A stretch of DNA of 64,000 bases, taken from assembly GCF_003815675.1 (NCBI RefSeq), contig NZ_CP033918.1:1302001-1366000 (forward strand). The letters are read 5' to 3'. How positions within the stretch are numbered: position 1 is the first letter of the stretch; every line of letters begins with the position of its first letter. The position numbers and the translations under genes were made by a program. Below, piece after piece: positions 1 to 64,000 of the stretch. The stretch is from Chryseobacterium sp. G0186. GTDB taxonomy: Bacteria; Bacteroidota; Bacteroidia; Flavobacteriales; Weeksellaceae. The notes below the pieces were generated by a model that was given only the letters and a program-made list of their open reading frames with translations, was not told the DNA's origin and searched no databases.

Positions 1-316
1 TACTTAAGGAATGCATAGCTAATGCATCAGTTAAAAAATATTACTGATCAATCGCAGCCCGAGCGATTGTTCCGACCCTAAAATTGAAGAAGTACTACAT
101 TTAAATATATTATTACTTAATAAAAAAGGAGTTATCTTTCGATAAGCTCCTTTAATTTAAAATAACCATAAAGTATTAGTGAGAAGTAACATCTGATGAA
201 TCTGGTTGATTCTTATCCCAACCGCCAACAAGAACTCTATACACCATAATAAAGGTTCAGGTATATAATTACCAAAATTGAAAGAAATAATTTCTAAATG
301 ATCATACAGTTTATAT
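1..316. other. Non-coding left edge
   Basis: I see no convincing gene here. The stretch holds a small inverted repeat at 50-68 (arms AATCGC and GCGATT) and the terminator-like hairpin listed separately at 125-153. It lies downstream of the ribonucleotide reductase gene, which is transcribed leftward. Confidence 0.5.
125..153. terminator. Rho-independent terminator-like hairpin
   Basis: The arms AAAGGAGTTATC and GATAAGCTCCTTT pair around a TTTC loop with one bulged G. An A-run lies on one side and T-rich sequence on the other, so it could stop transcription from either side, including the leftward reductase gene that ends at 317. Confidence 0.6.
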
Positions 317-2029
317 TCAGCAACCTGTAACATTGCACTTCTGTAGTACCTGACCTACTCTGCTGCCATAACGATACACCGTTATCCCCTTAAGACCATA
401 TTTATAAGCAGTTTTGTAAATATCTGAAATATCCCTTAAGCTGGTCTGTTCAGGCAGGTTAATAGTTTTGGAAACAGCATTGTCGGTATATTTTTGAAAT
501 GCTTTTTGATGTAATAAGTGATATTTCCACGGAATATCTAATCCTGTTGTAAAAATATCTTTTATCTTCCTAGGAATATTGTTGCACCCATTTAAATTCC
601 CAGATTCTAACACGATCTTTTTTATAGGTGAATTCCATAAGTTTAACATTTTCATTTTTTTAATGAAGACCGCATTAATCTCAGTTTGGATCTTACCTTC
701 TAAAATACCTACTCTCCTGTAAGCCAACGCAAATAAAGGTTCTATTGAATAAGAAGTATTAGCAATAACTGAAATGGTTCCAGTAGGAGCAATACTGTTG
801 CAGGTTGCATTTCTCATCTTTCTATTGGAAGTTCCAAATGTACTGAGTTTCCAGCTTGGAAAAGTGCCCCGTTCCAGTGCCAGTTTTTCTGAAGCATCAT
901 AACTTTCCCTTTGAAAAAACTTCATGAGCTTTTCTGCCAATAGCAAGGCTTTTTTAGATGCGTAAGGAATATTTAACAGAATAAGCAATTCCGCCCAGCC
1001 CATTATTCCTAGTCCTATCCTTCGGGAATGTAAAGTAGTCATCTTAATTTCGGGAAGTGGATAATGATTGAGTGTAATGACATTATCCAGAAAACGGATT
1101 CCAATGTGAATAATCCGGGATAACTCATGCCAGTCTATTTCATATTTCCCATTTTTAAATATTGTTATTCTTGAAAGATTAACCGAACCTAGATTACAGC
1201 TCTCATTATCAAATAAGGGAACTTCTCCGCAAGGATTAGTTGCCTGTATTCTACCGAGATCAGGTGTTGTATTGGAATCGTTAATGGCGTCGATAAAAAT
1301 CAATCCGGGATCACCCGTTTTCCAAGCTTCCTGTACCATTAATTCCCAGAGTGATTTTGCAGAGATGATTCGGGCTATCTTTTGGGTATGTGGATTAATG
1401 AGCTGCCAACCCGAATCATCTTCTACTGCTTTCATAAAAGCATTACTGATCCCTACCGAAAGGTTAAAATTTTCTATAGATTTCTTATCCGATTTTGACA
1501 TGATGAATTCTTCGATATCCGGATGGTCAACATTTAAAATTCCCATATTGGCTCCTCTTCTTTTACCGCCCTGTTTTACATATTCAGTGGCAGCATCGTA
1601 AATTTTCATAAAAGAAACCGGACCGGAAGATTGCCCTTTGCTAGAGTTTATCAAATCTCCTTTGGGACGGACAGCTGAAAAATTAAACCCGGTACCTCCT
1701 CCACTTTGATGAATTAATGCCGCATTTTTAAGGGTTGTAAAAATACTTTCTAAACTATCTTCAACAGGTAATACAAAACAAGCGCTTAATTGTGCATGAT
1801 CACAACCCGCATTCATAAGTGTTGGTGAATTAGGTAGAAATTTTAATTCACTCATTACTTTATAGAAAGCTTTGCTCCATTTGGCACTATCTTTTTTTTC
1901 GCAGCCGCAAATATATTCTGCAACTCGTTTGAAAAGTGCATCTGCAGTTTCTGTTACCACACCTTCGTTATTTTTCATCAGATATCGGTCTTCCAGAATT
2001 TGTATGGCGTTTTTGGTAAGAACTTCCAT
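317..2029 (-). CDS. nrdJ: Adenosylcobalamin-dependent (class II) ribonucleotide reductase
   Basis: The product should reduce ribonucleotides to deoxyribonucleotides with a B12-derived radical, without needing oxygen. At 570 aa it is compact, like mycobacterial NrdZ. Visible motifs are LSACFVLP (Cys84, one of the redox pair), the QSGGGTGFNFS segment, NPCGE (Cys267, thiyl radical site), SCNLGSVNLS, and NSIAPTGTIS near residue 410. A CNVTGC pair ends the protein and probably serves as the thioredoxin-exchange tail. It is last in a leftward series after Hsp20 and a beta-CASP hydrolase, which fits use under oxygen limitation. I see no small R2 subunit nearby, consistent with class II. Confidence 0.93.
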   Translation of the reverse strand: MEVLTKNAIQILEDRYLMKNNEGVVTETADALFKRVAEYICGCEKKDSAKWSKAFYKVMSELKFLPNSPTLMNAGCDHAQLSACFVLPVEDSLESIFTTLKNAALIHQSGGGTGFNFSAVRPKGDLINSSKGQSSGPVSFMKIYDAATEYVKQGGKRRGANMGILNVDHPDIEEFIMSKSDKKSIENFNLSVGISNAFMKAVEDDSGWQLINPHTQKIARIISAKSLWELMVQEAWKTGDPGLIFIDAINDSNTTPDLGRIQATNPCGEVPLFDNESCNLGSVNLSRITIFKNGKYEIDWHELSRIIHIGIRFLDNVITLNHYPLPEIKMTTLHSRRIGLGIMGWAELLILLNIPYASKKALLLAEKLMKFFQRESYDASEKLALERGTFPSWKLSTFGTSNRKMRNATCNSIAPTGTISVIANTSYSIEPLFALAYRRVGILEGKIQTEINAVFIKKMKMLNLWNSPIKKIVLESGNLNGCNNIPRKIKDIFTTGLDIPWKYHLLHQKAFQKYTDNAVSKTINLPEQTSLRDISDIYKTAYKYGLKGITVYRYGSRVGQVLQKCNVTGC

Positions 2030-2070
2030 AGAGTAAATTTTAGATTGATTAACTAATTATCATCCCTAAA

Positions 2071-3438
2071 TTAGCAGACTACTTCCATATCTTTTACCAG
2101 AATTTTAACCGGTATTTTCAAATCTGTCTGAATTTTAACCCGTAATGCTTCCAATGCGGAAGGTTCACCATGTACCAGCATGATTTGTCGGGGCGGAATA
2201 TTATATTTTCTTATCCATTCTATCAGTTCAGATTGATCAGCATGGGCTGATAACCCCGTTAATTCTATTATTCTTGCTTTTACCGGATAGTATTTTCCGT
2301 GAATTTTTAACTCATGAGATTCATTCAGCAATGCCCGTCCGCGAGTACTTTCTGCCTGAAATCCAACAATCAATACTGTATTACGGCTATTTCCTATATC
2401 ATGCTTTAAATATTCAAGAACACGACCTCCCGTCAGCATACCACTTCCTGCAATAATTATTTTACTTTGCTTATCCAGAATAATTTCCGCGGTATTTGCA
2501 TATTCTCTATTAATATTGACATGCTCAATAATTCCCTGCCATTTTTCTTTATCTATAGTAGTATATTCAGCATATTCAACCATAATATCAGTAGCGGAAG
2601 CTGCCATAGGGCTATCCATTATTATTGGAAGGTTACGGGGTATTCTGTTTTGTTCCTTGAGGCGACAAAGTATATAAATAAGCTCCTGCGCTCTGCCAAC
2701 AGCAAAACTTGGAATAATTACATTGCCATGGTTTTTAACAGTATGGTTGATCCAATGCGCCAAACTATCATACAAATCGGTACTGTCATGAAGCCTGTCT
2801 CCGTAAGTTGATTCCATCACTAAAAAATCAGCTTTAGTAAAAAAATCTGGTGAAGCGAGAATAGCACTGTGGCTACGCCCTATATCTCCTGAAAAAATAA
2901 TGGTTTTATCAAAGCATACAATTTCTACTGAACAAGCTCCAATGATATGACCACAGGACTTGAATCTGCATTGTATGTGATTACTTAATGGTATGCTGGT
3001 ATTTTCCTTCACAGTAAAAAATTGTTTAAAAGATTTTTCAGCATCATTTATCGTGTATAAGGGCTTTGCAGGATTATGCTTGGTATAGTGATGATAGTTT
3101 GCTTTTTCTGCATCCTCTTCCTGTAACTTTGCACTGTCAAGCAAGATTAATTTGGTCAGTTCCCTCGTAGGTGCAGTCATATAAATTTTACCTTTAAATC
3201 CATTTTTTACAAGAAGGGGAATATATCCGCAATGATCCAGATGAGCATGGGTAAGAATAACAAGATCGATTTCTGCTAAATCAATACTTAGCGGCTCCCA
3301 GTTTTGTTCACGTAGTGATTTTACCCCTTGAAACAATCCGCAATCGATTAATATGGTTAATTCAGAAGTTTTTAGTAAATGCTTAGATCCGGTAACGGTC
3401 CCCGCTCCTCCAAGGGATTTTATAATCATTGTATCCAT
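2071..3438 (-). CDS. MBL-fold beta-CASP metallo-hydrolase (RNA-processing type)
   Basis: This is a 455 aa metallo-beta-lactamase-fold protein of the CPSF/YSH1-like bacterial family, expected to act as a zinc-dependent ribonuclease in the cytoplasm. The metal-binding motif THAHLDHCG lies at residues 63-71, followed by SCGHIIGACS, SGDIGR, ESTYGDR, PSFAVGRAQE, the beta-CASP segment SGSGMLTGGR and a C-terminal TGLSAHAD and LVHGE. Its place between Hsp20 (upstream, same strand) and the class II reductase (downstream) suggests one stress transcription unit. Family members commonly sit beside Usp and Hsp20 genes in other bacteria. The RNA target cannot be read from the sequence. Confidence 0.88.
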   Translation of the reverse strand: MDTMIIKSLGGAGTVTGSKHLLKTSELTILIDCGLFQGVKSLREQNWEPLSIDLAEIDLVILTHAHLDHCGYIPLLVKNGFKGKIYMTAPTRELTKLILLDSAKLQEEDAEKANYHHYTKHNPAKPLYTINDAEKSFKQFFTVKENTSIPLSNHIQCRFKSCGHIIGACSVEIVCFDKTIIFSGDIGRSHSAILASPDFFTKADFLVMESTYGDRLHDSTDLYDSLAHWINHTVKNHGNVIIPSFAVGRAQELIYILCRLKEQNRIPRNLPIIMDSPMAASATDIMVEYAEYTTIDKEKWQGIIEHVNINREYANTAEIILDKQSKIIIAGSGMLTGGRVLEYLKHDIGNSRNTVLIVGFQAESTRGRALLNESHELKIHGKYYPVKARIIELTGLSAHADQSELIEWIRKYNIPPRQIMLVHGEPSALEALRVKIQTDLKIPVKILVKDMEVVC

Positions 3439-3546
3439 TTCTTTATTGTTTTAAACTTGTTGAGCGTTTGAAAATCTATTCGAAAGTCTTATGGCCAAGA
3501 CTATTCTCAAATAAACAACACGTTTTATAAATTAATAGTGAAAAAA

Positions 3547-3966
3547 TCAACGTATTTTAATCTCTTTTACTTCCCTTTTATCCAGATTAGTTTTACTGAT
3601 CGTAATATTTAACAGCCCGTTTTTATAATTGGCTTTTATATGTCCCAAGGTGATGTTTTCCGGGAGACGGAAACTGCGGGAAAATGAGGAAGCAGAAAAC
3701 TCTTTTCTTACAAAATTTTCCTTTTCTTCTTTTTTCTCTATCCTCTTTTCAGCGCTGATAATTAGCGATCCGTCTTCCGCCGCTACCTTAAAATCTTTTT
3801 TCTTAAAGCCCGGAGCTGATACTCTGACTTTATAGACACCATTTCTGTCAATGATATTAATGGTAGGTTCCATTTTCATTGATTCATCTAAAAATCCGTC
3901 CTTATTCCAGAAATCTTCTATTACACGAGCCATTGGAGATTGAGTGGTTTTTTCTAAAGTTTTCAT
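3547..3966 (-). CDS. Small heat-shock protein, Hsp20/alpha-crystallin family
   Basis: A 139 aa ATP-independent holdase chaperone expected to form oligomers that bind unfolding proteins. The alpha-crystallin domain covers roughly residues 32-139, with the typical APGFKKKDFKV and SFRLPENI segments and a closing NGLLNITI strand. It is the first gene of the leftward hsp20-hydrolase-reductase series. The start ATG is clear, and about 27 bases upstream lies a TACCTTTG -7 box with two Fnr-like boxes behind it, so it is probably controlled by the neighbouring two-component/Crp-type regulator. Confidence 0.93.
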   Translation of the reverse strand: MKTLEKTTQSPMARVIEDFWNKDGFLDESMKMEPTINIIDRNGVYKVRVSAPGFKKKDFKVAAEDGSLIISAEKRIEKKEEKENFVRKEFSASSFSRSFRLPENITLGHIKANYKNGLLNITISKTNLDKREVKEIKIR

Positions 3967-3992
3967 AATAAAATTATTTTAGATTAATACTC

Positions 3993-4057
3993 CAAAGGTA
4001 TTATGGGAACAGCATTCCGACCATGATTTCAGTTAGGGTTTCAAATGATCCTAATCA
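3993..4057 (-). promoter_or_regulatory. hsp20 promoter with paired Fnr-like boxes
   Basis: Reading the minus strand, the boxes are TGATTAGGATCA (4046-4057) and TAACTGAAATCA (4024-4035, left half weak), whose starts are 22 bp apart. The -7 element TACCTTTG is at 4000-3993. The centre of the proximal box is 36.5 bp from the G that ends the -7 element. The geometry matches five other promoters in this window. Confidence 0.65.
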
Positions 4058-4413
4058 CTATTTCCCCAATTATCTAAAGTTTTAATAATCAAGGAAGCGG
4101 CCACTTTCGGATCTGAGCATTTAATAATTTTGTATTGTATTCCGGAATTTGTAATAATTGGTAAATCAATAAAAAACTCTTCCGCTGATTTTAAAATGAG
4201 GTATGGTATTCCCAATGAAATAAGTTTCAGGATAAAACTATGTGAAAGTTGATTTTCCTGATTGATGATAATGACAGCATCTTTTGCCTCTGCAAAATGA
4301 ACTGTATTTTCATCCAAAGGATCTGTTATGATGGTAATCTTGTGTATCTTACGATTAGCCAACGCAAGAAGTTCTTTTTCTTCCTGATTTATATTATAAA
4401 CTATCACTTTCAT
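4051..4413 (-). CDS. Short protein resembling the N-terminal lobe of D-lactate dehydrogenase
   Basis: About 120 aa from the ATG at 4413; a longer reading to 4461 would need a TTG. The sequence begins MKVIVYNINQEEKE and contains AKDAVIIINQENQLSH and LISLGIPYLILKSAEEFFIDL. This follows the layout of the substrate-binding lobe of D-2-hydroxyacid dehydrogenases (family knowledge). The NAD-binding Rossmann domain and catalytic Arg/Glu/His are missing, so it cannot be a working dehydrogenase. It is third in a row after the histidine kinase and the receiver-Crp regulator. It could be a ligand-sensing or decayed module; the function is unknown. Confidence 0.6.
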   Translation of the reverse strand: MKVIVYNINQEEKELLALANRKIHKITIITDPLDENTVHFAEAKDAVIIINQENQLSHSFILKLISLGIPYLILKSAEEFFIDLPIITNSGIQYKIIKCSDPKVAASLIIKTLDNWGNSD

Positions 4414-4492
4414 AATGTCTTTTGAATAATCAAATGTATAGAACCCAACAGAACTATTCAATGTATGAAATCATGATAAAAAGTGACAGATA

Positions 4493-5545
4493 TTAGTTTT
4501 TTAATTTTTGAAGACGTGAAATGTCCAATATTGTAATCCTGCCAGCATTTCTGTCTATTAAATTTTCTTCTTTAAAATCACTGAGAATTCTGCTTACCGT
4601 TTCAATAGCCATTCCAGCCATAGAAGCAAGGTTTTCTCTTGAAATTTCAAAATTTTCAGTCTGAGGATGTTTTGTGTGAAGTTTAAGTAAGACTTCTGCC
4701 ATTCTTTTTCTTACTGAAAAATAGGCAAGCTGCAATAGCTGCTCCTCATGACTGATAACATTTCCGGCAAGAATCTTAATAAATTTTTCTGCTACATCAG
4801 GATATTTGTAAAACAATTGATCGATAACCTCTCTGGGAACTGAACATAGAGTGGCTTCTTCCAGAACTTCTGCAGTTTCTTTGTATTCTTTTCCAGCGAA
4901 TAATGAGGTAATGCCAAAATAATCTTCGGCTCCATATACTCCGGTCATAAATTCCTTTCCATCTTCTGTCATTTTTGTTGTTTTTACAGAACCGGATATC
5001 ATTAAATATACTGTACTTGCTGCATCTCCTTCATAATATATCACCTGCTTTTTTTTAAAAGACTTAATTTTCCTCTCATTAAACGCTTTTTGCAATTCTT
5101 CAAGTCCGTGTGATGCCTGAAATAAATTGGTGATTTGAGTAAGATTGGAACTGTAAATATTTCTCTGTCGTTCCCTTTTTTTCAGACGGCTTTCTATAGC
5201 ATTCAGAAGTTCTATATCATCATAAGGTTTTGTAAGATAATCATCTGCCCCCATTTCTATTCCTTTCCTTATTTCAATCCTGTCTGCTTTTGCCGTTATA
5301 AAAATAAAAGGAATAAGCGCCGTATCTTCTCTTTTATTCAGAAGGTGCAGCACACCATAGCCGTCAAGCTCCGGCATCATGATATCACAGAGTATGATAT
5401 CCGGAATATGTTTTATGGCCAGATCTATGCCCTGCTTACCATTAGAAGCTTGGTATACTTGATAATTGGCAAGTTCAAGGATCTCAGAAGTACTTTCACG
5501 AATGTCCTCATTATCCTCTATAATCAGTATCTGTATTTTTTCCAT
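4493..5545 (-). CDS. Response regulator fused to a Crp/Fnr-type transcription factor
   Basis: This 350 aa regulator has three parts. Residues 1-125 are a receiver domain with the acidic pair in IIEDNED, phospho-acceptor Asp54 (LCDIMMPE), and the TAKADR and LTKPYD segments. Residues about 155-270 form a cyclic-nucleotide-binding-like beta-roll. Residues about 285-348 form a Crp-type winged HTH. The recognition helix ETVSRILSDFK keeps the E..SR pattern by which Fnr and Crp read TGAT/TGTGA half-sites. The PAS histidine kinase immediately upstream is its likely partner. I infer that it binds the paired TGAY-N4-RTCA boxes found before hsp20, the transpeptidase, three BON genes and pyrophosphatase. 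Confidence 0.9.
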   Translation of the reverse strand: MEKIQILIIEDNEDIRESTSEILELANYQVYQASNGKQGIDLAIKHIPDIILCDIMMPELDGYGVLHLLNKREDTALIPFIFITAKADRIEIRKGIEMGADDYLTKPYDDIELLNAIESRLKKRERQRNIYSSNLTQITNLFQASHGLEELQKAFNERKIKSFKKKQVIYYEGDAASTVYLMISGSVKTTKMTEDGKEFMTGVYGAEDYFGITSLFAGKEYKETAEVLEEATLCSVPREVIDQLFYKYPDVAEKFIKILAGNVISHEEQLLQLAYFSVRKRMAEVLLKLHTKHPQTENFEISRENLASMAGMAIETVSRILSDFKEENLIDRNAGRITILDISRLQKLKN

Positions 5546-5569
5546 CTCAACTCAATTGGAATATTATTA

Positions 5570-6757
5570 TCAATTTTTAGGAAATGATAAAGTAAACTCA
5601 GTTCCTTTACCGAATGTGCTTTTGAAATGTATTTTCCCATCCATAAGACTGACATAGCGCTGTACAATATTGAGACCTAAGCCCGTTCCGGGTATGTTTC
5701 CTGTATTATGAGCGCGGAAAAATGGCTGGAAAAGAGCAGAATGATCATCTTCAGGTATTCCTATTCCATTGTCCTTTACCGAAAATACATATTGATTTTC
5801 TTTTATTTCTGTGGAAAACTCAATCAGGGTGTGTTCTCCGGAATATTTTATAGCATTACTCATCAGGTTCATCAGACAATTCTTCAATAAATTTTGATCT
5901 AAATTGATTTCACTTTCTGATCCTGTGTGCTGGTAAATTATAATTTGATCTTCTTTGGTGATAAGCTGCATTTCTTCCGTTAGTTCTTCTGAAAACCTGA
6001 TGACATCAAATAGGCAGTGATTAGGATGTACAATCCCTGCTTCCAGCTTTTCCAATGAAAGAAAATCATTGAGAATGCCGTTCAAACTCCCAATAGCGGT
6101 CTTTATTTTATGAAGGTGCTTTACAATCTGGAGACTGTCTGAAACCTGAAGGTATTTCTCTATCAAAATAACAGACAGCTGCATAGAACTTAAAGGCGTA
6201 CGAAATTCATGAGATGCCATTGATACGAAACGGCTTTTCATACGGTTCAGTTCTTTTTCTTTTTCCAAAGATACATTAGCTTCTTCCTTGGCTTCTTCCA
6301 GCTCATGAAGCATTTTTTTCAGCGATTTTGTACGGTTTTCGACTAGTTCTTCCAGCTCTAACGTATACTTTTTAAGAAATTCTTCCGCTTCTTTTTCTTT
6401 GGAAAGATCATGGATAAATCCTGTGTAAATAATTCTTTCCTGAAACTGAACTTCACTCACTGCAAGCCTGAATGGAAATTGTGTACCATCTTTTCTTAAA
6501 CCTTTTACTTCTCTTCCTTTTCCGATGATTTTTTTTTCGCCGGTAGTCTGATAATTGAGTAGATAACCATCATGCCGACTCCTGTCTGGTTCCGGCATTA
6601 AGACTGAGATATTTTTCCCGATTAATTCTTGTTCTTTGTAGCCAAATATTTTTAATGCAGAGGGATTCAGGCTTTCTATTCTCCCCCTGTCATCAATGGT
6701 TATAATACCGTCAATAGCCGTTTCAATAATGGCTTGCAACAGTTTGGCACTTTCCAT
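5570..6757 (-). CDS. PAS-domain sensor histidine kinase
   Basis: About 395 aa if translation starts at the ATG at 6757; an ATG at 6793 would add 12 residues. An N-terminal PAS domain (about 1-120, with AIDGIITIDDRGRIESLNPSA) is followed by a coiled coil, the dimerisation/phospho-acceptor helix with HEFRTPLSSMQ, and an HATPase domain (NLMSNAIKYS, DNGIGIPED, GTGLGLNIVQ). No membrane segment is visible, so it is probably a soluble FixL-like sensor, although no haem-binding residue can be claimed. The gene ends 24 bp before the receiver-Crp regulator, with which it probably forms an operon. Confidence 0.9.
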   Translation of the reverse strand: MESAKLLQAIIETAIDGIITIDDRGRIESLNPSALKIFGYKEQELIGKNISVLMPEPDRSRHDGYLLNYQTTGEKKIIGKGREVKGLRKDGTQFPFRLAVSEVQFQERIIYTGFIHDLSKEKEAEEFLKKYTLELEELVENRTKSLKKMLHELEEAKEEANVSLEKEKELNRMKSRFVSMASHEFRTPLSSMQLSVILIEKYLQVSDSLQIVKHLHKIKTAIGSLNGILNDFLSLEKLEAGIVHPNHCLFDVIRFSEELTEEMQLITKEDQIIIYQHTGSESEINLDQNLLKNCLMNLMSNAIKYSGEHTLIEFSTEIKENQYVFSVKDNGIGIPEDDHSALFQPFFRAHNTGNIPGTGLGLNIVQRYVSLMDGKIHFKSTFGKGTEFTLSFPKN

Positions 6758-6888
6758 AGTTATCGTATTATGCAGCCATATAAAGTTATACATTTTAGCA
6801 TAATGAACATATATGAACTATGAAAATATTTTCGTATTCAATATTATTTTTATTATAAACAATTATATGTAATAATTAATTCAAATAT

Positions 6889-7764
6889 TCAAAAATGAAC
6901 ATGACCATTTTCAGGAATCGTTAATAGTGGAATTTCCAATTCTACAGCCTGTCTTGCGGCATGGCTTCCCAAAAATAGTCTTTTGAAAAAACTTTTGTCA
7001 TGATGGCCCATCACTAACATATCGATGTCTTTGTATTTTAATATTTCCAAGCCATAATCTATATTTTCACTGTATATACAGTTATAGCAAACTTTACCAT
7101 TCAGGTTCTTTAGAAACGTCTCTTTCTTATGTTCATAAGTGGCATCCTGGATCACATCATTATCACTCTGAATAATATGGGTAATTAAAAGCTCAGCATC
7201 AAAGTATTTGGCAAATTCAATTAATAATTGGGCTGTTTTTATGTCTTTTTTATTCAGATCTGTAGCGAAAGCAATCTTCTTAAGCCCATTATATTTATGG
7301 TTTAATGGAACTAAAAGAAGCGGATACTTTGTGTTTTCAATCATCTGTATGCTGTTGCTTCCGAAAATAAAACGGGTAAGCATCCCTGCTCCCTGCATAC
7401 CCATTACGATAAGAAGCGGCTTTTTATCGGCTGCCATATTGTTGATCACATGAACGGCATCACCTCCCTCACTTCCATAATGTATTGAAGGATGAAATGG
7501 GAAAGCTTCATCTCCCCATATAACTTTTTCTCTGTCTTCCAGTGCCCTTGCCAACTTTTTAAGCTCTTTTGTATTTTCTTCGTATAAATCTGGATATTCG
7601 TATACAGACCACGCGATCTGCCCAAGCATTGGACTTTCAATCGGTAACCCAAAGGCATGGCATAAATCGATGTTAGCCTTCAGGGCATTGGCTAAATGCA
7701 GAGCATAAAAGGCAGCATTTCTCGCTGGCTTTGAGTAGTCTGTAGCGACTAAAATCGTTCTCAT
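6889..7764 (-). CDS. Tandem-domain universal stress protein (UspA family)
   Basis: A 291 aa cytoplasmic stress protein with two Usp folds (about 1-145 and 155-290). Each begins with the ILVATDYS / IAFATDLN strand. The first carries GMQG-N9-GSNS, the second GHH-N9-GSHA, resembling the G-x2-G-x9-G(S/T) nucleotide-binding loop. It starts 7 bp after the L,D-transpeptidase gene on the same strand, so the two are probably co-transcribed from the paired-box promoter at about 9160-9225. The family is linked to survival under starvation and hypoxia; the exact biochemical role is open. Confidence 0.93.
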   Translation of the reverse strand: MRTILVATDYSKPARNAAFYALHLANALKANIDLCHAFGLPIESPMLGQIAWSVYEYPDLYEENTKELKKLARALEDREKVIWGDEAFPFHPSIHYGSEGGDAVHVINNMAADKKPLLIVMGMQGAGMLTRFIFGSNSIQMIENTKYPLLLVPLNHKYNGLKKIAFATDLNKKDIKTAQLLIEFAKYFDAELLITHIIQSDNDVIQDATYEHKKETFLKNLNGKVCYNCIYSENIDYGLEILKYKDIDMLVMGHHDKSFFKRLFLGSHAARQAVELEIPLLTIPENGHVHF

Positions 7765-7771
7765 AATCGGA

Positions 7772-9142
7772 TTATTTATTTTGGTTAAACATATTTTCTA
7801 ATGAATCATCTAAATGGTAAATATCTTTATATAATACAGGCTTTCCATCTATTATAAGACAGGTCAGATAGGTTATAATAATCGGAACAGGTTGCTTTAG
7901 AACGAAATCTTTTCTTTTATACTCTGACATTGCACTTTCTAAAACAGGAATCTTGCTTCCTGAGCCATCGTCTTTTAATAGGAGAGCTGCGAGCTCTTGA
8001 GCATTTTCAACACGAATGCATCCGTGACTCAAAGCTCTATCATCTTTATTGAATAATTGTTTCTGAGAAGTATCATGGAGGTATATTCCATAAGAGTTTT
8101 CAAATCTAAAAACTACCGCTCCCAATGCATTATCACAACCGGATGACTGCCTTACACTATATCGGTAAGGGTTTTGACGAATCTCTTTTAGTTTTGATGA
8201 ACTTATTTCAACTTGATTTCCATTTTTATCATAAACTGAGTAATGATGGTCCTCTAAATATTGAGGGTTTTTTAAGATTTTAGGCAGCATTTCTTTTACA
8301 AAAATACTTTGAGGAACCTTCCAGTCAGGCGCTGTCGTAAAATAAGTAATACTACTCCTCAAAACTGGTGTTTTAGTGGCTAGATTTCCTATAATAACTT
8401 TAAAATCAAATACATTACCCTCGTGATAAAGTTTCAATGTATAGGAAGGAATATTTACCAGAATATAGGAAGTATCATTCGTATCAATCCATCGTAAGCG
8501 CTCCATATTGATCATTATTTTTTCAGATTCACTTTCCGGAGCTATACAGTCACCTTCTTCATACAGTGTATTTAAATAGTTCTGGAAGTCCGCATATTCT
8601 TTTATTTTAGGCTGAATCTCGAGGATTGTCTTAAGAAAATCTGTCTGCTGTCTTGCATTCTGTAATATATCGTCGGATCTAAATCCATTAATATCATTGG
8701 AATCAATATATGATGATTTGTACAAAGGGTTGTATTTTCCTAAATGCAGATGATTGATGAAAGTGATAAGAGCATCCGTCATAAGAATATCGAACTCAGC
8801 TTTCTCACTTTGATTCTCTTCAACGGGAGTATCTCGCAATTTTCTTAACTTCTGAAGAGAAATGGAATCCCAATGATAATCAGACAAAGACAGACCAAAT
8901 CGATAGGAATACTCCAACAGTAACATTGCGGTTTCAGGCTGATCTGATTTTTCTGCGGTAATCCACGCAAATTCAGAATTAATTCCGGCATAAAACCTAA
9001 TAACCGATTGAGGATAATGCAGTTTTGAGAGCATACCATTGTCTTTTAGTAAAGAAGAAATCTCCTGCCCTGTTTTTATATCCTGAGCTTGCGTAATTAT
9101 TGCAAAGCAAAAAATAATGGTGAATGTTAAAAAGGCTTTCAT
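7772..9142 (-). CDS. L,D-transpeptidase, YcbB/LdtD-like, secreted
   Basis: About 456 aa from the ATG at 9142. A TTG further upstream at 9163 lies inside the predicted -7 box and is unlikely to be the start. The N-terminus MKAFLTFTIIFCFAIITQAQ is a signal peptide. The YkuD catalytic domain is in the second half: LVNIPSYTLKLYHEG, then HGCIRVENA with the catalytic cysteine and histidine. The enzyme should make 3-3 cross-links or attach proteins to peptidoglycan in the periplasm. Such enzymes are typically used in stress and stationary phase, in line with the Usp gene behind it and the shared stress-type promoter. Confidence 0.9.
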   Translation of the reverse strand: MKAFLTFTIIFCFAIITQAQDIKTGQEISSLLKDNGMLSKLHYPQSVIRFYAGINSEFAWITAEKSDQPETAMLLLEYSYRFGLSLSDYHWDSISLQKLRKLRDTPVEENQSEKAEFDILMTDALITFINHLHLGKYNPLYKSSYIDSNDINGFRSDDILQNARQQTDFLKTILEIQPKIKEYADFQNYLNTLYEEGDCIAPESESEKIMINMERLRWIDTNDTSYILVNIPSYTLKLYHEGNVFDFKVIIGNLATKTPVLRSSITYFTTAPDWKVPQSIFVKEMLPKILKNPQYLEDHHYSVYDKNGNQVEISSSKLKEIRQNPYRYSVRQSSGCDNALGAVVFRFENSYGIYLHDTSQKQLFNKDDRALSHGCIRVENAQELAALLLKDDGSGSKIPVLESAMSEYKRKDFVLKQPVPIIITYLTCLIIDGKPVLYKDIYHLDDSLENMFNQNK

Positions 9143-9160
9143 AATATGAAGTTTATACCA

Positions 9161-9225
9161 CAAATTTCCAAATTACCACACTATCAAATAATGACTGCCA
9201 TCACTAAAAAAAATGATATCACTTA
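9161..9225 (-). promoter_or_regulatory. L,D-transpeptidase/usp promoter with paired Fnr-like boxes
   Basis: In plus-strand reading the boxes are TGACTGCCATCA (9192-9203) and TGATATCACTTA (9214-9225, one good half). They are 22 bp apart. On the minus strand the -7 element GAAATTTG ends at 9161, 36.5 bp from the centre of the near box. The spacer TCACTAAAAAAAATGA also recurs in the pyrophosphatase promoter. Confidence 0.65.
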
Positions 9226-9319
9226 TACTTTCATCTATTTTTTATCAAAGCTATCCAAACGCTTATTATAAGAAATTCGATTTAAGATTTTATGCGTTTA
9301 AAAGATTGAATTGTTGAAC

Positions 9320-9384
9320 TGATCAGCATCATTTTTCGCAGTGATACGTATCATATTATTTCTCATGCAGGTTACTGACCTTTG
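9320..9384 (+). promoter_or_regulatory. BON gene 1 promoter with paired Fnr-like boxes
   Basis: Boxes TGATCAGCATCA (9320-9331) and TGATACGTATCA (9342-9353, a perfect palindrome) lie 22 bp apart. The -7 element GACCTTTG is at 9377-9384, again 36.5 bp from the near box centre. The 5' leader would be about 150 bases, longer than at BON genes 2 and 3. The rest of the 9226-9542 gap shows no gene. Confidence 0.68.
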
Positions 9385-9542
9385 GGATGAATTAACATAA
9401 AGCATAACCATGAATCTGAAGAAAAGCATATGCTAAGACAATAGAAAATCTTTTAAGTAAAAAATAATATAAGAATTTGATACAATTATAAAATTCTTCC
9501 AATTAACAAACTTTAAACATTTATTAATCAAAAAAAATTGAA

Positions 9543-10208
9543 ATGAAAACAAATGCAAAATTACAAAGAGATGTTCAAAATGCCATTAAATGGGAACCAT
9601 TACTGCATGCAGCAGAAATTGGAGTTATTGCAAAAGACGGTGTGATTTCCCTTACCGGCGTAGTTGATAACTATGCAAAAAAAGCTGAGGCCGAAAATGC
9701 TGCTAAAAAAGTTGCCGGTGTTAAGGCTTTAGTTGAAAATATTGAAGTAAAATTTCCAAGCTCATTGAAAAAGGCAGATGCTGAAATAGCCAAGGAAGTA
9801 CTGGATGCATTACGATCTAATTATTCTATTCCTGATGATAAAATAATGGTAAAAGTGGAAGATGGATGGGTAACCTTAGAAGGGGAATTACCATGGCATT
9901 ACCAAAAGGAAGAGGTGGCCAGCGTGGTAAAATATCTTACCGGTGTAAAGGGCTTGATCAATAAGATTACAATTAAATCAGAATTAGACGATGCAATACA
10001 AAAAAAAGACATTCAAGATGCCTTGAAAAGAAGTTCAATTTATGATAATGATATTAAAGTATCCGTTTTAGGAACAACAGTAACCTTAACGGGAACTGCA
10101 AATTCATTGTATCAGAAAGAAGAAGCCGGCCGTATTGCCTGGAAAACTCCGGGTATATGGAATGTAAAAAATGAACTGGACGTTAATTATGAATATGATT
10201 TTTATTAA
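9543..10208 (+). CDS. Triple BON-domain protein 1
   Basis: A 221 aa protein made of three BON domains (about 6-72, 77-145 and 150-218). Each shows the alpha-beta pattern with a VxGVxxLxNxI-type signature (KVAGVKALVENIEV, YLTGVKGLINKITI, KTPGIWNVKNELDV). There is no signal peptide, so unlike OsmY it should stay in the cytoplasm. Two close paralogues lie at 12759 and 18826, all opening MKTNxxLQ. BON domains are thought to bind lipid surfaces or other proteins; the exact role is unknown. The promoter carries the paired boxes shared by the stress genes here. Confidence 0.88.
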   Translation: MKTNAKLQRDVQNAIKWEPLLHAAEIGVIAKDGVISLTGVVDNYAKKAEAENAAKKVAGVKALVENIEVKFPSSLKKADAEIAKEVLDALRSNYSIPDDKIMVKVEDGWVTLEGELPWHYQKEEVASVVKYLTGVKGLINKITIKSELDDAIQKKDIQDALKRSSIYDNDIKVSVLGTTVTLTGTANSLYQKEEAGRIAWKTPGIWNVKNELDVNYEYDFY

Positions 10209-10324
10209 TCCTGGATTTAATCTTTGACCTGTAGAAGATGACTATTCCGCAAGTCAATTATCGGTTCATATACATTATTATCAAAAAAATCACCAAAATC
10301 TATTCATTAAATACCGTTGAAATT

Positions 10325-11086
10325 ATGAAAAAGTTAGAAGACAAAGTTGCCATCATAACCGGTGGTTCTGGAAGCATAGGAAAAATTACAGCTAAAATAT
10401 TTTTAGAAGAGGGAGCAAAAGTAATGCTGGTAGATCTTTCTGAAAATTCTCTAAAAGATGCTGTTCAAGAACTTAACAGTGAGCATATAAAATATTGTGT
10501 TGCAGATGTCTCAAATACAGCTGAAGTTGAACACTATGTTGCTGAGACCATAAAACTATTTGGAAAAATAGATGTGTTTTTCAACAATGCAGGTATTGAA
10601 GGGATTGTAAAGCCAATTGAGTATTATCCTGAGGATATTTTTGATAAAATCATATCCGTCAATGTCAAAGGTGTATGGCTGGGTAATAAATATGTTTTGC
10701 CCCAGATGAACGATGGTGGAAGCATCATTATAACTTCATCTGTGGCTGGAATATTGGGGTTTGCAGGATTAAGCGCCTATGTAACAAGCAAACATGCTGT
10801 AGTTGGCATTATGAGAACTATGGCCCTTGAAGCATCTTCGCGAAAAATCAGAGTAAATACAATTCATCCTTCTCCTGTAAATAACAGGATGATGCGTTCT
10901 ATAGAAGAGAGCTCTTCTGCTGGACACGGTGATGAAATCAGAAAACAATTTGAGGCAGCGATACCGCTGGGACGATATGCGGAACCTATTGAAATTGCAA
11001 AACTGGTTTTATTTCTTGCAAGCGAAGACAGCAAGTTCATTACAGGGACAACTCAGATTATTGACGGCGGAATGTCCGCTGAATAG
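10325..11086 (+). CDS. Short-chain dehydrogenase/reductase (SDR)
   Basis: About 253 aa from the ATG at 10325. An in-frame ATG at 10238 would add 29 residues that do not fit the family, which starts just before the first Rossmann strand (KLEDKVAIITGGSGSIG). The classical SDR features are present: the glycine-rich cofactor loop TGGSGSIG, NNAG, the catalytic serine in SSVAGI, and YVTSK (Tyr-x3-Lys), ending with an LFLASEDSKFITGT and DGG tail. It should oxidise or reduce an alcohol/ketone using NAD(P)H; the substrate is unknown. It lies between a BON gene and dps on the same strand. Confidence 0.9.
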   Translation: MKKLEDKVAIITGGSGSIGKITAKIFLEEGAKVMLVDLSENSLKDAVQELNSEHIKYCVADVSNTAEVEHYVAETIKLFGKIDVFFNNAGIEGIVKPIEYYPEDIFDKIISVNVKGVWLGNKYVLPQMNDGGSIIITSSVAGILGFAGLSAYVTSKHAVVGIMRTMALEASSRKIRVNTIHPSPVNNRMMRSIEESSSAGHGDEIRKQFEAAIPLGRYAEPIEIAKLVLFLASEDSKFITGTTQIIDGGMSAE

Positions 11087-11131
11087 TTATATGTATTGTC
11101 TGCAGTATAAAAAACGGTAAAATCAATTAAA

Positions 11132-11608
11132 ATGAAAATACAGATAGGAATAGCAAACAATCATCGTCAGGCAATCGCTGATCAACTTATAAAAATATTG
11201 GCAGATGAAAACATTTTGTATACAAAAACTAAAAATGCCCATTGGAATGTTGAAGGAGCTGATTGTTATGGCAAACATGTTTTTTTTGAAACTCAATACA
11301 AACAATTGGATGATATCATAAACAGCATCGCAGAAAGAATACGTTCCCTCGGTCATGTTGTACCGGCAACGCTACAATCGTATTTAAGATTAACTCATTT
11401 TACTGAGCAGATTGAGGAAAGGCATAACGGCCAGGCCTTTATTACAGAATTGTTACAAGATCATGAGAGTCTAATTCTAATACTTTGTGAGTATATCATG
11501 AGTTGTAAGGATGACTTACACGATATAGCAACAGGGCATTTTATAACGCGCCTATTAGAAATACATCAGAAAATGGCTTGGCTTTTACGTTCACATATAA
11601 TAGAATAA
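11132..11608 (+). CDS. dps: Dps-family ferritin-like DNA-protection protein
   Basis: A 158 aa four-helix protein expected to form a 12-mer that oxidises and stores iron and shields DNA during starvation and oxidative stress. The ferroxidase-site signature is visible as TKNAHWNVEG followed by HVFFETQYKQLDDIINSIAERIRSLG. It lies 45 bp after the SDR gene and convergent with the PfkB-type kinase. I see no paired Fnr-like boxes directly before it, so it may be read through from the BON1 promoter or from its own weak promoter. Confidence 0.92.
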   Translation: MKIQIGIANNHRQAIADQLIKILADENILYTKTKNAHWNVEGADCYGKHVFFETQYKQLDDIINSIAERIRSLGHVVPATLQSYLRLTHFTEQIEERHNGQAFITELLQDHESLILILCEYIMSCKDDLHDIATGHFITRLLEIHQKMAWLLRSHIIE

Positions 11609-11660
11609 ATTCTCAGACTAAAATTAGTTCTAAATGTGATATATCTTTTTTGAGTAAGAA

Positions 11661-12593
11661 TTATTTCCATATTTCATAAAATAAATGCTTTGCATTTTCC
11701 TTAGTAAAAAGTCCTGTTCCTTGGGTCATTGTAGTGGCAGATCCACAAGCAATTCCCATGGAAAGGGCTTCTTTACAATTACCCCCTTTTACCAAAACTG
11801 AAACCATTCCTGCAACCATGCTGTCTCCGGCACCAACAGTGCTTTTCACTTCGACAACCGGTGCCGCGATCTTAATTTTTTCACTTTCTGAAAATAAGAC
11901 AGCTCCCTGAGAGCCCAACGACACTACCACAATCTCAGCTTTACCCTGTGAAATAATAAACCGGGCAGCATGATCTATATCAGTTTCTTCCAGTTTTTCT
12001 TTTCCCACTAAAAAGGCAAGTTCTCCAATATTAGGTTTTAATAAAAATACCCCTTCTTCTACCGCTGTTTTCAGAGCTTCTCCTGAAGTATCGATAATTA
12101 CCTTAGTTCCCATTGCCTTATAGATATTAACAAGTCTTCTTAGAAAATTCGGATTTGTGTTTGTTGGCAGACTACCACTGATGACGACAAAATCCGGACA
12201 GGGATTTATGGTAGGCAAAATGCTTAGAATATCTTTTTGCTGTTCCAGCGTCAGCTCTTCTCCGGGAAATCCAAATCGATACTGTTTGTTGGTAGAGAGA
12301 TCCAAAACAATGAAATTTTCCCGCGTTTCTGAAGTAATATGAAAAGGGAATACATTCAGCTCTTCGCCCTTAAGCAAGTTTTCAAGCAGTCTGCCGGTCC
12401 TCCCCCCTGAAGTAAAAAAAATATCTGAGACTACTCCCAATCTTTTTAAGGCTCTGGATACATTAACCCCACCTCCTCCCGGTTCGTATATAGGGGAATT
12501 ACAACGCAACTTCTTTTCAGGAACGATGTTTTGAACACTGCTGCTTTTGTCTACTGATGGGTTCAGTGTTATTGTTAAAATAGTTTTGTCCAT
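11661..12593 (-). CDS. pfkB: PfkB-family sugar-phosphate kinase (6-phosphofructokinase II / 1-phosphofructokinase type)
   Basis: A 310 aa ribokinase-fold enzyme that should phosphorylate fructose-6-phosphate or a related hexose phosphate with ATP. It starts with ITLNPSVDKSS, has GGGGVNVSRAL at the substrate site and the anion hole/catalytic base VGAGDSMVAG near residue 250. PfkB with Hsp20, Usp and a class II reductase is also the content of the mycobacterial DosR regulon (established knowledge). The gene is divergent from BON gene 2, whose paired boxes it faces. A GAAATTTG element at 12639-12632 lies 46.5 bp from the nearest box, one helical turn further than in the other promoters. Confidence 0.88.
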   Translation of the reverse strand: MDKTILTITLNPSVDKSSSVQNIVPEKKLRCNSPIYEPGGGGVNVSRALKRLGVVSDIFFTSGGRTGRLLENLLKGEELNVFPFHITSETRENFIVLDLSTNKQYRFGFPGEELTLEQQKDILSILPTINPCPDFVVISGSLPTNTNPNFLRRLVNIYKAMGTKVIIDTSGEALKTAVEEGVFLLKPNIGELAFLVGKEKLEETDIDHAARFIISQGKAEIVVVSLGSQGAVLFSESEKIKIAAPVVEVKSTVGAGDSMVAGMVSVLVKGGNCKEALSMGIACGSATTMTQGTGLFTKENAKHLFYEIWK

Positions 12594-12672
12594 TTTTATT
12601 ATTTTTTAAGCTTCACGCGTACATAGCTATCCAAATTTCAATAATAAAATACACACCACCAAACATTTATCC

Positions 12673-12737
12673 TGATTAACATCATGATTCATTGTGATGT
12701 TAGTCATCTTATATTCTGCGAAGTTGCCGGAACTTTG
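12673..12737 (+). promoter_or_regulatory. BON gene 2 promoter with paired Fnr-like boxes (may also serve pfkB)
   Basis: Boxes TGATTAACATCA (12673-12684) and TGATGTTAGTCA (12695-12706) are 22 bp apart. The -7 element GAACTTTG is at 12730-12737, 36.5 bp from the near box centre. The pair lies between two divergent genes and could act on both. Confidence 0.68.
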
Positions 12738-12758
12738 AAGTATAAAATCGTATAACAA

Positions 12759-13421
12759 ATGAAAACAAATGCAGAATTACAAAAAGATGTTCAGGATGCC
12801 ATTCAATGGGAACCTTTGCTGTATTCAGCAGAAATTGGTGTTGTTGTAAATAACGGAATTGTTTCCCTTACAGGTAATGTAGACAGTTATGCAAAAAAGC
12901 TGCAGGCTGAGCATGCCGCAAAAAATGTTACAGGGGTAAGGGTTTTGGTAGAAGATATTGAAGTAAAATTACCGGACCCCCGCTCAAAAACCGATGTCGA
13001 AATCGCCAGTGAAATTATAACTGCATTTAATGCAAACTCATTTATTCCACAAGAAAAAATAACAGTAAAAGTAGAAGATGGCTGGGTGGATCTGGATGGT
13101 GAAGTATCTTGGGAGTATTTAAGGGAAATTACAGAAAATGCCGTTAAGTATCTTCCCGGCGTTACAGGTATTTACAATAATATCACCATTAACCCAGAAA
13201 TCCGGGACACTGTTGAAAAGAGTGATATTGAGAGGGCACTTGACAGAAGTTCGATTGATAATAGTGAAATCAGTGTATCAGTATCCGGAACGACTGCCAT
13301 ATTAACGGGCACGGTACATACCTGGCATCAAAAGGAGGAAGCTGGTCGTATTGCATGGAAAACCCCTGGTATAAAGGATGTAAAAAATAAGTTAGAGGTA
13401 GATTATGAGTATAATTTATAA
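12759..13421 (+). CDS. Triple BON-domain protein 2
   Basis: A 220 aa paralogue of the proteins at 9543 and 18826, with three BON domains in the same order (about 6-72, 77-145, 150-218) and no signal peptide. The third domain ends in the shared KEEAGRIAWKTPGI block. The start ATG lies about 21 bases after the -7 box. It precedes the MCE lipid-transport genes on the same strand with a gap of about 110 bases and could be co-transcribed. The repeated amplification of this protein under one promoter type suggests dosage or partner specialisation, which is inference. Confidence 0.87.
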   Translation: MKTNAELQKDVQDAIQWEPLLYSAEIGVVVNNGIVSLTGNVDSYAKKLQAEHAAKNVTGVRVLVEDIEVKLPDPRSKTDVEIASEIITAFNANSFIPQEKITVKVEDGWVDLDGEVSWEYLREITENAVKYLPGVTGIYNNITINPEIRDTVEKSDIERALDRSSIDNSEISVSVSGTTAILTGTVHTWHQKEEAGRIAWKTPGIKDVKNKLEVDYEYNL

Positions 13422-13531
13422 ATAATAGGCCTATACCCATTTTTTACGCACTGCATGCTATCGGTTTTGTTGATAGGCATAATCCTATAGATCATAAACA
13501 AAAGGCACTGGAATATTTTAAATGAAACATC

Positions 13532-14296
13532 GTGAAAACTTATTTTAAAAATTACCTTAGCATCGCAGGCAACATAGCTTTATTCTCCCGGCGATTTTTT
13601 AAAGAAATTTTCAAACCGGGATTTGAGTTTAAAGAGTTTATACGACAATGTTTTGTTGTTGGTTACCAGTCGTTGCCTTTAGTAACGATAACGGCTTTTA
13701 TTATGGGATTAGTCCTTACCATACAGTCACGTCCGGCTATGGCAAGGTTCGGTGCAGAATCTATGATACCTGGTATGGTTTCACTGTCATTAATAAGGGA
13801 AATTGCACCAGTTATTACGGCTTTGATTTGTGCAGGAAGAGTTTCGTCAGGAATTGGAGCAGAACTGGGTTCTATGAAAGTCACAGAACAAATTGACGCC
13901 ATGGAGGTTTCAGCGATCAATCCTTATCGGTATCTGGTGGTAACCAGAACTCTTGCTACAACATTAATGATTCCTGTTTTAGTACTATATGCCGACTTGA
14001 TTGGGATTATGGGCGGCTTTGTCGGCATCAATATGCATAGTGAAAGCAATATTGAACATTATTTCTCCCATGTATTTCAATCGTTAGAATATGAAGATAT
14101 TTTACCGGCTATCATTAAGACATTCTTTTTCGGATTTTTTATTGGAATTATTGGTTGTTATGAGGGATTTAATGCTTCGGGGGGAACTAAAAGTGTAGGA
14201 AAAGCGGCAAATTCAGCCGTAGTTTCAGCATCTTTGATCATTTTTATCATTGATCTTATTGCAGTACAGATAACCGACTTATTTTTTGAATTATAA
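13532..14296 (+). CDS. MlaE-family permease of an MCE lipid transporter
   Basis: A 254 aa inner-membrane permease of the MlaE/YrbE family, expected to move phospholipids together with the ATPase and MCE protein encoded next. It has several hydrophobic segments, the conserved VTITAFIMGLVLTIQ and SLIREIAPVITALICAGRVSSGIGAELGSMKVTEQIDAME block, and a TM-rich C-terminus. The start is a GTG at 13532; an ATG ten bases upstream is out of frame. The stop codon overlaps the ATPase start (TAATG). In the Mla system this type of permease belongs to the outer-membrane lipid asymmetry pathway. Confidence 0.9.
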   Translation: MKTYFKNYLSIAGNIALFSRRFFKEIFKPGFEFKEFIRQCFVVGYQSLPLVTITAFIMGLVLTIQSRPAMARFGAESMIPGMVSLSLIREIAPVITALICAGRVSSGIGAELGSMKVTEQIDAMEVSAINPYRYLVVTRTLATTLMIPVLVLYADLIGIMGGFVGINMHSESNIEHYFSHVFQSLEYEDILPAIIKTFFFGFFIGIIGCYEGFNASGGTKSVGKAANSAVVSASLIIFIIDLIAVQITDLFFEL

Positions 14297-15075
14297 TGGA
14301 AAATAGGGAAAAATTTACAGCTGAGCATAATGAATTACAAAACTGCGAAACATTGATAGAATTTAAAAATGTTTACAAATCATATGGCAGTAATAAGGTA
14401 CTCAATGGTATCAGCTTTACCGTTAAAAGAGGAGAAAATCTGGTCATTTTAGGAAAATCAGGCTCGGGGAAATCTGTTACTGTTAAATGTCTTGTAGGTC
14501 TCACCAAAGTTGATAAAGGAGAAATATTTATATCAGGAAAAGATATAACAAAATTGGATGAGGAAGGACTCAACCTGATCCGAATGAAGATTGGTTTTTT
14601 ATTCCAAAATGGAGCCTTATATGATTCAATGACCGTCAGGGAGAATTTAGTTTTTACATTGCAGCACAATAATAAAATGCTTAATGAGCAGGAAATAGAA
14701 ACAGCTGTTAAAGAAGCGTTACAAAATGTAGGACTGGAGGAAGCGATTGACCTATTGCCGGCAGAGCTCTCCGGAGGAATGAGAAAGAGAATCGGGCTGG
14801 CAAGAGCATTAATAATTAAACCGGAAATTATCATTTATGATGAGCCTACCGGAGGGCTTGATACCATTACAGCCCGTGAAATTATCGGGCTCATTCGAAA
14901 TATCAAACTAAAATACAATACCTCATCCCTTATCATAACACATGATTTAACCTGTGCAAAATATACCGGTGACAGGGTCATCGTCCTTAAAGACGGTATC
15001 ATTAAAGCTGAAGGCAGCTATAAAGACATAGAAAATAATGCCGATGATTGGGTAAAATCTTTTTTTGAGAAATAA
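14296..15075 (+). CDS. MlaF-family ABC transporter ATPase
   Basis: A 259 aa ATP-binding subunit that powers the MCE transporter. Walker A is GKSGSGKS, the Q-loop is LFQNGALYDSMTV, the signature is LSGGMRKRIGLARAL (MlaF-like GGM form) and Walker B is IIIYDEPTGGLD, followed by ITHD. The start overlaps the permease stop, implying translational coupling, and the MCE-domain gene follows after 11 bases. The order permease-ATPase-MCE is the usual one for this family. Confidence 0.93.
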   Translation: MENREKFTAEHNELQNCETLIEFKNVYKSYGSNKVLNGISFTVKRGENLVILGKSGSGKSVTVKCLVGLTKVDKGEIFISGKDITKLDEEGLNLIRMKIGFLFQNGALYDSMTVRENLVFTLQHNNKMLNEQEIETAVKEALQNVGLEEAIDLLPAELSGGMRKRIGLARALIIKPEIIIYDEPTGGLDTITAREIIGLIRNIKLKYNTSSLIITHDLTCAKYTGDRVIVLKDGIIKAEGSYKDIENNADDWVKSFFEK

Positions 15076-15086
15076 ATAAAGTAATC

Positions 15087-16145
15087 ATGAACAACGAGTC
15101 ATCAAACAACTGGAAATTGGGAATTTTTGTCACAGCTGGCATCCTTCTTTTCATAGCAACCATCTACTTTATTGGGGTCAACAGAAATTTGTTTGGCTCT
15201 AACTTCGTTCTTCGTTCTGAGTTTAAAAACGTCAGCGGATTAAAGCAAGGCAGTAATGTCCGCCTTTCCGGAATTAACATTGGAACAGTCAGCAAAATAA
15301 ATTTTATTTCAGATTCATTGGTTTTGGTAAAGCTATTAATAAGAAAGGATGTTCAAAAATATATCAAAACTGATGCAGTTGCCAGCATTGCATCTGACGG
15401 ATTAATGGGTGATAAAATACTTATTATTACCCCCGGCCCCCAATCTAACACTATAGTGAAGGATAATGACTTCATTACTTCTTATAAAACTATCGAGATA
15501 GATGATATACTCTCGAGTGTAAAACAAAGTACTGACAATGCCGAAGCAATTACTGATGAGCTTGTGGAGTTCAGCAGTAAAATGAATAACAAGAATAGTT
15601 TATTGACAAAAATAATGACCAATAAAGATTTTGCTTCGAGAATTGACAAGACCATAGAAAACCTGCAACTAAGCTCCCGAGAACTGGCAAAATTCACCTC
15701 CCTTATGAATAATAAAAATGGATTTGCATCAAAAATATTTACCGATAAGAAATGGTCAGATAATATTGAAAGCAGTATTTCTAATTTGAGGAACAGTTCT
15801 CAAGAAATCAGTAGGTTTACAACAAAACTAAACGACAAAAACAATGTATTTTCTCAACTATCTTCCAACGATTCTTTAGCTCTTTCAATAGAAAAGACAT
15901 TGCACAATCTTGAAAAAAGCTCTGATGATCTTATTCAATTTACGTCGAAAATAAATAATGATGAGAATGTATTATCGAAACTTACCAACAATCCTAAATT
16001 AGGGAAGTCTGTAGATTCCACTATCATTAATATTGAAAAAGGTGTCGGTGAATTGAGAGAAATAGAAGCCGCCGCTAAGAACAATTTTTTGCTAAGGGGT
16101 TATTTTAATAAAAAGAGAAAAGAAAACGAAAAACAAAAAAGATGA
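15087..16145 (+). CDS. MCE/MlaD-domain lipid-binding protein
   Basis: A 352 aa protein anchored by one N-terminal membrane helix (about 10-29, KLGIFVTAGILLFIATIYFI). An MCE domain at about 37-115 shows the SGLKQGSNVRLSGINIGTV signature. The rest is a long helical tail of repeated units such as NLxxSSxELxxFTxxxNNKN, four to five copies, probably forming a coiled periplasmic extension. It should form the hexameric periplasmic lipid channel of the transporter built with the two preceding genes. The very lysine-rich C-terminus is unusual but not diagnostic. Confidence 0.9.
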   Translation: MNNESSNNWKLGIFVTAGILLFIATIYFIGVNRNLFGSNFVLRSEFKNVSGLKQGSNVRLSGINIGTVSKINFISDSLVLVKLLIRKDVQKYIKTDAVASIASDGLMGDKILIITPGPQSNTIVKDNDFITSYKTIEIDDILSSVKQSTDNAEAITDELVEFSSKMNNKNSLLTKIMTNKDFASRIDKTIENLQLSSRELAKFTSLMNNKNGFASKIFTDKKWSDNIESSISNLRNSSQEISRFTTKLNDKNNVFSQLSSNDSLALSIEKTLHNLEKSSDDLIQFTSKINNDENVLSKLTNNPKLGKSVDSTIINIEKGVGELREIEAAAKNNFLLRGYFNKKRKENEKQKR

Positions 16146-16229
16146 TTGCTGCCTAATCATTCAAAATTATAATTCATTTATCCTTACATAATGCCAACGT
16201 ACTATTAAGATAGGCAAAAAAGAACCCAA

Positions 16230-16787
16230 TTAAATATTTTTTATTTTGGGTTTAATTTCTTTGATATACATCATTAAACTTTCTTCAATACAAGTGAAAG
16301 CTTCTTTCCTATTTTTGAAACCAAATACCTGTACTATTTTCTCTTCTAATTTTTTATATTCTTCAAAAAAATTCTGAATCTCATTAATGGTATAAGCCGG
16401 CAGATCTTCAATATCATGAATGTGCAGCATAGAAGAATCATTTTCAGCCACCGCTATTATTTTATGATCTTTTTTATCTTCGTCCGTCATCTCCATTATT
16501 CCTATTACCCTTGCATTAACCAGAGTAAGGGGAACGAGGTTTTCCGAACATAGCACAAGAATATCTAACGGATCTCCGTCACTGTAATAGGTCTGTGGTA
16601 TGATCCCGTAATTGGCAGGATAATACATGGAAGATAAAAGAATCCTATCCAATCTGATTAACCCTGAGTGTTTGTCTATTTCATATTTTGTCCGGCTACC
16701 GGTGGGAATCTCAATAACTGCTGTAACTATTTGAGGCAGATGTTCTCCCGGAGAAACATCATGCCATGGGTGTTGATTTCCTATCAT
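16230..16787 (-). CDS. ppa: Inorganic pyrophosphatase (family I)
   Basis: A 185 aa soluble enzyme that hydrolyses pyrophosphate to two phosphates. The active site is clear: YYPANYGIIPQTYYSDGDPLDILVL carries the DGDPLD metal-binding motif, and upstream lies the EIPTGSRTKYEIDKHSGLI block typical of the family. It is convergent with the MCE operon. The promoter about 120 bases upstream carries a weaker version of the paired-box arrangement, and a hairpin lies in the leader, so this may be a stress-induced copy rather than the housekeeping one. Confidence 0.92.
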   Translation of the reverse strand: MIGNQHPWHDVSPGEHLPQIVTAVIEIPTGSRTKYEIDKHSGLIRLDRILLSSMYYPANYGIIPQTYYSDGDPLDILVLCSENLVPLTLVNARVIGIMEMTDEDKKDHKIIAVAENDSSMLHIHDIEDLPAYTINEIQNFFEEYKKLEEKIVQVFGFKNRKEAFTCIEESLMMYIKEIKPKIKNI

Positions 16788-16813
16788 AATCTTAAAATTG
16801 TTTTTTTTAAACT

Positions 16814-16851
16814 AAAAGGAGGACCACTCCTTAATGAATACTCCTCCTTTT
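16814..16851 (-). promoter_or_regulatory. Hairpin in the pyrophosphatase leader
   Basis: Perfect 10-base arms AAAAGGAGGA and TCCTCCTTTT enclose an 18-base loop. The hairpin ends about 27 bases before the pyrophosphatase start and lies within the predicted 5' leader. It could be an attenuator, a processing site or an RNA stabiliser; no riboswitch class was recognised. Confidence 0.4.
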
Positions 16852-16912
16852 GTCAGAATTTTCCAACAAACCACATGTTGCACGAATCTTCTTGGTTATT
16901 AATTTGCTTGTG

Positions 16913-16977
16913 TAAAATTCATCAAATTAGTAATGTTAAGAAATGACATCAGTCACTAAAAAAAATGACCTTGCCAG
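16913..16977 (-). promoter_or_regulatory. Pyrophosphatase promoter with paired Fnr-like boxes
   Basis: Plus-strand reading: TGACATCAGTCA (16944-16955) and TGACCTTGCCAG (16966-16977, one half only), 22 bp apart. On the minus strand a weak -7 element GAATTTTA ends at 16913, the same 36.5 bp from the near box centre as in the other promoters. It shares the spacer TCACTAAAAAAAATGA with the transpeptidase promoter. Confidence 0.5.
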
Positions 16978-17021
16978 ATGAAGAGACGGACTTAAATACT
17001 CTGCTTTTTTAAAGGTAATTA

Positions 17022-18680
17022 TTACCCTTGCTCATACATATTATCATATTTTCTTTTGGCATATTTATAAACCTCAAACCATAAAACAGAAAACGCTGCG
17101 ATGAAAACAGTGAATCCCAATTCACCTATATTAAGTGCTGTTACCTTAAAGAATAGAGAGACAGGCTTTACATATAATATTGCAAAAAGAAACCCCAGAA
17201 CTAAGGCAGAAATACCAATAAGCAAGGGATTACGGTTTCTGAAACTTTCCAACACACTATAAAAGAATGATCTGTTAACAAAACTCAGTAATATATTGGC
17301 AAAGATCAATGTACTGAATACCATTGCCCTTGTCTTGGTTTCATCACCTCAATTTTGAACTGTAAACTGATATACAAAAAAACTCCGAGGGTTATTACGC
17401 CCCCTGAATAAAGCTGATTCCCAACTTACTCAAACTTAAAAAAGTATCTCCGATGGCTCTTGGCGGCTGTTTCATTGCGTTTTTTTCCATGGGCTCATTC
17501 TCATAAACAATAGCTTGCCTTCAAGCGGATATTCATGAAACATCTTATATTCTTTCCTTGCATCATTTTTTTGAGTCCGCCGATAGGTGTTATGCAGAGT
17601 GATTTCCATAGGATTAAAAGGGACAGGTTCGCTACTCCACATTGCATAATCAATAAGTTTTTTCAAATTTTCAACACTAAATTCTTTTTCTCCATAAGTC
17701 CCTCCTGATTGGTAATCGTACAAATGTTTCAAGTGCATTGAATTTTCTGTAATGGTTCCTGTTTTATCAGTGTATATAACGGTAGTACTTCCTAAAGTTT
17801 CTACAATACTGCTTCGCTTAATAATAATTCCCTGATGCATAAGCTTCCATGTTCCCAACGCCATAAAGGTTGTAAATGCTACAGGAATTTCCTAAGGTAA
17901 TAAAGACATTGCCAGGGTTAATCCACTAAGAAGACTTGTTATGAGGTCTCCGGTTTTAATTTAACTGAAGATACAAATCATAAGAAAAATAATGATCTCA
18001 ATAACAGCCATCCATTTTACAAACTTTCGGATCTGGATCTGTAACGGTGATATTTCTTCTTTTATATTCAATAGAGATTCCCCAATTTTTCCTACACGGG
18101 TTTCTGAGCCTATTTTTTTAACTTTAAAAACTACCAAACCTGAAACTGTAACTGTACCGCTATACACAAGATTGTCCTCGGATTTACTATCCTTAAAAAC
18201 TGAAAACGTTCACCCGTAAGAGATGATTCATTCACAGAGAAATCATTGCTGTGCACAATCATTCCATCAGCATTTATATTTTTTCCTTCTTTAGTAACAC
18301 TTAAATCACCTACAACAATTTCATGGGGTTGGAATTTCCATTATTTGCGAGTTTCTGATGACCTTACTTAAAGGTTCGTTCAGCTTCTCAAGTTCCTCCA
18401 AAGCTTTTTTACTAAGATTATCCTGATAAAAAGAAATAGCAGTTACCGCAACAATAGCCACAAACATAAAAGCAGCCTCACCATAATTCCCTACTATCAA
18501 ATAAATGACAGAAATAATGATAAGCAATATCAGCATAGGTTCTTTTAAAATATCAATGACCAGATCAAACCATGTATTTTTATGGACCCCCTCCAAACGA
18601 TTATATCCATTTCGTTGCCGGAAAGCTACCACTTCATCATGTGTAAGACCTGTAAGACATTAGGGTATATTGTAAGACAT
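17022..18680 (-). pseudogene. Broken P-type cation ATPase
   Basis: Pieces in several frames match the intact ATPase at 23944-26439. The start MSYNIP (ATG at 18680) runs straight into TAA. Then come the transmembrane/actuator pieces (18632-18321, 18167-17961), the phosphorylation site TDKTGTITENSMHLKHLYD (17864-17472) and the C-terminal membrane segments (17324-17022). Several frameshifts separate them. Between EYPLEGKLL and the KNAM-like segment about 300 residues are deleted, including the GDGVNDGPALK hinge. It cannot pump ions. It is divergent from BON gene 3, so it may once have shared that stress promoter. Confidence 0.88.
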
Positions 18681-18741
18681 AACAAATAAATAGGTTATCT
18701 AAAAATAAGCAATTATTATATACAAATTAAATTTCCCTTCT

Positions 18742-18806
18742 TGACCAGTATCAGGTTTCAATGTGATGTATATCATAGTGTTTTTTGCAAAGTTTCTGGA
18801 ATTTTG
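18742..18806 (+). promoter_or_regulatory. BON gene 3 promoter with paired Fnr-like boxes
   Basis: Boxes TGACCAGTATCA (18742-18753) and TGATGTATATCA (18764-18775) are 22 bp apart. The -7 element GAATTTTG is at 18799-18806, 36.5 bp from the near box centre. The sequence between box and gene is also alignable with that of BON gene 2. Confidence 0.68.
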
Positions 18807-18825
18807 ATTGATAAATTACGTTATC

Positions 18826-19506
18826 ATGAAGACAAATACAGAATTACAAAAAAATGTTCAGGATGCCATTAAAAGAGAGCCATTATTGCATGCAGCAGAA
18901 ATAGGGGTAACTGCAAAAGACGGTGTCGTTGCCCTTACTGGAGTAGTTGATCATTATGCAAAAAAAATAGAAGCCGAGAATGCTGCAAAAAAAGTTATTG
19001 GAGTAAAAGTTTTAGTAGAGAACATTATCGTTAAATCTCAAGATTCCTTATCTATAACTGATGATGAAATTGCTGCAGAGATTTTAAAAACTTTTAAATC
19101 CAATGCATTGATTCCAGAGAACAAAATCAAAGTGATTGTAGAAAATGGTCAGGTGACTTTGGAAGGTGAATTACAATGGGATTATCAACGGGAAATTACT
19201 CAAAATGCAATCCGGTATCTTTCAGGTGTAAAAGGGGTAATCAATCATATAAAAATCAGATCAGACATAATGAATGATATTAAACAAAAAGATATTGAGC
19301 ACGCAATGAACATGACCTGGGCACTTTATAATAATGATATTCACATTCAAGTATCCGGCACTACAGTGATTTTAACAGGAACAGTAAATTCATGGCATCA
19401 AAAAGAAGAAGCCGGCCGCATTGCATGGAAAACTCCAGGGGTAAGATGTGTAGATAACAGGTTATTTGTGGATTATGAATATTCAAAAAATAGTTTATCA
19501 TCGTAG
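18826..19506 (+). CDS. Triple BON-domain protein 3
   Basis: About 226 aa from the ATG at 18826. A TTG start six codons earlier would sit on the predicted transcription start and is unlikely. The three BON domains follow the same plan as the paralogues at 9543 and 12759, with the third ending in KEEAGRIAWKTPGV and a short serine tail. No signal peptide is present. It is divergent from the broken P-type ATPase. The paralogues share the opening MKTNTELQ and the promoter design, pointing to duplication of whole promoter-gene units. Confidence 0.87.
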   Translation: MKTNTELQKNVQDAIKREPLLHAAEIGVTAKDGVVALTGVVDHYAKKIEAENAAKKVIGVKVLVENIIVKSQDSLSITDDEIAAEILKTFKSNALIPENKIKVIVENGQVTLEGELQWDYQREITQNAIRYLSGVKGVINHIKIRSDIMNDIKQKDIEHAMNMTWALYNNDIHIQVSGTTVILTGTVNSWHQKEEAGRIAWKTPGVRCVDNRLFVDYEYSKNSLSS

Positions 19507-19644
19507 ATCTGACTCTTTTATTCAAGCTGTATAGCAGCGAACTGTTAAATTACAGCAGACTTTGTTTTAATAATAATGAATAGCAATTAAGTTTAACACT
19601 ATTCTGTAAAAAATTCACAAAAACAACCTCTAAATCCCATTCAA

Positions 19645-20319
19645 ATGTGTTTTTCAGCAATTTCAAGTTTTTCAGCAGGTATAGCACTCACGGCTGTTGG
19701 TATAGCATGTATAAAAAAAACACGGCATTCTTCACAGCATCTTTTTGCATGTATTCCATTTATTTTTGGAGTCCAACAGCTAACAGAAGGAATACTTTGG
19801 CTAACCCTTCCCCAGCCAGATCATATCATTATGCAACAGGCTACAACCTTTATATTTCTATTTTTTGCAGAGATTCTGTGGCCCGTTTGGGTACCTATTT
19901 CTCTTTTAATGTTTGAGGACAATGAGCCACGAAAAAAAGTACAGAAGATATTATTAGGTGTAGGAATCATCGTGAGTATTTATTTGGCTTATTGTCTTTT
20001 ATCATATCATGTGGAAGCAAAGATTATTGGTCATCATATTACTTACATCCAAAACTATCCTGCTTCATGGAGAAATTACAGTATTATCTTATACGGTGTG
20101 GCAACAATTGCTCCTCCGTTTTTTTCCCACCTTAAAAGAATGCACTTTTTTGGTATAGCCATTTTGATCTCTTATATAGTTTCAGAGATCTTTTACGATC
20201 ATTACATACTCTCTGTTTGGTGTTTTTTCGCGGCGATCATAAGCATGTCTGTTTATATAATTGTGAGTGAAAAAACAGATAAAAAGCAAAGAGAGTATCC
20301 TGAAATTTATGTCAAATAA
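19645..20319 (+). CDS. Seven-helix-like membrane protein, DUF6629-type
   Basis: A 224 aa membrane protein with about six to seven hydrophobic segments. It opens MCFSAISSFSAGIALTAVGIACIKK and continues FACIPFIFGVQQLTEGILWLTLP. This start is typical of a family of uncharacterised bacterial membrane proteins that I associate with DUF6629; that label is from memory. The gene has its own leader of about 140 bases with no paired Fnr-like boxes, and it is convergent with the DUF3570 operon across the terminator at 20527-20560. The function is unknown. Confidence 0.75.
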   Translation: MCFSAISSFSAGIALTAVGIACIKKTRHSSQHLFACIPFIFGVQQLTEGILWLTLPQPDHIIMQQATTFIFLFFAEILWPVWVPISLLMFEDNEPRKKVQKILLGVGIIVSIYLAYCLLSYHVEAKIIGHHITYIQNYPASWRNYSIILYGVATIAPPFFSHLKRMHFFGIAILISYIVSEIFYDHYILSVWCFFAAIISMSVYIIVSEKTDKKQREYPEIYVK

Positions 20320-20526
20320 AAATAATTTAGCTATAGTAGAAAAGATGAAGAAATACAAACTCGGAAGATTAGGCATGGTATTTTGAATTTATTAAAAATG
20401 GATTTCCCCAACTTTTCAAGAGATCACTATATTTCTTGAACTGAATACTTACAGATGTCTTTTTCATTTCCATTTATTTTGCTCAATCTCATTCTTTTCA
20501 TGATCAGCAGCTATTCAAACAGAGCC

Positions 20527-20566
20527 AAATAGCGCCACTTGAAGCCAAGTAGCGCTATTTTTTAAT
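20527..20566. terminator. Bidirectional terminator hairpin
   Basis: Arms AAATAGCGCCACTT and AAGTAGCGCTATTT pair with one mismatch around GAAGCC and end in a T-run. It lies between two convergent genes. A near-copy (core AAATGGCGCCACT...AGTGGCGCTATTT) occurs at 57787-57824. Confidence 0.8.
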
Positions 20567-20613
20567 AAATATTGATAAAAGTTTAATCTTGAAATCCTAA
20601 CAAGAAAAAGATG

Positions 20614-21804
20614 TTATTTAAATCTTAAATTCAGGGAAATAATATCAGATTTCATCCCAACAGATTTCGTGTAATGTCCGTATCTGATTTCAAGCATATT
20701 CAGCCTTTCTATACCAAATAAACCGTTTTTCGGACTGATTCTGATACCTGCACCATAAAAATGACTGTCAAATTTTGAAAGGTCATAATTACTGGTATAA
20801 AAATCATCAAAAGCCGTATGCTCTTGATAAGGGGCAAAATATTTAGCCGCAGTCTGAGAATAATACCTGTAAAAAGGACTTACCGAAACAAAAGGCGAGA
20901 TTTTCACCGGTGTTTCCAGGCTGAAAGTATTGGATCTTAAGCCCCAATCATCGGTATAATAACGGTAATATGCTCTCAAAATAACTTTGTCTCCAAGAAA
21001 ATAATTCGCTCTTACGCCCAAAGGAATTTTAAACCGTTTATCCGGCAGAGCTTCCTGATGAACTGAATTATCATTGAAATAAACTCTGTGGAAAGGCAGG
21101 CTCAAATATCCTGTCTGCTGAACACCATCCGCCAAAAATTCAACCTGAAAGTTCTGGTTGATGATTTGCGAATATGATAAAGACAAAGCATACGTATTTC
21201 TTCCGCTTGTTCCGTAGTTCTCGTGTTCTCCTCCTGCACTTCCATTGGTTCTCAATTCAATCGGCGCAATCAGTTTTACCTGATCCAGATAAGCCTGGAA
21301 TTTCGCCGTAAACTCTCCCATTCTGTTCTTTGTCTTTTGTGAAATTCCAATGTTTGCTCCATACGATGTATAATCGAACTCGAAGGACGTGGAAACACCT
21401 GCCATTAAAGTGGTTCCATTATTCGTATTTTCACGGCTCCAGCTTAACGCAGGATAAATTCTATTGTCTGCGTGGGAAGCGGATGAATTGGCTTTCAGAT
21501 CAATCATATCCGACGAAGCAGAAGTATAATGATCAATCCCGACACTGAAATCGAATTTATTTTTCCTGTCTTTCTTATCATATTTTACCATAGTTACGTC
21601 AATGGTATTAGAAATATCAGTCAGCTTTTCTGTGCCAATTCCTCCCGTCACTGCGGAGTTGTTTCCGTTTTGTTTATAATAGCTTGAAACTAAGTTAGCT
21701 TCATCAAAAGTCAGTTTTTTAGGCTGCTCATTGTTTGTATTTTCCTGTGCTTTTGCATTGAAAATTCCAAAAAGAGCAATAACACTTACGATTAGTTTTT
21801 TCAT
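20614..21804 (-). CDS. DUF3570 outer-membrane-like beta-barrel protein
   Basis: A 396 aa protein with signal peptide MKKLIVSVIALFGIFNAKAQ and alternating beta-strands (KFDFSVGIDHYTSASSD, NYFLGDKVILRAYYRYYTDDWG, GAGIRISPKNGLFG, LEIRYGHYTKS), closing with ISLNLRFK and a terminal phenylalanine-containing strand as in outer-membrane barrels. I recognise the DUF3570 type. It is last in an operon after a thioredoxin-like protein, an FMN transferase and the DUF4266 lipoprotein. That set recurs together in many genomes, suggesting a shared extracytoplasmic redox or cofactor-related role, which is not established. Confidence 0.85.
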   Translation of the reverse strand: MKKLIVSVIALFGIFNAKAQENTNNEQPKKLTFDEANLVSSYYKQNGNNSAVTGGIGTEKLTDISNTIDVTMVKYDKKDRKNKFDFSVGIDHYTSASSDMIDLKANSSASHADNRIYPALSWSRENTNNGTTLMAGVSTSFEFDYTSYGANIGISQKTKNRMGEFTAKFQAYLDQVKLIAPIELRTNGSAGGEHENYGTSGRNTYALSLSYSQIINQNFQVEFLADGVQQTGYLSLPFHRVYFNDNSVHQEALPDKRFKIPLGVRANYFLGDKVILRAYYRYYTDDWGLRSNTFSLETPVKISPFVSVSPFYRYYSQTAAKYFAPYQEHTAFDDFYTSNYDLSKFDSHFYGAGIRISPKNGLFGIERLNMLEIRYGHYTKSVGMKSDIISLNLRFK

Positions 21805-21839
21805 TCTTGAATCACAATTACATTTTACGATTACTCTTT

Positions 21840-22061
21840 TTAGTTACACCCGCAACCACCACCTACTTTTCCTGCATTCGCACCCGAAGATCCTTCTCTG
21901 TACGATTGAAAGCTCAGTTCAGTTTTTTCAATTTTTCTGTTTCCAAGAGCCATTTCGGCGTCATTTAATTTGTTTTTTTCGTACTCTTTTACCGTTGTGC
22001 AGGACTGTACTGAAGCAACTGTGATAAGGAAGAAGCTGAATATTTTTATCAGGTTTTTCAT
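21840..22061 (-). CDS. DUF4266 small lipoprotein with GGGCGCN tail
   Basis: A 73 aa lipoprotein: signal MKNLIKIFSFFLITVASVQSC with the lipobox cysteine at residue 21, a short polar helix, and the striking C-terminus GKVGGGCGCN. It overlaps the upstream ApbE gene by four bases (ATGA), so translation is coupled. The Cys-Gly-Cys end could bind a metal, form a disulfide handled by the neighbouring thioredoxin, or carry a modification. It is the smallest and most peptide-like member of the operon; the function is unknown. Confidence 0.82.
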   Translation of the reverse strand: MKNLIKIFSFFLITVASVQSCTTVKEYEKNKLNDAEMALGNRKIEKTELSFQSYREGSSGANAGKVGGGCGCN

Positions 22062-22984
22062 TTTAAATTAATGTTTTGAGATGAATAAATCTTGTCCTGA
22101 TCATCAATAATGATGCATTCCAGATGATTGATCTGGTTGATCATATTGAGTGCCATATCAATTCCCATAATACTTACGGGAGTTGCCATTGCATCGGCAA
22201 TTTCTGCGTTGGGACAAAAGATCGTAACACTTTTTACGCCCGAAACAGGCAGTCCTGTTTTGGGATTAATGGTATGAGAATACTTTTTACCGTTGATAAC
22301 AACGAATTTTTCATAATTTCCCGAAGTTGCAACCGCCATATTGGTGATATTCATATAAGAAAAAGGCTGTTTTGCATTATCGGGATCAGCAATTCCGACA
22401 GTCCAGGGTTTTCCGTCTGCCTGATTTCCCCAGGTCGTTAAATCTCCTGAAGCATTTACAATTCCGGCAGTGACACCTCTGTTTTGAAGCATTTGTTTTG
22501 CCATTTCTGCAGCATACCCCTTCCCGATTCCCCCAAAACCGATCCGCATTCCTTTTTCTTTGAGGAAAACGGTTTGCTTTTCGCGATCAAGAATAATATT
22601 CTGATAATTAACCAATTTAAGATGATCTTTAATCACTTCAGGATTGGGAAGCTCTTTCATTTCTTTGTCGAAATTCCAGAAACTTTTATCGATTCCGCCA
22701 TAGGAAATATCGAAATAACCGTCCGTTATTCTGCTGATTCTAAGACTTCTTTCAATCAGATCAAAAATCTCCCAATCCACTTTTATGGGTTCGATTCCTG
22801 CATTTCTGTTGATGAGATTCGTCTGGCTTTCCTCACTGAATGTCGTCAGAAGTTTTTCAATTCTCCGGATTTCGTCAATCGCTTTGTCGATGTGCTCATA
22901 TGCAGAATTTTCATCATCACTTACAACAGTAATTTCAAAAGCGTTCCCCATTAGTTTCTGAGGTCTTTTGAATTCTCTTAACAT
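22058..22984 (-). CDS. apbE: ApbE-family FAD:protein FMN transferase
   Basis: A 308 aa enzyme that should attach FMN from FAD to a threonine of a target protein, usually for redox work outside the cytoplasm. Family motifs seen are MGNAFEITVV at the start, YFDISYGG, GGIGKGYAAEMA, NASGDLTTWG, YSHTINPKTGLPV and the Mg-binding NAEIADAMAT. No signal peptide is evident, unlike many ApbE proteins, so it may work in the cytoplasm before export of its target. It lies between the thioredoxin-like gene and the DUF4266 gene with almost no spacing. No obvious flavinylation motif was found in the neighbours. Confidence 0.92.
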   Translation of the reverse strand: MLREFKRPQKLMGNAFEITVVSDDENSAYEHIDKAIDEIRRIEKLLTTFSEESQTNLINRNAGIEPIKVDWEIFDLIERSLRISRITDGYFDISYGGIDKSFWNFDKEMKELPNPEVIKDHLKLVNYQNIILDREKQTVFLKEKGMRIGFGGIGKGYAAEMAKQMLQNRGVTAGIVNASGDLTTWGNQADGKPWTVGIADPDNAKQPFSYMNITNMAVATSGNYEKFVVINGKKYSHTINPKTGLPVSGVKSVTIFCPNAEIADAMATPVSIMGIDMALNMINQINHLECIIIDDQDKIYSSQNINLK

Positions 22985-22989
22985 ACCTT

Positions 22990-23433
22990 TTATTTTTGAT
23001 GTTCTTTGATATCTCTGATCTCTTTGCTGAAAGCCAGTGCATTTTCTGAAGGTAAACCTTCCCAGCTTTTCAGGACTTTTCCTTCTGAATTCAGCAACAA
23101 TGTATAAGGAAATAATCCTTTTTGATTGTACTGCTCAGCAAGCGAAGCGTTTTCTTTTTTCAGTTCAGAGGACAACTGATTCTTTTTATTTCTTGGAAAA
23201 TCTGCATTGATATAAACGATGAAATTTTCCGTCTCCAACTTTTTAAATTCATCGGTTTCGATGATATTCTTATGAAGCTTAATGCACGGAATACACCAGT
23301 CTGAACCTGAAAAGTTCAATAAGATAAGCTGTTTATTTTGTGAGGCTTGTTTTTTGGCATTATCCAAACGGCTTTGCGCATGAATGCCAACAGCGAGTGC
23401 AGCCATTAATATGGCTGAAAATAGTGTTTTCAT
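22990..23433 (-). CDS. Secreted thioredoxin-like protein
   Basis: A 147 aa periplasmic thioredoxin-fold protein. The signal peptide MKTLFSAILMAALAVGIHAQ precedes LLNFSGSDWCIPCIKLHKNI, with a CIPC redox pair where classic thioredoxins have CGPC, and FPYTLLLNSEGKVLKSWEG, where the cis-proline region is expected. It should reduce or isomerise disulfides outside the cytoplasm. It is the first gene of the thioredoxin-ApbE-DUF4266-DUF3570 operon, five bases before ApbE. The cysteine-rich DUF4266 tail is a plausible client (inference). Confidence 0.9.
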   Translation of the reverse strand: MKTLFSAILMAALAVGIHAQSRLDNAKKQASQNKQLILLNFSGSDWCIPCIKLHKNIIETDEFKKLETENFIVYINADFPRNKKNQLSSELKKENASLAEQYNQKGLFPYTLLLNSEGKVLKSWEGLPSENALAFSKEIRDIKEHQK

Positions 23434-23503
23434 TATTCTGAAATTAATAATATAAAATAACTAATGATCTTGATCTGTGAATACAAATCAAATTAGGACT
23501 GAA

Positions 23504-23893
23504 TTATGAAAAAGAAAGCCTTGGCGGTTCCCATACGGAGTTCAAAAATCCTTTATAACAAAGATCTTCGTCTTTTGAAGGGATTTTATGAAATTCTAAA
23601 GCATCAAAATGATATGGTTCCGTTTCAAAACTGAATTCCGGATTAATGGTAAAAACCAGAGACAAAGGGGTGGAATGAATAATAAACGGAAGTTTCTGAT
23701 CTTTTCCATAGTCTCCGTCTTTCACAGGATGATCATAGTGTGTTTTTAGAAATGCAGTAAGTGTCATATCCGGATTCAATTCTTTGTGTTCGAAATAATG
23801 TTCGACAAGTTCCGGGATTTTCAAAAGCTGATATAATTCGGTTGTGGAAACCAAATATAAAAATAGCAACAATATGGAAATCAACTTTTTCAA
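23504..23893 (-). CDS. Small secreted or membrane-anchored protein with HYDHPVKD motif (copy A)
   Basis: A 129 aa protein not recognised by function. An N-terminal hydrophobic segment (KKLISILLLFLYLVSTTELYQLL) is followed by EHYFEHKELNPDMTLTAFLKTHYDHPVKD and LPFIIHSTPLSLVF. It starts with TTG, the only in-frame choice because a stop lies just upstream. A close paralogue lies at 32660-33046. The two bracket the P-type ATPase and the RND efflux operon. The cluster of histidines and acidic residues may bind metal (inference). Confidence 0.72.
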   Translation of the reverse strand: MKKLISILLLFLYLVSTTELYQLLKIPELVEHYFEHKELNPDMTLTAFLKTHYDHPVKDGDYGKDQKLPFIIHSTPLSLVFTINPEFSFETEPYHFDALEFHKIPSKDEDLCYKGFLNSVWEPPRLSFS

Positions 23894-23943
23894 TATTCAA
23901 AATTATGAAATATTTTATTACAAATATTTTTTTATTTTCTTCC

Positions 23944-26439
23944 TCAATGTCTTTTCATCAACTTATAAACTTCGAACCACAAAACCGAAATAGTAGCTAC
24001 AATCAACGTCATTCCCAATTCTTTTGCTTCAAGCGGACTTACACTAAAGAATCCTGATACCGGCTTCATATAAAGAATGCAAAGCAGTAATACAAGAACC
24101 AACGCGGAAATTCCCGTCAATAAAAAGTTACGATTTTTAAAACTTTCAAAAATACTGTAATAGAAAGACCGGTTTACCAGACTAAGTAATATATTAGCAA
24201 ATATCAAAGTACTAAATACCAAAGATCTGGTTTTGGATTCATCATTCCCCAGACTAACAGAATGTTGATACATCCATAGTATTCCTGCGGTAATGACTAA
24301 TCCCTGAATAATACTTATCATAAGTTCTCTCCAGTTCAGAAATGTATCTGAAAGCGCTCTCGGAGGTCTGTGCATTGCATCTTTTTCCATAGGCTCATTT
24401 TCATATACAATGGAACAGGTGGGTCCCATAACGAGTTCAAGAAAAATAACATGCACAGGAGTGAAAATATGAGGAAATACCCAGCCCAGAAACAAAGGCA
24501 GAGAAACTGTGAGTATAATAGGAATATGAATGGAAATAATATACTGGACCGCTTTTTTTATGTTCGCATAAATTCTTCTTCCTGCTGCGACCCCAATTAC
24601 GAGCTTATCCAGATCATCATTGGTAATGACCAGTGCTGCTGCTGATTTGGCAATTTCAGTGCCCTTATTTCCCATTGCCACACCAATATGAGCGGCCTTT
24701 AAAGCTGGTCCGTCATTCACACCGTCACCCAGCATTGCGACTACGTGCCCCTGAGCTTTCAAGGCAGAAACCACTTCCAGCTTTGCTTCCGGAAACATCC
24801 TTGTAAACAAAGTGGTCTCTTCGGAAAGCTTTATAAGTTCTTCCTCTGAGCATTCTGCAATTTCACTTCCATTAACGGGCGAAGTACTACTCTCTATTCC
24901 TGCCTGCAATGCAATGGCTCTGGTGGTATCCGCATTATCTCCGGTAATAACCTTTACCTGAATACCGGCATCGTAGATATGTTTAAATACCTCTTTTATT
25001 CCTTTTTTAGGAGGATCATAAAACACAGTTAATCCTAAAAATTCAAATTTAAAATCCTGCTGTTTATCCGGGAAATCATTTCCTTCAAAATGAGATCTGG
25101 CAACACCAAGAACCCTGAATCCCTGTTCTCCGAAGTTCTTTATTAACTTTCTTATTTTGTTTTTTTCTTCTTCTGAAAGATCGGAAACACTGATGATAGC
25201 TTCCGGAGCTCCTTTAGCAGCAATAATCCGGTTTTTGTGTTCATTTTCAAAAAGATGGGTCATCATTGGTGGTTTACCTTCCAGCGGATATTCATGAAAC
25301 ATTTGATAGTCTTTCCTGTGATCAGGCTTTCGGTTCTGCTCATAGATTTTATGCAGTGTGATTTCCATGGGGTCAAAAGGTACAGGCTCACTACTCCACA
25401 TCGCATAATCAATAAGGTCATTGAGCGCTGTTGTATTGAAATCTGCTTCTTCATAAATTCTGTCAGAACGGAAATCATAAAGATGTTTCAGCTGCATGGA
25501 GTTTTCTGTAATCGTACCTGTTTTATCTGTGCAAATTACGGAAACGCTTCCCAGGGTCTCCACAATACTGCTTCGCTTAATAATAATTCCTTCCCGCATC
25601 AGCTTCCAGGCCCCCAAAGCCATAAATGTTGTGAAGGCTACAGGAATTTCTTCAGGAAGCACAGACATTGCCAAGGTAAGTCCACTGAGTAAACTGGTCA
25701 CAAAATCTCCCGTTTTAACAAAACTGAAAATGCATACTGCAAGAAAAATAATGACTCCAATAACAGCCATCCCCTTTACAAAATTCCGGATCTGAAGCTG
25801 TAAAGGAGATATTTCTGTTTTTATACCCAATATAGACTGTCCTATTTTTCCTACTTTGGTTTCTTTTCCTATATTTTCGACCTCAAAAACGGCAAGCCCG
25901 GAAACAGTGATTGTTCCGCTGTATACTTTATGATCTTCAGATCTGCTGTCCTTGAAAACAGAAAAACTTTCGCCCGTAAGGGAAGACTCATTGACAGAAA
26001 AATCGTTGCTGTGAACAATTCTTCCATCTGCATTGATGAGGCTCCCTTCTTCGGTAATGCACAAGTCTCCGACTGCTATTTCAAAAGTGGGAATATCTAT
26101 GATCTTTGAATCCCTGATTACTTTACTCAAAGGTTCATTCAGTTTTTCAAGTTCTTCCAGCGCCTTTTTGCTTCGGTTATCCTGGTAAAAAGAAATGGCA
26201 GTAACTCCAACAATAGCTGCAAACATAAATAAGGCCTCACCATAATCTGCTGTAAGCACATAAATAAAGGAAACACAGATAAGAAGAATCAGCATCGGTT
26301 CTTTAAGGATATTGAGAAGAAGATCTGCCCATGATTCTTTCTTAACTGCTTCGAGGCGGTTATATCCGTACTTTTTTCTTGAATCGGCTACTTCAGCGTC
26401 TGTAAGTCCTTTTAAGTCTTCCGGTATATTGTAATTCAT
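23944..26439 (-). CDS. P-type cation-transporting ATPase
   Basis: An 831 aa membrane pump of the P2-like cation ATPase group. In order: cation ATPase N-terminal domain (GLTDAEVADSRKKYGYNRLE), membrane hairpin, actuator domain with SLTGES, M4 with PEEIPVAFTTFMALG, phosphorylation site CTDKTGTITEN, nucleotide-binding region with KGAPEAI, hinge GDGVNDGPALKAAHIGVAMG and a C-terminal six-helix bundle. The PEEIP motif differs from the PEGLP of typical Ca pumps, so the ion is uncertain. The neighbouring RND efflux genes make a metal or Ca2+ role plausible. A broken paralogue lies at 17022-18680. Confidence 0.9.
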   Translation of the reverse strand: MNYNIPEDLKGLTDAEVADSRKKYGYNRLEAVKKESWADLLLNILKEPMLILLICVSFIYVLTADYGEALFMFAAIVGVTAISFYQDNRSKKALEELEKLNEPLSKVIRDSKIIDIPTFEIAVGDLCITEEGSLINADGRIVHSNDFSVNESSLTGESFSVFKDSRSEDHKVYSGTITVSGLAVFEVENIGKETKVGKIGQSILGIKTEISPLQLQIRNFVKGMAVIGVIIFLAVCIFSFVKTGDFVTSLLSGLTLAMSVLPEEIPVAFTTFMALGAWKLMREGIIIKRSSIVETLGSVSVICTDKTGTITENSMQLKHLYDFRSDRIYEEADFNTTALNDLIDYAMWSSEPVPFDPMEITLHKIYEQNRKPDHRKDYQMFHEYPLEGKPPMMTHLFENEHKNRIIAAKGAPEAIISVSDLSEEEKNKIRKLIKNFGEQGFRVLGVARSHFEGNDFPDKQQDFKFEFLGLTVFYDPPKKGIKEVFKHIYDAGIQVKVITGDNADTTRAIALQAGIESSTSPVNGSEIAECSEEELIKLSEETTLFTRMFPEAKLEVVSALKAQGHVVAMLGDGVNDGPALKAAHIGVAMGNKGTEIAKSAAALVITNDDLDKLVIGVAAGRRIYANIKKAVQYIISIHIPIILTVSLPLFLGWVFPHIFTPVHVIFLELVMGPTCSIVYENEPMEKDAMHRPPRALSDTFLNWRELMISIIQGLVITAGILWMYQHSVSLGNDESKTRSLVFSTLIFANILLSLVNRSFYYSIFESFKNRNFLLTGISALVLVLLLCILYMKPVSGFFSVSPLEAKELGMTLIVATISVLWFEVYKLMKRH

Positions 26440-26507
26440 AGGAAATGGATATTATATTAAATTTACTGATTGTTTTTATTATATCAGAGTAATATTTTCT
26501 GTTTTTT

Positions 26508-26972
26508 CTATTCAATCTGTTTTTTCACCTCTTTTACCCATTGTTCTATTTCTGACTTTTGGATGTCAGACAACTTTGCATTCTGATGAACAACAGTATA
26601 AGATGTAAGCGGCATTTCACCTTCTCTGATGGTTTCTGCCACTTCATCAAGTTTCTTTAATTTTTTTTCTTTTGAGTAGCTGTTAAATTCATCAAAATTA
26701 AAATGCCGTTTTCCTGAGTTCACATGATCTGCCAGCCACCATTTTACAGGCTGTATGTTATTGTACCACGGATAAGACGTCGTGTTGGAATGACAGTCAT
26801 AACAGCTCGTTTTCAATAATCCCTGTACATGTCCGGGTACCACATAATGTTTTTCAATCGCATTTTCCGAAGGAACTGTTGCAATATTTTTATCAGTATC
26901 AAAAAACTGAATTACAATCAGAAACAGAACTATAAAACCTGTTCCTATTTTCATTAAAGATGATGTTTTCAT
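26508..26972 (-). CDS. Haem-binding domain protein (single CxxCH)
   Basis: A 154 aa protein with an N-terminal membrane anchor (SSLMKIGTGFIVLFLIVIQFF) and one c-type haem motif, SCYDCHSN, near residue 56. It is followed by TSYPWYNNIQPVKWWLADHVNSGKRHFNFDEF, typical of the Bacteroidota haem-binding domain family. It should be exposed to the periplasm. It lies downstream of the RND adaptor gene on the same strand and may be co-transcribed. Such proteins recur beside CusA/CzcA operons, but their role in efflux is not clear. Confidence 0.88.
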   Translation of the reverse strand: MKTSSLMKIGTGFIVLFLIVIQFFDTDKNIATVPSENAIEKHYVVPGHVQGLLKTSCYDCHSNTTSYPWYNNIQPVKWWLADHVNSGKRHFNFDEFNSYSKEKKLKKLDEVAETIREGEMPLTSYTVVHQNAKLSDIQKSEIEQWVKEVKKQIE

Positions 26973-27014
26973 AATTTGTATTTATTTATAAGTTCTTTTA
27001 TTTTACTATAATTT

Positions 27015-28169
27015 TTATTCATCTGCAGTGTTCTTAAGTTTCATAAGAAGTGTATATGCATTCCTGATGACTATTTTTTTATTTTTAAAATCATCAGCAT
27101 TTATGATCTGTACAAATCCGTTTTCTGCTTCACCTAATGTTACAGGAGTCAATCGGTAGGTCTGCTTTTTTTCTTCTATGAAGACAAAATCTTTTCCTTC
27201 AAAATTGACAATACTCTCTTCAGGAACTGCATTGGAAAAAGAAGTACTGGTCTCGATCTCGGCATTCATATACATTCCCGGTACAAGGCTCTGATCATAT
27301 TTTTCAAAATGACAGTGTACTTCAGCCCATCCGCCTGGATTAACATCCTTGCTGATCAGCAGAATTTCACCATAGTATTTTTTATCAGGTTCAGCATTGG
27401 TATAGGCGGAAAACCTCTGCCCTTTCTTCAGATTTGCCAGATCTTTTTCATATACTTTAAGATTAAGATGAATATCATCCGGATTGATAAGTTCAAAAAG
27501 AACATCGGAAGGATTCACATATTTCCCGATATTCACGTTGACCTTACTTACAAAACCATTGATACTGCTGTAAACAGGTACACTTTTCTGAATATTCCCC
27601 GAATTCAGAGATTCAGGTTTGATATTGATAAGACGGAGCTGCTGTGCCAGAGAATTCATCAGGATTTTCTGGCTGTTCATTTCAGACTGGGCCTGCTGCA
27701 TTACCTTATCACTGGTGGCCTGACTTTGATTAAGAGTTTTCTGACGGTTATAATCCAATTGGGCAAAATGCATTTTAGATTTTGCCATTAAATAATCCTG
27801 CTGAAGCTGAATAAACTGCGGATTTTCTATCACAGCAATCACCTGCCCTTTTGACACCGGCTTTCCCGGAAGCAGGCTGCTCGACTTTAAATATCCACCT
27901 AAAGGTATACTGACAGAAACCAGATTTTGTGGTGGTACATCTATCATTCCGTTAAGTTTTAAGACGGAAGAGATTTTCTGCAGAGAAAGTACTGTTGTTA
28001 CTACAGTTGCATTTTTCAGTTGAGCATCGGTAAGAGTTACAACGTTTTCATCTTTGGAAGATACCGCTGCGGGTGCCGGCTCCGTTTTTCCATGATCTTT
28101 ACACTCATAAAACATGAGCAATCCTATTATTGACAGGGAATATAATATAATTTTAAATTGACGTTTCAT
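27015..28169 (-). CDS. RND efflux periplasmic adaptor (CzcB/CusB-like)
   Basis: A 384 aa membrane-fusion protein that links the inner-membrane pump to the outer-membrane channel. It is a likely lipoprotein: hydrophobic start followed by FYECKDHG with the lipid-attachment cysteine. Domains seen are the barrel-sandwich half (VSIPLGGYLKSSSLLPGKPVSKGQVIAVIE), an alpha-hairpin with long coiled helices, the second lipoyl half (VYSSINGFVSKVNVNIGKYVNPSDVLFEL), and the beta-barrel and membrane-proximal domains. It ends two bases before the TolC-like gene in the same leftward operon. Substrate is probably a divalent or monovalent heavy metal. Confidence 0.92.
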   Translation of the reverse strand: MKRQFKIILYSLSIIGLLMFYECKDHGKTEPAPAAVSSKDENVVTLTDAQLKNATVVTTVLSLQKISSVLKLNGMIDVPPQNLVSVSIPLGGYLKSSSLLPGKPVSKGQVIAVIENPQFIQLQQDYLMAKSKMHFAQLDYNRQKTLNQSQATSDKVMQQAQSEMNSQKILMNSLAQQLRLINIKPESLNSGNIQKSVPVYSSINGFVSKVNVNIGKYVNPSDVLFELINPDDIHLNLKVYEKDLANLKKGQRFSAYTNAEPDKKYYGEILLISKDVNPGGWAEVHCHFEKYDQSLVPGMYMNAEIETSTSFSNAVPEESIVNFEGKDFVFIEEKKQTYRLTPVTLGEAENGFVQIINADDFKNKKIVIRNAYTLLMKLKNTADE

Positions 28170-28171
28170 TG

Positions 28172-29404
28172 TTATGGATTTAAAGTAAGATATTCCAGCT
28201 CTATAGCACTCTGATTCAGTTTCCAGATTGCATCGGTGTAGCTGTTTTTTAAAGTAACCGCCTGATTGATCAAGATGACAAATTCCAGATAATTGATCTC
28301 ACCGGCAAGAAACTGTTTTTTAGCTGTTTCAGTAATAATATTGGCATTTTTCAATTCTGAACTTTCATATTGCGAAACAATATCAAGGTTAGCATGATAA
28401 ATCCCGGATGTCTTTCTGTACTGATTCTGCAGATTGAATTCCATGTTAGCAATATCACTTTCCACAACAGATTCTGCAATTTTTGCAGCCTGAATTCTGG
28501 CTTTCTGCCCACCTGAAAAAACAGGAACCGAAACCCCAAGCTGTACAGAATGAAACTGTGGTGTCCCATTGTACACTTTATCATCCGCGCCCATTCCTCT
28601 GAAGCTGTTGAGGTTATAGGCCAGCTGAAGTCCGGGAAGCATCTTTGCCTTTTCAAGGGCGATCTGCTGTTCAGAAATATTTTTCTGCTGTTGCAATACT
28701 TTAATAGCCGGATGTAAACTAAGCTCTTCTTTAAGGCCTCCATGATAAATTTTCTGATCTTCCGGAAGAAAATCTGTCTCTGCATTTAAAAGCCACTGAA
28801 GCTGATACCCCAGCACTGAAAGCTCCTGGTGTAATTGCTTTAACTGAATTTCAATAGAAGATTTCTGATTGGAAGCTGTAGTTTTTTCCAGGATATTACT
28901 TTCTCCAGCTTTCAGACGGATGTTCGCCTTATCCAGAAAATCAGTGTAAAGCTTCAACGTTTCCTGAAGAAGTTTCTCCTTTTCTTTTCCGTAGAGAATA
29001 TTATAAAAGGTAAGACTTACGGCTTTCTTCAGCTCATATTCTTTAAGAGAAACGTTTAGCAGAGATTTTTTCCATTCTTCGGTGTATACGTTCTTCTGCT
29101 TTTTATATACGGTAGGAAATGCGATGTTCTGGGATATTCCGAATTTCATATCCGTCAAAGCACTGTTGATCTGCCCATAATCTACTGTGACTCCTGTCTG
29201 AGGAATATCAGATGATGATCTGATAAGGGCCTTTGTATATTCTGATTTTAATTTTTCATTTTTAAGATTTCTGTTATTTTTCAAAGCAATATCAACAGCA
29301 TCCTGCAATGTAACAGGGGTCTGGGAACTGAAAAGCCCTGCAAAACCGAAGCAGACAAAAAAAGCCAGAGCGGAAATCTGTTTTTTATTTTTTATTTCTT
29401 TCAT
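28172..29404 (-). CDS. RND efflux outer-membrane channel (TolC/CzcC-like)
   Basis: About 410 aa from the ATG at 29404; the longer form to 29422 would need a TTG. A signal peptide (ISALAFFVCFGFAGLFSSQ) is followed by the TolC-type repeat, two halves of long coiled-coil helices with LQDAVDIALKNNRNLKNEKL and beta-barrel strands such as LQLAYNLNSFRGMG and SVQLGVSVPVFSGGQKAR. The protein should form the trimeric outer-membrane duct of the metal exporter. Its start overlaps the end of the pump gene by about 20 bases. Confidence 0.9.
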   Translation of the reverse strand: MKEIKNKKQISALAFFVCFGFAGLFSSQTPVTLQDAVDIALKNNRNLKNEKLKSEYTKALIRSSSDIPQTGVTVDYGQINSALTDMKFGISQNIAFPTVYKKQKNVYTEEWKKSLLNVSLKEYELKKAVSLTFYNILYGKEKEKLLQETLKLYTDFLDKANIRLKAGESNILEKTTASNQKSSIEIQLKQLHQELSVLGYQLQWLLNAETDFLPEDQKIYHGGLKEELSLHPAIKVLQQQKNISEQQIALEKAKMLPGLQLAYNLNSFRGMGADDKVYNGTPQFHSVQLGVSVPVFSGGQKARIQAAKIAESVVESDIANMEFNLQNQYRKTSGIYHANLDIVSQYESSELKNANIITETAKKQFLAGEINYLEFVILINQAVTLKNSYTDAIWKLNQSAIELEYLTLNP

Positions 29405-32400
29405 TTTTAAATCCTTTTTCAATAGTTACATACAATAATGGTAAGACAAACAGGGTCAGAAAAGTTGCAACCATCAGTCCTCCAATAACCACCGTTGCAA
29501 GAGGTCGTTGTACTTCAGCTCCTGCTCCATTGCTGACGGCCATCGGAATAAACCCCAGTGAAGCAACAAATGCTGTCATCAGCACTGGCCGAAGCCTTGA
29601 TTCTCCACCATCTATGATGATTCTTACAATATTTTTAATTCCTTTCTTGTGAAGACGGTTAAACTCTGAAATCAACACAATACCATTTAGCACTGCCACT
29701 CCGAAGAGCGCAATAAATCCCACTCCTGCACTGATGCTGAAAGGCATTCCTCTTAGCGCCATCAGAAATACACCACCAATAATCGAAAGTGGAATCGCGG
29801 TGTAAATCAGCAAGCTTTCTTTAACAGAATTAAAGGCCAGGAACAGCATGACGAAAATAAGAGCCAGAGCAATGGGAACTGCTATCATGAGGCGTTGTTT
29901 GGCGTTATTGAGATTTTCAAACGAACCTCCATACGTCATATAATATCCCGTAGGGAGTTTCATATTTTGATCTACCTTATGCTGAAGTTCTTCCACAATA
30001 CTCTGAACATCCCGGTCTTTTATATTAAAGCCTACTACAATTCTTCGTTGAGCATTTTCTCTCTGAATCTGGTTGGGGCCGTTTTTCACCTCCACTTTGG
30101 CAAGCTGAGACAGCGGAATCTGACTTCCGAAAGGTGTAGGGACTAAAAGATTTTTAATATCAGTAACATTTTTCCGGTCTTTGGTATCCAGACGTACAAC
30201 CATATCAAAGCGTTTTTCTCCTTCAAAAACCAATCCGGTACTTTGCCCTGCAAATGCAGTATTAACCACGCGATTGATATCTGAAACAGATAAATGATAC
30301 TGGGCAATCAGAGGACGGTTGTATTCGATAATTACCTGCGGCATTCCCGAAACTGGTTCTATATAGAGATTCTGGGTTCCTTCCACTGTTTCTATTATTT
30401 TCCCGAGCTTTTGTGCATTTTGGGAAAGTACATCAAGGTCTTCTCCAAAAATCTTGATTACAACGTCCTGTCTTGCCCCAGTCATCAATTCATTAAAACG
30501 CATCTGAACAGGATATTGAAAACTGGCCGTAATTCCCGGTACATCTTGCAGCTGTTTACCCATCTTATTGGCCAGCTCCGGAAAAGTAGACGCTGAGGTC
30601 CATTCTTTTTTATCCTTTAAAATAACCATCATATCGGACGCATCCATAGGCATCGGATCGGTAGGAACCTCACCGCTTCCAATTTTTGTAACCACCTTTT
30701 CCACTTCGGGAAATCTGGATTTGAGAATGTGTGCTGCTTTCTGGGTACTTTCAATCGTTGTTGTCAGATTGCTTCCGGGTAAAACCCTTGTATCTACGGC
30801 AAAATCACCCTCTTCAAGGGAAGGAATAAATTCACCCCCCATTTTGGATAAAATGAAGACAGCAGTTATAAACAAGATTGCCACTACCCCAAAAACTATT
30901 TTGGGTACTCTGAGAAGTTTAAGTAAAACTGTAAGATATATTTTCTCCACCTTTTTCATCATTCTGTCTGATAAAGTAGGTTTATCACTTCTTTTTCTCA
31001 GCAATACCGCACTCATCATCGGAATATAAGTCAGTGAAAGCAAAAATGCTCCAAGCAGTGCAAAAGCTACGGTTTGGGCCATAGGCTTGAACATTTTCCC
31101 TTCGATTCCCTGTAGGGTAAGGATCGGAAGATAGACAATCAGAATGATAATCTGTCCGAAAACGGCGCTGTTCATCATTTTTCCTGCAGATTCAATAACG
31201 ACAGTATCCATTTCCGATTTTCCGACAGAAAAAATCTTTTTAAACTTTGAATTATGACTGAACTGATGTAAGACAGATTCTACAATAATCACTGCTCCAT
31301 CAATAATCAACCCGAAATCTAAGGCTCCAAGACTCATCAGATTTCCACTGACTCCAAAGAGGTTCATCATACATATTGCAAAAAGCATAGCCAAAGGAAT
31401 AACAGAGGCGACCAGCAAACCCGCTCTTATATTACCCAGAAATAAAACCAGTACAAAGACTACAATCAGGGCTCCTTCTGTAAGATTTTTTTCTACTGTT
31501 CCGATGGCATTGTTTACCATTTTGGTTCTGTCCAGAAAAGGCTCTATCACCACTCCTTTCGGAAGTGCTTTCTGAACCTGGGCAATTTTTTCCTTTACAT
31601 TTTTTATGACCTGATTGCTGTTCTCACCTTTGAGCATCATTACTACAGCTCCCGACACTTCTCCCTGGTCATTAAAGGTCATGGCTCCATAACGGGTGGC
31701 AAACCCAGGCTTTACCTCAGCAATATCTCTTATAAACAAAGGAACATCATTTGTTTTTGTTGCAATAGAGATATTATTGATTTCTTCAATACTTCCAACC
31801 AGCCCTTCACTCCTGATATATAGAACAGTGGGCCCTTTCTCAATATAAGCACCTCCGGTATTCTGATTATTCGCTTGAAGCGCATCAAATACGTCATTGA
31901 TTGTTATTCCATAAGAATTAAGTCTGTCCGGATTTACAGCAATTTCATATTGTTTCAGCTTACCTCCGAAGCTACTCACTTCCGCAACTCCTTTTACTCC
32001 CAAAAGCTGTCTTCTTACAATCCAGTCCTGAATGGTACGAAGTTCTGTGATATTATATTTTTTCTCATATCCTTTTTCTGGCCTTACCACATACTGAAAA
32101 ATTTCGCCAAGCCCTGTGGAAATAGGTCCAAGTTGTGGATTTCCTATTCCCTGTGGGATAATCGCCTGTATCTGCTGAAGCCTTTCGGCAACCTGCTGTC
32201 TCGCCCAGTAGATGTCAACATCATCTTCAAAGACAATGGTCACTAAAGAGAGTCCAAACCTGGAGAAACTTCTGATCTCCTTTAATCCTGAAATATTATT
32301 GTTAGCCTGTTCTATAGGAAAAGTAACAAGGCGTTCTATATCTGTTGCGCCAAAAGAAGGCGCGGTGGTAATAACCTGTACCTGATTGTTGGTAATATCA

Positions 32401-32519
32401 GGTACCGCATCTATCGGCAGCTTGGTAACCTGATAAGATCCCACACCAATAAGTCCCAGTACCAACAATGCGATAATGAGTTTATTCTTTACAGAAAACT
32501 CAATGATTTTTGTAAGCAT
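29385..32519 (-). CDS. Heavy-metal efflux RND pump (CusA/CzcA family)
   Basis: A 1044 aa proton-driven inner-membrane exporter of the HME-RND group. It has twelve membrane helices and two large periplasmic loops. The first helix motif IEFSVKNKLIIALLVLGLIGVGSYQVTKLPIDAVPDITNNQVQV is diagnostic of the family. Helix 4 carries DFGLIIDGAVIIVE at residues 401-414 with the acidic residues used for proton relay. It is the first gene of the pump-channel-adaptor-haem protein operon. CzcA (divalent) and CusA (monovalent) subtypes cannot be separated safely by eye. Confidence 0.93.
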   Translation of the reverse strand: MLTKIIEFSVKNKLIIALLVLGLIGVGSYQVTKLPIDAVPDITNNQVQVITTAPSFGATDIERLVTFPIEQANNNISGLKEIRSFSRFGLSLVTIVFEDDVDIYWARQQVAERLQQIQAIIPQGIGNPQLGPISTGLGEIFQYVVRPEKGYEKKYNITELRTIQDWIVRRQLLGVKGVAEVSSFGGKLKQYEIAVNPDRLNSYGITINDVFDALQANNQNTGGAYIEKGPTVLYIRSEGLVGSIEEINNISIATKTNDVPLFIRDIAEVKPGFATRYGAMTFNDQGEVSGAVVMMLKGENSNQVIKNVKEKIAQVQKALPKGVVIEPFLDRTKMVNNAIGTVEKNLTEGALIVVFVLVLFLGNIRAGLLVASVIPLAMLFAICMMNLFGVSGNLMSLGALDFGLIIDGAVIIVESVLHQFSHNSKFKKIFSVGKSEMDTVVIESAGKMMNSAVFGQIIILIVYLPILTLQGIEGKMFKPMAQTVAFALLGAFLLSLTYIPMMSAVLLRKRSDKPTLSDRMMKKVEKIYLTVLLKLLRVPKIVFGVVAILFITAVFILSKMGGEFIPSLEEGDFAVDTRVLPGSNLTTTIESTQKAAHILKSRFPEVEKVVTKIGSGEVPTDPMPMDASDMMVILKDKKEWTSASTFPELANKMGKQLQDVPGITASFQYPVQMRFNELMTGARQDVVIKIFGEDLDVLSQNAQKLGKIIETVEGTQNLYIEPVSGMPQVIIEYNRPLIAQYHLSVSDINRVVNTAFAGQSTGLVFEGEKRFDMVVRLDTKDRKNVTDIKNLLVPTPFGSQIPLSQLAKVEVKNGPNQIQRENAQRRIVVGFNIKDRDVQSIVEELQHKVDQNMKLPTGYYMTYGGSFENLNNAKQRLMIAVPIALALIFVMLFLAFNSVKESLLIYTAIPLSIIGGVFLMALRGMPFSISAGVGFIALFGVAVLNGIVLISEFNRLHKKGIKNIVRIIIDGGESRLRPVLMTAFVASLGFIPMAVSNGAGAEVQRPLATVVIGGLMVATFLTLFVLPLLYVTIEKGFKNERNKK

Positions 32520-32659
32520 ATAATGATTGATTAATCTTAATTATCGTAATAAAATTCTGGTATTCTGATACATAGACTCAATGCTTCTGTATTACATACA
32601 GGCACTTTTATTAAATACAGAATACCTTCTCAGTCAAAAAAATGCCTGAGAAAAATAGA

Positions 32660-33046
32660 TTAAGATTGAAGAAATCTTGGTGGTTGCCAAATAGAATTGA
32701 GTATTTCTTTATTGTAAAGAACACTTTTATAAAGGGGTTTCTTAACCTCACGGGCATTGTAGACCTTCTCTGTAGAATAAAAATCTAAATATGAATTAAT
32801 GGTGAAAACAACAGACAGCAGGCTTGCATGTGAAACAAAAGGCAATCTTTGGTCCTGATCATGGTCGCTGTCTTTTACAGGATGATCGTAATGGGTTTTC
32901 AGAAATGCAGTGAGAGACATCTCTGGGTTAAGATTTTTATGTTGTATATAATGCTCTATAAGGAGCGGCATTTTCAAAAGCTGATACAATTCGGTCGTAG
33001 AAACCAAATATAATGACAACAACAATATGGAAATCAGCTTTTTCAC
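32660..33046 (-). CDS. Small secreted or membrane-anchored protein with HYDHPVKD motif (copy B)
   Basis: About 128 aa from a GTG at 33046 that aligns with the TTG start of copy A at 23504-23893; an in-frame ATG at 33082 would add 12 residues. It shares the hydrophobic start (KKLISILLLSLYLVSTTELYQLLK), the EHYIQHKNLNPEMSLTAFLKTHYDHPVKD block and LPFVSHASLLSVVFTI with copy A. The two copies flank the P-type ATPase and RND cluster. Function is unknown; periplasmic metal binding is a guess from His/Asp content. Confidence 0.72.
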   Translation of the reverse strand: MKKLISILLLSLYLVSTTELYQLLKMPLLIEHYIQHKNLNPEMSLTAFLKTHYDHPVKDSDHDQDQRLPFVSHASLLSVVFTINSYLDFYSTEKVYNAREVKKPLYKSVLYNKEILNSIWQPPRFLQS

Positions 33047-33082
33047 TGTATCAAAATTACAACTTTTTTCATTAAGAATCAT

Positions 33083-33580
33083 TTTAAAAAATCAAATACT
33101 GCTTATTAAGTATTAGAACAAATAAACACTTGTTGGTTCTGCCGAATAAATTTAATTCAAAACTACACTTTACTGATATGCTGCTTATTGTTTGATATTA
33201 TAAAAAAACTTGATAGAGAATACCAAGGTTCAGCAAACTAATTATAATTGGTTAAAACCAAAAAAAAATTCAACGTATTATTCCTTTCTTGATTAACTTA
33301 AAATTAACATAAACCTCCGGTTCTTTCTGCAGATGCACTTCTGGAAGTCCCTGTATTTGTTATTTTTGTCTGCCGAAATATCAGCATAACATCAGCTGGT
33401 GGGTGCTACAATACCATTCACCGGAGATCTCACTGCATTAGTTAATATCTATCGGGGAAATATCATTTTCCATGCAAAGGAAGACTAATCCTCCAAATAA
33501 ATATTGCAATTGATAATATATAAGGAATTCAGAAGGTAAAATATGAATAGAATTACTCTTTTTTCTAAATTCTGTATTTA
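33083..33580. other. Intergenic region without a recognised gene
   Basis: About 500 bases without a credible reading frame. There is a small inverted repeat TTGGTT/AACCAA near 33247-33260. I see no conserved coding remnant or RNA that I can name. Confidence 0.4.
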
Positions 33581-33582
33581 AA

Positions 33583-33626
33583 AACTCCTGCTTCTGTTCT
33601 CTGGATAGAGTAAAGTTGCAGGAGTT
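33583..33626 (-). terminator. Terminator hairpin of the tandem secreted-protein genes
   Basis: Arms AACTCCTGC (33583-33591) and GCAGGAGTT (33618-33626) are perfect complements. Read on the minus strand the hairpin is followed by a T-run. It lies about 60 bases after the stop of the gene at 33687. Confidence 0.65.
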
Positions 33627-33686
33627 CCTGGGAATAGTTTTTCTTTATTTTTGTTTTTAGAATCTTGAAGTGTGATTTTAGCCCAT

Positions 33687-34598
33687 CTAAAGTTTGGTGA
33701 CAATTAAGTAACCATAATTATCACTTCCATTTGGAATATTCATTTGACACGTTTGGGTATTATAGCTGTCTCCTCCAGCATAATTAACAAACAACGCCAC
33801 TTTTTCATTTACTGCCGTACTTTGATAAGCAACAATAAGCTTCTGTGGATTAGCATACGCATAACTGCTAACATGAATTCCTCCTGTCGCATTTCTTCGT
33901 GCAATCGCATAATCTCTGAAAATTGTGTTGGTAGAATAAACAGAACTTCCATTACTGGCTGTAGCAAATATGGTATTGATAGCAATTTGGCCGGTATTAG
34001 ATGATGTTGTTGGCAGTCCGGTACAAAATGCTGTCTGATACATCTCAAAAAGATATACACCAGGTTCGGGAATCGTTAGATAACTTATATTGCTGACAGA
34101 TTGTGAATTGACAGTTCCCGAAACATCTGTTCCGAATCCAAAACCTGTTGTATTACCTTGAACATCTCCTCCTGCAGGAAAAGGAATATTGGTATACATA
34201 TTTGTATTATAAAGCGAAAAGTTACCAAAGGATGAACTGCGTTTAAAGTAAAAATACTGAATTGTTGCAGGCTTAACCTTAGCAGCACCACTAGCATCAA
34301 CAGCAAGAGGACTGTAAGGAGAAGACAAAACAGGCAGATTTTCATGTTTCACCTCAGTTTTTACATGCAGTAAATCAGTAGGTAGAGATGTACCTGTATT
34401 AATTCCTAGGTATCCATTATTTTGGAGTTTAAATAATTCTGATCCGTCTGAGTTATTAATTTCCAGAGCTTTAGCTGTCAAATCATTTCCCTTTGAAATA
34501 ATATCTAATGTTGCTGAAGGATTAGTGGTATTGATACCCACTTGCCCCCAAACTTCAGCACTGACTGAAGTTAAAATTATTAAAAATATCTTTTTCAT
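33687..34598 (-). CDS. Secreted VGINTTNPSATLDI-type surface protein (copy 1)
   Basis: A 303 aa exported protein not assigned a function. The signal peptide MKKIFLIILTSVSAEVWGQ is followed by VGINTTNPSATLDIISKGNDLTAKALEI, a motif abundant in secreted flavobacterial proteins and reminiscent of phage tail-fibre or collar repeats. The C-terminal half is beta-rich (FPAGGDVQGNTTGFGFGTD, PEPGVYLFEMYQTAFCTG, NEKVALFVNYAGGDSYNTQTC), possibly a C1q/TNF-like jelly roll. It lies ten bases after its paralogue at 34609 on the same strand, so the two form a pair. Confidence 0.78.
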   Translation of the reverse strand: MKKIFLIILTSVSAEVWGQVGINTTNPSATLDIISKGNDLTAKALEINNSDGSELFKLQNNGYLGINTGTSLPTDLLHVKTEVKHENLPVLSSPYSPLAVDASGAAKVKPATIQYFYFKRSSSFGNFSLYNTNMYTNIPFPAGGDVQGNTTGFGFGTDVSGTVNSQSVSNISYLTIPEPGVYLFEMYQTAFCTGLPTTSSNTGQIAINTIFATASNGSSVYSTNTIFRDYAIARRNATGGIHVSSYAYANPQKLIVAYQSTAVNEKVALFVNYAGGDSYNTQTCQMNIPNGSDNYGYLIVTKL

Positions 34599-34608
34599 AA
34601 TTAGTGAA

Positions 34609-35529
34609 TCATAATTTGGAAATATTCATTGTTATTTTATTGGATAAACCAGGAGGAGTAGCAAAGGCACACACATTTGTGGGAAAGCTATCACCAAAAC
34701 CATAATTTACAAAAAGGGCAATTTTTTCATTTGCTGCTGTAGTTTCAAATACTAGAAAAACAGTGTGGGGAAGTGGAAAATTATAAGGGCCTGTAATTAC
34801 TGCACCAGTATCATTTCTTCTGGGTAAACCATTGTAACGGACTACGGCTAACCTATTGTAGCTCGTACTAGCTGAAGATGCTTTGAATAGAGCTGTTCCT
34901 ATTCCCAACATCCCATTGGATGAATCAGTAGGACTTCCAGTGCAATTGGTATAGTAATTTAAATTTATTTTATAAACCCCAGGCTCCGGAAAAGTGATAT
35001 ATCTTATATTTGAGGATGAAATTACAGTACTGTTAACATTTAAAGAGGCAGAAGCATCAGTACCAAATCCTGTACTAATAGTATTGGTAACAACCTGTGC
35101 AGAAGTAAGTGGGATATTGGTATAAATACCAGTGTCTGAAAGTGGGAAACCAGAAGTAGTAACCGTTGACGCCATTGCCATATAAAGATATTTAGTAGGC
35201 TCTGGAACGTAGGTTCCAACTGTACCATCATCCTTGATAGCAAGAGGCGATAAACTTCCTGAAACAATAGGTAGGTTTTCATACCTTACACTTCCATTGG
35301 TATGCAGTTTTGCAGTAGGAGTAGAAACATTGACCCCGACATTTCCATTATCAAGAATTGTCAGGAGTTCTGTTCCATTGGAATTACTTACTTCAAGTGC
35401 TTTAGTCGCATTTGTATTTCCCTTAGATCTAATATCTAACATGGCACTAGGAGTTACCTCATTAATACCAACTTGTGCAAGTGTAGTAGCTGACAATAAT
35501 ATACTTGCAAAAAATACTGTTTTTTTCAT
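34609..35529 (-). CDS. Secreted VGIN-type surface protein (copy 2)
   Basis: A 306 aa paralogue of the next gene, with signal peptide MKKTVFFASILLSATTLAQ and VGINEVTPSAMLDIRSKGNTNATKALEVSNSNG. The C-terminal halves align: FPEPGVYKINLNYYTNCTGSPTDSSN and NEKIALFVNYGFGDSFPTNVC. Both keep two cysteines in equivalent places, likely a disulfide. It is the first gene of the pair. A role as surface-exposed or trimeric fibre-like protein is inferred only. Confidence 0.78.
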   Translation of the reverse strand: MKKTVFFASILLSATTLAQVGINEVTPSAMLDIRSKGNTNATKALEVSNSNGTELLTILDNGNVGVNVSTPTAKLHTNGSVRYENLPIVSGSLSPLAIKDDGTVGTYVPEPTKYLYMAMASTVTTSGFPLSDTGIYTNIPLTSAQVVTNTISTGFGTDASASLNVNSTVISSSNIRYITFPEPGVYKINLNYYTNCTGSPTDSSNGMLGIGTALFKASSASTSYNRLAVVRYNGLPRRNDTGAVITGPYNFPLPHTVFLVFETTAANEKIALFVNYGFGDSFPTNVCAFATPPGLSNKITMNISKL

Positions 35530-36049
35530 ATATGCTGTTTTAGAGTTTGTAAAATATGGGATATAAAAAAGTAAATCTATCTTGGTCTATTTATATAAAA
35601 ATAGTATAGAATAGATATGGAAAAGGGAACCTAATGACATATTTACATTTTCTTGTCAAATGTATTGTAATATCACAAAAAGATCTGCACTGCATTTGTA
35701 CTGCAACAAATAAACAACTGAATACGTGTAATTTACATTTAAACCAATGAATACTTTCTTTTCAAACTATAAGGATTAATTCAATAGAAGAAAAACCCCA
35801 AACCACATAATTGCAGCAGTAAGGTTACAAATTAATACATTGTATGATCGAAATATAGCTTCTACAAAATATGAAATAGATAAGTATATACTGAATATTT
35901 TATGAAGCAATATAATCTATCTCAGTCTGAGTAGACCAAAAGTAATGTGGGAAGCATCGGTAAAACGTTTTCTCAAAAACTGATCTTGCCTAAGATACAA
36001 TTCGTCATACAGTTTTACACCTGAGACATGAACCGTTGCATTGATAAAA
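35530..36049. other. Intergenic region without a recognised gene
   Basis: About 520 AT-rich bases separate the secreted-protein pair from the regulator gene. A short reading frame near 35917-36099 overlaps the regulator 3' end and has no recognisable features. I see no RNA or repeat that I can name. Confidence 0.4.
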
Positions 36050-37471
36050 TTAATGCTCCAAAATCCATTTATTAAAATCGATCTCCTTTGGTAACTCAAG
36101 TTTCTTTCTTAGCCTGTATTTTTTAGATTCAACAGTCCTTAGTGATATATGGTCATAATCAGCAATTTGCTTATTGGAAAAGTTTAGTTTGATAAAAGCA
36201 CATAATCTTAAATCATTTAAAGTAAGATGATTATACTTCGAAGTTAGATTATTACAAAATTCTGGATACAATTCCCTAAAACAATTCATAAAAGAAGGAT
36301 CAGAATTTTTTACAAGTTGAATCAGTTCATCATGGACATTGCTAAGCTTTTTTCTGAGTTCTTGAGATTCCTGCACTTTTTGATCTATTAAAAAATCTTT
36401 TAGCTTTACTCGTTTTTTTAACTCATCACGAATCAAATAAATAGCTACGATACTCATGATTAAAATACTTATAATAATATAGTAAAAATAATATTTATTA
36501 CCTTTTTCTTTTTTCAACTCCTCATCAAGAATTTTTTCAATTACAATGTTGGTAACATTTTCTTCCTCTGTTCTTAGACTATCACGTAGCTGAGAGTACT
36601 TCAATACAAATTCTTGTTCTTTTTCCTTATCATTAAGTCCCTTATAAGCTTCAGAAATTAATTCATATGATTCCAAATTTCTTTTTCGTAGATTGGCTTT
36701 ACTAGTAATTTTTAATGAATTAAATAGATAACTCAACGCTTTATCATAATGTTTTTTTTTGATGTTGAGTTTGCCGAAGGCCCGCAAGACATTAGCCTTT
36801 CCTTCGATGGGAATCTCCTTTACCAACAATAAGTCATTAGCTTTATTAATAAAAAATTCAGCTGAATCAATATTTTGCTTTTGAAAATGTCTGTTGGCAA
36901 TAGTTATAAACAGCATGGGCATTGGAGACTGCATGCACTTTTTTTCATTACTATATACTGAATCCATCATCCCTAACACCTGAAAGCTATTTCTTTTCCA
37001 ATCATAGATATTATATAATCTCTTCTCCCTCGTCTTTTTATCTTCGATTCTTTGTGCATATTCAAATGCAACATCAAAACTTCTTATTGCTTGTGAATGC
37101 ATATGAAGTGAATTATAATTGACTCCATAGACAAAATATAGGTACTCTAAAAGATTATTATCTTGATCTTTGTCGAGCTCTTTTTTAGCAATTTCTAAAA
37201 AATCTAGACTCGTTTTGTTTTTCTTAAATACAGTCAGAGCATAAGCAATATTAATGTTCCCTCTTATTTTTCCTTTTTTATAGTTCTGTTTCCTAGCTAC
37301 TTCAAGGTACTTTCTTTCTTGCAAAATTATTTTTTTAAAATCACCATTTCTCAAAAGTCTGCCAAAAGCCTCTGTCTGCAAACTATCAATATCATGTATC
37401 TTGGATTGTGACTTATACTCTAAAAAAGAAAAAATGATCAATAAAAAAAGTACTTTTCTAAAATAAATCAT
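36050..37471 (-). CDS. TPR-containing membrane regulator with LuxR-type HTH
   Basis: About 473 aa from the ATG at 37471 (an ATG at 37495 adds eight residues). A signal/anchor (FRKVLFLLIIFSFLEYKSQS) is followed by several TPR helices that should face the periplasm, a membrane helix near residue 340 (YYFYYIIISILIMSIVAIYLI), a coiled coil, and a C-terminal LuxR/GerE-like HTH with LRLCAFIKLNFSNKQIADYDHISLRTVESKKYRLRKKL. This one-component layout is common in Bacteroidota. It is upstream of, and on the same strand as, the secreted pair, which it might control. Confidence 0.85.
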   Translation of the reverse strand: MIYFRKVLFLLIIFSFLEYKSQSKIHDIDSLQTEAFGRLLRNGDFKKIILQERKYLEVARKQNYKKGKIRGNINIAYALTVFKKNKTSLDFLEIAKKELDKDQDNNLLEYLYFVYGVNYNSLHMHSQAIRSFDVAFEYAQRIEDKKTREKRLYNIYDWKRNSFQVLGMMDSVYSNEKKCMQSPMPMLFITIANRHFQKQNIDSAEFFINKANDLLLVKEIPIEGKANVLRAFGKLNIKKKHYDKALSYLFNSLKITSKANLRKRNLESYELISEAYKGLNDKEKEQEFVLKYSQLRDSLRTEEENVTNIVIEKILDEELKKEKGNKYYFYYIIISILIMSIVAIYLIRDELKKRVKLKDFLIDQKVQESQELRKKLSNVHDELIQLVKNSDPSFMNCFRELYPEFCNNLTSKYNHLTLNDLRLCAFIKLNFSNKQIADYDHISLRTVESKKYRLRKKLELPKEIDFNKWILEH

Positions 37472-37495
37472 ACCAATAAATAAATTTGAATTCAT

Positions 37496-38343
37496 ACTTT
37501 ACAAAGTTGTTTTTACTCCATTTATTGATAAGGAATGTTTATCCAGTACTGTTGATTCTGAACAATATTTATAGTTACTAAAAGAAGATAGTATTATTTT
37601 TTTCATACACTTTTTGACCTTAAATATATAATGTTTTACTTTGTTTTCAATTCATATTATTTTATTCATTAAAAAAATATTATAAATTAATTTTATTCTA
37701 AATAATGGTGATTTTAAATTATTTTTTTAATAAAAAAAATTAACAAATCACAAGTATATTGGGGTATACATAAAATGTTAAAAAGTAAATTCCATCAATT
37801 CTTCTTATTAAGGATATATAGCAGCATCCTTTATACATTATCTTATGTGTGAGCTGTGATTTTAAAATGCAGTATCAACAATATATATCCAAGTTCTTTT
37901 GCTCTATGATGTAAACAATATAATCTTCAATAGGTAATAATTTAGAAAGGGTACAGCATAAGATTCGCATGGACACTTGATACATAACATTCCACAGACT
38001 AAATATTATTGAATAAAAAGCAAAGTTTTACTTCTGGAACATCATTATATGTTTTTAGAATCAACTATTCTGTCTGATAAATGTCTGCAGAGAAAATATC
38101 ATTCCTATACAGAAGCTGTTCAATCTGAGACGCGGCTATTTCAATTACCATACATGAAAAATTCTTTCTTTGAAAAATTTACCACAGAGATCAAATAAAA
38201 AGATTGTTATGGACGTCGGGAAGGTTTTCTCAACTATGAAAGAGCTATTTTACTATATAAAATTAAGAACTGCGATTTGCTATAAAAAATATACCAATTA
38301 ATTCTCTTTAATAGTATATTGTATCCCTAAAAACTATTTAATT
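37496..38343. other. Long AT-rich intergenic region
   Basis: About 850 bases between the divergent regulator and Nramp-like genes. It is very AT-rich, with runs of A and T near 37660-37745, and has no credible gene. The second half (about 38040-38240) has a less AT-rich texture that could be a decayed gene, but I recognise nothing in it. Confidence 0.4.
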
Positions 38344-39639
38344 ATGTCCGTTAAGCATAATTTTCAAAACCAAAGCAAAAAAATCAAAAAATTTTTCGGA
38401 CTACTAGGTCCTGGACTGACAACAGGGGCTGCTGATGATGACCCTTCGGGAATTGCTACATACTCCCAGACCGGGGCTCAATTCGGTTATGGGCAGCTAT
38501 GGACCGCACTCTATATGCTCCCATTTATGACTGCAGTACAGGAAGCCTGTGCAAGAATAGGAATGGTTACCGGTAAAGGATTAACAGGAGTTATCAAAGA
38601 ACATTATAGCAAAAAAATACTCTATAGTTCTGTAGGATTGGTTGTCATTGCTAATACAATTAATATAGGAGCGGATATCGGAGCCATGGCGGCGGCGGCA
38701 CAATTAATTATTCCTGCTGATATTGTTGTACTAATGTTGTTTTTTACTGTTAGCATACTTACTTTGGAGGTTTTCACAAGTTATCGCGTATATTCAAAAG
38801 TTCTCAAATGGCTGGCATTATCACTCCTTGCCTACCCTCTTACAGCTTTCATCATTGATCAGCCGTGGAAAGAAATATTAAAAGCCTCTATGGTTCCTCA
38901 TTTTGAATTTTCTTTCAATTTTCTGTTCATAATCACTGGTGTATTTGGGACGACGATTACGCCCTATATGTTCTTTTGGCAAGCATCTCAAGAAGTGGAA
39001 GAAGAAAATAAAAGAGGTCTGATTCAAGATGGAAAACCCAGAATCGGGTGGCGTCATATTCATGCGATGAGAAAAGATAATAATATAGGCATGATTATCT
39101 CTGAATTTACTACATGGTGTATTATTTTGGTCGGAGGAACCGTTTTACACAGCGCTCATATAACAGATATTAATACTGCCGCTGATGCAGCAAAGGCTTT
39201 AGAACCTTTAGTTCAATCATTTCCAAATTCCGGATTGATATCAAAAATTATATTTGCAATTGGTATCATTGGCTTGGGACTTCTTGCTGTTCCAGTTCTA
39301 TCAGGATCAGCATCTTATGCAGTTTCGGAAGCTCTCAACTGGAATGCAAGTTTAGATCTTAAATTTACAAAAGCAAAAGGCTTTTATATGGTCATTATTA
39401 TCTCTACACTTATTGGCCTGTGCATGAATTTTATTGGAATTAATCCAGTGAAAGCCCTTGTTTACACAGCAGTTCTCAATGGTGTAGCTGCCGTTCCCCT
39501 CTTATTTCTGATTATCCGGATATCTGCAAGTGAACATATTATGGGAGAATTCAAAAGCAGGTGGCTGTCAAAAAGTTTATTATGGGCAACATTTTTCTTC
39601 ATGGCTGCAGCATCAATTGCTATGTTTTTTACTATCTAA
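38344..39639 (+). CDS. Nramp-like divalent metal transporter
   Basis: A 431 aa inner-membrane protein with about eleven helices. It opens FGLLGPGLTTGAADDDPSGIATYSQTGAQFGYGQLW. In true Nramp proteins the first helix carries DPGN and helix six carries MPH; here they read DPSG (residues 33-36) and FGTTITPYMFFWQ. This places it in an Nramp-related branch lacking the metal-selective methionine, some of whose members are thought to prefer other ions. It has a separate promoter region and no operon partner. Confidence 0.82.
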   Translation: MSVKHNFQNQSKKIKKFFGLLGPGLTTGAADDDPSGIATYSQTGAQFGYGQLWTALYMLPFMTAVQEACARIGMVTGKGLTGVIKEHYSKKILYSSVGLVVIANTINIGADIGAMAAAAQLIIPADIVVLMLFFTVSILTLEVFTSYRVYSKVLKWLALSLLAYPLTAFIIDQPWKEILKASMVPHFEFSFNFLFIITGVFGTTITPYMFFWQASQEVEEENKRGLIQDGKPRIGWRHIHAMRKDNNIGMIISEFTTWCIILVGGTVLHSAHITDINTAADAAKALEPLVQSFPNSGLISKIIFAIGIIGLGLLAVPVLSGSASYAVSEALNWNASLDLKFTKAKGFYMVIIISTLIGLCMNFIGINPVKALVYTAVLNGVAAVPLLFLIIRISASEHIMGEFKSRWLSKSLLWATFFFMAAASIAMFFTI

Positions 39640-39741
39640 ATAAATCAGTAAATACTTCAGCAAATGCTAAAGAATGAAACAGCTAATATTGACCATTTTT
39701 GTATAATTTGATACTAAATTTACATCTGCAAGATCTGAGTA

Positions 39742-40130
39742 TCATATTGAGTTATATCTTTTTTGAGATTTGATTAATTGAGAAACTGTTAGAATTCCAA
39801 ATAACATAACTACAATGTAAGCAGCATAGGAAACAATTTCGCCTTGTCTACCATTTTCTTTAGAAACTACTTCAACAAATAATCCTGTGTTATCCTTATA
39901 ACCCAGCATCCAATGTAATGAGTTCCATGCAAAATGTAACCCTGTAGACAAGGCTATATTTCCAGTCTTTAATGAAGCAATACCCAAAAGTACAGCTCCT
40001 AATCCGGCTCCTAATATTGAGTTTTTTAATGTTGAACCACCAATTATATGCTCTGCAATAAATATTTCATTATTTCTTCATCCAAGGATAAAAGATACGC
40101 AAAGCCAACTAAAGATTTATTATTCCAAGG
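39742..40130 (-). pseudogene. CPBP-family membrane protease, 3' remnant
   Basis: The 81-residue frame at 39742-39987 has ASLKTGNIALSTGLHFAWNSLHWMLGYKDN, the C-terminal active-site region of CPBP (CAAX-like) intramembrane proteases. The reading continues upstream as GGSTLKNSILGAGLGAVLLGI. A frame-broken EEI remnant near 40060-40085 sits where the family EExxxR motif would be. The N-terminal helices are missing, so this is a dead fragment at the left edge of the accessory island. Confidence 0.7.
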
Positions 40131-40469
40131 CTGATTGTTATTAATTTTTAAAGTTAAATTACATAATCAAAAAGGAAAGGAAATTGTTGATATAAATGAA
40201 GCTTGTAACTCTTGTTTAATTTGGTTCAAACGAACCAAATCATCGATAAAAGTGTTTGAAGATAATCCCGTCTTGGTCACTGAAGGAGACAACTATTTGA
40301 TAGTTGTCTCTATTTTTTTGCGCATAAAAATCTCTATATCAAACTTTTACAACTTGATATTTTATGGTTTGAATTTTTTGATGTGAAATCCCTAGTCCAT
40401 CTGAAACAGACAGTCTAAAAGTGCTCTATCAGAGATTTCATCGGTATTGAAGCGTAGTTTGAAATCCCA
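40131..40469. other. Island-edge non-coding region with two hairpins
   Basis: No credible gene. Hairpin one at 40219-40240 has perfect 9-base arms ATTTGGTTC and GAACCAAAT with loop AAAC. Hairpin two is the terminator at 40286-40319. Bases 40279-40311 match 46744-46776 at 30 of 33 positions. Confidence 0.5.
40286..40319 (+). terminator. Strong rho-independent terminator
   Basis: Perfect 10-base arms GAGACAACTA and TAGTTGTCTC with loop TTTGA are followed by TATTTTTTT. No intact gene on the plus strand leads into it, so it is probably left over from a lost gene. Confidence 0.8.
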
Positions 40470-40633
40470 TTAAGGCTCTAGTATTTTTTTCTCTTTTGGC
40501 TTATCATAATTTTTTGATACTAAATATAGTAATTCCAATATAATTTTAGCTTCCTTCTCATTTACCTGAATTCCATTCCTGGCAAGAAGAATAATTGCTT
40601 GCTAACTGAAACATTTTTATCAATGAAATTCAT
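40470..40633 (-). pseudogene. Small frame-shifted gene after the recombinase
   Basis: An ATG at 40633 overlaps the recombinase 3' end and reads MNFIDKNVSVSKQ. After one frameshift near 40595 the other frame continues AIILLARNGIQVNEKEAKIILELLYLVSK and ends at TAA (40470-40472). It looks like a roughly 55-residue helical protein of the kind found next to recombinases in Bacteroidota elements, broken once. The family is not named with certainty. Confidence 0.5.
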
Positions 40634-42110
40634 TTTTCTTATTAGTTTTTCGGTTACTTTTCTTTAATAATATTTTTAAAAATGCTTGATTCAAGTCCAA
40701 AGAAAGATCTCCTGTTTTATAATCAATATCAACTGGTGGAATAAGACTCACAAGACTTTTTTTATCTGAGGTGTCAAACTCGGAAAATTTTCGAAAAACT
40801 TCGACTATTTCTTTATCTTCTATTTGATCCTTTTTATCAATAGCTTTTAATTTAAGAAAAATATCACGCGCTTCCTTCTTAAGATGCCTAATGTTAACTT
40901 GATTCTCTTTTTTTAATTCATTGTAGTCATCAATTTTTAATACTCCTGCTAAAAACAACTTTCTGCCTCTAGAAAGAATTTGCCCCTCTTCTTTTATTTT
41001 TCTCTCAATTAAATTTTGATTGTACAAATAACTTGCTTTCAGTGTCTTTATATTCTGGTATTGTAAAATACATTTAAATAAGTCAATTGTATTATTTGAT
41101 AGTATTAATTGCTGAAGCTTATTTTGATAGCAATCATTCAGTAAAATTGCGTTTATCCTTGTTCTACAGCGATCATGACAATGATAATATGGGTATTTTT
41201 TTGAGCTTCCTTGTGCAATACTTCCACTGAGTTTTCGATCGCAAACAGGACAAGTCAAAAAACCTCTAAGAAAAAACAGCTCTTTTAAATCATCTTTTTT
41301 TGAAGTAGTTTTTCTTTTTGTATTAATAACAGACTGAACTTGATAAAATAACGATTCAGATATTAAAGGTTCATGCAAACCTTTTATCATTTGTTCTTCA
41401 TTAGATTTAAGTTTGACTGATATAAGCCCACAATAAATTGGATTCCGTAAAATTCTAAAGAAGTGTGACCGTGAACATATCAATCCTTTTTCATTAGCCA
41501 TTTTCATTATTTCGGAAATCTTATGATCGTTCTGGGCAACTTGATGAAAAGACCACTTTATAATATCCGCTTCAGGTTCTTTAGGAGCAATAGTTTTTTT
41601 ACCATCCATTAATGTCAAATTAATAAATCCAATAGGTGCTTTATTAGGATATCTACCCATCAGCTTCGCTCGACGAATACCATTTGCTGTATTTTGAGCC
41701 CTCCGAGTATTTTCCGCTTCCGGAACCGCTAAATATACAGCCAGCATAACGGTACTTTCCGGCACAGAGAAATCAATTGGTTGATCAATAGCCATTGCTG
41801 TCGTTTTATATTTTCGCAGCTTTCCAATCATTTCGTAAGCATATTCAACATTACGACTGAATCTGTCCCATTTTATAAATAGTATGTTTTTATCTTCTCC
41901 TGATGATTTCTTTTTAATTTCTGAAAACAATTCTTTCCACTCAGGTCGGTTGAAATTTTTGGCAGAATAGTCTTCACGATAGATTCCTTTGACTTCGATA
42001 TTGTTATATTTACAATACTTCAATAATCTATCCTCCTGCTCAGGAAGGGAATAACCTTTTCTTTTTTGTTCGTCCGTACTTACACGGACATATAAATAGG
42101 CTGACTTCAT
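40620..42110 (-). CDS. Large serine recombinase
   Basis: A 496 aa site-specific recombinase. The N-terminal resolvase domain has AYLYVRVSTDEQ with catalytic Ser11 and FIKWDRFSRN. A Recombinase domain follows, then a zinc ribbon (CPVCDRKLSG ... YYHCHDRC), a coiled coil and a basic C-terminus. It should integrate, excise or invert the element that carries it. It is divergent from a two-gene cargo at 42409-46048. A decayed piece of the same gene lies at 46350-46684, so the locus has undergone partial duplication or repeated insertion. Confidence 0.92.
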   Translation of the reverse strand: MKSAYLYVRVSTDEQKRKGYSLPEQEDRLLKYCKYNNIEVKGIYREDYSAKNFNRPEWKELFSEIKKKSSGEDKNILFIKWDRFSRNVEYAYEMIGKLRKYKTTAMAIDQPIDFSVPESTVMLAVYLAVPEAENTRRAQNTANGIRRAKLMGRYPNKAPIGFINLTLMDGKKTIAPKEPEADIIKWSFHQVAQNDHKISEIMKMANEKGLICSRSHFFRILRNPIYCGLISVKLKSNEEQMIKGLHEPLISESLFYQVQSVINTKRKTTSKKDDLKELFFLRGFLTCPVCDRKLSGSIAQGSSKKYPYYHCHDRCRTRINAILLNDCYQNKLQQLILSNNTIDLFKCILQYQNIKTLKASYLYNQNLIERKIKEEGQILSRGRKLFLAGVLKIDDYNELKKENQVNIRHLKKEARDIFLKLKAIDKKDQIEDKEIVEVFRKFSEFDTSDKKSLVSLIPPVDIDYKTGDLSLDLNQAFLKILLKKSNRKTNKKNEFH

Positions 42111-42351
42111 ATAATTAATGTATTTATTTGATTTACAAATTAATAATTAAAAAACATAAAATAAGAAGTCATACACACTACTAGTTTTATATTGATATTA
42201 ATTGAAAATTCTAAATATCTGCAAAGACAAGAAATTTGTATTCAATAAAAAATCTGATTCTTTCAGAAGAAGAAACATTAAAAAGTAATTCAATGGCTAA
42301 TCCAGCTGATAATATTAGGAAACACTTTTAGACTTTGGATAAGCAAATTCG

Positions 42352-42359
42352 TATATTTG
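42352..42359 (+). promoter_or_regulatory. Bacteroidota -7 box before the two-gene cargo
   Basis: TATATTTG fits TAnnTTTG exactly. It lies 50 bases before the ATG at 42409 and makes the upstream GTG at 42364 an unlikely start. A TTTG at 42334 may be part of a short-spaced -33 region. Confidence 0.45.
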
Positions 42360-42408
42360 ATAGGTGTCAAACTATTACGAAACATCTATCAAAAGATGGG
42401 CTATTTTT

Positions 42409-44343
42409 ATGAAAGAAATTATAAACACATTTGTTGATTTTGCATTGGAACAGAAAGAGCTGCAATTTTCTCCTAATGATCTTGATGCTGTATTAATAAA
42501 AGAGAATATAGTTAAGCAGGAAAATAATTTGCTCTCCATATCAAATTATGAGATACTTATTCCTTATCTTTTTGGAAGATATCAAGATAAATATGGTTTT
42601 CAGATGAGTGACTCTTTTGAAAAAAACATAGAATTTATCATCAATATCTTACAGCACTTTGATAACACTGAAAATTTCCATAATTTTCTGATCTTTGAAA
42701 AAGAAGTTTGGAAATTCATAATAAGAAAGGCTAATTCAAATCATAATGAATCCTTCAATACATTCCTAGAAGCTATTGATTCCGAAAACATTCCTGAATA
42801 TATAAATAACTTCTCTGAGGCTTATTCAAGTTTACTTCCGGAGCTAAATTTGACGGTCGACCAGATTTTAGCAAACACCATTTGTCTAGTGGAAATTACT
42901 AAAAGTGACACTGAGTACAACTTTAATCTAGGTCTAATTTTAAGCGGAATTCGAGAGAAAAGTTATTCAGATTATGATTTTGGCATAGAGCTTCTAAAAA
43001 AATCAGTCGATTTAGAAGACATTAATGACAATATTTTATCTGCGATTGTTACAGGTCTCTACGAAAGTAAAAATATAGTTTTTTATAACGACATTCTAAA
43101 CGAGTTAATAGAAAAGGATCTAAAATTAAATGTCATCTTTTTTGGGCTATCAAAAATTTCAAACATACAAAATAGGGATTGTGATATATTCATTCAAATT
43201 GTAGAAAAGTATATTGGAAGCTATTTATACAAAACCTCTGTGTTAGCACTTGTCTTTACAATATTGAGATCGAGTGAAGAAAAATATCATGCATATTGTT
43301 TTCAAAAATTTCTTCATGAAATTGATAATGAAAATACAGCGCAGTACATTTTAGGAAATTTGATGCTGGTCAAAGAATATTATCCACAAAAAATTGAAAT
43401 TGTAATCAAATTTATAAGACAACCGTATTTTAGTATTGAAAAACATATTCGTTTACTGAATGGTTTCTTGTGGCATGTAAGAAAAATATGCTTTTTTAAA
43501 AATGTAGTTCTTAATATAACTGATAAAAAGCCATTTAAAAGTTTTATAAAAAGTTTCCAATCATACCTATTTACCTTAGATAAATCTGATCTGGATAGCT
43601 TTTTAATTGATCTTTTAACCAACAATACAGCAAGTAAACGTTTTTTAGGCGTTGAAATCTTTCATTTCCTTTCTGATAGAGTTCCATACATATTTACTTT
43701 AAATATTTTGGAACTATCTCCGCTTTCACAATACAAGCTTTGGATGTCTCTAACCGATGATTTTAATGATCCATCCCAAAGAATTGTTCCCTTACTCCCA
43801 TTGTTAGATTCCAGCAGTGAGCTAATCAGGGAAAGTTTTATATGTAAATTAGAAGAAATATCAGAAGACTATGGAGGGCACGTACCACAGGCTTTAGAAA
43901 ATAATTTAGATCTACAAAATCCATTTTATAAAAATACACTTGAAAGGATTAAAGTTTATATTTCAGAATATTATAAAAAGAATACTGAATTAAAAAACTC
44001 TATTAAAGAATTCAATCCTTATAATACGAATTACAAGTTAATCAGGAGTTTTAATGACTCTTTTCACAAAAGCATGGGGAAATCAATTAACAAAGATCTT
44101 GAAAATGATAGTCTTCTCTCAATCTTAGGAGGAAATACTATACAACTTGCAAAAGGTGGAGGCTTCAGAATGGGAGCAGACCAGCCTATCTCCGAACTCA
44201 GTACTTTTGGTTCCAGTTTTACAATGCCAAGAAGTTATTTCATTAATTATAATAAATATGAAATAGAAAAAGGGTTATATCGAAAAAAAGATTGGTCAGA
44301 TGAGGATTTTGCACAGATAATAAAAACACTTGAAAATGAATAG
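42409..44343 (+). CDS. Alpha-helical protein of a two-gene cargo module, function unknown
   Basis: About 644 aa from the ATG at 42409. I do not recognise the family. The protein is strongly alpha-helical throughout, with repeated leucine-rich helix pairs in the middle (about 180-480) suggesting a TPR- or HEAT-like solenoid, and no membrane segment. The last 80 residues change character: a glycine-rich stretch GGNTIQLAKGGGFRMGADQPISEL, then aromatic FGSSFTMPRSYFINYNKYEIEKG, possibly a conserved interaction tail. It overlaps the nuclease gene that follows, which implies coupled translation and a joint complex. A sensor or regulator role in a defence pair is inference. Confidence 0.75.
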   Translation: MKEIINTFVDFALEQKELQFSPNDLDAVLIKENIVKQENNLLSISNYEILIPYLFGRYQDKYGFQMSDSFEKNIEFIINILQHFDNTENFHNFLIFEKEVWKFIIRKANSNHNESFNTFLEAIDSENIPEYINNFSEAYSSLLPELNLTVDQILANTICLVEITKSDTEYNFNLGLILSGIREKSYSDYDFGIELLKKSVDLEDINDNILSAIVTGLYESKNIVFYNDILNELIEKDLKLNVIFFGLSKISNIQNRDCDIFIQIVEKYIGSYLYKTSVLALVFTILRSSEEKYHAYCFQKFLHEIDNENTAQYILGNLMLVKEYYPQKIEIVIKFIRQPYFSIEKHIRLLNGFLWHVRKICFFKNVVLNITDKKPFKSFIKSFQSYLFTLDKSDLDSFLIDLLTNNTASKRFLGVEIFHFLSDRVPYIFTLNILELSPLSQYKLWMSLTDDFNDPSQRIVPLLPLLDSSSELIRESFICKLEEISEDYGGHVPQALENNLDLQNPFYKNTLERIKVYISEYYKKNTELKNSIKEFNPYNTNYKLIRSFNDSFHKSMGKSINKDLENDSLLSILGGNTIQLAKGGGFRMGADQPISELSTFGSSFTMPRSYFINYNKYEIEKGLYRKKDWSDEDFAQIIKTLENE

Positions 44344-46048
44344 TAATGCCATTATAGTACAGGAATATTTAGCATCCTTAAAGGAAGATTCAGAATTAGA
44401 TTATTTGTTTCCCTTACTACTCAACGTAATGGGATTTAGAATCATACAAACAGCTAAAGAATCAAAGGGACAATCGCAATATGGTAAAGATATCATTGCA
44501 GTGGGCAAAGACAAGAATGGAATTGATCACAAATGGTATTTCGAACTAAAAGGGCATGCTGATAGAGATATCACCCAAGCTACATACTTCAAGACTGACG
44601 GTATCAGAGAATCAATAATGGAAGCTAAAGACACCATTTTCAAGGATTCAAGTATTTCAGATTTTAATCAGCTACCCGTAAAGATTGTTATTGTTCATAA
44701 TGGAGTTTTGAAAACAAACATCCGGAACACCTTTGAAGGCCTAATTACGCGAGAATTTAAGGATGGAGAATTTGAACGTTGGGATATTTACTATTTAACC
44801 GAATTATTTGGAAAATATTTATTCAACGAATATCTACTTTCCGACAGCGACAGCGCTAGATTATTGAAAAAAACCTTAGCATTCTTAGATGCTCCTGACA
44901 ATGAATTTTTAGAATTTAAAGAACTGGTAAATATACAGTTCAAAAGATTTGAAAGAATTAGAAGCAGAGCTTTCAGGAAGTTATTTGCTACATTAAGTCT
45001 ATTAAACTCACTAGTATATCATTATAGTAGTGAAAACAACTACTTATTACCAGCAAAAGAATGTTCTAAATTTTTAATTTTGAAAACTTGGCATTGGATT
45101 TTAGAGAATAATTTACAATCCAAAAAAGCAGTTGTCCTTGAATTTAGAAAACTCCTTAAGAACCAAACTTTAATCTTAGGAAAATATTTCCAAAAAACCT
45201 TTCTAGCAGCAAAGATTGAAAATGGGTTATTTTCCGAAATGGGTGGATTTTACGAGAAAATTGGTTATCCAATAAGATGTTTTGAGTATTTGGATGACAT
45301 CATTTATTATTGTAGATTAAGAAACACAGTATATGAATCGAAAAATATAGAGAAAATTAAAAACAAACAAAAAGACTTAATCATAGAATTGGTAGAAAAT
45401 AATAGTGGCTTCAACAGACCAATTTTTGATAACCATTCAATACCTATAGTCCAATTATTTCTATTTTTTAGTGATAAAAAAACATTGAGACAAAAGGATG
45501 TTAATTTCTTATACAATTACTGTGATCAGGTTGTTTCAAATATAAGAATTGAAAAGATTAGATACAATAGACTACCAGAACTCTACAATAATATTGACTC
45601 AGTTGTCGAGTTTTACTCTACTAATATAAAACCAGAAAACTATAGTGATAAATCCTCTGTCTTACTAGCAATCATGCTGGAATTTAGCATCATTTTTAAT
45701 TCTGAAGATCTGTTTAAACAAATACTATCCTTTATAGATGAAAGCCTCAGTTTACAGATTGTATCAATTGACCCGGCAAAACATAAGGTCGAAAAACTTT
45801 TGTTTGAAAGAAATTTACACAATGAATATTTTGTAGAAACAATTGACAGGGCTAAAGATGATTTAGAATTTTTAAAAAACAGTGGCATACTAAGTGAATT
45901 TAAAAGTACTGTTTTAGAAAAAGTAGAATCGCCTCAGCAATACAATACGGACTTATTGGGGCTATCTTGTATCAGATATCTTGCGCATAGTTATTTTAAA
46001 AATGAAATTTTACCAGATGAATGGAGAGCTTTAATAAAAAAGATATAG
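44336..46048 (+). CDS. PD-(D/E)XK (Mrr-like) nuclease-domain protein
   Basis: About 570 aa from the ATG at 44336, which overlaps the previous gene by eight bases; a TTG at 44330 is less likely. The N-terminal 180 residues look like a restriction-endonuclease fold: LLLNVMGFRIIQTAKESKG, then GKDIIAVG with Asp52 and YFELKG with Glu70 and Lys72, the D...ExK spacing of Mrr-type enzymes. Residues about 190-570 are helical and unrecognised. With the solenoid protein it forms the cargo of the serine-recombinase element. A nucleic-acid-cutting defence effector is the most likely role. The catalytic call is from the motif only. Confidence 0.75.
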   Translation: MNSNAIIVQEYLASLKEDSELDYLFPLLLNVMGFRIIQTAKESKGQSQYGKDIIAVGKDKNGIDHKWYFELKGHADRDITQATYFKTDGIRESIMEAKDTIFKDSSISDFNQLPVKIVIVHNGVLKTNIRNTFEGLITREFKDGEFERWDIYYLTELFGKYLFNEYLLSDSDSARLLKKTLAFLDAPDNEFLEFKELVNIQFKRFERIRSRAFRKLFATLSLLNSLVYHYSSENNYLLPAKECSKFLILKTWHWILENNLQSKKAVVLEFRKLLKNQTLILGKYFQKTFLAAKIENGLFSEMGGFYEKIGYPIRCFEYLDDIIYYCRLRNTVYESKNIEKIKNKQKDLIIELVENNSGFNRPIFDNHSIPIVQLFLFFSDKKTLRQKDVNFLYNYCDQVVSNIRIEKIRYNRLPELYNNIDSVVEFYSTNIKPENYSDKSSVLLAIMLEFSIIFNSEDLFKQILSFIDESLSLQIVSIDPAKHKVEKLLFERNLHNEYFVETIDRAKDDLEFLKNSGILSEFKSTVLEKVESPQQYNTDLLGLSCIRYLAHSYFKNEILPDEWRALIKKI

Positions 46049-46349
46049 CTTTTTTATTATATACTATATTTCAGTTTATTTTTCATTAAATTTAATAAAC
46101 CAACAAATTTAAAACTCATAGCTTTAAAAACAAGACCTAAGAGATTTCAAAGTCGACAGGAGAACCTCATAAACGCCAACGTGATAATAAAAAACTCCCA
46201 GAAATACACCTTCACTTACCCCGCAAGGAAAATAAAATAAGATCTCCAAATTTAAAGGCTTTGGAGATCTTATTTAAAAGCAAATAAGTATGTATTATGA
46301 CAGTTACAATAAATTAACACCTGAAAAATTAGAGTTAGGACTATTCCAG
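46049..46349. other. Non-coding region after the nuclease gene
   Basis: About 300 bases with no gene. It contains the terminator at 46235-46275 that closes the two-gene cargo. Confidence 0.5.
46235..46275. terminator. Strong bidirectional terminator
   Basis: Perfect 16-base arms AAATAAGATCTCCAAA and TTTGGAGATCTTATTT enclose a nine-base loop. It lies between the rightward nuclease gene and the leftward recombinase remnant. Confidence 0.82.
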
Positions 46350-46684
46350 TTATTATTAACAATAGGCACTATATTAGGATACCTACCCATCAACTTAGCT
46401 CAACGAATGCCATTTGCAGTATTTTGAGCCCTCCTGGTATTTTCCGCTTCCGGAACCGCTAAATACACAGCCAGCATAACAGTACTTTCCACCAGCACAG
46501 AGAAATCAATTGGTTGATCAATAGCCTTTGCTGTCGTTTTATATTTTCGCAGCTTTCCAATCATTTTGTAAGCATATTCAACATTACAAATGAATCTGTC
46601 CCATTTTATAAATAGTATGTTTTTATCTTCTCCTAATGATTTCTTTTTAATTTCTGAAAACAAATAATTCATTTTCAAATACAT
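46350..46684 (-). pseudogene. Decayed fragment of the serine recombinase
   Basis: The frame matches about residues 58-175 of the recombinase at 40620-42110 (FSEIKKKSLGEDKNILFIKWDRF, KLRKYKTTAKAIDQPIDFS, AVYLAVPEAENTRRAQNTANGIR), at high identity. It has a two-residue insertion change at FSVLVES, an in-frame stop after NGIR and loss of both ends, including the catalytic serine. It lies on the far side of the two-gene cargo in the same orientation as the intact gene. Confidence 0.88.
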
Positions 46685-46689
46685 ATTTC

Positions 46690-46767
46690 TAAAATATTTT
46701 CTAAATCAGTTAAAAAAGACTTTGGACAGCGTCCTTTTAATTTACTGAAGGAGAGAATTATTTGATA
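46690..46767 (+). pseudogene. AraC-type regulator remnant
   Basis: Translation gives FSKSVKKDFGQRPFNLLKERII followed by a stop. This matches the first HTH region of Bacteroidota AraC regulators (SKxVKKxFGxxPxxLLKERIIxEAK). Nothing else of the gene remains. A shorter relative, TLSKSVKKEFE, is at about 57727-57763. Confidence 0.45.
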
Positions 46768-46875
46768 GTCGTCTCTCTCGAGAAAATGGAATATGTTCTC
46801 CTACTGTTTCTTATGCTCGATTGGGGGTTGCTTCTGAAATGAACTAGTATGAAGAGACTACCATCATCAACTTCC

Positions 46876-46899
46876 TGCAATGCAATGCAATGCAATGCA
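46876..46899. repeat. Pentanucleotide tandem repeat (TGCAA)4
   Basis: Four perfect TGCAA units plus a partial TGCA lie just beyond the helicase stop at 46918. It could be a slippage-prone tract or an insertion scar. Confidence 0.8.
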
Positions 46900-46917
46900 T
46901 CATATCAAATAGAAAAG

Positions 46918-49020
46918 CTAAACAGCGGCCTCGGTCTGGCCACATTCCTCATCCACAGGTACGATCGTCCAACCTGCCTCCCTAAACTTTTCTACATCTT
47001 GCCCAACGCTATCTCTTCTTATTGCAAAACAGAGCAGATCCGTCGGTCGCGAAAAGCCTACATACATCATTTTTAGCGTTTCATTGGATCTCACCTTATT
47101 TAAATGAGAAAAATCCTGTTCCTGAAAAAACAAAGGATTGCTTCCTATAAAATCGGGTCTTTTCTTTGTTCCTTTAACAAACACAGTCAACTTAGCCAGC
47201 TCGGATGTGTGGTAATCCGTCTCAACATACATAGTTGCACAATGTGTCTGTCCCTTTACCGAATGGATAGATCCTAATTTGACGACAAGATCATCGTCTT
47301 CACCCCCCTCAGATTCTATCATTTCAGCGGCATTGAAATTGAATTCCCTGTTAATAAAACCTTCTGAATTTTCAATTCTAAAATTTCCAATTAAATCGAT
47401 AATTTGATTTCTTATATAATCAACATAATCATCAAATACCTCCTCATAATTTTCTTCAACAACAATTGAGTAACACCAATTAAATAGTCGATTCTTGAAT
47501 ACGTCATAGTATGCATCCCCCTTACTTTTAATCAACTGAACAAAAGTAGACTTACGATACTTTTTGGGAGAATCTCCAGGAATATTAACGCCTTCAATTC
47601 GTAAAATTCTAACAATTCCATTTAAAAGAGATTTCCGCACAGCCTCAAAAGTTGGCTTTTTACGGTCAAACAAAAATATATACTTTCTTAAACAATCGAA
47701 ATCGTCTCTTCCTTTCTTGATCTCCCTCGAATATTCTGGAAAAAGCTTTCTTAAATGCCACCTTTCAGAACCTTCCTCCTTGTCAGTTGTCCAAGCAATG
47801 ATATGAAATCCTCTTTCAATATTTTTAGCATTTTGGTTTAGTCCGAAATTTTTAATTAGTCTGATATATCTTTCCTTAAGCGCCATAGCTTGAGTTTCAT
47901 CCGTAAAGATTAAAAGATGGGGTGGAATTGATTCACGACCGGAAGCACCTACCACCCGATATCCACCACTTCGGTTCAATACGAAGCCATCAACTAGCTT
48001 ACCAATTACTGGTGTCAACCGATGTGAATTAGTCAGACTTAAATCTGCTTGAAATCTTTCAGGATCAGTCTCATTCCGGGTCCTCCAGACAATTTCGCTA
48101 TGTAACGATGAACTAGAGTAAATTGCCTGATTTCGATCGCCAATTCTTTGAATAGTGGTGGCAGAACCTTCAGTAAAGAAAATACCTTCTACTAATTGTA
48201 CCTGATCAAAATCAAGATCCTGCATTTCATCAATAAAAACGTATTTGAACCGACTTTGTAAAACCTCTTTAAGATCAGTTGAACCGGGAAGATTTAAATA
48301 CCTTTTTGAGATATCAAAGCTATCTTTGAATGACAGAACACCTTGGGACAAAAGACTTAACTTCCACCTTTCCAACTCAAGATAGTATTCTCTATTAACA
48401 CCAGCATATGTCAATTTCGAGGTATTACCAATTTTAACCTTTCTTCCATCAAGATCATATGAGCAATCCTTCAGAAACTCTAATATATTTCTTTCCTTTT
48501 CTCTAGATGTACCTACGAAATCTCTGTTAACCAAGCCGAAAAGCTTATTTTTAAGATTAGCAGGATTTTGTCCTTTTCTGGAATACTGAAGGCTTCTATA
48601 AAATGTCTCTACTTCATAGTGGTACATCTCATCGTCATTCTTATGAATATAGCTACCATACAGCTCAAAGCAAGCCTGATTGGCCACAAATTTATTTGTA
48701 AAACTCTGAAGCGTCCCTACAAAATTTGGGTATGCAAAAAGCTGCGGACACAGAGGCTTTAAAGCTTTTTCAATCTCCTGGATGGCATGATTTGTATGAG
48801 AGAGTATTAATACCCCTCGATTCGCCTCCAAGGGCATTTGTTTAGCCAGACAATACAATTTAGCCAGTAAAACTGTAGTCTTGCCACTTCCAGGTACTGC
48901 CAATAAGTCAACCGTATTCATGTTAGCAATAAATGCCCTTCTTTCAGGATCGAAAACCTCCCCGCCTATCAAAATCTCTTCGGCAGCTCTCAAGTGTAAT
49001 GGATCAATTCTCATAATCAT
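46918..49020 (-). CDS. UvrD/Rep-like superfamily 1 helicase (Gabija GajB-like)
   Basis: A 700 aa helicase. Walker A is AVPGSGKTT at residues 41-49, motif Ia SHTNHAIQEIEKAL, Walker B FIDEMQDLD at about 263-271, IQRIGDRNQAIYSS for motif III, SIHSVKGQTH for motif V and MMYVGFSRPTDLL for motif VI. An ATG at 49014 is an alternative start. It overlaps the end of the OLD nuclease gene by 17 bases, so the two are translationally coupled. OLD-nuclease plus UvrD pairs define Gabija and class 2 OLD loci; this helicase is longer than the first described GajB (about 490 aa). Confidence 0.88.
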   Translation of the reverse strand: MIMRIDPLHLRAAEEILIGGEVFDPERRAFIANMNTVDLLAVPGSGKTTVLLAKLYCLAKQMPLEANRGVLILSHTNHAIQEIEKALKPLCPQLFAYPNFVGTLQSFTNKFVANQACFELYGSYIHKNDDEMYHYEVETFYRSLQYSRKGQNPANLKNKLFGLVNRDFVGTSREKERNILEFLKDCSYDLDGRKVKIGNTSKLTYAGVNREYYLELERWKLSLLSQGVLSFKDSFDISKRYLNLPGSTDLKEVLQSRFKYVFIDEMQDLDFDQVQLVEGIFFTEGSATTIQRIGDRNQAIYSSSSLHSEIVWRTRNETDPERFQADLSLTNSHRLTPVIGKLVDGFVLNRSGGYRVVGASGRESIPPHLLIFTDETQAMALKERYIRLIKNFGLNQNAKNIERGFHIIAWTTDKEEGSERWHLRKLFPEYSREIKKGRDDFDCLRKYIFLFDRKKPTFEAVRKSLLNGIVRILRIEGVNIPGDSPKKYRKSTFVQLIKSKGDAYYDVFKNRLFNWCYSIVVEENYEEVFDDYVDYIRNQIIDLIGNFRIENSEGFINREFNFNAAEMIESEGGEDDDLVVKLGSIHSVKGQTHCATMYVETDYHTSELAKLTVFVKGTKKRPDFIGSNPLFFQEQDFSHLNKVRSNETLKMMYVGFSRPTDLLCFAIRRDSVGQDVEKFREAGWTIVPVDEECGQTEAAV

Positions 49021-50821
49021 ATACTTGTTTAATAGCGTTCACCAAATAAGAAAGATACCGATCTTCAGTAATCTGATCAGCCGTTATGGTGGTATCCTCC
49101 AACAACAGTTCAGCAAAAACATTCATAACTGCCACCTTATCTATGGGAGATGTCCCCGATTTCTTTGACAACTTCTTAATAAACTTCCCCTCAAATGAAG
49201 CTTTAAATGCATCATTATCCTTTTGGAACTCTTCTGTTTTACTGTGTACTTGTAAAACTGCTTCCTTAAATATATCAGATAAACAAGAACGATAAAGACA
49301 CCATTCCAGAGTCCATTGTATAGCGATGTTTAATTTTATATCTGTAGACTTGAGTTCACGTTTTAAAACATTAATGTTGCAGAGTTTATTTTTAAACGTT
49401 TTGTCTTCCCTAAAAAAAGACCTGAAAACGCCAAACTCATCAGGTCTATTGTCCAGATCGGTAATAATTGCAATTGGGACATTCATTTTACGAGCATCCG
49501 CACGCAAAAATATTTTCGCAAAATGCAGGTAGGCTGTTGAAGCCACATTGATAACCGAAATTTCTTTCCTGGCGAGATCCATTCTTAATTTAGCGGCCAG
49601 CGTAGGAAGAAGTATCTCTTCAGACCAACCCTCAACTATGATATTTGCCTTTGAAAAGAAAAGGTTACTCTTGGTAACATCTAGGAAACGCTCCAGATAC
49701 TTATAATCCTTTCGATCCAGTTTAGTATTTCCCTCACCTAGCGGGAACACGTCGTTATTTTTACAAATTATAATTTCCCTTAAATCTGCCTGTGAGGTAA
49801 TATTAGGGCTATGGCTGGTAAGGATATACTGAATTCCTACCTCTTTTTTCAACCGATTTATTATTTTTAGCTGCGCTTGTGGATGAAGATGTGCTTCGAG
49901 TTCTTCGATTAAACATAGCTTAAGACCGTTCCAGTCCGCCTTTCTGAGATGGAGCAATTCTGCAGCCATAAACAGCCTATTCATAGTTCCCAAACCCAAA
50001 TTTTTCGCACCGATTATTCCAAGCGACATTTTCTCTAAAATATTGGTAATCTTTGTCGGTCCGAAATCAAAAACAGACTCGGAATTGTCGCCTATGAAAG
50101 AAACGATGAAATCATCCACTACCTTTTTGATATTTGTGTGATAGCCCAGTTGTTCATCTTTAAATTTATCCCTTATCTGCTCACTTGTACCTTCAAACAG
50201 TTCCTCGAATTCGTGCATTCCATTTTCCTGTGTATGCTTGAATTCCTTGTGCTCCTTCAAAATCTGGGACAATCTTGAATTCTTCTTCGCAGCAAGCTCA
50301 TTATCGGCATCGCGTAAAGCTTTAAGGTATGTACATTTGAGATATTCTTTAGCTTCTGCTGTCAACGTATTTCCCACACGGTCCATACCCGCCTTTACGT
50401 CGGTAGGCAAAATCCTGCCATCCTTGTATTCAACCTGATAGATCAGATGCAACTTTGGCCTCCGGAATATCTCTTCCCTACCGCCAACATCCATGACCTC
50501 ATCCTGATTTCCGCACCACTCTATAAAATTGGCAGCTTCGGCATTGGTGATTCCGGAAAATTCCAGTTCAATCCTTAAAATAGGTGAAATGTGATTATCG
50601 TCACTGAAAAAATCGCTCTCTTCGACCTTAATCCATTCATATGCATGTGTTTTTAAAACAAGCTTTATGGCATCAATGATCGCTGATTTCCCCGAATCAT
50701 TTTCTCCGATCAGAATATTCATTCCCTGATTAAAAGATACTGTGAGATGTGGAGAGTTAAGATCAAAAACTGGACTTCCATATTTTCTGAAGTTCCAGAG
50801 TTTTAAAGAAGATATATACAT
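49004..50821 (-). CDS. OLD-family ATPase/TOPRIM nuclease (Gabija GajA-like)
   Basis: A 605 aa protein with an N-terminal ABC/SMC-like ATPase (YISSLKLWNFRKYGSP; Walker A IGENDSGKS at 38-46; Walker B LIEELEAHLHPQAQ and LTSHSPN near 310-345) and a C-terminal TOPRIM nuclease (NIIVEGWSEEILLPTLA, then IITDLDNRPDEFG). OLD enzymes cut or nick DNA under nucleotide control. The coupled UvrD-like helicase downstream makes this a Gabija-type anti-phage pair. GajA homologues are typically 500-650 aa, in agreement. It is divergent from the four-gene GHKL operon across a 298-base gap. Confidence 0.9.
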   Translation of the reverse strand: MYISSLKLWNFRKYGSPVFDLNSPHLTVSFNQGMNILIGENDSGKSAIIDAIKLVLKTHAYEWIKVEESDFFSDDNHISPILRIELEFSGITNAEAANFIEWCGNQDEVMDVGGREEIFRRPKLHLIYQVEYKDGRILPTDVKAGMDRVGNTLTAEAKEYLKCTYLKALRDADNELAAKKNSRLSQILKEHKEFKHTQENGMHEFEELFEGTSEQIRDKFKDEQLGYHTNIKKVVDDFIVSFIGDNSESVFDFGPTKITNILEKMSLGIIGAKNLGLGTMNRLFMAAELLHLRKADWNGLKLCLIEELEAHLHPQAQLKIINRLKKEVGIQYILTSHSPNITSQADLREIIICKNNDVFPLGEGNTKLDRKDYKYLERFLDVTKSNLFFSKANIIVEGWSEEILLPTLAAKLRMDLARKEISVINVASTAYLHFAKIFLRADARKMNVPIAIITDLDNRPDEFGVFRSFFREDKTFKNKLCNINVLKRELKSTDIKLNIAIQWTLEWCLYRSCLSDIFKEAVLQVHSKTEEFQKDNDAFKASFEGKFIKKLSKKSGTSPIDKVAVMNVFAELLLEDTTITADQITEDRYLSYLVNAIKQVYDYEN

Positions 50822-51119
50822 GTAGAGTTAATATGGTTAAAGTGAAAAAATACAAAAAAAAATTAATTTTTAATAACCTACCGTCAATTTATCTAGATCA
50901 TTACGGAAACCCGTAACATTAGATATTAAATTCGTGGTATTTTTATGCCTGCACTAGTAAATCTCCTAAAACTTTAATAGTTTAAGACAGATATTAATAT
51001 AAAAAAAACAAAAATTAGTATGAATGAGATATTTTTTTAAATTTGTGCAAGACCATACTACAATAACGTTCATAAATAATCAGTTGGTTTAATATATATT
51101 ACTAAAGCCTATAAGATCT

Positions 51120-52340
51120 ATGGTAAGTATTTTAAAAAATAATGAAAAACTGACCCCATATTCATTCTACACAAGATTTTTACGAGATGTTGCACTGAAC
51201 ATCAAAACAGAGCAAGACATCACATTTAAGTTAGTGGAAAATGGAGATTCTCAAATATATGATTCAGTATATAACATTGAACCCATAACTATTCCCCTTC
51301 TGCTCAGTCTCATTGAACAGCTGAGTAAACATTATAAAAAACCAATCAACTTATCACTGTATAATAATCAGGCAACAAAGCATGTACTTAACTTTCTCTA
51401 CAAAAGTGATTTCTTTTACGTTGCAGGTAACAACAAAAATCCCTATCATCCCTATGGCAGGAATATCCTAAATTTCAAAGAAGAATATTTAGGTGATTTT
51501 ATCACCAACAGACCACGTTCAGAACACCGTGTTCGCTTTTATTCATTATTGGAGAATAATCTGCAGCAAAAGCTTAACGAATTTACGAAAGAGGATGACA
51601 AAAGAGATTATCTGATTTCTGAATACAGTTATATTGTAAGGGATCATTTTCAAGATCTGTTATTTGATAACGCTAATACTGCTGACAAAATTGACATTTA
51701 TGTTGAGATTTTATCCGAATTGATTACCAATGGCGTACTACATTCTAAATCAAACACATTTGCCCTTATGTTTGTTAATAAATTTGCAACAAAATTTTCA
51801 ATATCGGACAATGGAATAGGGCTCGTTCAGTCTTTAAAAACTAAAACTGCAGATTCACTGTATATACCTCAGGAACTGATTCAAAAACTACAGGTAATTA
51901 AGATTTTAAATGTCAATTCTAAGATCCTTGAGAATTTTGATTTTATTATTGAAACTCTTTACTATTCATGCTTGAAAGATAGAAGAGGATTGTTTGATCT
52001 TATGCTATCGGTTGTGCTAAATTCAAATGGTTATTTCAGGTTACATTGTGACAATGCCCAAATTATCATTTCAAGCCGAATGCAAAAAGAACTAAATCAC
52101 CTTTCAAGTCTTCGGAACCAACTTTTCGATATCCATCGAAAAATCTTGATAAATGACGTTACACCCGAATCACAATTACCACATATGCTGCAGCTAAAAA
52201 ATTCAATTTTAGAACACTTCGTTTTGTTGTACGAAAACATCTGCAATAAGTATAACGATGATTACAAATATTCATCCATAAGATTTTTCAATGTTAAATT
52301 TCGAGGTGTTCACATCGAAGTAGAAATACCTAACAATTAA
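51120..52340 (+). CDS. GHKL-ATPase-domain protein, first gene of a four-gene operon
   Basis: A 406 aa protein. The middle carries a GHKL (HSP90/kinase-type) ATP site: N-box EILSELITNGVLHSK at about 197-210 and G1-box SDNGIG at about 229-234. No phospho-acceptor histidine helix precedes it, so it is not an ordinary sensor kinase; an anti-sigma-kinase or MORC-like role is possible. Residues about 50-105 (ITIPLLLSLIEQLSKHYKKPINLSL) resemble a STAS-like fold weakly. The next gene starts two bases after the stop and itself begins with a STAS-like domain. I infer a GHKL-STAS signalling pair. Confidence 0.78.
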   Translation: MVSILKNNEKLTPYSFYTRFLRDVALNIKTEQDITFKLVENGDSQIYDSVYNIEPITIPLLLSLIEQLSKHYKKPINLSLYNNQATKHVLNFLYKSDFFYVAGNNKNPYHPYGRNILNFKEEYLGDFITNRPRSEHRVRFYSLLENNLQQKLNEFTKEDDKRDYLISEYSYIVRDHFQDLLFDNANTADKIDIYVEILSELITNGVLHSKSNTFALMFVNKFATKFSISDNGIGLVQSLKTKTADSLYIPQELIQKLQVIKILNVNSKILENFDFIIETLYYSCLKDRRGLFDLMLSVVLNSNGYFRLHCDNAQIIISSRMQKELNHLSSLRNQLFDIHRKILINDVTPESQLPHMLQLKNSILEHFVLLYENICNKYNDDYKYSSIRFFNVKFRGVHIEVEIPNN

Positions 52341-52342
52341 AT

Positions 52343-53368
52343 ATGATAGTTTCGCAAATAAAAAATGCAAACTTCATATACTTTAGTTTGCATGCAGAAG
52401 AAGTTTTCACTTCCAATTATATTAAAGACAATAACGACGGAATTTTTGTCCGAAGTTTGCAGTATGAAACAGTCTGCCGGCTTTTTGCACATTTACAGGA
52501 GAATCCACCTACCGGAATAAAATATCTTATTCTGGATTTTAGATATATAGAATATTTACAAAATAACATCTTAGATAAAATTATAGAAATCCGAAATCTC
52601 GGCTACAAACTTATTTTTAATAATGTAAATGAAGTACTTATCAAACCTCTTTCATTGGAAAACATAGAGAATGCAAAAAATATTTCCAATGAATTCGGCG
52701 GTTATGATCTATTCTATTTTTTCACTAGCGAAACTGAAGAAATTTACTCGACAGAACTCAGAGCCAATGTTCTTTTCAGAAACCACTTTAAAGAATTGAT
52801 CAAAGAAAAATATATTTCCCCATACAATCAGAAACATGCATCGTCTTTTGTGTATCTACATTCATTTATCGATTTGAAAAAATTGATCAGTGCGGAAAGA
52901 CCATTTATATATTTTGCTCTGTATAAGCTAGCGGTCAAAATGTACGGCAAATGGAAAAATGATATTGATAACAGTCCTATTTTGGTCGGTCAAAGCTTGA
53001 CAAGCACATTTATCGTCTCCATATTATCGAAGCTATTGAAATTAGATATCCTTATTTTTGATAAAATTGGTCCAATCAACAAATTATATAATAAACTTGA
53101 AAAGCATAGTTTTGAAAACACGAAATACATAATCGTTTCTGATCTTGTTTGTCTTGGAACAGAGGTTAAAATAACTAAAAATCTCATAGAATTTTCAGGT
53201 GGAAAATATCTTGGTAATGTTTCTTTGGTTAAAATCGAAACATTGACGCGTGAGGATCTGCAACTGGACAATGTGGATCGGACAATTGCAATATTTTCCG
53301 TTTCTGAACATAACAATGAAGAATTAGGCTACTACATTTATACTAACTTAAAACCACTCAATGCGTAA
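52343..53368 (+). CDS. STAS-like plus phosphoribosyltransferase-like protein
   Basis: A 341 aa protein. Residues about 1-105 look like a STAS domain: KYLILDFRYIEYLQNNILDKIIEIRNLGYKLIFNNVNE has the strand-Asp-helix pattern of anti-anti-sigma factors. Residues about 170-320 look like a type I phosphoribosyltransferase fold: SPILVGQSLTSTFIVSILSKLLKLDILIFD, then a degenerate PRPP loop KYIIVSDLVCLGTEV and GKYLGNVSLVKI. One acidic residue of the loop is kept. It overlaps the phosphoesterase-PRTase gene by eight bases. Whether it transfers ribosyl groups or only binds a nucleotide cannot be told. Confidence 0.68.
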   Translation: MIVSQIKNANFIYFSLHAEEVFTSNYIKDNNDGIFVRSLQYETVCRLFAHLQENPPTGIKYLILDFRYIEYLQNNILDKIIEIRNLGYKLIFNNVNEVLIKPLSLENIENAKNISNEFGGYDLFYFFTSETEEIYSTELRANVLFRNHFKELIKEKYISPYNQKHASSFVYLHSFIDLKKLISAERPFIYFALYKLAVKMYGKWKNDIDNSPILVGQSLTSTFIVSILSKLLKLDILIFDKIGPINKLYNKLEKHSFENTKYIIVSDLVCLGTEVKITKNLIEFSGGKYLGNVSLVKIETLTREDLQLDNVDRTIAIFSVSEHNNEELGYYIYTNLKPLNA

Positions 53369-55181
53369 TATTATTTTACACCTTTCAGATTTGCATGTAT
53401 CATTACACAAGGTTTTAGGAGGTGGGCTGGCTGAAGTCAATTTTCGACTTAACACAGAGACTGATACAGAACCTGGAATGCACTATATTGATAAATTTAT
53501 CAACGTAGTAAAAAGAGACTATTCAGGCGCTAAAATATATCTTTTAATCACTGGGGATATTACCAATGCTGGCGAAATCAAGGAATTTGAGTTTGCAGCT
53601 ATCTTCATTAAAAAGATTATTGATGATCTCAACATTAATAAAGAACATGTTCTATTAGTACCTGGTGATCATGATCTTAACAGAAGATCGATTCAAAACC
53701 TTTATGCTGAAGACGAGAATCCCTCAAGAGCAATCGTAAATGAAACAAAATTTAAAAATTTTTCTAAGTTTTATTCTAACTTGTTAGGAAAGCCATTTGA
53801 TGCTAATAAAGTTATCTTCGATACTTTGTTAGTAGAAGACAGCATTTTACTAATGGGACTAAACTCCTGCTTGGGAATTGATATGAAACAGCGTGATGGA
53901 AGTATTTCAATTACCGCCTTTGAAAATGAATTCAAAAGTATGGAGGAGACGGGTAAAAAGATTATTGCATGTACCCATCACAATATGACAGCAGCATTTG
54001 AGAATAGTAATGCAGGGCAATGGACAAGTGATAATAGAAAAAGATTCATCAATAAATTGATAGAATTTGACATTAATCTAGTACTTTGTGGCAACGAACA
54101 TATCAGTAGCACAAGATCAATTCTAGGCGATCAACTTACCATCAGTGATCCAGGTTGCTTAACCACTTTATCATATGATGCGGCTTTTAAGGTATATCCT
54201 ATTGAAATAGGAGATGATATCGTTCTGCATAATAAAATCTATGCCCTACAAAATATTTCAGACAATGATTTCGGTTATGAATGGGATTTAAGAAGTCACC
54301 ATGCATCGCATCAGCAAGAGGAGTATGTGATTTTCAAAAAACAGCCACCGCAGCTTGATCCAGAGATAATTGAGATAACTGAGGAAGATACAACCGAAGT
54401 TACTACTGTAGCAGAAACTTCAAATACTGATCATGAGTCTTCTGACGAAAATATTTATTATAGTCCAGAATTTACCGATGTTCTATACGACAAAGTAAGG
54501 GATCTTAAAATATTTTACACCGGACATTACCATTATAGTGAAACATCTAGAGCACATAATTGGATTGACGTATCGAAACTTATAGAAAATAAAGATAACC
54601 TGAATTTTTTAAAAAATGCAGTCATTGATGTGCTGGAAAAAAAAATTGGGGAAGAAAATATTGATATGATTGTTGGGTTGGGGTATGAAGGAAATATTAT
54701 CTCAACAAAAGCAGCTATAAAATTTAATAAGCCATATTCCTTTCTACCCTATTCATATAGACATGATGAGCATCACGAATCTGAACGATTGTTAAACTTC
54801 GACAATCCCGACGGTGAATTCAAAAATATACTTATTATAACGGATGTGGTAAACGATGGTAGAACCATCCGAAAACTGATAAAAAAAAGGCAAGATCCGT
54901 TTTTCCGGAACGTAAGTAAAATCTATGTCATATCTCTTTTTTATACCGGGCAACATCCCATTAATAACAATATTTTGAACTATGGATTTTTGCAAATGAT
55001 ACCGAACTACGATTTGGAAAATGATGAAGCAGTCAATAACATCGAATTCTATACTGTTAAGAGTTTAAAAGTAGAAAAATGTCCATATGGAAAGGATTTC
55101 AGGACAGAGTGCTTTATCTATAAAGACGAACTAAGTTGTGTAAATCTATTCTATGATGAACGAAAATATGTTGAGAAGTAA
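53361..55181 (+). CDS. Calcineurin-like phosphoesterase fused to a phosphoribosyltransferase
   Basis: A 606 aa two-domain protein. Residues 1-330 are a metallophosphoesterase with HLSDLHVS (Asp10, His12), ITGDITNAG (Asp66), VPGDHD (102-105, where GNHD is usual), CTHHN (His206/207) and CGNEH (244-247, where GHxH is usual). An acidic linker (about 337-365) leads to a phosphoribosyltransferase domain (385-565) with MIVGLGYEGNIISTKAA and PRPP loop ILIITDVVNDGRT (490-502). It could cleave and rebuild a nucleotide or alarmone. It is third in the tightly coupled four-gene operon. I know of no named system with this fusion. Confidence 0.8.
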   Translation: MRNIILHLSDLHVSLHKVLGGGLAEVNFRLNTETDTEPGMHYIDKFINVVKRDYSGAKIYLLITGDITNAGEIKEFEFAAIFIKKIIDDLNINKEHVLLVPGDHDLNRRSIQNLYAEDENPSRAIVNETKFKNFSKFYSNLLGKPFDANKVIFDTLLVEDSILLMGLNSCLGIDMKQRDGSISITAFENEFKSMEETGKKIIACTHHNMTAAFENSNAGQWTSDNRKRFINKLIEFDINLVLCGNEHISSTRSILGDQLTISDPGCLTTLSYDAAFKVYPIEIGDDIVLHNKIYALQNISDNDFGYEWDLRSHHASHQQEEYVIFKKQPPQLDPEIIEITEEDTTEVTTVAETSNTDHESSDENIYYSPEFTDVLYDKVRDLKIFYTGHYHYSETSRAHNWIDVSKLIENKDNLNFLKNAVIDVLEKKIGEENIDMIVGLGYEGNIISTKAAIKFNKPYSFLPYSYRHDEHHESERLLNFDNPDGEFKNILIITDVVNDGRTIRKLIKKRQDPFFRNVSKIYVISLFYTGQHPINNNILNYGFLQMIPNYDLENDEAVNNIEFYTVKSLKVEKCPYGKDFRTECFIYKDELSCVNLFYDERKYVEK

Positions 55182-55202
55182 CAGTATTTATATAATCTAT
55201 TT

Positions 55203-56198
55203 ATGATAGAAACAGCTATCAGCATATCGGTAAACCGTAAATCCGATATCGAGCTTATAAAAGATATTTTGGTAGGTGAAAGTATTGATACCCCTATCAT
55301 CATTGTCGAATATGAAGATAATTTTTTAATCAGTCTCTCAAGTGACTACGAACATTGGGAGCTTGACCTAGCAATATTGAACCTATTTCCTGCGTATCAA
55401 TTTGTAACACAAGGAAATAATGGTAGAAAAGAAATCAGACTGGAAATAACACGCTATCAATCGGAATTTAGTACCACAGACTGTGGTAGCCCGATCGAAA
55501 ATCCATTAAATGAAACTAAATATTTGGTAAAAGCTTCGCCGAGTAGGCCTGTCAGATTTTCTCCTTTAATTGAAGTTTTATTCGGAAAAGATACCAGAAG
55601 CTATTATGTAAATATAGTAGCAGGCAAAAATACGGCTACAGGAGAACAGGGCTTTCTGCTACTTGATAATTTTTCTGAAAAAAACCAAAACGGAAATCCT
55701 CCAATTTTGAAAGACAAATTGTACAGCAGTCCACAAGATGCGTTTCATAGAGGAATTGATAAAATTGAGGATATTGCCAAAGAAGATTTTTTAAATTACT
55801 TTGAGGTAAAGAAAAAAGAAAGAAGAGAGTTTGAAAAAATTCCAAGAAAAATTATTCGAAATTTTATAAAGGGTTGCAATAGTAAAGATCATGGCCTAAT
55901 CTTCAAAAATGTTTCCAAAAACATTGTTTTTGAAATATCAAGCAACTGGAAAACAGAAACAGTCATAAATAATATCCAAGATTTTCGAAACTATTTTGAG
56001 TCACCTGATGAGGAAATCTGTCAAAAGGAATTTAAGATTCGTACCAAATGGTATTTTGATAATTCAGATGTAGCAATCAATCTAGCTTGTTATACAGCAA
56101 AATCAACTGACCGTCCAAAAACAACAATCAATTTTAGCAGAATGGCATTTACACTAAATGACGTCAATGAAATATCAAAAATCAAGTGGATAAAATAA
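55203..56198 (+). CDS. Unknown protein with NTF2/SnoaL-like C-terminus
   Basis: A 331 aa protein, last in the operon, 21 bases after the fusion gene. The N-terminal 200 residues are not recognised; they are mixed alpha-beta (AISISVNRKSDIELIKDILVG, YYVNIVAGKNTATGEQGFLLLDNF). From about 215 on (IRNFIKGCNSKDHGLIFKNVSKNIVFEISSNW ... FKIRTKWYFDNSDVAINLACYTAKS) the pattern is that of an NTF2-like cone fold. Such domains bind small ligands or act in toxin/immunity pairs. A ligand-sensing part of the system is inference. Confidence 0.6.
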   Translation: MIETAISISVNRKSDIELIKDILVGESIDTPIIIVEYEDNFLISLSSDYEHWELDLAILNLFPAYQFVTQGNNGRKEIRLEITRYQSEFSTTDCGSPIENPLNETKYLVKASPSRPVRFSPLIEVLFGKDTRSYYVNIVAGKNTATGEQGFLLLDNFSEKNQNGNPPILKDKLYSSPQDAFHRGIDKIEDIAKEDFLNYFEVKKKERREFEKIPRKIIRNFIKGCNSKDHGLIFKNVSKNIVFEISSNWKTETVINNIQDFRNYFESPDEEICQKEFKIRTKWYFDNSDVAINLACYTAKSTDRPKTTINFSRMAFTLNDVNEISKIKWIK

Positions 56199-56505
56199 AT
56201 GCAAAAATCCGCTTACTATCATACTAATTTAATAGAATATTTTAATGCCTCTGAACAGGAAAGATATTTGATAATTAACATATTGAACATCAATAAAAAT
56301 TCCAGTTTGACTTGGTTTAATATAAAAATACAACAGCTTATTTTACATAAAGTTATGTTTAAATCTAATATATAACTCATTTGTTTCCCAATATTTTTAA
56401 TATACTGATAAATAACAGGTTGTTTTTAACTCTAACTTTTGTATCGGACAATAAATCGATAAATATTAGTTATGTATGTTAAGTTTTTACTTTGTTAAAT
56501 TGTAC
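56199..56505. other. AT-rich gap after the four-gene operon
   Basis: About 300 bases between convergent genes. I see no clear terminator hairpin or gene. Confidence 0.4.
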
Positions 56506-57465
56506 TTAATCATCCTCTTCTAACAATCTTTTATGCGCATAACATACAGCTCCTTCATACGCTTCTTCTAAGTCAAGTGATGTGCCACAAACGTGACACT
56601 CTTTATTAACTTGGATATAACCGCAAGAAAGACAACAATCATCCTCAAAAATATAAGTAGGTTCATTACAATCAGGACAATCGGCATAAGGACTATCACC
56701 TCCATCCATAATCGCAATATGAGCTTCAATTCCAAATTCTTCTTCTAAACAATCGTTGAGAACATCTTCTAGATCGAACTCATTTCCACATTTTTTACAA
56801 TTTAAGGCTAATGGTCGTCCTGGTTCATATACTTGATCTTTTATCGCTTGTACAAGTTCAGAATCACATTCTGTGCACCGAACATGTTGTATTGCCCTAG
56901 CAAGTGAAGAATAAGTCCAATTGACTTGATTAAATGATTCTATACTTTCTTCCTTTTCTTTTTCATAGACCTCATCTACTTCTAAAAAAATGTCCCAAGA
57001 TGACTGTTCCAAAAGATCAGCTGCCTCTATTTCTAAATAAGTTTTAGAAAAATCACGTATAATTTTAAATGACTTAGAAACAATCTCATTTACAACCGAA
57101 GGTGCTTCATCTGTATAATAATGCTCAATGTTATTCCTAAGTTTGTTAATCTGATCAAAAGCCATCCAGTCTACTTGAATACCTAGACCTCCAAACCTGT
57201 CCTTTATTTGTTGTACATCAACAGTTTTTTTTCCAGATCCTAGAAATGACCAATCTCCATTAGATCCCATTTTCGGTTTTATACTCTGTTTTATTAATAC
57301 ATCATCACTTCCTTCCGGCGACATTCTACGTAACTTTTCTTTAAATAAAAGAAGCATACCAGCGAAAATATTCCTAATTGCAGATTTTGACCTCCTTGGG
57401 TCTTCGCTTTTGTAGTCTTCCAAGCCTATTTCGATCGCATCAACTGCGTTTTCTAAAATCTTCAT
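56506..57465 (-). CDS. HEPN-like and multi-zinc-ribbon protein
   Basis: About 319 aa from the ATG at 57465 (a GTG one codon earlier is possible). The helical N-terminal half contains FDQINKLRNNIEHYY; RNNIEH fits the R-N-x3-H signature of HEPN ribonucleases (near residues 111-116). The C-terminal half carries five paired-cysteine knuckles (CTEC, CKKC, CPDC, CCLSC, CHVC), probably two or three zinc ribbons. Alone on its strand at the island edge, it could be an abortive-infection-type RNase or an RNA/DNA-binding regulator. The HEPN call depends on a short motif. Confidence 0.65.
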   Translation of the reverse strand: MKILENAVDAIEIGLEDYKSEDPRRSKSAIRNIFAGMLLLFKEKLRRMSPEGSDDVLIKQSIKPKMGSNGDWSFLGSGKKTVDVQQIKDRFGGLGIQVDWMAFDQINKLRNNIEHYYTDEAPSVVNEIVSKSFKIIRDFSKTYLEIEAADLLEQSSWDIFLEVDEVYEKEKEESIESFNQVNWTYSSLARAIQHVRCTECDSELVQAIKDQVYEPGRPLALNCKKCGNEFDLEDVLNDCLEEEFGIEAHIAIMDGGDSPYADCPDCNEPTYIFEDDCCLSCGYIQVNKECHVCGTSLDLEEAYEGAVCYAHKRLLEEDD

Positions 57466-57468
57466 CAC

Positions 57469-57966
57469 AAAAAAATTATAGGCATTAATATACTCAAAAA
57501 ATCTTACGAAATATCAAGAAACATCCAATTAAGAAATACTAAGAAAAAATAGGCCAGCTATAGATGATATCAATTAATTCATAAAAGAAGATATAAATAT
57601 AATGTGTAATTTAAATGTATAATTTAGTTATGTCACAAAATATAGTAATTGAGGAATAACCTGACAGGATTGAAACAAAACCATATAACCGCCAAATAAC
57701 TAATTTTCAATAAGCTAAATTTAAAACACTCTCTAAATCAGTAAAAAAAGAGTTTGAATAGCCTACTGTCAAGTTCACAAACAGCCAAATGGCGCCACTT
57801 TAAGACTAGTGGCGCTATTTTTTTAACAGTATTTACCAGATTGATACTTTCCAAAGTCTTTAAGATGTAAATTCTGTATATTGGGCGCACAATTTTTTAT
57901 TTTTGCTTTTATCTGAAATGATCTTTAAAAACATCTGAAATATAGATTCCAAACCTGCGTTCGCTG
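57469..57966. other. Island right-edge region with regulator remnant and orphan terminator
   Basis: No intact gene. A trace of an AraC-type HTH (TLSKSVKKEFE) is near 57727-57763. The orphan terminator at 57787-57824 resembles the one at 20527-20566. Confidence 0.5.
57787..57824 (+). terminator. Orphan terminator hairpin
   Basis: Arms AAATGGCGCCACT and AGTGGCGCTATTT pair with one G-T mismatch around an eight-base loop and lead into a T-run. No intact rightward gene reads into it. It is a diverged copy of the hairpin at 20527. Confidence 0.75.
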
Positions 57967-58215
57967 CTATTGGTTAAGAATAAGGATCAATGCAACAATG
58001 AAAGAATTAATTGATAGGATGAGCACAACCGGATAACTCTTGTATTTCAGCATGGGAAAGATTGAATAATAGAACGAACATTGATTAATATCAGAAAAAT
58101 ATTGGACATGATCAAAACTGCGAATCCCATCGTTCTGGTAAAACCCCCATCATAACATTTTTGAACTTTATATCGTTACATCAGTAACTTTCCAGCAGTG
58201 ATGCTCAGTTCATGT
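57967..58215 (-). pseudogene. C-terminal remnant of a P-type ATPase
   Basis: The minus strand reads ELSITAGKLLM, then GGFTRTMGFAVLIMSNIFLILINV and, after a one-base shift, FPMLKYKSYPVVLILSINSFIVALILILNQ and a stop (57967-57969). This is the last membrane bundle of a cation ATPase (compare TRSLVFSTLIFANILLSLVN in the intact pump at 23944). The rest of the gene is absent, as if cut away at the island edge. Confidence 0.7.
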
Positions 58216-58582
58216 AAACATTTGTTAAAAACAATGTTTTCCAGTTGAAAAAATGGCAGCCTGTACTTCTGACTTCTTTTTTTTCATTTATAAATCTCAT
58301 GTTTCTGATAGCTTTTTGTGAAGTCTGTCACTAAATATATTTACCTCTTAGCTTCCATCATCCAATATTTTGGCCATATAAGCATATATAAAGTCAATCG
58401 GCTATAAAAATGATATTTCAAGATAATAATTACACGGCTGCCGGCTTTGATAAATTTCGTCATATTTACAATTTACTGAATACATGTAAATAAAAACACA
58501 CCAAACATCTAAAACAACTAAATAATAATTCATTATTTGATGAAAAATCATTATTTTAGTAATTAATTAAAAACTAAAATCA
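58216..58582. other. Upstream region of the sigma-54 activator operon
   Basis: About 370 AT-rich bases without a gene. Leader sequences of the operon at 58583 should lie here; I cannot point to a clear TAnnTTTG box or a paired Fnr-like site. Confidence 0.4.
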
Positions 58583-59938
58583 ATGGGAACTTGCAAGATA
58601 TTCATAGTTGATGATGATCCTTTTTTTGGAGAAATGTTGAAATACCATCTCCAGCTAAATCCTGACCATGAAGTTCACATTTATAAGAGTGCAAAGGAAT
58701 GTCTTTCGGAACTTTTTCTTAATCCTGATATTATCTGTATTGATTTTGGACTTCCTGATATTCAAGGTGATGAACTTTTCAAGCAAATCAAAAATCTGTA
58801 TCCTGATCTTCCCATGATCGTTATCAGCGGACAGGAAAACATAGAGGTGGCCATCAATTTTCTAAAACAGGGAGCAAAAGATTATATCGTAAAAAACGAG
58901 CACACAAAAGAACTCCTGTGGAATTCCATTATCAGGCTGAAAGAAAATATCTTGCTGAAACAGGAGGTGGAAGACCTGAAAGATGAACTTGAAAAAAAAT
59001 ATACTTTCGAGAAAACCATCATTGGGCAAAGCGAATCTATAAAGGGGGTATTTTCAAAAATAAATAAAGCCCTAAAATCCAGTATTAATGTTTCCATTAC
59101 CGGAGAAACGGGTACAGGAAAAGAAGTGGTGGCGAAAGCCATTCATTATAATTCACCTAGAAAGAACAGACCTTTTGTAGCGGTGAATATGGCTGCTATT
59201 CCTAAAGAACTTGTAGAAAGCGAATTTTTCGGTCATGAAAAAGGGGCATTTACGGGAGCTGCGGAAAGAGCTTCCGGAAAGTTTGAGCAGGCTAATGGAG
59301 GAACCATTTTTTTGGATGAGATCGCAGAGCTTGATCTCAATATACAAAGTAAACTGCTCCGCGCCCTACAGGAAAGAGAAATCACAAGAGTAGGCGGAAA
59401 TTACAAAATTAAATTGGATATAAGAATTATCATAGCTACCCACAAAAACCTCGCACAAGAAGTAAAAAAAGGCAATTTCCGGGAAGATCTTTATTACAGG
59501 ATTGTTGGTCTTCCTATTGAACTTCCACCTTTACGAGAAAGAGATCAGGATACTTTAATTCTTGCAAAACATTTCATCGAAGTGTTTTCAAAAGAAAATA
59601 AAATTAAACCTTTGGGATTATCTGCTGAAGCCAAAAAAAAGCTTCTTGCTTATCGTTTTCCGGGAAATGTAAGAGAACTGAAATCTGTCATTGATCTGGC
59701 CTGTGTGATGTCTGATCATCCTGAAATAATGGCAGATGACATTAGTTTTTATACCCTTGAAAAAGATTCAGAATCTTTTCTCGGCGAGCAAAAAACATTG
59801 AAACAATATACTACAGATATCATTTTACACTTCCTGAAAAAAAACAATAATGATGTGATTAAGACATCAAAGGTTTTGGATATAGGCAAGTCAACAATTT
59901 ATAATCTTATTAACAGTGCTGAAATAAAAAAATACTAG
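58583..59938 (+). CDS. Sigma-54-dependent response regulator (NtrC family)
   Basis: A 451 aa enhancer-binding activator. Receiver domain 1-120 with the FIVDDDP acidic pocket and phospho-acceptor Asp54 (ICIDFGLPD). AAA+ domain about 143-375 with Walker A GETGTGKE (174-181), the sigma-54 contact loop GAFTGA (221-226) and Walker B GGTIFLDE (239-246). The C-terminal Fis-like HTH (TTDIILHFLKKNNNDVIKTSKVLDIGKSTIYNLI) binds DNA. It should work with RpoN and be phosphorylated by the hybrid kinase two genes downstream. The FIST gene starts right after its stop. Confidence 0.93.
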   Translation: MGTCKIFIVDDDPFFGEMLKYHLQLNPDHEVHIYKSAKECLSELFLNPDIICIDFGLPDIQGDELFKQIKNLYPDLPMIVISGQENIEVAINFLKQGAKDYIVKNEHTKELLWNSIIRLKENILLKQEVEDLKDELEKKYTFEKTIIGQSESIKGVFSKINKALKSSINVSITGETGTGKEVVAKAIHYNSPRKNRPFVAVNMAAIPKELVESEFFGHEKGAFTGAAERASGKFEQANGGTIFLDEIAELDLNIQSKLLRALQEREITRVGGNYKIKLDIRIIIATHKNLAQEVKKGNFREDLYYRIVGLPIELPPLRERDQDTLILAKHFIEVFSKENKIKPLGLSAEAKKKLLAYRFPGNVRELKSVIDLACVMSDHPEIMADDISFYTLEKDSESFLGEQKTLKQYTTDIILHFLKKNNNDVIKTSKVLDIGKSTIYNLINSAEIKKY

Positions 59939-61081
59939 ATGAAAGTTGCCAAATTACTTTTTATAAACGGAGAATGCAGATACGAAAGGAATGATGAAAA
60001 TCTTGACTATCAAAAAGCTCAGCTGGTAATAGGATACGGAGCAAGACACCTTATTGAGAACAATGACTTTTATTCTCAGTTAAAAGAGAAGTTTCCTCAT
60101 GCAGAGATTGCCTTATCATCATCGTCCGGAGAAATTTTTTGTAACGAAGTATATGATAATACATTGGCCGTTACCATTATCAGTTTCTCAACATCTTATA
60201 TTAAAACTTCACAGATTAATATAGAAGATTTTTCGAACAGCTACGAAGCTGGGAGAACCCTTATGGACAAACTTCCTAAAGAAAACCTCAAATGGGTATT
60301 TATTTTATCAGATGGCAGTGGTGTCAACGGCAGTCAACTGGTTCAGGGACTGAACACCGGACGCCCTGATCATGTATTAATTTCGGGAGGATTGGCTGGT
60401 GATGGAGACAAATTTGAAAAAACAGCAGTTGGATTAAACCAGGTCCCCTCATCTAATCAGATTGCAGCGATTGGTTTTTATGGAAAAAATCTGGAATTAT
60501 CTCATGCATCTTACGGAGGCTGGGAAAGTTTCGGATTGGAAAGAACCGTTACCCGTTCTCATCATAATATTCTATATGAAATCGATCATAAAAATGCCCT
60601 TGATCTTTATAAAAAATATCTTGGAAAATATGCAGAAGAACTCCCGGGTTCAGCACTTCTTTTCCCTCTTTCTCTTAAATCTGATGATGTTTCCTCTCCG
60701 GTTGTACGTACCATCCTGTCTATTAATGAGAAAGATAATATGATGGTCTTTGCAGGTGATCTTCCCGAAGGAAGTAAAGTAAGATTTATGAAGGCGAATA
60801 TGGACCGGCTGATTGATGCCGCCAATGATGCTGCCTGTGAATGTCTTGAAATAAGTCATCATAAACCTAAAATGGCAATTATTGTAAGCTGTGTCGGAAG
60901 AAAGTTAGTTTTAGGAAACCGGATTGTGGAAGAAGTAGAAATGGTAAGGGATGTTTTTGGCTCTGATACCATCATTACCGGGTTCTATTCATATGGAGAG
61001 ATATCTCCATTGAAACCCTTTGATGATTGTGCCTTACACAACCAGACTATTACCATTACCACCGTTAACGAAACTGAATAA
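59939..61081 (+). CDS. FIST-domain sensory protein
   Basis: A 380 aa protein with FIST N and FIST C domains, thought to sense small ligands such as amino acids. Recognisable blocks are LVIGYGARHL, ALSSSSGEIF, NTLAVTIISFS, LISGGLAGDG and the C-terminal GFYSYGEISP. No membrane segment. The gene abuts the sigma-54 activator (no spacing) and precedes the hybrid kinase by two bases, so FIST protein, kinase and activator probably form one signalling unit in which FIST feeds the kinase. Confidence 0.9.
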   Translation: MKVAKLLFINGECRYERNDENLDYQKAQLVIGYGARHLIENNDFYSQLKEKFPHAEIALSSSSGEIFCNEVYDNTLAVTIISFSTSYIKTSQINIEDFSNSYEAGRTLMDKLPKENLKWVFILSDGSGVNGSQLVQGLNTGRPDHVLISGGLAGDGDKFEKTAVGLNQVPSSNQIAAIGFYGKNLELSHASYGGWESFGLERTVTRSHHNILYEIDHKNALDLYKKYLGKYAEELPGSALLFPLSLKSDDVSSPVVRTILSINEKDNMMVFAGDLPEGSKVRFMKANMDRLIDAANDAACECLEISHHKPKMAIIVSCVGRKLVLGNRIVEEVEMVRDVFGSDTIITGFYSYGEISPLKPFDDCALHNQTITITTVNETE

Positions 61082-61083
61082 AA

Positions 61084-64000
61084 ATGGAGCCGGAATTTCA
61101 CAATCTTTTAAAAAGACAGATCAATAAGTATCTTACGGAAGACTGTAAGTCTCATCCGCAATTCAAAAATTTCATTAATGCTGTGAATCAGTCTTATCAA
61201 TCTTTTGAAAGGGACAAAGAACTCATGGATCATGCTTTTAAACAAAGCGAGGAAGAGTATCGGGAAATCTACATCAACCTTAAAAAAGAGAACATTTTAA
61301 AGCAAAAGTTGATCTCCAACCTTTATGAATCCATCAAAATTCTTGATCCTTCGATTGAACATCAGGATTCTGAAGACCTGACCGAATTGTCTTCCTATGT
61401 ATCTGAACAGCTGAAAAAAAGAATTTTCCTGGAGAAGCAGCTTAATCAGCAACTCCAATTTCAGAATCTGTTAATGGATATATCTTCTGAGTATATTAAT
61501 ATTCCCTTTAAAAAGGTTCCACAAAGTGTCCAGAAGTCCCTTCAGGAAATGTCTGAATTTGTGAAGGCAGACAGAGCTTATATTTTCAGTTATGATTTTG
61601 CAAATAATACCTGTTCAAACATTTACGAGTACTGCAATGAAGGAATTAACCCTCAAATAGACAATCTTCAGAACGTACCTCTCGACATCATCGGTGAATG
61701 GGTGGAAGCCAACCAAAAAGGGGAAAGTATTTATTATCCCAATGTTCAGAAATTGCCGGAAAGCAATCTCAAAGACCTCTTACAGGAACAGGACATCAAA
61801 AGCCTACTTGTGATTCCTGCCATGCTGCAAAATGAATGCCTGGGCTTTATAGGTTTTGATTTTGTCAGGAATTACCATACAGTATCACATACTGAGAAAA
61901 ATCTCCTTACCATATTTACTCAGGTTCTTGTGAACGTAAGGGAACGGCTCATTCTTGAAAGAGACCTTTCCAGAACAGTGGAGATTCTGAAAAAATTGTT
62001 GGCGAATCTCCAGTCAGGAATCTTAATGGAAGACGAGAAAAGACAAATAATCTTCACCAATGATTTGTTTTGCAAAATGTTTAACATCCCGGTTTCCGCT
62101 GATGATATGATCGGAATAGATTGTACAAATTCTGCGGAAGAATCTAAAACTCTGTTTAAGAATGAAGATTATTTTGTCCAGAGAATTAATGAAATACTTA
62201 AGGAAAAGAAAATCGTAACCAATGAACTCCTGGAAACCCGGAATGGGAAGTTTCTAGAAAGACATTATATTCCCATTTTCATTAAGGATCATTACAAAGG
62301 ACATCTCTGGAAGTATAATGATGTAACGGAACGTGTTGTTACCCAAAACCTTCTCAGACAGAGTGAAGAACGCAACAGAATGATCATGGATTCTGCCATG
62401 AGCGCAATCATCATTACCAACCACAAAGGGCAAATTACTTTTTGGAATAAGAGTGCGGCTTCTACCTTCGGCTGGTCAAAAGAAGAAGTAGAAGGCAAAA
62501 AAATTCTTGAAAAAATTATTCCGAAAGCAGATAAAACGCTCCACACATCAATGCTAAATAAACAGCTGGAACGAAACATTATCAAAAAAAACGGAGAAGA
62601 ACTTACAGTGGAAATATCAGTTATTGCTGTAGAACAGGATGATAACAAATATTTTTGCTACTTCATCAAAGATATTTCTGAAAGAAAAAGAGCAGAAGAT
62701 CGCATCAAGAGACAAGAGGAAAAATACCGGAACATTATTGCCAATATGAATTTGGGATTGCTGGAAGTAGACAACAACGAAACGATTCGCTATGCCAATC
62801 AAAGTTTTTGTGATGTATCCGGCTATGATCCGGATGAGCTAATCGGTAAAACTCCTTCACAGCTATTTGTATATGGAGACAATAATCTTGAGTTTGTAAA
62901 AGAACAGATTCAATTAAGAAAAAAAGGAGTTTCAAGCGTATATCAGCTACCTGTAAAAAATAAGAGAGGAGAAATCAGATGGTGGGCAATAAGCGGAGCT
63001 CCGAATTATGATGACAACGGCAATCAGCTCGGTTCCATAGGAATCCATCTCGATATTACAGACCAAAAAAAACTGGAAGAAGAATTAAAACAGGAAAAAG
63101 CAAAAGCATTGGAGGCATCCAAAGCCAAAGAAGTTTTTCTGGCCAACATGAGCCATGAAATAAGAACACCTCTTAATGCTATTATAGGTTTTCTAAGAGA
63201 GCTGAAAAGAATAAGCCTTAATGCCACCCAAAAACAGTTTGTAGAAAACAGCTATCATGCTTCGCAACATTTGTTATCCATTATCAATAATATTCTTGAC
63301 ATTTCCAAAATCGAATCCGGTGAAATGTCTCTGGAAAGCAAAGGTTTTTCATTACAAGAAAGTATCGAAAATGTGATTACGATTCTACAACCTAAAGCAA
63401 AACAAAAAAAAATACGGCTATACGCGGTTTTTTCAAAGGCTCTTGATCCTGCACAAAAAGGAGACTCGTTAAAAATAGAACAGATCTTGTATAATATTAT
63501 CGGCAATTCGTTAAAATTTACAGATAAAGGTGAAATAAAAGTGGATTGTAATGTTGTTAAAGACTTTCCCCATTATCAGACAGTTTCTATCTGTATTACT
63601 GACACCGGAATCGGAATGAGCGAAGAGTATGTAAACAGTATCTTTAAAAAATTCAATCAGGAAGACAGCTCTATTTCCAGGAAATATGGCGGTACAGGCC
63701 TTGGAATGACCATTACTAAAGAACTGGTCTCATTAATGAAAGGAAAGATAGAAGTGAATAGTGAAAAAAATAAAGGAACTGCTATCACCATCACTTTTAA
63801 TATTGACAAAGGAAATGAAGAATTACGTTCAAAATCTTCCCAAAAGAAACAGAAAATTTCTATTCAGGGAGTTCATGTATTACTTGTTGAAGATAATGAA
63901 CTGAACCAGCTTGTTGCTGAGAATTCTTTGAAACATTTCAAATGCAGCGTTACAAAAGCTGACAATGGCAGAATAGCAGTAGATCTCTTAAGGAAAGAAC
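61084..64000 (+). CDS. Hybrid GAF/PAS sensor histidine kinase (runs off the window)
   Basis: Open reading frame from the ATG at 61084 to the window end, at least 972 residues with no stop. Order: helical start, GAF domain (about 140-290, VKADRAYIFSYDF), three PAS/PAC units (about 303-400, 428-536, 540-666), phospho-acceptor LANMSHEIRTPLNAIIGF (His691), HATPase with NSLKFTDKG and YGGTGLGM, and the start of a receiver domain (VLLVEDNELN near 934). The end of the receiver, and any HPt domain, lie outside. The operon context makes the sigma-54 activator its likely output. Confidence 0.9.
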   Translation, partial: MEPEFHNLLKRQINKYLTEDCKSHPQFKNFINAVNQSYQSFERDKELMDHAFKQSEEEYREIYINLKKENILKQKLISNLYESIKILDPSIEHQDSEDLTELSSYVSEQLKKRIFLEKQLNQQLQFQNLLMDISSEYINIPFKKVPQSVQKSLQEMSEFVKADRAYIFSYDFANNTCSNIYEYCNEGINPQIDNLQNVPLDIIGEWVEANQKGESIYYPNVQKLPESNLKDLLQEQDIKSLLVIPAMLQNECLGFIGFDFVRNYHTVSHTEKNLLTIFTQVLVNVRERLILERDLSRTVEILKKLLANLQSGILMEDEKRQIIFTNDLFCKMFNIPVSADDMIGIDCTNSAEESKTLFKNEDYFVQRINEILKEKKIVTNELLETRNGKFLERHYIPIFIKDHYKGHLWKYNDVTERVVTQNLLRQSEERNRMIMDSAMSAIIITNHKGQITFWNKSAASTFGWSKEEVEGKKILEKIIPKADKTLHTSMLNKQLERNIIKKNGEELTVEISVIAVEQDDNKYFCYFIKDISERKRAEDRIKRQEEKYRNIIANMNLGLLEVDNNETIRYANQSFCDVSGYDPDELIGKTPSQLFVYGDNNLEFVKEQIQLRKKGVSSVYQLPVKNKRGEIRWWAISGAPNYDDNGNQLGSIGIHLDITDQKKLEEELKQEKAKALEASKAKEVFLANMSHEIRTPLNAIIGFLRELKRISLNATQKQFVENSYHASQHLLSIINNILDISKIESGEMSLESKGFSLQESIENVITILQPKAKQKKIRLYAVFSKALDPAQKGDSLKIEQILYNIIGNSLKFTDKGEIKVDCNVVKDFPHYQTVSICITDTGIGMSEEYVNSIFKKFNQEDSSISRKYGGTGLGMTITKELVSLMKGKIEVNSEKNKGTAITITFNIDKGNEELRSKSSQKKQKISIQGVHVLLVEDNELNQLVAENSLKHFKCSVTKADNGRIAVDLLRKE

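Follow-up and report, generated by a model that had tools for sequence, protein, structure and literature searches.

A predicted and probably new switch-controlled bacterial defence in Flavobacterium-type bacteria

An immune system that combines a GHKL ATPase with a STAS-domain protein and an effector has already been published as VapKSC/CapKS, where, in the available part of the report, a GHKL kinase, a STAS antitoxin and a toxin are encoded in one operon that protects against phage (Chambers et al., EMBO J 2026; published June 2026; PMC13373217). The same text describes a STAS domain that precedes the GHKL domain, an absolutely conserved Ser/Thr acceptor in the STAS protein and activation by ssDNA. 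The predicted catalytic residues of the metallophosphoesterase domain of two DefensePredictor systems, DS-9 and DS-8, are essential for phage defence according to the accessible sections of their source (PMC13092281). PRTase-fold proteins are found in defence as ShosTA-type and retron effectors (excerpts of PMC9122126), and the biosynthetic modules of Ter systems are described as PRTase and HAD-phosphoesterase signal makers (passages of PMC7824862).

A 64,000-nt stretch of Chryseobacterium sp. G0186 (NZ_CP033918.1, 1,302,001-1,366,000; the window) contains four plus-strand open reading frames at 51120-56198. The four rightward frames, with gaps of +2 (g1-g2), -8 (g2-g3) and +21 (g3-g4), were all present as given in a preliminary description of the window; a promoter and terminator scan found no more sites than in shuffled sequence. 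The first three genes, referred to as the trio, are predicted to encode a switch-controlled bacterial defence, probably a new one, and we hold with middling confidence that they form a toxin-antitoxin-like anti-phage (abortive infection) module. The features, in window coordinates, are:

51120..52340, plus strand: g1, 406 aa; alpha/beta N-terminal domain (~1-135) and SpoIIAB/RsbW-like GHKL ATPase domain (~136-406)
51525..52337, plus strand: g1 GHKL ATPase domain, from fold, Pfam on relatives and motifs
52343..53368, plus strand: g2, 341 aa; STAS-like N-terminal domain (~1-130) and type I PRTase-fold domain (~140-318)
52343..52732, plus strand: g2 STAS-like domain, from profile comparison and alignment
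52760..53365, plus strand: g2 PRTase-fold domain, from predicted structure and alignment
53361..55181, plus strand: g3, 606 aa; calcineurin-like metallophosphoesterase and C-terminal PRTase domain
53361..54260, plus strand: g3 metallophosphoesterase domain, from motifs in aligned relatives
54513..55178, plus strand: g3 PRTase domain, from Pfam Pribosyltran and alignment
55203..56198, plus strand: g4, 331 aa; outside the core and separable, with a weak SnoaL/NTF2-like end, at a variable downstream position

The g1 gene product had been described as a GHKL ATPase, and this was supported by a second-look structure aligner, whose top fold matches were SpoIIAB and RsbW, by Pfam, where 23 of 24 relatives matched HATPase_c at an E-value of 0.5 or lower (best 6.2e-5), and by motifs, the N-box and DxGxG being intact in 121/121 sequences (120 of 370 relatives listed plus the window protein). 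The assignment does not draw on Foldseek, which returned nothing below E 0.001 for this protein; the HATPase_c match of the window protein itself (E 0.096) fell short of the Pfam threshold. Against solved structures, the g1 profile gave two rows only (0.041 and 0.083), which were read as chance. The Pfam scan listed no histidine-kinase phospho-acceptor domain, in agreement with the earlier remark that g1 lacks a kinase phospho-acceptor helix. An anti-sigma-like GHKL domain with intact ATP motifs, a feature of VapKSC/CapKS, is present in g1, judged by fold and motifs. A STAS-like fold in the N-terminal domain, as in VapK, was plausible by eye and unsupported when that domain was compared with profiles of STAS_2 and DUF4325 (P 0.19-0.98); little of it was covered in the fold search.

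Profile comparison argues moderately for the STAS-like start proposed for g2. By hhalign, the N-terminal domain matched the STAS_2 profile (28 of the 30 fetched loci, L106 and L107 left out) at P 2.5e-4, where none of 29 control slices did better than 0.031. It matched the DUF4325 profile (6 of 8 loci, L083 and L090 left out) at P 2.4e-4, and the match probability was only 43-44% for the two profiles. Among 120 of 271 relatives listed plus window g2, the acceptor column, as placed by the alignment register of the g2-vs-STAS comparison, holds Ser in 26/121, Pro in 43 and Ala in 32, and the STAS acceptor Ser/Thr of SpoIIAA, CapS and VapS is not conserved; in the same set the flanking Q73 and N75 are kept in 120/121. 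Because the acceptor is unconserved and a remote copy, L047, keeps neither Q73 nor N75, the published phospho-switch cannot be assumed for g2. The PRTase-like fold reported for g2 found support in the predicted structure, which showed a type I PRTase fold with PurR among the fold matches, and not in the Pfam scan of the window protein. The g2 profile matched nothing among solved structures to E 1, profile alignment detected no relation of g2 to g1 or to g3, and no g2 relatives were found in plasmid, phage and viral collections.

Both halves of the fusion seen earlier in g3, a calcineurin-like phosphoesterase and a second PRTase, were upheld by Pfam Pribosyltran (1.9e-6), by structure 2xmo (4.8e-14) and by NCBIfam models DS9_1 (E 1.2e-22 over residues 2-253; 80.4 bits vs. 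a curated cut-off of 420) and DS8 (7.6e-17; 60.3 bits vs. 790). The phosphoesterase motifs DxH, GD, GDHD, HHN and GNEH were complete in 18/18 aligned rows. Neither g1 nor g2 matched a PADLOC family, and g3 matched parts of three, all partially, so that the statement that the genes match no known system holds for full-length matches to named systems in PADLOC and NCBIfam. A description of the trio was not found in a literature search that did not cover Nicastro et al. 2023, a paper reportedly on Calcineurin-CE and PRTase-CE effectors, and absence from print is not claimed.

Canonical PRPP loops carry two acidic residues and Thr positions. The corresponding position of g2 reads S-D-L-V-C-L-G-T-E and is degenerate, with one usual acidic residue and the usual Thr positions missing; S-D is found in 121/121 (120 of 271 relatives listed plus window g2) and the remote copy L047 keeps only D, G, T and E. 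In g3 it reads T-D-V-V-N-D-G-R-T, with T-D in 17/17 rows with letters, again one acidic residue short of the usual two. These loops bear on whether the trio makes a nucleotide signal, as proposed for Ter modules: the PRTases would attach a base to PRPP, trimming of the product would fall to the phosphoesterase and its editing to a CinA-type enzyme, where present, and the signal would be gated or read by g1 and the STAS-like domain. Two PRTase folds with a phosphoesterase, a mononucleotide-amidohydrolase family member in four trios and the Ter signal makers, as far as they are described in the passages cited, fit such a scheme, but the degeneracy of both loops and the lack of a common receptor or effector gene directly behind most trios make it unlikely.

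Outside the window, 23 of 24 loci have the three genes side by side in the same order (L126 repeats L020 and was left out), with gaps of -38 to +6 and -86 to +9 counted from the earliest starts. A CinA/PncC-type gene lies 4-37 bases behind g3 in L020, L022, L023 and L025, and a RES-domain gene, at a modest 5.3e-6, lies 2 bases behind g3 in L018. Such genes would suit an effector directed at NAD, in which NAD+ or a related dinucleotide would be cut by g3, and the optional gene would deal with the loss of pyridine nucleotides or add to it. RES toxins are reported, in the title of a published paper, to degrade NAD+, and all four CinA-type proteins keep S31, G46, S48, Y58, K63, T105 and G106 of active PncC. 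Yet at several motif positions they differ from active NMN deamidases. N60 is replaced by R or P, and block P-IV has S/T-A-E-S, closer to S/T-A-V-S, as found in inactive one-domain homologues, than to G-A/V-V-S; in block P-VI the AGPxGG part is not preserved. Since the add-on genes occur in only 5 of 24 loci (two of the 24 hold fewer than 100 bases behind g3 and cannot show one), the RES match is modest and calcineurin-like enzymes act on many phosphoesters, we consider this reading rather unlikely.

The trio is a rare set in Flavobacterium-type bacteria, patchily distributed (6/173, 5/348 and 5/395 genomes). One of four weak phylum-level matches is a remote trio (G016); the other three genomes (G228, G004 and G384) have no core-profile match. 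A further weak match, at 8.8e-4, was seen in G1211. The neighbouring Gabija-like pair was confirmed by PADLOC (GajA 3.9e-207, GajB 6.3e-263), which also found OloB in the window; the gene noted as carrying a HEPN motif matched the PADLOC candidate PDC-S64 (3.2e-58), with no model named HEPN listed. As a check on enrichment in defence islands, 140 trio-neighbour proteins (of 237 open reading frames, nearest first, at least 120 aa) matched 152 PADLOC families, vs. 5 for 129 control proteins (of 271, those closest to the centres of 20 random 17-kb stretches; of the 10 single-contig genomes sampled, G308 carries a trio elsewhere); the counts are of families, not proteins. HamB and PtuA-type genes lie beside L051 and Cas8b beside the remote trio L047, and 6 of 10 large neighbours, picked by hand for size, had no PADLOC family at 1e-10. 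These flanks are defence-rich, and the proposed wiring of GHKL and STAS-like parts beside nucleotide-type enzymes within a defence island is supported. GHKL/STAS modules act mainly in the regulation of stress responses and development, and PRTase folds can be pure ligand sensors, PurR being one of the g2 fold matches, so a partner-switching stress regulator that adjusts nucleotide pools and owes its place in islands to mobility alone might be considered; the patchy distribution, the defence-rich flanks and the kinship of the g3 domain with DS-8/DS-9, as given in the accessible sections on those systems, make it improbable.

The g4 gene is separable from the core and optional. It was present in 0/20 trio loci from genome contigs, among which the sequence behind g3 runs to fewer than 100 bases in L014 and L019 and to 640 in L015; 16 of 18 g4-bearing genomes of the genus lack g2, and 4 of 6 g2-bearing ones lack g4. 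In G459, which has a closely related island, g4 lies behind g3 but is broken, while g1-g3 are intact. Across genomes the trio recurs, and g4 is not a fixed part of it. SnoaL_2 matches at an E-value of 0.1 or lower in 9 of 36 g4 relatives (best 2.3e-4) hint at the NTF2-like end ascribed to g4, and the g4 profile matched nothing among solved structures. HEPN was seen at 0.057 in the window protein and in 2 of 36 relatives. The single four-gene system first listed, in favour of which are the 21-base spacing and shared strand of g3 and g4 in the window and the g4 copy behind g3 in G459, is scarcely credible given these counts.

The reading as a toxin-antitoxin-like module rests on the trio linkage, the SpoIIAB/RsbW-like GHKL domain, the STAS-like g2, the DS-9/DS-8-related g3, the defence-rich flanks, the VapKSC/CapKS precedent, absent from the preliminary description, and the CinA/PncC-type and RES genes behind g3. 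Against it stand the unconserved acceptor, the failure of the g1 N-terminal domain to match STAS profiles, the lack of g2 in plasmid, phage and viral collections, the g2 and g3 profiles that do not align, the six neighbours outside PADLOC, the CinA-type motif departures and the missing g1 Foldseek row. In the proposed module g2 would be an adaptor or antitoxin, its STAS-like domain serving as a docking site for g1. Since type I PRTases usually dimerise, we guess that its degenerate PRTase domain pairs with that of g3 and keeps g3 silent. Infection would be sensed by g1, with ssDNA or an altered nucleotide pool as candidate triggers; g1, using ATP, would change its grip on the STAS-like domain and the g2-g3 pair would rearrange. 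The freed phosphoesterase may then attack a nucleotide-type substrate, pyridine nucleotides being one guess, leading to cell arrest or to loss of a phage-needed metabolite, and the variable gene behind g3 (CinA/PncC-type, RES-type or g4) would be an optional add-on. More specific, and somewhat unlikely as a whole, is a phosphorylation-free switch in which ATP-driven GHKL docking on the STAS-like domain remodels a heterodimer of two catalytically retired PRTases and releases the phosphoesterase onto pyridine or other nucleotides, some lineages adding an NMN-deamidase-family enzyme. If true, the VapKSC-type kinase-STAS unit would be a general plug-in immune switch that drives nucleotide-type enzymes too, and PRTase folds could serve in immunity as assembly parts, not catalysts. 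The module is directly testable because the operon is small, its active-site residues are clear and mutable, and the CinA/PncC-type and RES add-ons point to a metabolite class.

Compared with known systems, the trio resembles the SpoIIAB-SpoIIAA and RsbW-RsbV partner switches in its GHKL fold, ATP motifs and adjacently encoded STAS-like partner; however, no sigma factor or PP2C phosphatase was among the nine window proteins scanned, and the acceptor serine of SpoIIAA is not conserved in g2. Nucleotide-salvage PRTases (APRT, OPRT) have both acidic residues of the canonical PRPP loop, whereas g2 and g3 each lack one. The ShosT structures 8zvd (E 2.8e-4) and 8zvc (2.1e-3) were in the g2 Foldseek list, with a whole-chain TM of only 0.26-0.27; ShosTA has a DprA-like antitoxin, whereas the Pfam scan found no DprA-like domain or reverse transcriptase in g1-g4. 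To our knowledge, ShosTA has no STAS or GHKL parts. The metallophosphoesterase domain of DS-9 and DS-8 is homologous to that of g3, which scored far below both curated cut-offs; in the accessible sections on these systems the DS-8 domain is joined to NACHT and DS-9 has a HAD phosphatase as its partner, whereas in g3 the fusion is to a PRTase. VapKSC/CapKS, in the available part of the report, shares with the trio a compact operon, a SpoIIAB-like GHKL domain, an adjacent STAS-domain protein and an effector, and often lies near immune genes. Within the same text its STAS acceptor Ser/Thr is conserved, unlike that of g2 (Ser in 26/121; 120 of 271 relatives listed plus the window), the VapKSC effector is a VapC/PIN nuclease where the trio has the phosphoesterase-PRTase g3, and in the trio alone is the STAS-like protein fused to a PRTase fold.

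Scanning the alignment of g2, a gene for a STAS-like domain joined to a phosphoribosyltransferase (PRTase) fold, against named bacterial genomes gave 20 loci. In 19 of these, the GHKL ATPase gene g1, g2 and the metallophosphoesterase-PRTase gene g3 were adjacent and followed one another in that order on a single strand; the remaining locus, L025, begins within g2 at a contig end. Among the 19 ordered loci, the contig of L019 ends inside g3; g3 is broken by a stop in L007 and L014, and the g1 reading frame of L011 has just 313 amino acids. With loci from four further genomes (L047, L051, L079 and L081) the trio was present in 23 of 24 loci, a count that leaves out L126, a repeat of L020. Pairwise identity among the g2 proteins of the 24 loci was at most 94%. 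L079 is closely related to the island in the window, and L047, which belongs to a distant branch of the same phylum, keeps the gene order at about 20% identity to each window protein. The conserved unit is the three genes g1-g3, and their co-conservation is not due to chance.

All four rightward open reading frames of the preliminary description, which had proposed a defence or stress operon of g1-g4, were present with identical coordinates, and the four-gene unit did not hold. The 20 trio loci yielded no relative of g4 (past g3, L014 and L019 extend for less than 100 bases and L015 for only 640), and g4 and g2 occurred mostly in different genomes. Among 173 genomes of the genus, g4 was detected in 18 and g2 in 6, and the only genomes with both were that of the window and G459, which have this island in common. 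In G459, g4 is disrupted by stops and g1-g3 are intact. The separate distribution and the broken g4 of G459 ruled out g4 as a member of the trio. The NTF2-like end ascribed to g4 survived as a weak SnoaL/NTF2-like end (9 of 36 relatives, best 2.3e-4).

The gene that follows g3 at a distance of no more than 40 bases, in the same orientation, varied among L017, L018, L020, L022, L023, L025 and the window, where it is g4.

Genes behind g3 in other trio loci
L020 12847-13347, stand-alone CinA/PncC-type gene, Flavobacterium
L022 12853-13410, stand-alone CinA/PncC-type gene, Flavobacterium
L023 12924-13457, stand-alone CinA/PncC-type gene, Flavobacterium
L025 2294-2809, stand-alone CinA/PncC-type gene, Flavobacterium
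L018 12911-13993, RES-domain gene (PF08808, 5.3e-6), Empedobacter brevis, 2 bases behind g3
L017 12955-14433, gene for a 492-amino-acid protein, 10 bases behind g3

The CinA/PncC-type identity was assigned by PF02464 in two scanned genes (7.7e-32 and 5.3e-34) and by homology in the other two. The g2 proteins of the three CinA-bearing trios with a complete g2 were 39-50% identical, and this divergence indicates that the association predates one recent insertion; L025 has only a 115-amino-acid g2 fragment, 50-68% identical to the other CinA-bearing g2s. Compared with reference residues of active NMN deamidases, taken from PMC3855486, the CinA-type genes keep S31, G46, S48, Y58, K63, T105 and G106; in place of N60 in the YxNxxK motif they have R or P, block P-IV reads S/T-A-E-S, and AGPxGG is lost. 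NMN activity of these proteins is possible, not certain. The 492-amino-acid protein of L017 had no Pfam match at 0.01; by eye, its C-terminal part has an abortive-infection or HEPN-type helical look. In L026, a second GHKL gene adjoins the trio, encoding a 660-amino-acid HATPase_c_3 protein (12959-14941, 1.2e-6) 103 bases behind g3.

The trio is rare and patchy. Beyond the genus, g2 was found in 5 of 348 genomes of a second genus and 5 of 395 of the order; at an E-value of 0.001, it was matched in 6 of 395 genomes of the phylum sample (four weakly) and 2 of 395 of the class sample (one weakly), and one weak match, in G016, is a genuine remote trio. The closest g2 relative among the matches listed was that of C. 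nakagawai (94% identical), in keeping with a Chryseobacterium-type source of the window. No description of the trio was found in the literature searched; a 2023 study of nucleotide-targeting effectors, outside that search, may touch on it and reportedly named Calcineurin-CE and PRTase-CE domains.

Known defence families were frequent around the trio. Among proteins neighbouring the 20 loci, 140 were scanned and matched 152 PADLOC families at 1e-10, against 5 for 129 control proteins from 20 random stretches in ten genomes of the phylum, a ratio of family counts that exaggerates gene number because a single protein can match dozens of families; six of ten chosen neighbour proteins had no PADLOC match. 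Relatives of GajA and GajB (6e-15 and 8e-12) start 4.8 kb away in L017, HamB and PtuA/PDC-M01A lie next to L051, Cas8b adjoins L047, and in L009 putAbiC precedes g1 by 18 bases. Neighbours also matched Upx in L013 and were BrxH/DrmD-like in L007 and DpdF/PsyrT-like in L021. An integrase-type family recurred downstream in L007, L013, L018, L021 and L024 (Pfam checked in L013 only). In L012, a capP-type match (7296-8546, 8.9e-16), of an immune-operon regulator type, lies 231 bases upstream of g1.

The neighbourhood of the operon in the window is likewise a defence island, with the following left-to-right order.

Defence island in the window
40620-42110, minus strand, serine-recombinase-like open reading frame (by eye), left of the Olokun-type pair
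42364-44343, open reading frame 5' of OloB and overlapping it, candidate OloA by position
44330-46048, OloB (PADLOC 1.2e-120)
46918-50821, minus strand, Gabija pair GajB and GajA (PADLOC 6.3e-263 and 3.9e-207)
51120-56198, plus strand, g1-g4
56506-57468, homologue of the PADLOC candidate PDC-S64 (3.2e-58), zinc-ribbon-like cysteine pairs by eye

The back-to-back Gabija-like pair noticed earlier was borne out, as GajB/GajA are divergent from the operon, with a gap of 298 bases separating GajA from g1. OloB and the overlapping frame in the OloA position resemble an Olokun-type pair (42364-46048). Partial copies of the 5' third of the recombinase-like frame (146 nt at 86% and 179 nt at 95%) lie on the far side of Olokun, at 46345-46670, and hint at the island's building history. 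A sigma-54-type response-regulator-like frame (by eye) is directly followed by a FIST-domain sensor gene within 58583-61081 (FIST 2.5e-41, FIST_C 4.9e-35).

The phosphoesterase-PRTase fusion proposed for g3 was supported by profile and structure matches. Its first 250-300 residues matched NCBIfam DS9_1_antiphage (1.2e-22) and DS8_antiphage (7.6e-17), both under curated cut-offs, and, partially, PADLOC Effector (3.1e-12) and PDC-S60 (9.9e-9). The phosphoesterase part matched structure 2xmo, the LMO2642 protein (4.8e-14), and the DxH, GD, GDHD, HHN and GNEH motifs were complete in all 18 aligned g3 rows. The C-terminus is a Pfam PRTase (27.8 bits, threshold 26.3) with the loop T-D-V-V-N-D-G-R-T and a partial PADLOC match to PDC-M27A (3.6e-4). 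According to PMC13092281, DS-8 and DS-9 protect E. coli from phage in dependence on phosphoesterase residues.

In VapKSC, as described in PMC13373217, phosphorylation of a STAS antitoxin by a GHKL kinase frees a PIN toxin. Protection by this operon amounted to about 2 logs against a single phage, and of 289 operons of this kind, 103 have another immune gene no more than 10 kb away. The roles in the trio run in the same order as in VapKSC, from an ATPase through a STAS-like adaptor to an enzyme. From its domains, motifs, order and company we infer a defence role in which g1, on some trigger, would act on the STAS-like part of g2, which may hold g3 in check through the PRTase domains of both; once released, the g3 phosphoesterase would attack a nucleotide-type substrate. 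The STAS acceptor residue of g2 is not conserved, so either another residue would be phosphorylated or ATP-dependent binding alone may suffice for the switch. By feature tests the trio falls outside VapKSC, DS-9, ShosTA and the sigma partner switch; by analogy, VapKSC is the nearest published wiring, and the trio probably works like it.
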